Shown here piece after piece: positions 1 through 31,454 of a stretch of DNA of 31,454 nucleotides (position 1 is its first letter; each line of letters starts with the position of its first letter). The DNA lies in IMG/VR virus record IMGVR_UViG_3300031974_004379, positions 1 through 31,454 of that record; one strand, written 5' to 3'. The position numbers and the translations under genes are program-made. Source of the DNA: a virus. The notes beneath the pieces were generated by a model. That model ran no database searches. It was not told the DNA's origin and worked only from the letters and a program-made list of their open reading frames with translations.

Positions 1-75
1 GGTTCCGCGAAGGAGCGGTCTTCCCGTGTGTGCGATGTTTTTTTCAATTCCCCATGAAATAAATTAAATAAAAGT
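1..75. other. Left-edge non-coding or partial segment
   Basis: This short segment precedes the small terminase gene and looks richer in G+C than what follows. It holds a small inverted repeat, CCGC-GAAGGA-GCGG (about 5-18), and a run of seven T at about 39-45. That could be the tail of a terminator-like structure, but the T-run lies about 20 bases from the stem, so the fit is poor. All three forward frames stay open until stops between 55 and 75, so the 3' end of an upstream gene is equally possible. Nothing here is decisive. Confidence 0.3.
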
Positions 76-714
76 ATGGACGGATTGATAACAGAAGAAC
101 AAAGAGAGGCAATTTATAAGAACGAATTGCGTGCAATACTAGCAAAACAGCAGTCTGGTAAGACATTAACTAAGGATGATAAAGATACTTTAGACAAGCT
201 TACTATCAAATCTAAAAATGGGGCAGGTGGGGCAAGCAATGTATATGCAAAAAATCAAGTAGAGTTAGCAAAAGCAATTGGCGTTGATAGGAAAACTTTA
301 TGGCGATGGAAAAAGAATCCGACATTTCCTTCTGCCAGAGCAGACGGCAGGTATCACATACAAGAAGTAGTACAATGGAAAGAAGAAAATGGCGAATCTG
401 CTGGTGATTTAGTTAGCAAGGAATCCGAGCAAGTAAAGAGTATACAACTGCACAATGAAAAACTGGAAATACAAATTGGCATCTTGAAGGGTGATTATAC
501 GGAGAACACTATAATTGCTAGTCAAGTTACTGAAATGGTTCTAAGTGCTAAACGAGAACTACTAGCTTTGCCTAGTGGTTTGGCTCCACAAGTAGTAGGG
601 CAATCTGTGGCGGGAGCAGAAAAAATAATAAAGAATGCAATCAATGACGCATTAAGAAGTTTATCAAATAACCAAATAGTAAATGACAAAAATAGTAGCA
701 GTAAAAAGCTTTAA
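76..714 (+). CDS. Terminase small subunit (Nu1-like DNA recognition protein)
   Basis: The 212-residue product fits a phage small terminase, which recognises the packaging site and recruits the large subunit. Residues about 57-80 form a helix-turn-helix (NQVELAKAIGVDRKTLWRW), followed by a wing-like strand and a Trp-bearing helix to about 102, as in the winged helix of lambda Nu1 and related excisionase-like domains. Residues 125-195 are helical, with a segment rich in Leu, Ala and Pro around 160-175 that is typical of the family's C-terminal half. The large terminase lies two genes downstream. The start has only a weak purine stretch upstream (AAAAG). Its last 32 bases overlap the next gene in another frame. 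Family assignment is by motif and position. Confidence 0.85.
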   Translation: MDGLITEEQREAIYKNELRAILAKQQSGKTLTKDDKDTLDKLTIKSKNGAGGASNVYAKNQVELAKAIGVDRKTLWRWKKNPTFPSARADGRYHIQEVVQWKEENGESAGDLVSKESEQVKSIQLHNEKLEIQIGILKGDYTENTIIASQVTEMVLSAKRELLALPSGLAPQVVGQSVAGAEKIIKNAINDALRSLSNNQIVNDKNSSSKKL

Positions 715-1069
715 TGGCGAAGAGGTAGAAGCACTGACAAAAGATCAATGCCATTTTTTTGATTACGAAAGTTTGGACAAAGAAGACCTCACAAAAATTG
801 AATGCGAATATGAAAAATTGGCAGATGCTTTGCGAGAACTTATTGTATGGTTTTGCAGAGGCAATGTTCATGCAGAAGATTACGGAGAAGGCGTTTTGCG
901 TAAAGTGATAGCAATGTGCTGGGTAGTTAGGCCAGAAGTGTTCGATGGCATGAGCCTAAACAAACTTTGCAAAGCAAAAGGCATAAAAATGCATAAGCAA
1001 AGCGTGTCTAAACAAGCAAAGAACTTCACTACTAAATTTGGCATAACAGGGAGGGGGCAAAAATTATAA
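683..1069 (+). CDS. Small helix-turn-helix-like protein of unknown function
   Basis: This is a 128-residue protein I do not recognise by name. The first part is acidic. The last 40 residues (about 90-128) read like a helix-turn-helix: a Leu-rich helix, a Lys-Gly-Ile turn, then a helix with QSVSKQAKNF and a basic tail. This resembles the DNA-binding helices of sigma-factor region 4 or of small phage regulators. Its start lies 32 bases inside the small terminase gene, and it sits between small terminase and a phosphoesterase. A packaging accessory or late-gene regulator is possible, but that is inference. No Shine-Dalgarno sequence precedes the ATG, so coupling to the upstream gene is likely. 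Confidence 0.72.
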   Translation: MTKIVAVKSFNGEEVEALTKDQCHFFDYESLDKEDLTKIECEYEKLADALRELIVWFCRGNVHAEDYGEGVLRKVIAMCWVVRPEVFDGMSLNKLCKAKGIKMHKQSVSKQAKNFTTKFGITGRGQKL

Positions 1070-1091
1070 TAGCGACAAAGTACCATATAGT

Positions 1092-2003
1092 ATGCCATCC
1101 GCTACAACGTTTGAATGCAAAAAGGTACAAGAAGGGATATTTATTATTGATGTGTGGTTTCCCAGAAACTGGGCAAAAGCGAATGCATGGTGTTTACTAA
1201 GAAGTGATGCACATCACGATAATCCGCATTCAGATAATGTACTAGAAAAAAAACATTTAAAAGAAGCTTTAAAAAAGAAAGCATTTATATTAGATAATGG
1301 AGATGCCTTTTGTGCAATGCAAGGAAAGGGAGACCCAAGAGCCAGTAAAGATGATATCAAAGAAATACATAAAAAAGGATGCTATCTTGACTCGCTTGTT
1401 AATACTTATAGCTCGTTCCTTTCACCTTACTCACAAAATATTGCAGTTATGGGAAAAGGGAATCACGAAACTGCTGTACTCAAGCACCGAGAAACTGATC
1501 TTACACAAAGACTTGTTGATTCTCTTAATGCAAAAACAGGAAGCAAGATCTATGCAGGGCAAATCGCAAACTGGGTTGGCATCAGAGCTAAAACAAAAAA
1601 AGAGAGCGGTAAAACAGGATACCTTGCACCAATATTTTGGATATACATGTTTCACGGCTCGGGAGGAGGAGGTCCTGTTACAAAAGGTGTCATTGGGGCG
1701 AATCGCATGGGCGTCACTCATCCAGATGCCCATATTGTTACTACAGGGCATACTCACGATCATTGGTTCTTTCCTAATGCACGTAGTAGGATTACTGACA
1801 TGGGCTCAGAATATATTGATGAACAGTTACATATTAAAACTCCAACGTATAAAAACGAATATGGAGTACAAGACTCTGGCTTCCACATGGAGAAAGGACG
1901 CCCACCAAAACCATTGGGGGCAGTTTGGCTCAAGTTCTATCTACAACAATCAAAGAAATTAAGCAGATACATGTTAAAAGTAGAAGCAACTAGAGCCGAT
2001 TAA
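1092..2003 (+). CDS. Calcineurin-like metallophosphoesterase
   Basis: The 303-residue product carries the full motif set of calcineurin-like metallophosphoesterases in order: D39-A-H41, G70-D71, G123-N-H-E126, H188 (in FHGSGGG) and G219-H-T-H222. These residues bind two metal ions and activate water to cleave phosphomono- or phosphodiesters. The substrate cannot be read from sequence; nucleic acid ends, cyclic nucleotides or a host metabolite are all possible. There is no signal peptide, so it should act in the cytoplasm. It lies inside the packaging module between the small and large terminase genes, which suggests a role in DNA end processing or late-stage nucleotide metabolism, though this is inference. 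No good Shine-Dalgarno sequence precedes the ATG. A long hairpin starts at its stop codon. Confidence 0.87.
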   Translation: MPSATTFECKKVQEGIFIIDVWFPRNWAKANAWCLLRSDAHHDNPHSDNVLEKKHLKEALKKKAFILDNGDAFCAMQGKGDPRASKDDIKEIHKKGCYLDSLVNTYSSFLSPYSQNIAVMGKGNHETAVLKHRETDLTQRLVDSLNAKTGSKIYAGQIANWVGIRAKTKKESGKTGYLAPIFWIYMFHGSGGGGPVTKGVIGANRMGVTHPDAHIVTTGHTHDHWFFPNARSRITDMGSEYIDEQLHIKTPTYKNEYGVQDSGFHMEKGRPPKPLGAVWLKFYLQQSKKLSRYMLKVEATRAD

Positions 2004-2053
2004 ATATCCTTGCAAATCTAAAGTCTGCCTTCAGATTTGCAGGGTAAATATTT
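2002..2053 (+). promoter_or_regulatory. Long imperfect hairpin upstream of the large terminase gene
   Basis: The 85-base gap before the large terminase holds a strong inverted repeat. The left arm CCTTGCAAATCT (2008-2019) pairs with AGATTTGCAGGG (2033-2044), 12 pairs with one G-U, around a 13-base loop. Outside this, AAATAT (2002-2007) pairs with ATATTT (2048-2053) across a three-base bulge. No T-run follows, so it is not a standard intrinsic terminator. It could be an mRNA-stability or processing element, a protein-binding hairpin, or a packaging-related site. It begins inside the stop codon of the phosphoesterase gene. Confidence 0.6.
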
Positions 2054-2088
2054 CGGAATTGAGTAGAGATTATTAAGGAATACCCATT

Positions 2089-3876
2089 ATGGGAATAGTA
2101 CAAGATTCAGCATTACTGGCATGGAAGCCAGCAGATAGTAGAGAGCCTTGGGAATGGGCTGAAAATTATGTCAAGTTAGACCCAACTTCTCCGTACCAAG
2201 GATATTGGAAGGCTGATATATCGCCATGGGTAAAGCAGTTAATGAATTGTTTTACCGATAATGAAATCACAGACATAAGCGTAATGTGCTCTGCTCAGTC
2301 AGCAAAAACGCAAACTATGATATGTTTATTGATGTGGGCACTATCAGAAGAACCTGCACCAACAATGTGGGTGACCTCTACGGCAGAAGAAGCTTCATTC
2401 TTTATGAAGACACGCATCATACCTACAATTAAAACTTGCGAGCCAGTTAAAGATACATTGGTCAATGACCGAAATGCTATTAATAAAATGGAGATCGCTT
2501 TTAACGGTGCATCATTTATATGTGTAGGCTCATCTAGTCCTAGTAGATTGCAATCAAAGCCAGTACGATGGTTATTCCTAGATGAAGTGCGTAACTACCC
2601 AGATGGTGCTTTAGAAATGGTTCTTAAAAGGACTAGAGCATACTGGAATGCTAGAAGGTGTATTGTCTCTACGCCAGATATGTACAACGACGCAACGCAT
2701 AGGGCATATTTGCAAGGCGATCAGCAAGTATGGCATCATAGATGCAGAGCTTGCGAAGCGTTGTTTCCAATGAATTGGCAGTACATAAAATGGGACGAAA
2801 ACGAAGAGACTAAAAACTCTAAAGGATGGAATTTTGATAAGCTCGCACCAACAATACGTTTAGAATGTGACTGCGGTGAAGTATATAAAGATGAGCCAGC
2901 AGACAGAAGGCATTTTATAAATAATGGTAGCTATGTGTCTCTAAATCCTAATGCACCAAAAAATCGCAAGTCGTTTCACTGGAACGCATTGCTTCCTCCT
3001 TGGGTTAAGTGGCGCGACTTGGTGGAAGAATTTCTTATAGCCAAGCAATCGACATTAAATGGTGATGTGTCGCCATTAAAGGATTTTATAAACGAATCAT
3101 TAGGAGAACCTTGGGAGGACAGACTTGGCGACTTTGAAGATTATTCATTCTTAAAACAGCAAGTGCGTGATTACCAACTAGACGATCATTGGGATAAAGA
3201 ATACACGAGATTCTTATCCGCAGACAAACAAGCAAAAGGGGGCATACATTTTTGGTACGTCGTTAGAGCGTTTAGCGAAAATGGTGCAGAAAGCAGACTC
3301 ATAGGTTACGGCAAAGCTGATTCGGAGGACGAATTGCTTGCAATTGCCGAAGACTACAAAGTACCTAGCGAAAATTGCTTAATGGACTCTGGTTATGACA
3401 CACAAAGCGTTTATAAGTTCTGCCAGATGCATAATTGGAAGCCAATGAAAGGGACGAGCGTTTCTACATATAGGCACCGTAATCAAAAAACAGGCAAAAT
3501 TGCTTCACAACTATGGACATGGACAAAAGCTGAAGTTGGAATAGGCACTAAAGAACAAGGCTACTATAAACAAATAAGACTATTTTTATGGTCTAATGAT
3601 GGAACAAAAGATGCCTTAGCAGAACTTATGCAAGGCTTAGTTGGCAGTTGGACATTGCCTAATGATATTTGCACTAATTATTATCAGCAAGTTACCGCAG
3701 AAAAGAGAATGATGATAACAGATATTAAAGGCAGAACAAAGTATGAATGGGTGCCTGTGCGTAAAGACAACCACTTATTTGATTGCGAATTAATGATACT
3801 TGTTGCGTCATTAGCTAGTAAGCTTACGCACGCAATTATATCTTCAAGTGAAGACATTAATGCAACTATAGAATGA
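2089..3876 (+). CDS. Terminase large subunit (GpA family)
   Basis: This 595-residue protein is the packaging motor: an ATPase that pumps DNA into the prohead plus a nuclease that cuts concatemers. It matches the lambda GpA family. A Walker A-like loop CSAQSAKT is at 67-74, Walker B WLFLDE at 151-156, and the coupling segment VSTP at about 183-186. A zinc-knuckle-like set follows, with C209-x2-C212 and C250-x-C252. The nuclease half offers three acidic residues in family positions: D369 (SADKQ), D423 (MDSGYDT) and D555 (HLFDCE). Walker A has Ala where many relatives have Gly. An AAGGA ribosome site lies about ten bases before the ATG. The stop overlaps the next start as ATGA. Confidence 0.95.
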   Translation: MGIVQDSALLAWKPADSREPWEWAENYVKLDPTSPYQGYWKADISPWVKQLMNCFTDNEITDISVMCSAQSAKTQTMICLLMWALSEEPAPTMWVTSTAEEASFFMKTRIIPTIKTCEPVKDTLVNDRNAINKMEIAFNGASFICVGSSSPSRLQSKPVRWLFLDEVRNYPDGALEMVLKRTRAYWNARRCIVSTPDMYNDATHRAYLQGDQQVWHHRCRACEALFPMNWQYIKWDENEETKNSKGWNFDKLAPTIRLECDCGEVYKDEPADRRHFINNGSYVSLNPNAPKNRKSFHWNALLPPWVKWRDLVEEFLIAKQSTLNGDVSPLKDFINESLGEPWEDRLGDFEDYSFLKQQVRDYQLDDHWDKEYTRFLSADKQAKGGIHFWYVVRAFSENGAESRLIGYGKADSEDELLAIAEDYKVPSENCLMDSGYDTQSVYKFCQMHNWKPMKGTSVSTYRHRNQKTGKIASQLWTWTKAEVGIGTKEQGYYKQIRLFLWSNDGTKDALAELMQGLVGSWTLPNDICTNYYQQVTAEKRMMITDIKGRTKYEWVPVRKDNHLFDCELMILVASLASKLTHAIISSSEDINATIE

Positions 3877-4643
3877 ACATTCTAGGACATTACGTAGGTT
3901 TACCGCTTGAAGATTTAGAAAAAATTAAGCAGGATGTGCTGTCGGCACTACAAAAAGCACGCACAGGTGTGCAGTTTGTGGAAGTCGACATGGGTGGAAA
4001 TAAAGGCAAGAAGCAACTTTATAACTACGAAGAATTAACACATGAATTAAGGGAAATAAATTTTGCTTTAAAAAAGGCAGACCCAGATGCATACGGGAAA
4101 GCCGTTAAAAGAATTATACCAAATTATAATAAATATTTGGTAAGGATGTCACTGAAGCCAAATGCTGGCATCATAAATTATCTGCCAGAGCAAGAATATG
4201 TAGAGGCAGGGGCAGTTGCCTTTGATCCTGTAGAAGGCACTCTTGTTGCTAATCGCGTTACAACGCCTGATATGACTCAAATAGGAAAACAAAAAATACA
4301 CTATGAGGCATATAACAATAAAGGCGATAGAGTAATGGGGCACAGAGTTATAAATATAGTAGACAAGGTAACAGTAACTGGTCTAGCACCTATATATGGA
4401 TACAGCGTAAATGATGATACATTTTACTATAAGTATGAATGGTCAACTATTACAAAAACGAGGGGCTATTATTATGATAAAGATTACCAAACGCAGATCG
4501 CAAAAGGGTGCGGATGTGGAGGTAAATGGCATATATTTGACTACTCTGGGGTAGTACATGACTCACAAAAAGAAAAAGGCTTACCATTAAGCATTTATTC
4601 TGAATGGGGCGTAGTGAAAGTGAAAAATGAGCTTATTGGATAA
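3873..4643 (+). CDS. gpW-like head-completion domain fused to an unknown C-terminal domain
   Basis: Residues about 12-68 resemble lambda gpW, the small head-completion protein that binds under the portal: a helix (LEDLEKIKQDVLSALQKA), a short beta hairpin around 33-50, and a helix YEELTHELREINFAL. Its place between large terminase and portal is that of W in lambda. Lambda gpW is only about 68 residues, whereas this product has 256. The extra 90-256 region is unknown, with many aromatic residues and a Cys-rich GCGCGG at about 212-217. It may be an added connector or decoration domain. The start overlaps large terminase by four bases and the end overlaps the portal by 17 bases. The gpW match is by pattern and synteny, not by a search. 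Confidence 0.72.
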   Translation: MNILGHYVGLPLEDLEKIKQDVLSALQKARTGVQFVEVDMGGNKGKKQLYNYEELTHELREINFALKKADPDAYGKAVKRIIPNYNKYLVRMSLKPNAGIINYLPEQEYVEAGAVAFDPVEGTLVANRVTTPDMTQIGKQKIHYEAYNNKGDRVMGHRVINIVDKVTVTGLAPIYGYSVNDDTFYYKYEWSTITKTRGYYYDKDYQTQIAKGCGCGGKWHIFDYSGVVHDSQKEKGLPLSIYSEWGVVKVKNELIG

Positions 4644-6114
4644 ATTATTTAAAAAACGAAGCATCTCTTCAAATAAACAGCCTGTTGCTTATCACCCAAA
4701 ATACTGGGATGGATTGCAATATAATAGGGAGCGGAAACGCATACCTTATGCTTTTAAGTCTGCGAGGTCTAACCACACTTGGCACAGAAAAGAGATGGCA
4801 AGCATGTCTCGCTATTTGTATGATAATGACGGATTAGTTAGAGGGGCGATCAATGATTTAGCAAGATACTCGTTTCCGTTAACGCCACAAGCAATATCTA
4901 GTGATCCTTACTGGAATATAGAAGCAGAGAAAATATTTGATGAATGGGCACAAACCGCCGATGTAGCTAATCGATATGGATTTAACGAAATACAAAGATT
5001 ATGCTCTATAGCCATCGACAGAGATGGCGATGTGGGCGTTATGTTCGTTCGCAAAAATGGTCTTAAACTACAAATAATAGAAGCACACAGAGTTGGAGAC
5101 TTCATAGAACAAGAAAAGAATTATGTAGACGGAATTAAGACTGATAAATACGGAATGCCAGTTAGCTATTTAGTTGCAGACGAATCTATATATGGTGAGT
5201 TTTACCCAAAAATAACTAAGGCGAGAGCAATCCCCGCATCTGCCATGATTTGGCTAGTTGACCCAGACAGAGCAGATCAATACAGAGGTATGCCCGCAAT
5301 CAAACATGCAATCAATCATGTACGCGACATAAAAGAAATATTAGATTTTGAAAAGGCTGGCGTAAAGAACTTAAGCACTATCGCAATGGTTTTGGAAAGT
5401 GAAACAGGCGAAGCTGATCCAGATGCATGGAACTTAAAAGATATAGAGCATGATGCTACAAGATTAACTGTTAGTGATGTACAAAGTGGCTCTATTCCAG
5501 TATTAAAAAAGGGCGAAAAGCTTACGCCATTTACGCCAGATAAGCAAAGTTCAAGTTTTCAAGGCTTTTTAGAATTTCTTATTCGTGAGTTCTCTATTGG
5601 TATAGGTTTGCCATACGAGTTTTTGTGGCATCCGCAAGGCATCACTGGCCCCGCACAAAGGTTTATCATGGGCAAGGCACAGAGAAGATTTGAGGAAAGG
5701 CGTAGGGTTTTTAATGGTTTAGTAAGAAAGACTTGGGCAATGGTACTATCAGATGCAATTACCGCAGGGAAAATATCTGCTACAGAAGATTGGTATAAAT
5801 GTAAAATACAGTCACCTGCTCACATAACTATTGATGCAGGAAGGGAAATGAGCCAAGAAAGGGAAGATGTTAAGGCGGGCTTAATGAGTTTACGCGAACA
5901 CTACGGTAAAAGAGGACTTGATTGGCAATCTGAATGCGAGCAAAAAGCCAAAGAGATCAAATATATTGTAGAAAAGGCAGAACTAATTAGCAAAGAGACG
6001 GGTTTGCCCAAAGAACAAATTTTACAAATTTTACTAAAAGGCGAATTTGAAATTACCACCAATAATGAAGTAAATGAAAGAGATAGCACAAATCAAGCAG
6101 ACATTAGCGAATAA
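4627..6114 (+). CDS. Portal protein (lambda gpB family)
   Basis: The 495-residue product is the dodecameric portal through which DNA enters and leaves the head. It follows the lambda family pattern: a basic N-terminus, YDNDGLVRGAINDLARYSF near residues 66-83, a central acidic and aromatic segment (FDEWAQTADVANRYGFNEIQRLCSIAIDRDGDVGV), LQIIEAHRVGD, and the conserved stretch PDRADQYRGMPAIKHAINHVRDIKEI around 215-240. The C-terminal part is helical and charged. It sits between the gpW-like gene and the head protease, the canonical order. It overlaps both neighbours (17 bases upstream, 41 bases downstream), which indicates coupled translation. Confidence 0.95.
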   Translation: MSLLDKLFKKRSISSNKQPVAYHPKYWDGLQYNRERKRIPYAFKSARSNHTWHRKEMASMSRYLYDNDGLVRGAINDLARYSFPLTPQAISSDPYWNIEAEKIFDEWAQTADVANRYGFNEIQRLCSIAIDRDGDVGVMFVRKNGLKLQIIEAHRVGDFIEQEKNYVDGIKTDKYGMPVSYLVADESIYGEFYPKITKARAIPASAMIWLVDPDRADQYRGMPAIKHAINHVRDIKEILDFEKAGVKNLSTIAMVLESETGEADPDAWNLKDIEHDATRLTVSDVQSGSIPVLKKGEKLTPFTPDKQSSSFQGFLEFLIREFSIGIGLPYEFLWHPQGITGPAQRFIMGKAQRRFEERRRVFNGLVRKTWAMVLSDAITAGKISATEDWYKCKIQSPAHITIDAGREMSQEREDVKAGLMSLREHYGKRGLDWQSECEQKAKEIKYIVEKAELISKETGLPKEQILQILLKGEFEITTNNEVNERDSTNQADISE

Positions 6115-6898
6115 TCCTTGGCTAATCACACAAGAATGTTTTTTCCAATTACATGAGCAAATTAATGCATTAGATATTACCACATACGCCCAAATAAAAG
6201 ATCAATATAAAGGCGATGAGGATGACGCATATCAAGATGGCGGTATAGCTATAATACCAATAAAGGGGACTATTATGCGAAATGTAGATCCCGCAGTAGC
6301 AAAATTTTTTGGCATTTGCGATACTATGGTCGTTCAAGAACAACTGCACATGGCAATAGAAGACCCTAATATAACGCATATTCTATTAGATGTAGATTCG
6401 GGGGGAGGCTCAGTCACAGGCGTGCAAGAAACTGCTGAATTAGTTGCCCAAGCAAATAAACAAAAACCTGTATATGCGGTATGCGAAGGAATGATGGCAA
6501 GTGCCGCATTTTGGATTGGTTGCCATGCTAGGGCAGTTATAGCATCAAAAAGTGCAAAAATAGGCTCTATAGGCGTATACTTGCCAGTTATCGATAATAG
6601 TGAATATTACAAATCTCAAGGCGTACATGTTGAATTAATAAAAAATAAAGAAGCTACTTATAAAGGTGCAGGTTTTGAGGGAACATCACTAACCAATGAA
6701 CAAAAAGAGAACTTGCAAGAAATGGTTCAAGACATTTATAAAGAATTTTCTAACTCGGTTAAAGAAGCAAGACCATCAATCAAAGAAAGTGCAATGCAAG
6801 GACAAGTCTTCCTTGGAATTAAATCGAAGGGAGTGGGGCTTGTGGACTTAGTTGGGAATTATGAAGATGCGATAAATTTATTAATATTCGAAAAGTAA
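6074..6898 (+). CDS. Head maturation protease, S49 (SppA/lambda gpC type)
   Basis: This 274-residue serine protease of the ClpP/SppA fold would process prohead proteins during capsid maturation. Visible elements are the first strands IAIIPIKGTI (58-67), the oxyanion loop DSGGG (108-112), the nucleophile Ser143 in GMMASAAFWIG, the conserved SAKIGSIGVY (160-169) and a probable general base Lys197 in YKGAG, 54 residues after the serine. In S49 enzymes the Ser-Lys spacing is near this value. Lambda gpC also carries the scaffold as its C-terminal extension; here the protein is shorter and a separate coiled-coil gene follows. No signal peptide is present, as expected for a capsid protease. It starts inside the portal gene. 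Confidence 0.94.
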   Translation: MKEIAQIKQTLANNPWLITQECFFQLHEQINALDITTYAQIKDQYKGDEDDAYQDGGIAIIPIKGTIMRNVDPAVAKFFGICDTMVVQEQLHMAIEDPNITHILLDVDSGGGSVTGVQETAELVAQANKQKPVYAVCEGMMASAAFWIGCHARAVIASKSAKIGSIGVYLPVIDNSEYYKSQGVHVELIKNKEATYKGAGFEGTSLTNEQKENLQEMVQDIYKEFSNSVKEARPSIKESAMQGQVFLGIKSKGVGLVDLVGNYEDAINLLIFEK

Positions 6899-6910
6899 TG
6901 GAGACAAAAA
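6899..6910 (+). promoter_or_regulatory. Intercistronic motif TGGAGACAAAAA, copy 1
   Basis: This 12-base sequence begins immediately after the protease stop codon and ends ten bases before the scaffold ATG. The same 12 bases follow the stop of the gene at 20007-20405, and a version with two extra bases follows the stop at 17047. GGAG may act as a weak ribosome site here, but at 20406 it lies far from the next start, so another role such as RNA processing is possible. Confidence 0.5.
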
Positions 6911-6920
6911 GGCAATACCA

Positions 6921-7343
6921 ATGACAGATGTTAAAAATATAATAGAGAAAGCGGAAGCACTAGAAGAAGAAGCTACTGTACATGCAGAGCAACTTGAAGG
7001 CTTGCGTAGCGAAATTTCACTTCTTGAGCAAAGAAATAAAGAATATGAGTCGAGAATCGACGAACTTACTTCTGAATGTAAATTGCTCTCGGAAGAAAAC
7101 GAGCAATTAGAAGCTTCTAACTCAGAGTTGCAGACTCAAGTCGAAAAACTCACTGAAGAAGAAGCCAAAGTTGAAGTAAAAGTTATTGAAGAACTGCAAG
7201 AAATTGGCGTGAGCCCTGTATCTTTAACTGCTGAAGGTAGCGGAGTAGATTATGTTGCAGAATTTCAATCTATCAGCGACCCAATTGCTAAAACAAAATA
7301 TTACAGAGAACATAAAGAGAAAATCCTTGGAGGTAACTTATAA
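6921..7343 (+). CDS. Putative capsid scaffolding protein (coiled coil)
   Basis: The 140-residue acidic protein is almost wholly helical. Residues about 5-85 are a heptad-rich coiled coil dense in Glu, Leu and Ser. A short linker follows, then a C-terminal helix (DPIAKTKYYREHKEKIL) with a basic end, the kind of element scaffolds use to bind coat protein. It lies between head protease and major capsid genes, exactly where scaffold genes lie in lambda-like heads, and would guide shell assembly and then be cleaved. It shares no diagnostic motif with a named family, so the role rests on position and structure. Its stop shares one base with the capsid ATG. Confidence 0.62.
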   Translation: MTDVKNIIEKAEALEEEATVHAEQLEGLRSEISLLEQRNKEYESRIDELTSECKLLSEENEQLEASNSELQTQVEKLTEEEAKVEVKVIEELQEIGVSPVSLTAEGSGVDYVAEFQSISDPIAKTKYYREHKEKILGGNL

Positions 7344-8305
7344 TGGCTAATCTAAGCTCAATCACCAATAAATATCCTAATGGCAACCTTACGGTTGATG
7401 TAATCCTTCAAGAGGCATTAGACACCTTTACTAAAGACCTTGGCATCTTAGGCTCGATTCATAGAGATTTTGGCGGACAGGCTATGCGATTTAATCAATC
7501 GCTACAAACCCGCATCTTTTCAACACGTAACAAAAGCGATGTAGTTGACTGGAATGAAGCGACCAATGCTAATACGCATAGCTATAATGATGGAAATGAA
7601 GATCAAGATGCTGATGCGGTAACTATTACTTTAGATCAACATAAATACATTAAGTTCCACCTAACCGACTTAGAAAGAGAGCAATCGCAAGTAGCTTATG
7701 TTGCTGAATCAGCAAAGTATGCCGCCCATGCTCTTGCACAAAAAGTAACAGAAGATTTGCTGGAGACTGCATTTGCTGAAGATCAAGTAATTAATAGTAC
7801 TCAAATTCCTTTAGCATCTTTTGATGTTGATGACATTTTTGATGTAGCAAAGCACATGGATGATCTTAATATGCCTAAAAGCGGACGCTGGATGGTGCTT
7901 GATCATTCTGTTTATTATCAACTGCTTAAAACGCTTACCACAATTAGCAATGCTACCTATGATGTAAAACCAGGCATCAATCGTGCTTTAGTCGATCAGC
8001 AACTTGGTGGCTTTGCCATTTACACTTACAATGGATTAGCAGGTCTTACTGGAGGAGAAAAGGTTCTTGCAGGATATGAAGGCTCTCTTGCGATGGTAAA
8101 TCGCTTGCCAGAGTTTGCAGATGCTTCTATGCAAATTGGAGACATCTCAAATGCTAGTGAGCCAAACAGTGGATTGTCTTTACAGCTTCGCAGAAAATAT
8201 GATGTATTTGATGCCAAGGAGCAATATGCCCTTACTATTATGTATGGATTGAAAGCTCCTAACGATGGTACCACTAAGCGTATCTTCTCACTTGATGTTG
8301 CTTAA
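7343..8305 (+). CDS. Major capsid protein (HK97-fold, P22-coat-like)
   Basis: The 320-residue product is the likely shell protein. Supporting features are its position after protease and scaffold, the best Shine-Dalgarno site of the window (GGAGG about eight bases before ATG), and C-rich favoured codons such as CTT and ATC that suggest high expression. The N-terminal part (DVILQEALDTFTKDL), the strand-rich middle with LDQHKYIKFHLTDLE (about 97-111) and the alternation of helices and strands after 120 recall the P22 coat-like group of HK97-fold capsids. A GRWMVLDHSVYYQLLK segment around 180-195 is also typical. No cleavage site can be assigned from sequence alone. Confidence 0.9.
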   Translation: MANLSSITNKYPNGNLTVDVILQEALDTFTKDLGILGSIHRDFGGQAMRFNQSLQTRIFSTRNKSDVVDWNEATNANTHSYNDGNEDQDADAVTITLDQHKYIKFHLTDLEREQSQVAYVAESAKYAAHALAQKVTEDLLETAFAEDQVINSTQIPLASFDVDDIFDVAKHMDDLNMPKSGRWMVLDHSVYYQLLKTLTTISNATYDVKPGINRALVDQQLGGFAIYTYNGLAGLTGGEKVLAGYEGSLAMVNRLPEFADASMQIGDISNASEPNSGLSLQLRRKYDVFDAKEQYALTIMYGLKAPNDGTTKRIFSLDVA

Positions 8306-8319
8306 TTTAGGAAGCAATA

Positions 8320-8562
8320 ATGCACGCCAATTTTTTAAATACACACGTTATAGTATCAGAGCTTGCTGATGCAAATGGTACTTTGCAGACTTCAGTATTT
8401 AATAATGCGGATCAAGCAAATACCTTATTTGAACACAGAGTTCAGTTGCCACAAGGAGCTACCGATAACGATGGCGATGGAGAGCAAGACGACACTAGGT
8501 ATCGGTGGGTAGCTTGGTACGGCAAGGGGCGATTAATCAAATATCGAAAACTAGATCAATAA
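8320..8562 (+). CDS. Small post-capsid protein with an acidic Ca-binding-like loop
   Basis: An 80-residue protein that I do not recognise, directly after the capsid gene with a good ribosome site (AGGAAG, six bases before ATG). The loop around residues 48-57 (DNDGDGEQDD) has the spacing of a calcium-binding DxDxDG motif, and a basic, aromatic C-terminus follows (WVAWYGKGRLIKYRK). Position suggests a head decoration, stabilisation or connector protein. A similar DxDGDG pattern recurs in the 476-residue protein at 10815. Confidence 0.72.
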   Translation: MHANFLNTHVIVSELADANGTLQTSVFNNADQANTLFEHRVQLPQGATDNDGDGEQDDTRYRWVAWYGKGRLIKYRKLDQ

Positions 8563-8605
8563 CTATAAAACTTTAAAAACTAATTCAAAATAGGAGCAAT
8601 ATAAA

Positions 8606-9700
8606 ATGCCTAAAGCAAATACATCCGACGTATACCCATCTCTTGTTAACCTCACCACTGGTCCGACTGGCGACCTTTTGGAAGTAACTGGTGCACCCGC
8701 ACTCTCCGCATCTTTAGAGCTTTATAGTGGCACTAGTGGAGCAGTACAAATTGAATCTGTAGCTAAAAGTGCTGATGCAAATAACATCAAAATCGAGATT
8801 GTAGAAAACAATGGCGGTACGGATCATGCAGAATATGACGCAGATACCAATACTGTTTCTGTTTTGTTTAGAGATAACTTTATCGCAAATTTCGGTGGCA
8901 GTTATGATTCTGCTATTTACAACACTGGCATTACTCTTACCGCAGTTCAATTAGGCGATCTCGCACAAACTTTGCAATTTACTGTCCTTGATAACGTAGC
9001 TGGTGCTACTCAAGACGAGGTAAAGGTCAATGCATCTGATGGAGATGTAACTGTTTGCTTGCAAAACGATATTTCAACTTACACGAATGACGACATTTGG
9101 GATTTGCTGACTAATACTGTATATGCTTGGGTATCCACCGATGGATCAGCTGGTACTATCCAAGAAGTTATGACTCCATCGCAAAATGCTAGTTATGTTG
9201 GTACCGATGTGGCAGTTAATAATGCACTTACCTTGCAAGGTGGGGTAGACCCATCTGGTCAAGTCCCTGCTGAAGGTACTGCAAAAATCACTTCACTTAT
9301 CAATGACACGGCAGAAACTTCTGCTATTGTAGTTGCCACAGGAGGAGACACTTCGCTACCAGTTGCAGTTGCGCCAACTAATTTGTCTGGCGGGCAAGAC
9401 TTAATTAATAGTGATTTGGATTTCAATTCTGAGTATGTTTGCATTAAACGTTCTGAGATTCACGATCTTGAGGCAGACGAAATGAATGATGCCAGAAAGA
9501 TTCTGTGGGGAATGCTTGAGACCTATACTCAATTTATTTTAGGTCAGAATGCAGAACAACAGCCAGAAAACTTTCTAGTTGCTCGTGGTGCTCCTGCTTT
9601 ATTGCAAGACAATGCAGGTCTTCGCATTAGGCAGACCTACACCATTAATGCATTCTATGGTGTTAGCGACTTTGATCTAGAAGACGAGACAGAAGCATAA
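8606..9700 (+). CDS. Beta-rich virion protein of unknown role
   Basis: This 364-residue acidic, Ala/Thr/Asp-rich protein is preceded by a good ribosome site (AGGAG, about eight bases upstream). Residues about 45-95 (ADANNIKIEIVENNGG, then TVSVLF) and about 115-150 (FTVLDNV, DEVKVNASDGDVTVCL) look like two copies of a strand-rich unit of the sort common in phage structural proteins, ending with LTLQGGVD near 205-215. The C-terminal third is helical and less repetitive (HDLEADEMNDARKILWGMLETY). It stands between the capsid and the small connector gene, so a head fibre, decoration or connector-region protein is plausible. I cannot assign a family. Confidence 0.72.
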   Translation: MPKANTSDVYPSLVNLTTGPTGDLLEVTGAPALSASLELYSGTSGAVQIESVAKSADANNIKIEIVENNGGTDHAEYDADTNTVSVLFRDNFIANFGGSYDSAIYNTGITLTAVQLGDLAQTLQFTVLDNVAGATQDEVKVNASDGDVTVCLQNDISTYTNDDIWDLLTNTVYAWVSTDGSAGTIQEVMTPSQNASYVGTDVAVNNALTLQGGVDPSGQVPAEGTAKITSLINDTAETSAIVVATGGDTSLPVAVAPTNLSGGQDLINSDLDFNSEYVCIKRSEIHDLEADEMNDARKILWGMLETYTQFILGQNAEQQPENFLVARGAPALLQDNAGLRIRQTYTINAFYGVSDFDLEDETEA

Positions 9701-9724
9701 ATCTGATTGTTGAGATGAAGTTCT

Positions 9725-10039
9725 GTGAGCTTGTTGCGATCTTTTATACTAGATGCATTTGAAGACCATCTTACTCAATTAGCAGTAAATGTTAATATAA
9801 ATGGTAGTGCAATCAAGGCATTGCCAGCGGAATCAGAGTTTGCGCCAACATTAGATATTGGCGGTGTTAGTGATTCGTCTTTAGGTATGATTATATGCAA
9901 AAAATCAGACCTTCTGCAAATGCCTAAAATAGGTACGCGTATAATTGTAGATAGCGAAGCAGTTCGTATATCTGCAATACAAAAACAGCCCAACCCTGCA
10001 TTAGTTGGCATTGTCTATAGTGGAGTAAACGAAAGATGA
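9725..10039 (+). CDS. Small head-tail connector-like protein (FII-like by position)
   Basis: A 104-residue protein beginning with GTG; no in-frame ATG is available until deep in the gene. A weak purine stretch, GATGAAG, precedes it. The sequence has a short N-terminal helix (SFILDAFEDHLTQLA), then strands around LGMIICKKSDLL, GTRIIVDSEAVRISAI and LVGIVYSG. That layout and length fit small beta-barrel head-completion proteins such as lambda FII, which join head and tail. The match is by size, strand pattern and place, not motif. It overlaps the next gene by four bases (ATGA). Confidence 0.6.
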   Translation: MSLLRSFILDAFEDHLTQLAVNVNINGSAIKALPAESEFAPTLDIGGVSDSSLGMIICKKSDLLQMPKIGTRIIVDSEAVRISAIQKQPNPALVGIVYSGVNER

Positions 10040-10818
10040 TAAGGCAAACCAGAACATACTATGTTGATGTCGGTAGAACATCAAAAGCCCTAACTACGGA
10101 CAGCGAAAGATTTAGTGCCTCTACAGTATCTTTTTTCGAGGGCGACCATGTAGAAATAAACTTGTATTTTAAAGACTACAAAAACGATGAAATATTAAGA
10201 CTTGAGCCAAATGAATCTATCGTTTGCTCTGTAGCAACTAAAAGCAGTTTAAATAGTGTAGAAAATAACTTTATTGCAATACACGAAACATTTGATGCGA
10301 ATCTTGATTCAGATGGAAACACATATTATCAAGGCGAAATAAACTTAGCCACTCAAGAGGCAGTAGATGCTTTAACTAGATCAAAAACAGAAGCGGTTTT
10401 AGAAGTAGTTATTGTAAGAACAGATTTGGGGCATCAAAGTACGTTTCAAGCAGAATGTAGAATATTAAGGTCAGTTGCTCCAGCAACATTGCATGAACTT
10501 GTTACTCCATCTGCACATATAGGCAGTTATGCTACTGCTAGGCAAATGATGGAGGAAATTGCCGATCAGCGAATATTAGATTTAAAAGACGGCGCACCAT
10601 TAGAGTTTGATACACTCTATGAGTTAGCTCATTATGCTCAAAAAGTAAGAAGTCACGAAATTGTAATAGGGGATTTTGACGATTACATGGACGGAAAGCT
10701 TTTGGTTGATCAAAACTTAACAGTATCGCAATTGCACGCACTAGCCCAAAATGAGGCTACATACGAGGTAACACATGAGCCTTGGAGACCTAAGAATTTA
10801 CAGGTTACTATTGTATGA
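10036..10818 (+). CDS. Tail fibre- or baseplate-linked protein
   Basis: A 260-residue protein with no named family that I recognise. Residues 1-145 are strand-rich, with an immunoglobulin-like or baseplate-upper-protein feel (SFFEGDHVEINLYFKDY, then EAVLEVVIVRT). Residues 180-201 contain DLKDGAPLEFDTLYELAHYA, close to the DGAP-x-x-L-DTL-x-ELA element found in many phage tail fibres, which supports a host-contact or fibre-linker role. It starts a chain of overlapping genes: ATGA overlaps on both sides couple it to the connector gene and to the 476-residue protein. Function inferred only to the level of virion or tail tip. Confidence 0.7.
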   Translation: MIRQTRTYYVDVGRTSKALTTDSERFSASTVSFFEGDHVEINLYFKDYKNDEILRLEPNESIVCSVATKSSLNSVENNFIAIHETFDANLDSDGNTYYQGEINLATQEAVDALTRSKTEAVLEVVIVRTDLGHQSTFQAECRILRSVAPATLHELVTPSAHIGSYATARQMMEEIADQRILDLKDGAPLEFDTLYELAHYAQKVRSHEIVIGDFDDYMDGKLLVDQNLTVSQLHALAQNEATYEVTHEPWRPKNLQVTIV

Positions 10819-12245
10819 AAACAGTAGACCAGATAACAAACTGTTTAATAACTAAAGTATTACAACAGGGTGGGAGAGTTCTGGCTCTAAACCAAACAGA
10901 AGAATTTGAAGTAGTTGGTGCTGAAGATGGTAAAATAACTTTACAATCAAACCAATATGATTTTTCGGTAGGCGAAAAAATGTCTATCATATATTTACCC
11001 AAATATGCATCACCATATTGCACTGGTTATGATGATGCAGATGGCGATGGCATTATTGACTTGGTGGACGTAGATGCTGATGGAGATGGGGTGCGTGATC
11101 CATACATACCTCTTATGCCAAGTATGTTACTTGCAAAAGCAATTTACAAACCTAACGATGGTATAGTAATTTCGGTAGAAACAAGTCCAAATCGTATTGC
11201 ATTCTCTCGTGCGAGAGAATGGGGCAAGCCTCTAACCATAGATGGGTATTATCCGCTGTATGTGACTGAAGCAGAGGCTCTATGGGCATCTCCAATGGCA
11301 GAGCCTTTTGCACATCCACACCTAATGTCAGAGGAGCATGATGGCATAACTTATCAATGGCAATACTGGATGCCACATGGCGTTAATCAATGGCACGGCA
11401 ATTATGCAACATGTAAGCCTTTCCCTGTAGAAACTATAGATGCTACATCAGTAGAAACATATGATTGGGAATATGTAGATAGAACAATGATACAGAAAAG
11501 ATTTTCTTCTATTGTTCCTTACGATTATAGATTGCAGTTGCTTGGAGTAGACACAGATGAGAATGGAACATTTGACGCTCAAGAACAATACGCATTAATT
11601 AAAACATATAATTATAAAGATGTATTAGACGAAGCTGGTAATATTATCGAGTTTGCCGACTTTAAACATGCTCATTATATAACATCGCCTCAACAAGTCT
11701 GGACATATGAAGTAACTGCAAAGGATACTTCAGAAAATGTATTGCCAGATGGACACTCCTTTGCAATGGGCAATCATGTATTGCATTTAGAAACTTATAC
11801 CAAATTTGATGTCGGCACACAAGATGCCTTAGAGCATACAAAAAGTAAGTTTTCATACTATTCTACATTAGCAAATGGAAATAATGCTACATTAAATGCC
11901 AGAACGGCATCAGTAATAATTTACAGAAATGCAGAAACTTGGGAAAAGCTACATATTTTAGAAGTAAATAGCGAAGGGTATTTAGTTGTAGATGTAGACA
12001 TATTCAATGTTGGTGACAGAATATATATTTATGTTGAAGATTTCCCTAACGAGCCATTGTTTGTTGATGCAATAGCCCAATACCCACCCAATGAAGTAGT
12101 TTCTGTAGATGTAACGAAGTTACCACAAGCACCTACAAAACCACCAATTATAATAGTTCGTGAATTATTAAAACCACAAGCACCGCATCTAGTTGAGGCA
12201 CAAACAGGTACGCTTGAGCAATTCATAACTTGGGAACAATTTTGA
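10815..12245 (+). CDS. Virion protein with Ca-binding DxDGDG repeats
   Basis: A 476-residue protein. Residues about 72-95 hold two adjoining DADGDG loops, as in thrombospondin type 3 or dockerin-like calcium sites, and residues 246-255 hold a further DTDENGTFDA loop. The middle (about 160-200) is rich in His, Trp, Met and Pro. The last 50 residues are Pro-rich (PQAPTKPP) and look like a linker. No signal peptide is present. Calcium-binding loops suit an extracellular, surface-binding part of the virion. The start overlaps the previous gene by four bases; the stop and the next ATG share one base. It belongs to the host-recognition block by context. Confidence 0.73.
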   Translation: MKTVDQITNCLITKVLQQGGRVLALNQTEEFEVVGAEDGKITLQSNQYDFSVGEKMSIIYLPKYASPYCTGYDDADGDGIIDLVDVDADGDGVRDPYIPLMPSMLLAKAIYKPNDGIVISVETSPNRIAFSRAREWGKPLTIDGYYPLYVTEAEALWASPMAEPFAHPHLMSEEHDGITYQWQYWMPHGVNQWHGNYATCKPFPVETIDATSVETYDWEYVDRTMIQKRFSSIVPYDYRLQLLGVDTDENGTFDAQEQYALIKTYNYKDVLDEAGNIIEFADFKHAHYITSPQQVWTYEVTAKDTSENVLPDGHSFAMGNHVLHLETYTKFDVGTQDALEHTKSKFSYYSTLANGNNATLNARTASVIIYRNAETWEKLHILEVNSEGYLVVDVDIFNVGDRIYIYVEDFPNEPLFVDAIAQYPPNEVVSVDVTKLPQAPTKPPIIIVRELLKPQAPHLVEAQTGTLEQFITWEQF

Positions 12246-13807
12246 TGGAAAATTACATACCCATAAATGGACAATCCATTAAGCTTTTGGCTTATGCATC
12301 ATCAGGCTTGCCTGTAAGCTATTCTGTTATAGAAGGTGCGGGCAATGTAAGCATTACTCCAAATGGAGACTTTTTTTACATAAGTCCTGTAGCAATAGGA
12401 TACAGCAAGTTGCTTGCTACACAATCTGGCAATGAAGAATATGCACGTGCATACCCAGTTAGTAAGCTTGTGCGAGTAATAGGCTTGCCAGATACTTTAA
12501 CTGTAGAAGCAAGCGTAATGGTTGAGCCACTAGCACCAAGTAATCCTGTTATACAGCAACTAGAGCCACCTAGTGAAATTAGTGGACTATTAGATACTGC
12601 ACCACTAGAGCCAACTAGCGTAAGGATTATAGATCGCACACCTAAAAAGGCAAGTAAGGTTGTAGCATTATGTGCCCCAAGTGGCTTGTCGAGCGTAACA
12701 GTTTATGATTATGACAACAGACCCGCTGGGTATGGGCAGGATGCTATTGTTGTTAGAGCTAGTATAATAATAGCACCGCAAGAAGAACCTAGCTTTGTGT
12801 ATGCATCGCAGGTTCAAGCACCTACTATGCAATATGCTTTGGAGCTTACAAAATTACAAAATAAAAGAAGTGCAGAAACTACTGCACAAGTAAAATTATT
12901 TAATATAGACCCAAGACTTTTATGGGACGAGGCATTTACTACTAATAGTACGATAACTAATGTAAGAAATCAATATCTTACCACATCTACCGATTTATAT
13001 GGATTAACATATAATCCAATGATGACTTTTGAGTCTAGACCTGCTACAGACATAACAGAATTTTATTTCAATGATACAAGTAATATCTCATTAGCTGGAA
13101 AGTATGTGCAGGAAAAGGAAGCAGATTCTGCCTATAGAATAGTATGGAAACAATGGGGCACTAGCACACCTTTTTATATATATTTCGTAGCAGTTAAAGT
13201 ACACGTTCATGTATTAAACATAGATGCATTAGGGCAGAATGATGCAGGAATTAGTGGACTAAATAAATTTTATGAATATGAAGACAGCCTATATGCTTCT
13301 GGGCACACAGGAGGCACTGCATACGAAGATTGGGAATATAATAATATACTACTCAATTATGGACCAGACGTAATATGGGATATAGCAGATACGAAGAATT
13401 TCGGTTTTTATATTATTGATAGCGATAAGAATAAATCGAGGGGCTATAATTTACATTGTCTTTATCCGTATAGTGGCACAGAGATCTCATTCAATGCTTT
13501 AAGCACACAACAACAAAAGCTTTTAGTATATGGAGCATCAAAAGATGCCGTTGCTAGGTCTGGGGCAATACTTTTTGACCATCTTGCGGGTGATCCTTTA
13601 TACCATTATGACGCCTGGGATAGTAGTTTGCAGAAAAACGACTGGAGTCCAGTTTACCCAACTCCATTTCAAGAAAACTTCAAAGATATACATCCAGACT
13701 TCGGAATCCAGCCATACGCTATTGGTGGCGAAAATATTGTTATAGAACTAGCAGACAAAAGCACGTTGCCACTTTCGGCTAGTGCAGTAACCGCAACTGG
13801 AACATGA
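12245..13807 (+). CDS. Large virion protein with N-terminal Ig-like domain
   Basis: I place the start at ATG 12245, which overlaps the previous stop as TGATG; a TTG five codons earlier is also open but less likely. The product has 520 residues. The first 75 resemble bacterial Ig or MBG-type domains: GLPVSYSVIEGAGNVSITPNG, then ATQSGNEEYARA. Residues about 85-140 are Pro-rich linker. The rest is aromatic, Asp/Asn-rich and strand-like, with no family that I recognise. It overlaps the next gene by four bases. The position between a Ca-binding protein and an esterase-like protein suggests a structural part of a receptor-binding apparatus. Confidence 0.73.
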   Translation: MENYIPINGQSIKLLAYASSGLPVSYSVIEGAGNVSITPNGDFFYISPVAIGYSKLLATQSGNEEYARAYPVSKLVRVIGLPDTLTVEASVMVEPLAPSNPVIQQLEPPSEISGLLDTAPLEPTSVRIIDRTPKKASKVVALCAPSGLSSVTVYDYDNRPAGYGQDAIVVRASIIIAPQEEPSFVYASQVQAPTMQYALELTKLQNKRSAETTAQVKLFNIDPRLLWDEAFTTNSTITNVRNQYLTTSTDLYGLTYNPMMTFESRPATDITEFYFNDTSNISLAGKYVQEKEADSAYRIVWKQWGTSTPFYIYFVAVKVHVHVLNIDALGQNDAGISGLNKFYEYEDSLYASGHTGGTAYEDWEYNNILLNYGPDVIWDIADTKNFGFYIIDSDKNKSRGYNLHCLYPYSGTEISFNALSTQQQKLLVYGASKDAVARSGAILFDHLAGDPLYHYDAWDSSLQKNDWSPVYPTPFQENFKDIHPDFGIQPYAIGGENIVIELADKSTLPLSASAVTATGT

Positions 13808-16701
13808 CAAAAGAAATAGGCATATTTTTCCAAGACCCATCTGAAAGGGAGGATGGATACAAAGTCGAAATAGACGATGTTAATGTAGGCAAGATTACAA
13901 TTGATGCTAACAACCAGCAATTTGTGCAAGAAGGTGAAGTAGAATTAAAAACATCGAACACGCCATCTCCAGACAGCGTAGGAGAAGACTATCAAATTAA
14001 CATTAATAATAATGATAAAGGCACAAAGAAAGTTACTATTATAAATTTTAATAGTTCTGGTGAAACAAAAAAACAAATCGGATATGCAGATGTATACAGA
14101 AGGAGCAATTTATATTTATATATAGGAGACGAGCAAGTGCTTGGAGAATCTAATGTCTCTGAGTTATCTTTATATGAAGGGCAATCTGCTGAAACACTAG
14201 AGCAAATAATAGATCAGTGCCAAATTAAAACTATATATAAATCTGGCACAATGGTTGAGGGTAGCTGGAAAGATATGCAAGCCAGCAATTATGCAAAAGA
14301 TAATAAGTTTGGTGCAGAGCTTAGTATGGCAGATGGGTTAAGAAATTCTCTTAATAAACCTATTGCCGTTTGGCGACTCTCTATACCTTCTGCAATAGCA
14401 AGCACTAGTTATGCATCTGGAGCCGATGGTCTTACATATATACAAAATAATATTAACGCACACATACAAGAACTGCGTGATAACTTTGTGCAAGGCAGAC
14501 TTTCTGGTGTTATCATAAATATGGAAAACAGAGACACTAATATGATAACTGCCTATCAAGATTTAATTGATTGGTTGCGGTCATATTTCGATTTTCCAGA
14601 CTTGCCTATTGTTATTGTAGACAGAAAAGGCACTGAGGATTTGGTTTCTGATGATGATGACGTCATGTTTGAAATACAAGACAAAGGCGACAGGATTGGC
14701 TCATATTACAGGGAGCGTGGATTACTTGGTTTTTATAGTTCTGCTAAACATTTATCTGGCTTTGATAGGCTTGAGTGGAGGAAAGTGTTTGAATCAAACG
14801 GCAATCCAGTTAATGGGGCACAATATATTCAGTGGGGATATAGTCCGTATGGATTGTCAGTAAATCTGAATGGTGCGTATGCTGAATATGTGCCAAATCA
14901 TGGATTTATGTATCACAAAGCAGTGACTGGATTAACAAATCGCCAGCTATATTTTGATATAGCCAAATACTCATTGCATCATGTTTATTATGGATTTCCG
15001 TTGCCTTTTTACATAAAAGAAAAAGGGAGCAGTTGCAAAACTGTACCACAATGGAAAGATTATTTTAAATTTAATACTTATGAGGAGATGTTCCTATGGG
15101 CACAAAATTATAATTTAGATTTAAACGCAATATGGGCTAATCCGACAAATAGTAATTCCGCGTACAATTTAGTTAGAATTAATAAATATGCAGATTTCGA
15201 TTTATATGAAAATTCTGGCGAAACCATGGCAAGTAGAGCACCACTTAACTCATATAATTTTTGGCTGAAAGATCAAGATATAGTTAGTGGAGGGGATACT
15301 ACATTAGAGCTACAATTATACAATCATGGTGGCATAAATGAGTATACGACTAGCATAATAGGCTATAATGTAAACACAGGGAGCAGTACATCAATAGAAT
15401 TGTATGGATACTACCCTTCATTAAAACCTTATGGCAACAACCTTGGTAAGCCTAATAATTCTTATGATAACGGATTATTAGGTAGTCAAAAGGCTACTTT
15501 TATAGATGCTCACTATGGCACTCCAAATGGCTACTCAGATACGATTGCTCCATACAGCAATCCAAAACTTCCACTAAGTCAATATTTGCCATTTGTAACT
15601 AGTGGCGTAGGTCTAGTTTTTTTCAAAAAAAGGGGATTTGCAATATATGATGAAACATTTAGTTTCATGCAAGAACTCGAAACTAATAATAAAAATGTTT
15701 GCATAACTACTGCCCATCACTTGGAAAAAGTGCAGAATATGCTAACTGCTAAATCTAGTATAGAGCTTGGTTACAATATTGCAAGTTGCCTAACTCCTTC
15801 TATATATACGCAAGGAGGTGACATTGAGGAATTAGCTCCGATAAATCATCTTGATGCTACCAAGCATACACCAATGCCTGTAAATAATGACACATTTGTC
15901 AAGCCAGCCGAATATATAGAAAAGGGATTTGATTCCTACGATAGGCTAACTGGAGGTTTGATAAAAATGCCAAGGGGATATCCGACAGACTTTAGTAATC
16001 CCCAGTATATTGCAGACGATTATCGCAAAGCAGGTATGACATTGTCTGGCACACCTACTTATCCTGTTTCTAGGCAAGTATTTACACATTCAGCAAACTT
16101 TATAAATGGCAAACCTGCTTACATGATCGATAAAGAGCTGTATGGATGGCATACCAGTCTTACTAGTGCCTTTAGGACAGGATTTTTCAACACTACTACG
16201 TTTCAAAACACTAACGCAGGGTTTACTGAAATCTATCGCGCCAAAAGATGTACTATATTTGTAGTAGCTAGACCGACTGAAGTACTGAGGGGAAGTTTTA
16301 TATTTCAAAAAAATCCTAGATTTCTAATACACCTGCCTTGGGACAATTATAGAGGTTATTTTGATATCAATAATCTAGATCAAAGAAACTCTCGTATTTC
16401 TTTTTCTTTTCCACTACAAGTGCCAATTGTTTGTGTATTTAGTTACGATAACCATAAGCGGGAATCGTTTGTCAAAGTCAATGGCATCTTAGCAAAGAAA
16501 AATACTAATACTCCTGCGGGTAGTGGGTTAAATAGTACTGATCCTGTATTTTTGAATGGTTATTATAATCAAAATGCAGGTATTGCACACTTTAATAATC
16601 CAATGGCATTAGGTGAACTATTTTTTACTACACAAGAAGTTACAGTAGATTCTGTATCCAAATACGAACAATCCTTAATGGAAAAATGGAACATAAATTA
16701 A
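13804..16701 (+). CDS. Tail protein with SGNH/sialate O-acetylesterase-like and concanavalin-like domains
   Basis: A 965-residue protein. Residues about 100-325 follow the sialate O-acetylesterase (SASA) layout: LYLYIGDEQVLGESN with Ser116 in the nucleophile block, FGAELSMADGL (169-179), KPIAVWRLSIPSA (185-197), then GVIINMENRD with YQDLIDWLRSYFDFPDLPIVIVD, and H316 in SSAKHL. Such domains remove acetyl groups from host glycans. The block that usually reads QGE-x-D is altered to NMENRD, so activity is uncertain. Residues about 740-965 form a concanavalin/LamG-like domain (NFINGKPAYMIDKELYGW, CTIFVVARP, ending YEQSLMEKWNIN). The 330-740 region is unknown. A role in binding or modifying surface polysaccharide follows from the domains. 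Confidence 0.78.
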   Translation: MTKEIGIFFQDPSEREDGYKVEIDDVNVGKITIDANNQQFVQEGEVELKTSNTPSPDSVGEDYQININNNDKGTKKVTIINFNSSGETKKQIGYADVYRRSNLYLYIGDEQVLGESNVSELSLYEGQSAETLEQIIDQCQIKTIYKSGTMVEGSWKDMQASNYAKDNKFGAELSMADGLRNSLNKPIAVWRLSIPSAIASTSYASGADGLTYIQNNINAHIQELRDNFVQGRLSGVIINMENRDTNMITAYQDLIDWLRSYFDFPDLPIVIVDRKGTEDLVSDDDDVMFEIQDKGDRIGSYYRERGLLGFYSSAKHLSGFDRLEWRKVFESNGNPVNGAQYIQWGYSPYGLSVNLNGAYAEYVPNHGFMYHKAVTGLTNRQLYFDIAKYSLHHVYYGFPLPFYIKEKGSSCKTVPQWKDYFKFNTYEEMFLWAQNYNLDLNAIWANPTNSNSAYNLVRINKYADFDLYENSGETMASRAPLNSYNFWLKDQDIVSGGDTTLELQLYNHGGINEYTTSIIGYNVNTGSSTSIELYGYYPSLKPYGNNLGKPNNSYDNGLLGSQKATFIDAHYGTPNGYSDTIAPYSNPKLPLSQYLPFVTSGVGLVFFKKRGFAIYDETFSFMQELETNNKNVCITTAHHLEKVQNMLTAKSSIELGYNIASCLTPSIYTQGGDIEELAPINHLDATKHTPMPVNNDTFVKPAEYIEKGFDSYDRLTGGLIKMPRGYPTDFSNPQYIADDYRKAGMTLSGTPTYPVSRQVFTHSANFINGKPAYMIDKELYGWHTSLTSAFRTGFFNTTTFQNTNAGFTEIYRAKRCTIFVVARPTEVLRGSFIFQKNPRFLIHLPWDNYRGYFDINNLDQRNSRISFSFPLQVPIVCVFSYDNHKRESFVKVNGILAKKNTNTPAGSGLNSTDPVFLNGYYNQNAGIAHFNNPMALGELFFTTQEVTVDSVSKYEQSLMEKWNIN

Positions 16702-16702
16702 T

Positions 16703-17047
16703 ATGAGCAAACTTATACAACTTACATGGACAGATGAGGCAGATAATGAAACGACTCATTCTGTATATCGTGGGTCTGATCTGAATATGACATCCGCAAG
16801 CGGGACATTTCTATTTAAAATAGACTGGGATGGCACATCTTGGAATATTGATTCCGCAAGCCAAGATTCAAGTATTAATTCAATACAGGTACTGCAAGAT
16901 GGAGGGGCTCCAACAACAGTTAGTCAAGACTTCCAAGTCGAGTTTGTTGATACTGTATTAGGAGAGCATTATTATGGTGTTTCAGCAAGCAATGCCACTG
17001 GTGCTAGTGATGTAGTTCCTAGTAGCTCTAGTATATTAATAGACTAG
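16703..17047 (+). CDS. Small fibronectin type III-like protein, first of a tandem pair
   Basis: A 114-residue protein that is nearly one fibronectin III-like domain: LIQLTWTDEADNETTHSVYRG, then DGTSWNI, and HYYGVSASNATGAS near the end, which matches the Y-x-Y-x-V-x-A-x-N-x-x-G core of such domains. Fibronectin III domains in phage virions usually bind or display on the surface. The next gene encodes a diverged copy with the same motif order. No Shine-Dalgarno sequence precedes the ATG, which starts one base after the previous stop. Confidence 0.7.
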   Translation: MSKLIQLTWTDEADNETTHSVYRGSDLNMTSASGTFLFKIDWDGTSWNIDSASQDSSINSIQVLQDGGAPTTVSQDFQVEFVDTVLGEHYYGVSASNATGASDVVPSSSSILID

Positions 17048-17061
17048 TGGAGACACAAAAA
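17048..17061 (+). promoter_or_regulatory. Intercistronic motif, variant TGGAGACACAAAAA
   Basis: The sequence directly follows the stop codon of the first fibronectin-like gene. It matches the motif at 6899 and 20406 except for two inserted bases (AC). It lies 20 bases before the next ATG, which has its own purine-rich site (GAGAGG), so it is not needed as the ribosome site. Confidence 0.4.
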
Positions 17062-17081
17062 CAATTATAGAGAGGCACATT

Positions 17082-17408
17082 ATGGCAAAAATACAAATAT
17101 CTTTCCAAGACAATTCAGATAACGAAGACGAGTTTCGCATTTACAGAGGTACTGCTAATCCAGTAACGACTACAGACACTTTGATTGCAACTTTGTCGCA
17201 TGATGGAACCAACTGGTCTGTTGCAGGTGCTGGAAGCAATTTAGAAATTTCTCAAGGCGTTAATAATGACCCTACTTCTGCTGGCGATCAATATGTTGTA
17301 CTTTATGACGAGACAACCGCTGGCGATTATTATTATGGCGTCCTAGCATCCAATGCCGTTGGAGATTCAGCCATTTCTACATCTGGATTAGTAACTGTAA
17401 CTTCTTAA
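17082..17408 (+). CDS. Small fibronectin type III-like protein, second of a tandem pair
   Basis: A 108-residue paralogue of the preceding gene. Shared landmarks are DNE followed by YRG, a DGT-x-W-x-V/I strand, and DYYYGVLASNAVGDS near the end. The two proteins are clearly related at these points but otherwise diverged. A free-standing Ig-fold of this size may decorate the virion or act as a tail-fibre adaptor. GAGAGG lies about seven bases before the ATG. The tandem pair sits between two large recognition proteins. Confidence 0.72.
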   Translation: MAKIQISFQDNSDNEDEFRIYRGTANPVTTTDTLIATLSHDGTNWSVAGAGSNLEISQGVNNDPTSAGDQYVVLYDETTAGDYYYGVLASNAVGDSAISTSGLVTVTS

Positions 17409-17433
17409 AATGCCAAAATGGAAGTGCTGATTT

Positions 17434-18909
17434 ATGAGCTTCCTAAAAGCAGTAGGCATAGATGTTGGCATAGTAGAAAAAAGCCTTCATTACAGAATTG
17501 ATAGTTTAGACGCTAGTACTCTAGCGTATAGTCCTGTAAGTATCGCTAATTGGGGTGTATGTGGATGCACCTCGCTTGGGAATATACAATCTGCATTAGA
17601 TACTTTAGCCCAAGTCCGTGCCCTTGACGTTGACGATACAAACGACTTAGAGAGCAGAATAACTACATTAGAGAGTGGTGGTGGAAGTGGATTAAGTAAT
17701 TGGTCTGAAGATAGCAATGGTCATTTACTTCCATCTTCCAATGATACTTATGATATAGGTAATGCATCTGCCAAGGTGAGGCATTTTTATTTAGGCAGTA
17801 CATCCCTTAAAATAGGAGATGCAAACGATGATGAAAACGATTTATTTTCAGCCAATAAGGAATGGTTTGAAAGCAGAGCATCTACAGTTTCACTTGGCAA
17901 CATAGAGGTATCTTTAGGCAATTTGGCGGGAAGAGTTAATACCCTAGAAGGTGCGACAGATGATGATTCTGCCTATGCAACAAAAGTTAGCCTTGGGCAG
18001 TTAGATACAAGAGTTGGGGGATTAGAAACTTTATCTGCCTATTCCATAGCAACACTTCCTGCATCCGCTAATGATGGCACACAAGCCCTTGTTAGCGATG
18101 GTGCTGACACAGGGGTAGCATTGGCATATCATTATGATAGAGCATGGTATAGATCATTTGATAATTTAGTTTTAGCTGATAGTAAATGGTCACCCGCAGA
18201 TACAACTACTGAATTGTGGTACGATGCAAGTGATTTAAGTTCCCTTACTGTAAGTGGCACAGACTTGACACAATGGGGTGATAAGAGTGGAAATGGGTAT
18301 CATTTAACAAAGGATCAAAATGCTAATAGCGATGCACAAAGTGGTACAGCTACATTGAGGGGTCGTAATGTTATAGAATTTGATTCGGGGAATTGCTTAA
18401 CCAATAAAAATTGGAGCTACGATCAAAATACAGCACCTATATTTATAGCTTTGGTTACCAAAGCCTATATTGATGCGGGACAAGATTTCCTTCTTCATCA
18501 CACAGATTCTACTAGCAAAAGACAAGCTATGAGAAGAACAACCGCAAATTCTTTGCAATGGTTAGGTAGCGATACAGATGCAACCAGTCGTAATTTATCA
18601 GTTAGTGGTTACCCAGAGGGAGATGATAATATAATTATTCTTAAAATAGGAGCATCAAGTTCCTATTTAAAATTACTAAATGGTAGTGGCGATCAGTTTA
18701 CATCAGGTAACACAGGAAATAATCCCTTGGCTCATATAAGTGTAGGAGCCAATGAATTTGAGTTAAGTCAATTGGTTGGATATTTTGCAGAAATTGTATA
18801 TTTCAAAGCAGATTCCGATGTATTAAAGGTTGAAGGTTATCTTGCCCATAAATGGGGATTGCAAGCTTATCTTCCATCAGATCACACCTATAAATCCTTA
18901 GCACCATAA
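17434..18909 (+). CDS. Trimeric tail fibre with C-terminal concanavalin/LamG-like domain
   Basis: A 491-residue fibre protein. Residues 66-80 and 152-200 are short coiled coils (NDLESRITTLE; LGNLAGRVNTLEG; LGQLDTRVGGLETL) of the trimeric-fibre type. Residues 98-120 (LLPSSNDTYDIGN, then VRHFYLG) are the repeat seen in many tail fibres. Residues about 228-243 (VALAYHYDRAWYRSFD) are a common fibre strand motif. From about 260 to the end lies a concanavalin/LamG-like sandwich (ELWYDASDLSSL, TQWGDKSGNGYHLT, ending GYLAHKWGLQAYLP), which probably binds glycans. It is a strong receptor-binding candidate. The stop overlaps the next ATG by one base. Confidence 0.82.
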   Translation: MSFLKAVGIDVGIVEKSLHYRIDSLDASTLAYSPVSIANWGVCGCTSLGNIQSALDTLAQVRALDVDDTNDLESRITTLESGGGSGLSNWSEDSNGHLLPSSNDTYDIGNASAKVRHFYLGSTSLKIGDANDDENDLFSANKEWFESRASTVSLGNIEVSLGNLAGRVNTLEGATDDDSAYATKVSLGQLDTRVGGLETLSAYSIATLPASANDGTQALVSDGADTGVALAYHYDRAWYRSFDNLVLADSKWSPADTTTELWYDASDLSSLTVSGTDLTQWGDKSGNGYHLTKDQNANSDAQSGTATLRGRNVIEFDSGNCLTNKNWSYDQNTAPIFIALVTKAYIDAGQDFLLHHTDSTSKRQAMRRTTANSLQWLGSDTDATSRNLSVSGYPEGDDNIIILKIGASSSYLKLLNGSGDQFTSGNTGNNPLAHISVGANEFELSQLVGYFAEIVYFKADSDVLKVEGYLAHKWGLQAYLPSDHTYKSLAP

Positions 18910-19265
18910 TGGCTACCGAAGTAGGAGATAATGTGCAAGTAAAGGCTAACCTTGCGTTCATGGCAAAGGTCATTGCAATTGTTGGTACTTGTGTTTGGGG
19001 ATATTCTGTAGTTTGGAACAAGCTTATTGCTTTAGATAATGGATTGGGCAGGGTTCAGCACGAAGGAACAATGCTAGGTGATTTGTCTGCACGAATGTTG
19101 CATTTAGAGAAATATTCTGAGCAATCAAAAGCAGACTTAGATCATTTGCTGTCTATGCAAGATCAACCAATTACTTCTGATCATCAGCAATTTGAAAGAA
19201 TAAGGTATCTTGAAAAAGAATTGGATAGATTGCGTAGCAAAGTGGACAATCATTTGACGAAGTGA
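18909..19265 (+). CDS. One-TM plus coiled-coil membrane protein (lysis or spanin-like candidate)
   Basis: A 118-residue protein with a single hydrophobic segment at about 14-37 (LAFMAKVIAIVGTCVWGYSVVW), followed by a charged, heptad-like helix from about 55 to the end (RMLHLEKYSEQSKADLDHLL; RIRYLEKELDRLRSKV). An N-terminal anchor with a helical body outside or inside the membrane is the layout of inner-membrane spanins and of XhlA-type proteins. The next gene is a 3-TM holin-like protein, which supports a lysis role. It lacks a diagnostic motif, so the name is inference. One base overlaps the fibre gene's stop. Confidence 0.65.
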   Translation: MATEVGDNVQVKANLAFMAKVIAIVGTCVWGYSVVWNKLIALDNGLGRVQHEGTMLGDLSARMLHLEKYSEQSKADLDHLLSMQDQPITSDHQQFERIRYLEKELDRLRSKVDNHLTK

Positions 19266-19266
19266 A

Positions 19267-19728
19267 ATGGGTGAAATCTTGCTTATGTTACTTACAGGGG
19301 GGGGCTCTACGGCTATGGGGGCTATCCTTAAAGGTGCGTTCGGCTTCGTTTTCGAGAATCGTAGGCAAAAGCACGAGTTGGAACTGGCAAGAGAAACTCG
19401 TGCAAATGAAAATTTCATTAAGTTACAAAATTCAATACATCAAGGAGGTAATGGGGAATTTGTTTCTTTTAGTAGGCGTATCATTGCTTTTATGGGCGTT
19501 GGTACTCTTTGCTTGTGCGTCTTGCTCTGCACCATCTTCCCTCAAGCAGAGTTTCTATCAATCACCAATGCCAGTGGAGAAGGACGAACTGAATGGTTAT
19601 TCGGAATCTTGTCCTACCCCTCAACGCAGGAACCAATCCATCTCTCTAGTGGACACCTTGCCTATATGGGACAAACGGCTCTCTGTGGAATATTAGGGTT
19701 TTATTTTGGTCCAAGTCCACGCAGATGA
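19267..19728 (+). CDS. Three-TM holin-like protein
   Basis: A 153-residue protein with three hydrophobic segments at about 3-28, 71-92 and 130-148. A charged helix follows the first (ENRRQKHELELARETRANENFIKLQ). This is the pattern of the 3-TM phage holin superfamily, whose members form lethal membrane holes to time lysis. Base use differs from its neighbours: two 60-base lines counted here have 29 G+C of 60, against an AT-rich background, and TTC, CTT and GGG codons are frequent. A run of eight G lies in codons 11-13. The +1 frame is open throughout and could encode a lipoprotein-like peptide. It overlaps the following microgene by four bases. Confidence 0.74.
   Translation: MGEILLMLLTGGGSTAMGAILKGAFGFVFENRRQKHELELARETRANENFIKLQNSIHQGGNGEFVSFSRRIIAFMGVGTLCLCVLLCTIFPQAEFLSITNASGEGRTEWLFGILSYPSTQEPIHLSSGHLAYMGQTALCGILGFYFGPSPRR
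19297..19304 (+). repeat. G8 homopolymer tract in the holin-like gene
   Basis: Eight consecutive G occupy codons 11-13 of the holin-like gene in an otherwise AT-rich sequence. Such tracts slip during replication and can act as on-off switches. Loss of one G would move reading into the +1 frame, which stays open to 19696. Confidence 0.6.
19451..19696 (+). CDS. Possible embedded lipoprotein-like ORF in +1 frame of the holin gene
   Basis: An 81-residue reading frame lies wholly inside the holin-like gene. A perfect AAGGAGGT (19442-19449) sits one base before its ATG, which is too close for normal use; a TTG at 19460 in the same frame has ten bases of spacing. The product would begin with a hydrophobic segment (LFLLVGVSLLLWALVLFACASC) and continue with a Ser/Pro-rich tail. 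That order recalls Rz1-type outer-membrane spanins, which are also embedded in +1. The LFA-C lipobox is imperfect, and GGA-GGT glycine codons alone explain the ribosome site. Treat as a candidate only. Confidence 0.25.
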   Translation: MGNLFLLVGVSLLLWALVLFACASCSAPSSLKQSFYQSPMPVEKDELNGYSESCPTPQRRNQSISLVDTLPIWDKRLSVEY

Positions 19729-19799
19729 GTTCAATAATTGCAGTATTTTTAATTATATTTATACTCATAGAAATAATTATAAGCAGGAATGGAAACTAA
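19725..19799 (+). CDS. 24-residue hydrophobic microprotein in the lysis-like cluster
   Basis: A 24-codon gene starts in an ATGA overlap with the holin-like stop and ends 11 bases inside the next gene. After MSS it is nearly all Ile, Leu, Phe and Val (IIAVFLIIFILIEIII) with a single Glu, then a short polar tail SRNGN. It would be one short transmembrane helix. Overlap at both ends means that it fills a gap that would otherwise be 60 bases of non-coding sequence in a tightly packed cluster. It could tune the holin or be a small toxic membrane peptide. Size makes chance possible; the couplings argue for a real gene. Confidence 0.5.
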   Translation: MSSIIAVFLIIFILIEIIISRNGN

Positions 19800-20010
19800 T
19801 CTTTTAATACAAATTTTCATGGGAGTGATTATCGGAATAGGGGGTTTTTTTATAAAACATCTCTTTCATACATTGCATTACCACGAAAAAAGAATAAATG
19901 AACTTGAGGTTCTTGTTAGCAAGCAATCTGCCGATAATGTAAATTTATTCAAAAAGATAGATAACATTGAGCAAAAAATAGATAGAATGCTCGAAAAGTT
20001 TATAAAATGA
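19789..20010 (+). CDS. Small one-TM plus coiled-coil protein (XhlA-like layout)
   Basis: A 73-residue protein. Residues 5-27 are hydrophobic (LLIQIFMGVIIGIGGFFIKHLF). Residues 32-70 form a coiled coil (EKRINELEVLVSKQ, then KKIDNIEQKIDRMLEKF). XhlA-type lysis accessory proteins and small tail-associated membrane proteins share this layout. It is the second one-TM plus coiled-coil gene of the cluster, on the other side of the holin-like gene. AGGA lies immediately before the ATG, too near for a strong site. The stop overlaps the next start as ATGA, coupling it to the tail genes. Confidence 0.68.
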   Translation: METNLLIQIFMGVIIGIGGFFIKHLFHTLHYHEKRINELEVLVSKQSADNVNLFKKIDNIEQKIDRMLEKFIK

Positions 20011-20405
20011 TCCCTACCAGTGTAACAAATGCAATAAAGTCTATTGCAGGGCAGGGGTTGAGTATTCCTGTAAGGGATGGATTAAGTACAGATAGCATGG
20101 AGACACCAGTAATAACAGTATCTCCGCAGAGCATGGAAAAGTTTACCTCAAGCTTAGTAGATGTATTTCATGTATACGTCTCAGTAAAATATGAAGAGCA
20201 TTATGCTGATGTTACAACTGATAGAGCAAGAAATAATTTTGACACTTTAGTTAATAACTTTAATCGTGATAACTTAATAGATAATATGCAAGGCTCAAAC
20301 TATCATGTATTTGAATCAAGGATAGAAAGTGGTTCAGTAGATGTCGTGAATGACATTCTGGTGCACGAAGTAGTTTTGTATTTAATAATGGAATTAAAAT
20401 CTTAA
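20007..20405 (+). CDS. Putative tail terminator or tail completion protein
   Basis: A 132-residue protein with an N-terminal helix, a central strand-rich part (FHVYVSVKYEEHYADVT) and a last strand pair (SGSVDVVNDILVHEVVLYLIMEL). Size, fold pattern and position directly before the tail tube gene fit tail terminators such as lambda gpU or tail completion proteins, which cap the tail and dock to the head. The family cannot be confirmed by motif. It is coupled upstream by ATGA to a membrane protein gene, an odd partner for a tail gene. Confidence 0.62.
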   Translation: MIPTSVTNAIKSIAGQGLSIPVRDGLSTDSMETPVITVSPQSMEKFTSSLVDVFHVYVSVKYEEHYADVTTDRARNNFDTLVNNFNRDNLIDNMQGSNYHVFESRIESGSVDVVNDILVHEVVLYLIMELKS

Positions 20406-20417
20406 TGGAGACAAAAA
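20406..20417 (+). promoter_or_regulatory. Intercistronic motif TGGAGACAAAAA, copy 2
   Basis: These 12 bases are identical to 6899-6910 and again begin directly after a stop codon. The next ATG (tail tube) is 46 bases further on, so here the motif cannot be the ribosome site. The AT-rich spacer 20418-20463 shows no Shine-Dalgarno sequence and no convincing -35/-10 pair by eye. Confidence 0.5.
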
Positions 20418-20463
20418 CCCAAGTTTAGATTAACACTAAAAATAACTCTAAAATTTAAATATT

Positions 20464-20916
20464 ATGGCAGCTATAGTCGCAGGTAACTCATCGCTCCAAA
20501 AATTTGGCGCAGCATCTGATGTAAAGTTTGGAACTCCTTATGTAGACGGATACGTAGTCGTAGAAAGCGTAAGCGGAACAAACTCTTTTCAAACAAACAA
20601 CACTTTTAAAAACGAAGTGGGAATTTCTGTAGGGCAAGTTATTACTGACCCAAAGATGGAAGTAACTATTTCTGGCGTTGCACAAGGTCAAGTTGCCCTT
20701 CTAGGCGAGGTTAAAGGATTACCTAATTTCATTGCTGGGGTTCAAGGCGGACAAGGAGGCGGGAGCGGAGATGGTGCTACAGAAACTGATCTATTGATTA
20801 CTTCCATAAAAATGGATGCTTCTAACGAAGACTTTATGAAGTTCGAAATGACTGGCGAAGCTTATGCAGAAGTTGACGTCAATACGAAGTCAGAAGTAAC
20901 GCAAGCAGAGTTTTAA
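20464..20916 (+). CDS. Major tail tube protein
   Basis: A 150-residue, Gly/Val/Thr-rich protein of mostly beta strands: VVVESVSGTNSFQTNN, VGISVGQVITDPKMEVTISGVA, then a flexible Gly-rich loop (QGGQGGGSGDG, about 96-106) and LLITSIKMDASNEDFMKFEMTGEAYAEV. This matches the size and strand pattern of tail tube proteins that stack as rings around the tape measure. Position agrees: a terminator candidate lies upstream, and chaperone and tape measure genes lie downstream. No Shine-Dalgarno sequence precedes it despite the expected high expression. A GC-rich hairpin follows its stop. Confidence 0.8.
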   Translation: MAAIVAGNSSLQKFGAASDVKFGTPYVDGYVVVESVSGTNSFQTNNTFKNEVGISVGQVITDPKMEVTISGVAQGQVALLGEVKGLPNFIAGVQGGQGGGSGDGATETDLLITSIKMDASNEDFMKFEMTGEAYAEVDVNTKSEVTQAEF

Positions 20917-20922
20917 ATAAAA

Positions 20923-20937
20923 GCCCGCAAGGCGGGC
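20923..20937. terminator. GC-rich hairpin after the tail tube gene
   Basis: GCCCGC-AAG-GCGGGC is a perfect six-pair stem seven bases after the tail tube stop. Read rightward it has no T-run. Read leftward it is followed by TTTTATTT, the form of an intrinsic terminator for the minus strand. On the plus strand it may instead stabilise the 3' end of tube mRNA or reduce read-through. Confidence 0.5.
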
Positions 20938-20963
20938 AGTTAAGATGAATAGTTAAGATGAAT
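20938..20963 (+). repeat. Perfect 13-base tandem repeat containing two start codons
   Basis: AGTTAAGATGAAT occurs twice without a gap (20938-20950, 20951-20963). Each copy holds an ATG. The first opens a three-codon frame, ATG AAT AGT TAA (20945-20956), that stops one base before the second ATG at 20958, the start of the next gene. Confidence 0.85.
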
Positions 20964-21365
20964 AAAAACATACGGACTCCGCTGGCACATAAACCTGTTT
21001 TCACAAAAAACACGCAACTTGCTTCTGCATTAAGTGCTTTAAATATACCATTTGAAGAGCCCTTTTGGTCTAAAGTAACTGACGAAAGTGGCAAACAAAC
21101 AGTCACATGGCACTTTGAGGGAAAATCAAAATGCGGTAAATATGTGACCAAAGAACTAATTGATGCATGGTATAGTGACGAGTGGTACGAAAAGAATTAT
21201 CCGCAACATCCTTTTGCATTGTTAATTTGTGCACTTAATACAAAAGAGTATTTAGTCGATAAAATTAAAGAATCTAAAGGGCACGTATTAATTAGAAAGG
21301 GAACTAAGCAATTCTATTGCGTAGAAGATAGTCCCATGCACAAGAAACTAACCAATAGATACTAG
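20958..21365 (+). CDS. Unknown protein between tail tube and tail chaperone genes
   Basis: A 135-residue protein that I do not recognise. It is rich in aromatic and Lys residues, with TWHFEGKSKCGKYVTKELIDAWYSDEWYEKNYPQHPFALL in the middle and strands near the end (HVLIRKGTKQFYCV). It has no membrane segment. In many siphophages the gene before the G/GT pair is a tail tube or completion factor, so a tail assembly role is likely from place only. Its start lies in the second copy of a 13-base tandem repeat and has no Shine-Dalgarno sequence. Confidence 0.7.
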   Translation: MNKNIRTPLAHKPVFTKNTQLASALSALNIPFEEPFWSKVTDESGKQTVTWHFEGKSKCGKYVTKELIDAWYSDEWYEKNYPQHPFALLICALNTKEYLVDKIKESKGHVLIRKGTKQFYCVEDSPMHKKLTNRY

Positions 21366-21366
21366 C

Positions 21367-21807
21367 ATGGACATAGACGATATAAAACAATACTTGGAGC
21401 CAGAGGGAGATAAAATTGGCAAAGTATCAATAAGGAAACCCACCGCAGGCACTTTAAGTTTATGTGATTTTGCACAATTGAAAATTGCATCTGGCGGGGC
21501 AACCTCCGTACCTTTTTATGAAGCAATTGCATTTTTTTTCATCCACTCTCAGCCATTAGAGTATGTTAGGTCGTTAATCTTTGACTCCTCAAAAGGTCAT
21601 AATGAGAGTGGATGCTCTTTAGTGTTTGTCAATGAAGTAATACAATGGGGCGACACAGTTGATCTTGGATCAATTAATGAAATGGGTGATAAAATAAGCG
21701 AACTTCTAGTGTCTGCATTAACGCCAAAAGTAGAACCACTAAACGAAAGCTCGGCAGAAGACGACGTCAAAAATCTGATTTCAGAGATTGATGGTAAAAA
21801 AAAATAA
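21367..21807 (+). CDS. Tail assembly chaperone G-like (zero-frame product)
   Basis: A 146-residue acidic protein that starts one base after the previous stop and ends in a Lys run, GKKK, before TAA. Its place before the tape measure, its length, the Arg-Lys-Pro strand near the start (GKVSIRKPTAGTLSLCDF) and the A9 slippery run at its very end identify it as the G-type tail assembly chaperone, which holds the tape measure in a state ready for tube polymerisation. A minority of ribosomes should slip at the A-run to make the GT form. Confidence 0.87.
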   Translation: MDIDDIKQYLEPEGDKIGKVSIRKPTAGTLSLCDFAQLKIASGGATSVPFYEAIAFFFIHSQPLEYVRSLIFDSSKGHNESGCSLVFVNEVIQWGDTVDLGSINEMGDKISELLVSALTPKVEPLNESSAEDDVKNLISEIDGKKK

Positions 21808-21986
21808 ACCCTCCCGCATTTAATGTTATCGCATTTGCATTAGCAAAAGGTAATGCATTAGGGGCAGATAAAATATTTTGGGAAATGCCATTACAAATAG
21901 TATGGCATCACCTATGGTGTTATTATCAATATAATGGCACTAAAATAAGGCGTATTGGTGAAGACAAAAACCCAATATTAGAATGA
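21367..21986 (+). CDS. Tail assembly chaperone GT-like (product of -1 frameshift)
   Basis: A one-base backward slip on A9 (21796-21804) carries ribosomes past the TAA at 21805 into the -1 frame. That frame continues for 60 codons from 21804 to the TGA at 21984-21986, giving about 206 residues. The extension looks like real protein: AFNVIAFALAKGNALGADKIF, then a Trp/Tyr-rich helix (QIVWHHLWCYYQYNG) and a basic end. That -1 stop overlaps the ATG of the next gene as ATGA, just as other gene pairs here do, which is strong evidence that the extension is translated. In lambda the T part of GT contacts the tail tube protein. No strong downstream stem is visible by eye. Confidence 0.9.
21796..21804 (+). 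promoter_or_regulatory. Programmed -1 frameshift slippery site (A9)
   Basis: GGT AAA AAA AAA TAA gives nine consecutive A directly before the zero-frame stop, so A and P site lysine tRNAs can slip back one base and re-pair perfectly. The stop follows at once, which also favours pausing. The frame entered is open for 60 codons. Confidence 0.88.
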
Positions 21987-22642
21987 TCACTATGTCCATG
22001 CAAACTAGGGCTTTAAACAAAACCCTAGATAAATATGTCAAGCTCAACAAGCGTGGCACGGCAGGGCTAGTGGAACATACATTAAGAAAAGTAGTTACAG
22101 GTTTTAGTCCAAGATCTAAGTCTGCAGTTAAAGTAAAAGGGCTTAGGCAGATATTCTATGAAAAGAGAGCTACAAGAACAAAGATATTGCAAGAGTTTCG
22201 TACAAGAGAACGAACAAAAAAAGGAACACTTAGACCGCCAAAACACTATGTAAGTCTTACTGCAAAACGAGAAAAGAATAAAAAATATCCAAAACTAGGA
22301 CTCGCAAGAACAAAATGGCAAGCAATTGGTTGGAGAAGTTACAGGGGGACAGCATGGGTTCAAGCCACAATGCTCTATAAGACCTGGCGTCCTACTGAAA
22401 GACCTAAGAATGCAAGGTTTAAACCTTCATTAGATGCAAAGCATGGGGGCAAAGTGCCACCGACTGGCGTAAGGATTAGAACTTTAGGCAAGAAGGCAAC
22501 TGCAATTTGGTTTAGCAGATTAGAGGCAGTAGTAAAAAATAAGCACTATAAGCGAGCCCGTCGCACTGCACTAAGCAATGTAAGAAAAGATATGCAAACT
22601 TACATAAGACGCAAACATAAGGAAATTAAGAAAAGTCTATGA
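21983..22642 (+). CDS. Highly basic tail-region protein of unknown function
   Basis: A 219-residue protein with about 60 Lys/Arg and about 11 Asp/Glu by my count. It has no membrane segment or motif that I recognise; Trp and Tyr are scattered in the middle (LARTKWQAIGWRSYRGTAWVQ). An inner ATG at 21992 (MSMQT) is an alternative start, but the first ATG overlaps the chaperone GT stop as ATGA. It ends in an ATGA overlap with the tape measure. Tail tip or tail assembly proteins, or proteins bound to the very acidic or polar tape measure, are possible roles. The gene is well supported; the function is not. Confidence 0.75.
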   Translation: MITMSMQTRALNKTLDKYVKLNKRGTAGLVEHTLRKVVTGFSPRSKSAVKVKGLRQIFYEKRATRTKILQEFRTRERTKKGTLRPPKHYVSLTAKREKNKKYPKLGLARTKWQAIGWRSYRGTAWVQATMLYKTWRPTERPKNARFKPSLDAKHGGKVPPTGVRIRTLGKKATAIWFSRLEAVVKNKHYKRARRTALSNVRKDMQTYIRRKHKEIKKSL

Positions 22643-25600
22643 ATACAGAAATTAAAATAACTGCTGACATCAAAAGCGTAGAGCAGAAGTTGGGCAAGGT
22701 AAAAGGCACACTTGGCAGTGTAGCTGAAGCCGCCAGAGGAGCTACAAGTATGATTAGCAAACTTACTTCTAGTATTGCAAGAGTTGGTAAAATTTCAGTT
22801 GGCTTTGGTGGCGTTGTAGGAGCAGGAAGTTTTGTGGCATCTGAAAAAAGTTTTAGAAAATTTGAGCACAGCATGATGGAGGCATTTACGTTGTTGCCAA
22901 AAGCTAACAAACAAGCTTTTGCACAAATGAAAAAAGATGCATTAGAGTTCTCCGAAAGATATGGCGTATCTACCGAAGAGGTTGCCGCAGGTATGTATCA
23001 AAGTCTTAGTGCAGGCATTAATCCAAAAGACCTAAAGTCCTTTATGCAAACGGCACAAGAGTCAGCTATTGCGGGAGTAACTGACTTAAGAACGTCTGTA
23101 GATGCATTGACTAATATTATGAATGCCTACGGGCAGGAAACATACGATGTAGAATATCTATCAGATGTTTTATTTAAGGGCATCACTATGTCTAAATTAA
23201 CCTTTGAAGAGTTAAGTAGATATATGTATCAAGCTATTCCTACTGCCGCCGCATTAAAACTAAATATAGTAGATTTGGTAGGAGCTATATCCGCTTTAAG
23301 TGCTACAGGTACACTTACACGGGTAGGTGCAACGCAATTTAGACAATTTTTAGTAGAGCTTCAAGATCACGGATCGCAAGCAAATACTATATTTCGAAGA
23401 ATGAACCAAGGTATATCTTTTCAGCAATTTATTGCAGAAGGAGGTAGAATACTAGACGTAGTAGAAAGCTTGCGAAGGGGGGCAAGGGCGGCAGGCTTAG
23501 ATATGGCTAATTTGTTCTCTAGTATTGAAGCGGGGAATGCGGCGCGTCAAATGGACAACTTTGAGAGATTTGAAGCCATGATTAAAGAGACAGAATTTAA
23601 TTCTGGTGGCTCAAAAAATTCAGCATTTGGCAAAATGGAGGGTACACTGCAAAAGGCTTTTGATAGAATGAAAGCCTCCTTCTTTAACTTTTTTACTCGC
23701 ATAGGGGAAGTATTAGAACCTGCATTTAGGACGTTTTATAACTTTACCGATGAGCTAAGTAGATCCTTGCGTGAAGATATAGACTGGCAAGGCATTTCAA
23801 AAGAATTTGAATATGCATGGAAAGTATTGCTAAATGTAGCAAAGGGTGGCACTGACGAACTAGCAAGTTATCTAAAGAACGAAATAAAACTTGCAGTACT
23901 TGACGCATACGAATCGATAGTTAACATCTTTAGTAAGGCGAGCAAATTTTTTGCACAGGTTTTTAGTTTGGATAGCAATGAGTTTTATAAGCTAACTGAT
24001 GCTTTAGTAGTTGTAGCTAAAAATTTTGGCATGACTCTTGTAGATTCATTGCGAGAACATTTGCCCAAAATAGTAAACTTATTTTCACCTGTAGTAGCTT
24101 TTCTGCAAGCATCTATACAAAGTGCAATAGATAGCCTCAATCCATTTAAAGACGAAGACTTTGACGAAATAAGACAACAAAAGGCAGAGTCTTTCGGTGC
24201 GATAGGTAGCAAAGAGCGAGACGAGGCATTACTGCGGGCTAATGACGAAGATACAAGGCAGGGTTTAGAGCAATATGCTCAAAAGAATACAGAACAATTC
24301 CTAGAAAGAAATAATTATCAAAATAAAGTTCTTCAAGGCGAACTCAATGAAGATCGTAATGCCTTTGATAAGTTTATTTACGATGCTTATGGCACCTTTG
24401 ATAAAAAGATGAACGAATTTGTGCCAGACATGTTGATGGGCAGAAGAGTATTATCTGGCGACGAAAAGATAGTATACGGCATGACTGCCAAAAATATATT
24501 AGAAGATCAGCAACTAAGGATGGATTTCGATAAACTAGGCGGGCATTATGATATTGGAATTAGTTTAGGCGACGCCATAAAGAAATATTTTGACCAACAA
24601 AATATCACAAAAGAGAACATTCCATTGCCCCCAAGCGTTATAGATGAAAACTTTATTGGTGATGGTTACGAGCTTGACCTTAACCAAATAATAAAGCCCG
24701 AGAACTTTAATACTAAGGGATTGATGCAATTGCGTAATCTACTTGCGACAATTAGCAAGAATGCAGAGTTCTTAGAAAATGCCTTCCCGCAAGCAAATAC
24801 ACGCAACCTTGTAAAAGGTAAAATGAATAAAGCTCTGACAGACATTTTAGGTTTTGAGCAGATGCTTTTAGGCACATTGTATGACGCAGAGGTGGGCATG
24901 GGCTTACGCAATGAAATTACGCAAGATACCGTTCAGTTCCAAAGAGAATACAATCAAGCTATTGAGCAGTTAAATGCATTTGCGGAAGAAATGCAAGTGT
25001 ACGAGAAGAACAATGCCAGCAATCGAACAAATGCTAGGGATAAAGAGAGAGAAGAAGCAAGGAAGCAATTAGGCGTAGCTTTTGACGAGTTTATAAACAA
25101 GGTAGGCACGGTAGATATATCATCGTTAGAGCCAGACAATGAAGTATCAAAAGACATAGAACAGAAACGCGATGCATTCTTAGCAAAGCGTAAAGCGTTT
25201 ATAAAGAAATATGGGCAAGGAATAACTTTAGAAGACCCAATGCTTGCGGAATTTGGTGCATTCGATTTGCCTAAAAGTCCCGCACAGCCTCCTTATGAAA
25301 TTAAGCCACTTTTCAGAGAAATAACTGCTGATTCCAAACAAAGGGTCGGGGGAGGAGGAGGTGCATTTTCATTTGAAAATGTACAACAAAAACTAGTAGA
25401 TGCTAATGTTTCACTGAAAGATGCAGTAAAAGACTTAACTCAAGAAATAAAGAATACTCTGCCTTTTGTATTTGAAGACAAAGACGAAGGTATAGAGCAG
25501 AAATTTAAGAATTTTAAAGGTATTGCTCCTGTGTCTCTGCCTATTGATGACGCAACTGCAACAAAGGATACAAATTATACTCAACAGGAAATAGAAAATA

Positions 25601-28242
25601 TATTTAACGATATTTTTAACACAGAAGAAAATATTGAGAAGAATACAGATGTTAATAATTCGCAAAATATAAAGAAGACAAGAAGTACTAGCACGCAAGA
25701 ATCTGATTCTGTTTTTACAAAAACAAAAAAGCTAGATGTAGAGATTAGTGCAAGTAAAACAAAAGCAGACGATGAAAGCACTCAGAAAGTAAGTAAAACA
25801 AGCAGTGCTATAAATTTAGTCAAAGATGTAAAAAACGCTGTACAGTCATTTATTTCTTCCGATGAAGATAAAAGTAAGTCCGTAAAAACATTACTGGAAA
25901 ATATTAAATCAAGTGCTCGCACTTTTAAGGAAGACGTAACGCAAAAGAGCAAAGCAACTAAAGAAACTAATCAAAGTGCTACTTTAGATAAAAGCATATT
26001 AGAAACTAAAAAGCTTGAAAGTCTAGATATTAAAACTTTCGGGCAAGTGCTTATATCTTCTGCAAAGAGAGCTTTTACTAGCAACACTAGCGAAGATACT
26101 AAAAAGCTAAATAAAGAAAACATTACTACGCTAGGCGAAAACATACAAAAGGACAATATAGTATCTAGCAAAAAAATAGATGATAAGATAAAAACAGATG
26201 CAAACAAAGTATCAATTGATACCATAAACGCAGAAGTAAATGAAATTAATATTTCTAAACAGAAGGACACTTCGCAAAGGGACACTAAAGACGAGCAAGT
26301 AAATAGAATAGAAAATAATTCGATTAATAGGGCATTAGTAAATAAATCCATCTCGTCCTCAACTGATCTTAATAAGCAAAGTGATGCTTTAAGCACAGAC
26401 GAACAAGCTACTACATCAAAGGAAGATAAGATAAAGAAAATAGCTAAGACTATTGCTGAAGCAACAACGTTAGATCAAAAGGAAGTTAGAAGACAATTTA
26501 AAGAAAAGACAGGCAGGGAGTATAAGGATTCTACTAACGAAGAGCGGAATCAATTTAAAAGAAATATGGTTGATGAGCAATTGCGACAAGCAAGGCAAGA
26601 AATTCAATCATATCTTAGTAGCGATAAGAAAAGTAGTACTATCGAAAAAAATACTTCCGTAAATGCAGATTTAGAAGAGAGTGTAATTAAATCAAATAGC
26701 ACACAAAGTAGTAATACTGCCAGCACCGCAGAAATAATTAACCTTGTGCAGGAAGTAGCAAAGAATAGTGTTATAGATACAAGTGTATTATCAACTGCCT
26801 TTAAGGAAACTACTGGGAAAGAATTTAACTCAGCAACAAGTCAAGAAAAGGAGTCATTTAGTAAAGAGGCATTTCTAAACAATATATCAAAGGCAACGCA
26901 GGGCATAGAAGAGTTTTTTACTAAAAAGGAAACACTTGAGACACAGAAGTCAGAAAATGACAAAATGTCAAAACTTGCAGAAAATGAAACTGTAAATAAA
27001 ACTCAAGACACAAAAAACTTTTCCATAAATAAAAAGAGTGCTTTAGAAAAATCTGAGAGTGTAAGCTCCCAGACCAAAAAAGTTATAGAAACTTTGAAAA
27101 TTGTTGCAGAAAGCAACATTGATCTAACAAATAAAAAAGAGGTTTTAGTACAAAGCAAATTAGTATCTAGTACTTTACTAAATAAGGATATTGACCAAAT
27201 TGACAAAATTACAAGTGATGAAAGTAAAAGTTCAAGCTCTGTAATAAATAAGTCTCAAGAAAGAAATAATACTCAATCTACGCAAGGCATTGCAGAGTTC
27301 TTTAGTAAAAAAAGTACGGACGAGAGCAAAACTAAAACGCAAGGCATTGCCGAGTTTTTTAATAAAAAGACCACGGATGAAAGCGGGACTAAAACGCAGG
27401 GAATTGCGGAGTTTTTTAACAAAAAGACAACGGAAGAAAGCGATACAAAAACAGAAGAGAGCGACAGGAAAACCCAAACGCAAGGTATAGCAGAATTTTT
27501 TAGCAAACAAAGTACAGACGAGAGCCAAGCAAAAACACAGGGCATAGAAGAGTTCTTTAGTAAGACGAGCACTGATGAGAAAAAAGACAAAAGGCAAACG
27601 GATGAAATTTTAACAAAAGCAAAAAATGAAGCAAGCAAGTCAGTTGCTGAATCTATTTCTAAAAGTGTAAGTTTAGGAAAAACTACAAACAATAAACAGC
27701 AAAGTGCAGACAGCGAAGAAATTACTATAGAAAAGATTAATAAAGCTTTTTCTAAAACAAACACTGATAGTAAAGAATCTATATTTAAGGCATCTAAAAT
27801 TATTGGGGTTGTAGAAGATGCAATGAGCCAGACAAGCAAGGCAGTAAGCACAAAAGTAAATAGAGTTTTTACGGAAAAAAAGGAATCGCAAAGCGTAACA
27901 AAAGACACCCCTTTCAGTTCAGACAAAAAACCTAAAGTAAATAATACTCCTACGGCAGAGGAAGCTTTTAAAATAAAAAAAGAGAGCAGAGTTAAAGATA
28001 GCAATACAACTACCAATCGCGTCTTCAAAGATGTCCTAGATATGAATAAAACAACTATTGGTTTAGGTAGACAGCAGGTGGATAAACAAACAAGTGCAAT
28101 GTCAGCAAATGATCTGCAACCACTAATCAATGCACTTAATAGTGCGGGGGCAAATATAAATAACGCAAGTGCGGGAATGGCGAATATAGCAAGCAAAAAC
28201 CAACAAGCAACAATCGAAGATATATATCCAACAAATTTTTGA
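22639..28242 (+). CDS. Tail tape measure protein (TP901 type) with a very long polar, repeat-bearing C-terminal half
   Basis: The 1867-residue product sets tail length and is ejected with DNA. Residues about 70-300 are the TP901-type core: FEHSMMEAFTLLPKANKQAFAQ, then YGVSTEEVAAGMYQSLSAGI, and further to ATGTLTRVGATQFRQFL. A short hydrophobic stretch lies at about 50-65. The middle is helical. After a Gly run at about 905 the rest is Ser/Thr/Lys/Glu/Asn-rich and probably disordered or helical. Within it, a 59-residue unit occurs twice (1268-1326, 1369-1427), and a 19-residue unit TQGIAEFF-x-K-x-x-T-D/E-E is repeated five times (1548-1651). By the usual 0.15 nm per residue rule the tail could be near 280 nm. 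ATGA couples it upstream. Confidence 0.95.
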   Translation: MNTEIKITADIKSVEQKLGKVKGTLGSVAEAARGATSMISKLTSSIARVGKISVGFGGVVGAGSFVASEKSFRKFEHSMMEAFTLLPKANKQAFAQMKKDALEFSERYGVSTEEVAAGMYQSLSAGINPKDLKSFMQTAQESAIAGVTDLRTSVDALTNIMNAYGQETYDVEYLSDVLFKGITMSKLTFEELSRYMYQAIPTAAALKLNIVDLVGAISALSATGTLTRVGATQFRQFLVELQDHGSQANTIFRRMNQGISFQQFIAEGGRILDVVESLRRGARAAGLDMANLFSSIEAGNAARQMDNFERFEAMIKETEFNSGGSKNSAFGKMEGTLQKAFDRMKASFFNFFTRIGEVLEPAFRTFYNFTDELSRSLREDIDWQGISKEFEYAWKVLLNVAKGGTDELASYLKNEIKLAVLDAYESIVNIFSKASKFFAQVFSLDSNEFYKLTDALVVVAKNFGMTLVDSLREHLPKIVNLFSPVVAFLQASIQSAIDSLNPFKDEDFDEIRQQKAESFGAIGSKERDEALLRANDEDTRQGLEQYAQKNTEQFLERNNYQNKVLQGELNEDRNAFDKFIYDAYGTFDKKMNEFVPDMLMGRRVLSGDEKIVYGMTAKNILEDQQLRMDFDKLGGHYDIGISLGDAIKKYFDQQNITKENIPLPPSVIDENFIGDGYELDLNQIIKPENFNTKGLMQLRNLLATISKNAEFLENAFPQANTRNLVKGKMNKALTDILGFEQMLLGTLYDAEVGMGLRNEITQDTVQFQREYNQAIEQLNAFAEEMQVYEKNNASNRTNARDKEREEARKQLGVAFDEFINKVGTVDISSLEPDNEVSKDIEQKRDAFLAKRKAFIKKYGQGITLEDPMLAEFGAFDLPKSPAQPPYEIKPLFREITADSKQRVGGGGGAFSFENVQQKLVDANVSLKDAVKDLTQEIKNTLPFVFEDKDEGIEQKFKNFKGIAPVSLPIDDATATKDTNYTQQEIENIFNDIFNTEENIEKNTDVNNSQNIKKTRSTSTQESDSVFTKTKKLDVEISASKTKADDESTQKVSKTSSAINLVKDVKNAVQSFISSDEDKSKSVKTLLENIKSSARTFKEDVTQKSKATKETNQSATLDKSILETKKLESLDIKTFGQVLISSAKRAFTSNTSEDTKKLNKENITTLGENIQKDNIVSSKKIDDKIKTDANKVSIDTINAEVNEINISKQKDTSQRDTKDEQVNRIENNSINRALVNKSISSSTDLNKQSDALSTDEQATTSKEDKIKKIAKTIAEATTLDQKEVRRQFKEKTGREYKDSTNEERNQFKRNMVDEQLRQARQEIQSYLSSDKKSSTIEKNTSVNADLEESVIKSNSTQSSNTASTAEIINLVQEVAKNSVIDTSVLSTAFKETTGKEFNSATSQEKESFSKEAFLNNISKATQGIEEFFTKKETLETQKSENDKMSKLAENETVNKTQDTKNFSINKKSALEKSESVSSQTKKVIETLKIVAESNIDLTNKKEVLVQSKLVSSTLLNKDIDQIDKITSDESKSSSSVINKSQERNNTQSTQGIAEFFSKKSTDESKTKTQGIAEFFNKKTTDESGTKTQGIAEFFNKKTTEESDTKTEESDRKTQTQGIAEFFSKQSTDESQAKTQGIEEFFSKTSTDEKKDKRQTDEILTKAKNEASKSVAESISKSVSLGKTTNNKQQSADSEEITIEKINKAFSKTNTDSKESIFKASKIIGVVEDAMSQTSKAVSTKVNRVFTEKKESQSVTKDTPFSSDKKPKVNNTPTAEEAFKIKKESRVKDSNTTTNRVFKDVLDMNKTTIGLGRQQVDKQTSAMSANDLQPLINALNSAGANINNASAGMANIASKNQQATIEDIYPTNF
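26440..26616 (+). repeat. Tape measure internal 59-residue repeat, copy A
   Basis: This encodes tape measure residues 1268-1326. Aligned without gaps to copy B, 14 of 59 residues are identical, including FKE-x-TG-x-E (positions 20-27 of the unit) and the end A-x-Q-x-I. It ends ARQEIQSYL, a diverged form of the QGIAEFF motif. Confidence 0.65.
26743..26919 (+). repeat. Tape measure internal 59-residue repeat, copy B
   Basis: This encodes residues 1369-1427, exactly 101 residues (303 bases) after copy A. It ends ATQGIEEFF, the same motif that is later amplified as the 19-residue tandem units. Confidence 0.65.
27280..27591 (+). repeat. Five 19-residue tandem units (57 bases) in the tape measure gene
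   Basis: Units begin at residues 1548, 1567, 1586, 1614 and 1633. Spacing is 19, 19, 28 and 19, the longer one having a nine-residue insert rich in Glu, Lys and Thr. The core TQGI(A/E)EFF is invariant but its codons differ: GGC/GGA/GGT for Gly, ATT/ATA for Ile, GCA/GCC/GCG for Ala, TTC/TTT for Phe. The DNA copies have diverged while the peptide has not, so the peptide is under selection. Confidence 0.88.
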
Positions 28243-28243
28243 A

Positions 28244-29182
28244 ATGGCGAAAGTAATACAAAATCCCGCACTTCTTTTTGGAGCCGCTCAGACGACTAAC
28301 AGTATTGAGGAGCAGGCAACAAATGGAGAAAATATAAGTGTAGATATAGACGGCATTTGGACTGCCAATTTCATTTATGTTATGAGGTTTAAGCAGGGTC
28401 TTGAAAAAGCACGAGAAACCGAAAATCATCCACATTACGGAGATTTGGTAAAAACTAATTGGGGCGTGCAACGACTGGATGGAGACCTGGGCAGATTTAC
28501 TTTAGTATGTAAGGGCGTCGAAAAAGGGGCATATAATGTAAGGTACAATATATCGAGTGCAACACAGGCAGAGCCAATAGAGACGCATCCATTTTTTGAT
28601 GAAGGCGAGACCATACCAGACGACGCAGAGCGAGTTAGCGACAATGAAGATGCCTATGGGTATAGATTCGGTGACCCAATTGATAGTGGCATGGGCGGTG
28701 GTCTTGGTAGTAAGCAAGCTATATTTGAAACACTAAGTGGCAATAAAATTTTTAAAGGTTTTCCCTTAAACTCCAAGTTTGACCTGCAAGGTGTAACGCA
28801 GTTTTTAAATATTGGTATGTCATTGCGATGCACAATTGTAACACATGCAGACAATAATTTTTTAACAGCTATTACTACAGATGATGTAAGTAAGGGTGGA
28901 GGAATATATTATGTTGGTCAAATAGCAGACCCACCTAGCGACATTGCTCCTAATGTAGATTTGTTGCCAACAGCGGGAGGCACGGAAGCTAGTCATAATT
29001 GGTTAGTAACTAAATGCGATGTGGAAATCATTGGATCGGCAATGAAGCAAACAGTTGAGTTTACACTCTCTGGTTATTTAGGCTGGAATAGACTAATATA
29101 CAATTTAAATGCTGGTGGATTTGCTGGTATTGCAGATACTCGATTTAGTGGTGCATTACCTACAGGGGGCTCTAGTTTGTAA
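28244..29182 (+). CDS. Distal tail or tail-tip protein candidate
   Basis: A 312-residue protein starting one base after the tape measure stop. It is a mix of strands and loops: an aromatic segment with NGENISVDIDGIWTANFIYV, a Gly-rich part (GMGGGLGS, about 149-156) and a last strand-rich section with VEFTLSGYLGWNRLIYNL. Distal tail proteins and tail-tip hub proteins lie directly after the tape measure in siphophages, so that is the likely class. I see no motif that settles it. No Shine-Dalgarno site is evident. Confidence 0.72.
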   Translation: MAKVIQNPALLFGAAQTTNSIEEQATNGENISVDIDGIWTANFIYVMRFKQGLEKARETENHPHYGDLVKTNWGVQRLDGDLGRFTLVCKGVEKGAYNVRYNISSATQAEPIETHPFFDEGETIPDDAERVSDNEDAYGYRFGDPIDSGMGGGLGSKQAIFETLSGNKIFKGFPLNSKFDLQGVTQFLNIGMSLRCTIVTHADNNFLTAITTDDVSKGGGIYYVGQIADPPSDIAPNVDLLPTAGGTEASHNWLVTKCDVEIIGSAMKQTVEFTLSGYLGWNRLIYNLNAGGFAGIADTRFSGALPTGGSSL

Positions 29183-29187
29183 TAATC

Positions 29188-29790
29188 ATGTCTACTAATA
29201 TCAAGGGTCTGGATAGCCTTGTTAACGCGATACAGGGCAAAATAGACAAGGTAGATGGAAAAGTAAATGCCTTAGATATTAGGGGTGGCGATGGCATACT
29301 TGTTACACGCCTTGGCGAAAATAAATTTGTAATAAGTAAGATAGATAAAACTGGTGGTAATGAAGAATCATATCCGTGGCATATAAATATTATTAAGTCT
29401 GAAGATAGTGACGATGAATATATTGTCTCTACGAATGCGGGCACAATTAATGGCTATCTGCCAGACAACTATGACAATATAGGCACAGTTACTGAAGGCA
29501 GTGGACTGCAATATGTGTATGCAGTTGCAGAAACAAACCTGTATGGTCTGCTTAGTCTTACATTAGAACTTAGAACGGAGCTAACCGACACAAATAGAAA
29601 ATTTGATGAAGAAAAGATTCCTACAGGATTCGATTTATTGATTGGCATAATATCAGACAGGTTTGTAATGAAAAACTTATATAAGTATCATTTACAAGCT
29701 ATGCCAGACATTGCATACCAAATACCAAACGAAAGTGCGTTAACTGGTTACACTTTGTTTTATACATGGTCAATCAATGAAGACAATTGA
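29188..29790 (+). CDS. Tail-tip associated protein with N-terminal coiled coil
   Basis: A 200-residue protein. Residues 5-30 are a short amphipathic coiled coil (LDSLVNAIQGKIDKVDGKVNAL), followed by GGDGILVTRLGENKFVISK at 33-51, an element found in many phage tail or fibre adaptor proteins. The rest mixes strands with an LSLTLELRTELTD helix or strand. It probably forms an oligomer at the tail tip. The start is five bases after the previous stop; its own stop overlaps the next start as ATGA. Confidence 0.7.
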   Translation: MSTNIKGLDSLVNAIQGKIDKVDGKVNALDIRGGDGILVTRLGENKFVISKIDKTGGNEESYPWHINIIKSEDSDDEYIVSTNAGTINGYLPDNYDNIGTVTEGSGLQYVYAVAETNLYGLLSLTLELRTELTDTNRKFDEEKIPTGFDLLIGIISDRFVMKNLYKYHLQAMPDIAYQIPNESALTGYTLFYTWSINEDN

Positions 29791-31454
29791 TGAGAGTAAC
29801 TTACCATCGACAATATGAGCCCCGCGCAACTACTGCAAGTGTTACTTATGCTAGTTCATATAAAGCACTAGGTCGAGTACAACAAAAAGGTGCTATATTT
29901 AAAACAACTATTACTGGAAGGCACGTTAATGTTAATGGAGCGGTATATGTCACAAACACTGTAAAGACTCGACAGGCTTACAAAACAAAAATTACGCCAC
30001 AAGCTTTTTATAGGTATAGTACTTGGTCTACAAATAATAAAAATGAAAAAATAACAATACAAAACCGAACGGACTCAAATTATACTAATGATTATACAAG
30101 TAAAAGAAGTCCACTTGGCACAAGCAGAACCTATAGAGAAGCCAGAAGATTTACTACATCTTCAAGAATTAATAATACTAGCGTAAAAACGGGATGGTCT
30201 GTTTCGCGCAATAATACTATTATAATAAAAAATGCCCCGAAAGGCGAAACATATACTAAAACAGTTAATGATTACGGAGGCAAGGCGTGGATATGGAAAA
30301 CTAAGCCATTTAAGCCAGTTTTAAATCTTACAACTACATATAAGACTGATAAACAAACTGAAACTTTTACTAATGGCGATTATGTATCAACCAGAACTAA
30401 AACTGTATTGCTAAATGTAACAACACAAACAGATCAGCAATATACAATTATTTACCAAACTCGCCATACACACACAAATGTTATTGGTATAACTACAGAC
30501 AAGTATCCAAAAGATGGCTATATTACCGCAACTGAAGCAAAAGCAGAGTGGGGTGAATATTTAACTACAGGTCACGCATTTGGATCAAATGATGCACATG
30601 CAGTAGTAGAAAATAATTATATATTGCATAAACTGAAACATGCATACGTTGGGCTTACTATAAATCAACCAACACAAGAGTTAGTTTATGGTCAAAGCTA
30701 CTATAGGAATGTAGGAAGCAATAGTGCGGGAGATGCTACAAGGACTGATATTGCAACAACAAGGGTTGGTGGGAGACATATAAATGATTCATCAAGCACA
30801 TATTACTCCCTGCAAAGCCTGCAACACAATGAATATTATGGAATAGAAAGCACATCAGTAGGATACAATCCTTTTAATGGCACTGGTGTGTATAGGAGTA
30901 CAGTAACAGTCTATGGCAAAAAAAATGCCGACTCAAATCAACAAGCAGTACGCAAGGTACAGCGAGTTAATCTAGTAACAACTGTTTGGACAAGGGATAC
31001 TTGTGGGAAAGGAGCCAGAGACTTTCAATCCAGATATGTTCCAGAAGGCATAAAGGGCGGGCAGATGACAAGCTGGTATAGAACTGCTATGTGGTCTTTA
31101 TATACAGATGTTCGTGGTTTAAAAAGAATACGTCGCAATACAAAGGATAGTTCCGTTCGTCAATTATGGTATAGAGACAATTATGGATATGAGCGTGGAT
31201 ATTCTTATATTGTAAATATTTTAACTGGTAAAACTCCAGTTCTAACAGGCAGGGAAGTAGTCGTAAGAAAGAAAAGCCGTGTTTCAGCGTTAGCTTATAG
31301 AAAAGCACAGGATGCAGGGGGAGAGCATTTAAGATGTTTTACAAGTAATTACATTACCTCAAGTACTACTTATGGCGGTACATACATGGCAACAAGATCA
31401 AATAGTGGCTCTGGTACTGGTTGGGCATGGAGGAACCCAGCAGGTGAGTTCTAT
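29790..31454 (+). CDS. Large Thr/Arg/Tyr-rich putative tail protein, cut by the window end
   Basis: An open frame starts at ATG 29790 in an ATGA overlap and runs 555 codons to the last base of the window without a stop, so the 3' end is missing. The product is rich in Thr, Arg, Tyr, Ser and Asn, with few acidic residues, so it should be strongly basic. It shows many short strand-like stretches with aromatic-Arg pairs (SRTYREARRF, SWYRTAMWS, LWYRDNYGYERGY). There is no signal peptide or membrane segment, and I do not recognise a family. Place after the tail-tip genes suggests a tail-tip or fibre protein with repetitive beta structure. Confidence 0.8.
   Translation, partial: MRVTYHRQYEPRATTASVTYASSYKALGRVQQKGAIFKTTITGRHVNVNGAVYVTNTVKTRQAYKTKITPQAFYRYSTWSTNNKNEKITIQNRTDSNYTNDYTSKRSPLGTSRTYREARRFTTSSRINNTSVKTGWSVSRNNTIIIKNAPKGETYTKTVNDYGGKAWIWKTKPFKPVLNLTTTYKTDKQTETFTNGDYVSTRTKTVLLNVTTQTDQQYTIIYQTRHTHTNVIGITTDKYPKDGYITATEAKAEWGEYLTTGHAFGSNDAHAVVENNYILHKLKHAYVGLTINQPTQELVYGQSYYRNVGSNSAGDATRTDIATTRVGGRHINDSSSTYYSLQSLQHNEYYGIESTSVGYNPFNGTGVYRSTVTVYGKKNADSNQQAVRKVQRVNLVTTVWTRDTCGKGARDFQSRYVPEGIKGGQMTSWYRTAMWSLYTDVRGLKRIRRNTKDSSVRQLWYRDNYGYERGYSYIVNILTGKTPVLTGREVVVRKKSRVSALAYRKAQDAGGEHLRCFTSNYITSSTTYGGTYMATRSNSGSGTGWAWRNPAGEFY

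Follow-up and report, generated by a model that had tools for sequence, protein, structure and literature searches.

Repeats of tape measure proteins conserve W or F at fixed positions, and such residues are described as points at which small auxiliary proteins are anchored (PMC3271669; PMC5099701). The TP901-1 tape measure has 29 mapped aromatic repeats, 11 or 18 residues long, which were suggested to meet the chaperone; putting alanines in place of a single aromatic repeat caused no change (PMC5099701). In the chaperone pair, binding to the tape measure falls to G and recruitment of the tube protein to T (PMC4493119). Here we analyzed a 31,454-nt IMG/VR record over its whole length (the window), in which the tape measure gene encodes a short array of FF-containing repeats. 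That such repeats act as docking points is an idea already proposed elsewhere (PMC3271669; PMC5099701), and its extension by analogy to this protein is a plausible, unproven interpretation.

The tape measure gene and its chaperone neighbors

The 1867-residue product of the gene beginning at position 22639 is a tape measure, as a preliminary description of this DNA had proposed. Pfam places a PF10145 domain (PhageMin_Tail, phage minor tail/tape measure) at residues 99–280 (E 2.8e-27), and the combination of this domain with a long gene shortly downstream of a G/GT pair is that of a siphophage tape measure of the TP901-1 type. The N-terminal half of the protein is hydrophobic and conserved; the C-terminal half, from about residue 950, is polar and rich in K, S, T, E and N. 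Antisense to the array on the − strand runs a 332-codon open frame (27273–28271), which appears to mirror the polar codons and lacks support as a gene.

A single gene lies between the tape measure gene and the region 21367–21986. The first gene of this region had been taken for a G-type chaperone, and the assignment is borne out by its 3′ end (GGT AAA AAA AAA TAA), since the A9 run and a related −1 frame encoding T are common to four phages: the window, the relatives G010 and G011, and a fourth phage, L195 (Table 1). Neither G, T nor the candidate tube protein had a Pfam match, and the structure model of G was poor (mean pLDDT 53.6) with no significant match to solved structures. Gene position and reading frames support a lambda-type G/GT pair, with a previously unannotated frameshift, in these probable Verrucomicrobiota phages.

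Table 1. Positions of the tail genes, repeat units and duplicated segment in the window.
Feature	Position	Strand	Remarks
Candidate tail tube protein, 150 aa	20464..20916	+	Assigned by position only; 33–48% identical in relatives
Tail assembly chaperone G, 146 aa	21367..21807	+	51–52% identical in G010 and G011, same place upstream of tape measure
A9 slippery run, putative −1 frameshift G to GT	21796..21804	+	Same place in G010, G011 and L195
Putative T domain, −1 frame, INPPAFNVIAFALAKGNALGADKIFWEMPLQIVWHHLWCYYQYN...	21804..21986	+	Related −1 frame in G010, G011 and L195
Tape measure protein	22639..28242	+	1867-aa ORF; assigned by PF10145 match and composition
Ancient internal duplication	26359..26955	+	Residues 1241–1341 aligned with 1342–1439
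Single copy TQGIEEFF	26896..26919	+	Residues 1420–1427; end of second copy of duplicated helical segment
Unit 1, TQGIAEFFSKKSTDESKTK	27280..27336	+	Residues 1548–1566
Unit 2, TQGIAEFFNKKTTDESGTK	27337..27393	+	Residues 1567–1585
Unit 3, TQGIAEFFNKKTTEESDTK	27394..27450	+	Residues 1586–1604
9-residue insert TEESDRKTQ between units 3 and 4	27451..27477	+	In 21-nt tandem duplication 27429–27473
Unit 4, TQGIAEFFSKQSTDESQAK	27478..27534	+	Residues 1614–1632
Unit 5, TQGIEEFFSKTSTDEKKDK	27535..27591	+	Residues 1633–1651

Six copies of one motif and the selection on its core

The tape measure contains six copies of TQGI[AE]EFF, each beginning its unit or segment in Table 1, and the FF doublet is invariant in all of them. 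Five copies form the array and one stands alone 128 residues upstream. The preliminary description had correctly recognized five 19-residue units, the last ending at nt 27591, as well as the earlier single copy, which begins at residue 1420 (nt 26896) and not at 1421. Its picture of motifs evenly spaced in a featureless chain did not hold. Copy-to-copy distances within the array are 19, 19, 28 and 19 residues, the 28-residue step being due to the insert that breaks the array between units 3 and 4; moreover, the C-terminal half contains ∼22 further Phe residues outside the motif copies, and an ancient duplicated helical domain lies just upstream.

Within the five units, 7 of 8 columns of the core are invariant, compared with 4 of 11 in the linker. 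The 24-nt core is nevertheless spelled differently in every one of the six copies. Across the five units pN was 0.024 and pS 0.812 for the 8-residue core, whereas the 11-residue linker gave a pN of 0.217 and a pS of 0.926. Units used the same codon at matching residues in 74 of 143 comparisons (0.517). Drawing codons independently according to the usage of the ORF itself gives 0.480±0.052, so that the sharing does not exceed chance (p = 0.25), and synonymous sites between units are saturated. Because the synonymous differences are saturated (pS 0.81), with codon sharing at chance level, we rejected recent slippage or gene conversion between units. The duplication origin of the units is still visible in the DNA, Tandem Repeats Finder reporting units 1–3 as a 57-nt repeat with 82% matches; the identity stems from the conserved residues and is about what these alone give.

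We conclude that the core is held by purifying selection at the amino acid level, far more tightly than the linkers, as estimated from six copies within a single sequence. The contrast between core and linker would stand even if synonymous divergence were itself favored against recombination between repeats, because the two parts are equally old. These results agree with the earlier view of a selected short motif spelled with different synonymous codons in each unit rather than a product of recent DNA slippage, and at the codon level they are stronger than had been claimed. Chance or low complexity was likewise rejected as the source of the motif, given the number of copies, the pN and pS values and the best internal 15-mer self-matches of the tape measure, which scored 49–77 against a shuffled maximum of 44. 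Two further candidates were not adopted: a seventh copy at residue 1697 (ITIEKINKAFSKTNTDSK) scored 21.8, where shuffling gave a maximum of 19.5±3.2 (p = 0.22), and a general hydrophobic pattern at positions −4 and −1 of the other Phe residues gave uncorrected p-values of 0.06 and 0.03, which we considered too weak.

The array copies descend from internal duplication, and an older event of this kind is recorded upstream. The two copies of the ancient duplication align without gaps over ∼88 residues, 18 of them identical, with a local score of 103 against 39±7 for shuffled sequences (maximum 74; 0/1000). The isolated TQGIEEFF lies at the end of the second copy; the residues aligned with it in the first are RQEIQSYL (1319–1326). 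When this stretch was modeled alone with AlphaFold2, the first copy was predicted from one sequence, with confidence, to be a small helical domain (pLDDT up to 95), the second copy was similar but weaker, and the five array motifs appeared as short helices with coil between them, mostly at pLDDT below 50. The model of the tape measure stretch had no significant match to solved structures. A plausible history is that a helix end of the domain turned into a short, mobile motif, which may then have been multiplied.

Relatives of the phage and distribution of the motif

Terminase relatives at 72–83% identity are present in IMG/VR, and a Verrucomicrobiota MAG labeled Pedosphaera contains a relative at 40%. 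A near-identical sibling of the window is represented by one 5.5-kb fragment, L002, which stops short of the tape measure gene. The major capsid protein matches that of Verrucomicrobia phage P8625, whose terminase, portal and major capsid protein are homologous to those of the window and in the same order. Because of the relative in this MAG and the likeness to P8625 in capsid and gene order, the host is probably a member of the Verrucomicrobiota. In contrast, the P8625 tape measure is only ∼521 aa, does not match that of the window and lacks the FF array. Between the capsid and tail genes of the window (9725–18909) are probable fiber or receptor-binding genes, including one for a 491-aa protein with a LamG-like look; P8625 differs in that its annotated fiber genes come after the tape measure.

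Two distinct tape measures of relatives could be read whole, those of G010 (∼1684 aa) and of G011 (∼1374 aa; near-twin G012). Both are 40–45% identical to the window's protein over the N-terminal ∼500 residues, and their C-terminal parts scarcely align with it. The G010 tape measure does not contain TQGIxEFF, and the one look-alike in G011, QGIAEPFYK, was not significant (score 20.0 versus 14.3±3.6 for shuffled sequences) and is not claimed as a copy. Each has repeats of its own. In G011 (tape measure L106), AMPADVLAAFNQG and GxKAGxWEMV each occur two times within residues ∼1211–1330, close to PFF and PFY; the C-terminal repeat of G010 is marginal. The preliminary description had regarded relatives without the motif but with near-identical chaperones as evidence against docking. 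This case applies in part: the motif is missing from G010 and without a significant match in G011, and both keep G/GT, although at 51–52% identity these are not near-identical to those of the window.

Further scans of IMG/VR yielded no orthologue carrying the array. A scan with the tape measure N-terminus alone had no matches, and an alignment-based scan recovered the relatives already described, with the truncated tape measure of L195 as the one addition. The back-translated exact motif was found in no IMG/VR contig, a result to be read with the proviso that records very near the window may escape these scans. On present data, and with the same proviso for IMG/VR records very near the window, the array appears to be lineage-specific.

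The relatives also drew attention to a region outside the tape measure. Three small genes at 18909–20010 reach 82–90% identity in relatives (G010 has all three, G011 two of them), compared with 30–50% for neighboring tail genes, and relatives of 19267–19728 were confirmed in 89 IMG/VR stretches. The three genes may form a lysis cassette transferred as one block.

Possible roles of the array and comparison with described systems

The preliminary description had inferred that each motif docks a chaperone or tube subunit. We tentatively favor the explanation that, with this array, the flexible C-terminal half of the tape measure carries short docking helices particular to one phage lineage, and regard it as a serious possibility, somewhat short of probable. 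In its favor are the selection on the core, the predicted short helices, the G/GT pair just upstream and the precedent of the aromatic repeats; the harmless alanine replacement in TP901-1 (PMC5099701) speaks against it. Each core, according to the low-confidence structure prediction, would form one to two helical turns bearing I, F and F in a disordered polar chain. During tail assembly each I..FF turn would bind a hydrophobic groove on a tail protein present in repeated copies, the neighboring G/GT being the first choice as partner and the inner wall of the tube the other candidate, and the multiple copies would give avidity and keep the chain extended. Such an array may act in the way suggested for the W/F repeats of lactococcal-type tape measures, namely as chaperone anchors, although motif and spacing differ. 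It cannot be the main chaperone track, because it covers only ∼100 of the 1867 residues. Nor is the motif a general requirement or code for chaperone binding, because the near relatives G010 and G011 keep G/GT without a clear motif.

One alternative explanation is that tandem duplication simply lengthened the tape measure, and with it the tail, the motif being part of the copied segment and kept for its helix-forming or soluble residues rather than for a partner. Tape measures are known to lengthen and shorten by duplication (PMC3271669), the relatives each have their own unrelated C-terminal repeat, and alanine replacement of a TP901-1 repeat is tolerated (PMC5099701). Padding alone is nonetheless rather unlikely in our judgment, for it explains neither why replacement change in the core is ∼nine times below that in the equally old linker nor why a sixth copy stands by itself 128 residues upstream. 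The selection on the core would be accounted for equally well if the motif made a structural contact in the finished tail, packing against the tube interior or other tape measure copies instead of serving as a chaperone site. A siphophage tail tube ring measures ∼40 Å, and the 28-residue gap, if helical, would span ∼42 Å, near one ring. However, the main 19-residue step (∼28 Å if helical) does not fit this ring and the linkers are predicted as coil with very low confidence, so that we consider a contact of this kind unlikely.

We also considered roles after the phage has left tail assembly behind. Tape measures participate in DNA delivery (PMC5099701), and hydrophobic residues within a polar, ejectable chain could allow amphipathic I..FF turns to insert into the host envelope, or to interact with it or with a host protein, as DNA is delivered. 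A lone I-F-F patch on one to two turns of helix would be weak for membrane insertion, and the exact motif was absent from all 387 genomes sampled from the phylum proposed as host, probably Verrucomicrobiota, giving no sign of host protein mimicry; we therefore judge this role to be quite improbable. We attach equally little probability to the idea that a new short linear motif arose from the last helical turn of the duplicated domain and was multiplied in one lineage in the service of a partner outside tail assembly, such as an envelope or cytoplasmic host protein met at ejection. If a host partner did exist, the tape measure would double as a multivalent ligand delivered to the host. The PIP box through which PCNA is bound in archaea and eukaryotes has the form Q-x-x-[ILM]-x-x-[FY]-[FY], and the spacing of I and FF in the motif (x-x-x-I-x-x-F-F) fits it. 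A PCNA-binding decoy was rejected as next to inconceivable, since position 1 is Thr and not Gln in all copies, the PIP box pattern had no match in the tape measure, the relatives of the phage point to Verrucomicrobiota, and PCNA was not found in the one genome of the host phylum that was tested, with control archaea positive.

Tape measures have hardly any sequence in common, and for the question of how chaperones recognize them this compact, repeated and demonstrably selected motif offers a small, testable peptide. The C-terminal repeats differ between related phages whose G/GT are similar, which argues that any such docking code turns over fast.

The locus resembles two described arrangements. 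As in phage lambda (G/GT and gpH), G occupies the same gene position and a −1 frameshift appears to lead into T before the tape measure; in contrast to lambda, the slippery site is A9, and G and T matched no Pfam family. As in TP901-1, p2 and related phages, repeated aromatic residues occur in a tape measure adjoining a G/GT chaperone, and the tandem repeats have aromatics, here FF, at invariant positions. In TP901-1, p2 and related phages a W or F recurs every 11 or 18 residues along a large part of a helical protein, whereas the window's tape measure departs from this period (11-11-18): its six motif copies each have an FF doublet within the 8-residue core, the units are 19 residues long, and they lie in a C-terminal part that is polar and probably disordered. 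Aromatic docking repeats have been proposed for the tape measures of other phages, and the array is probably a version of them confined to one lineage.
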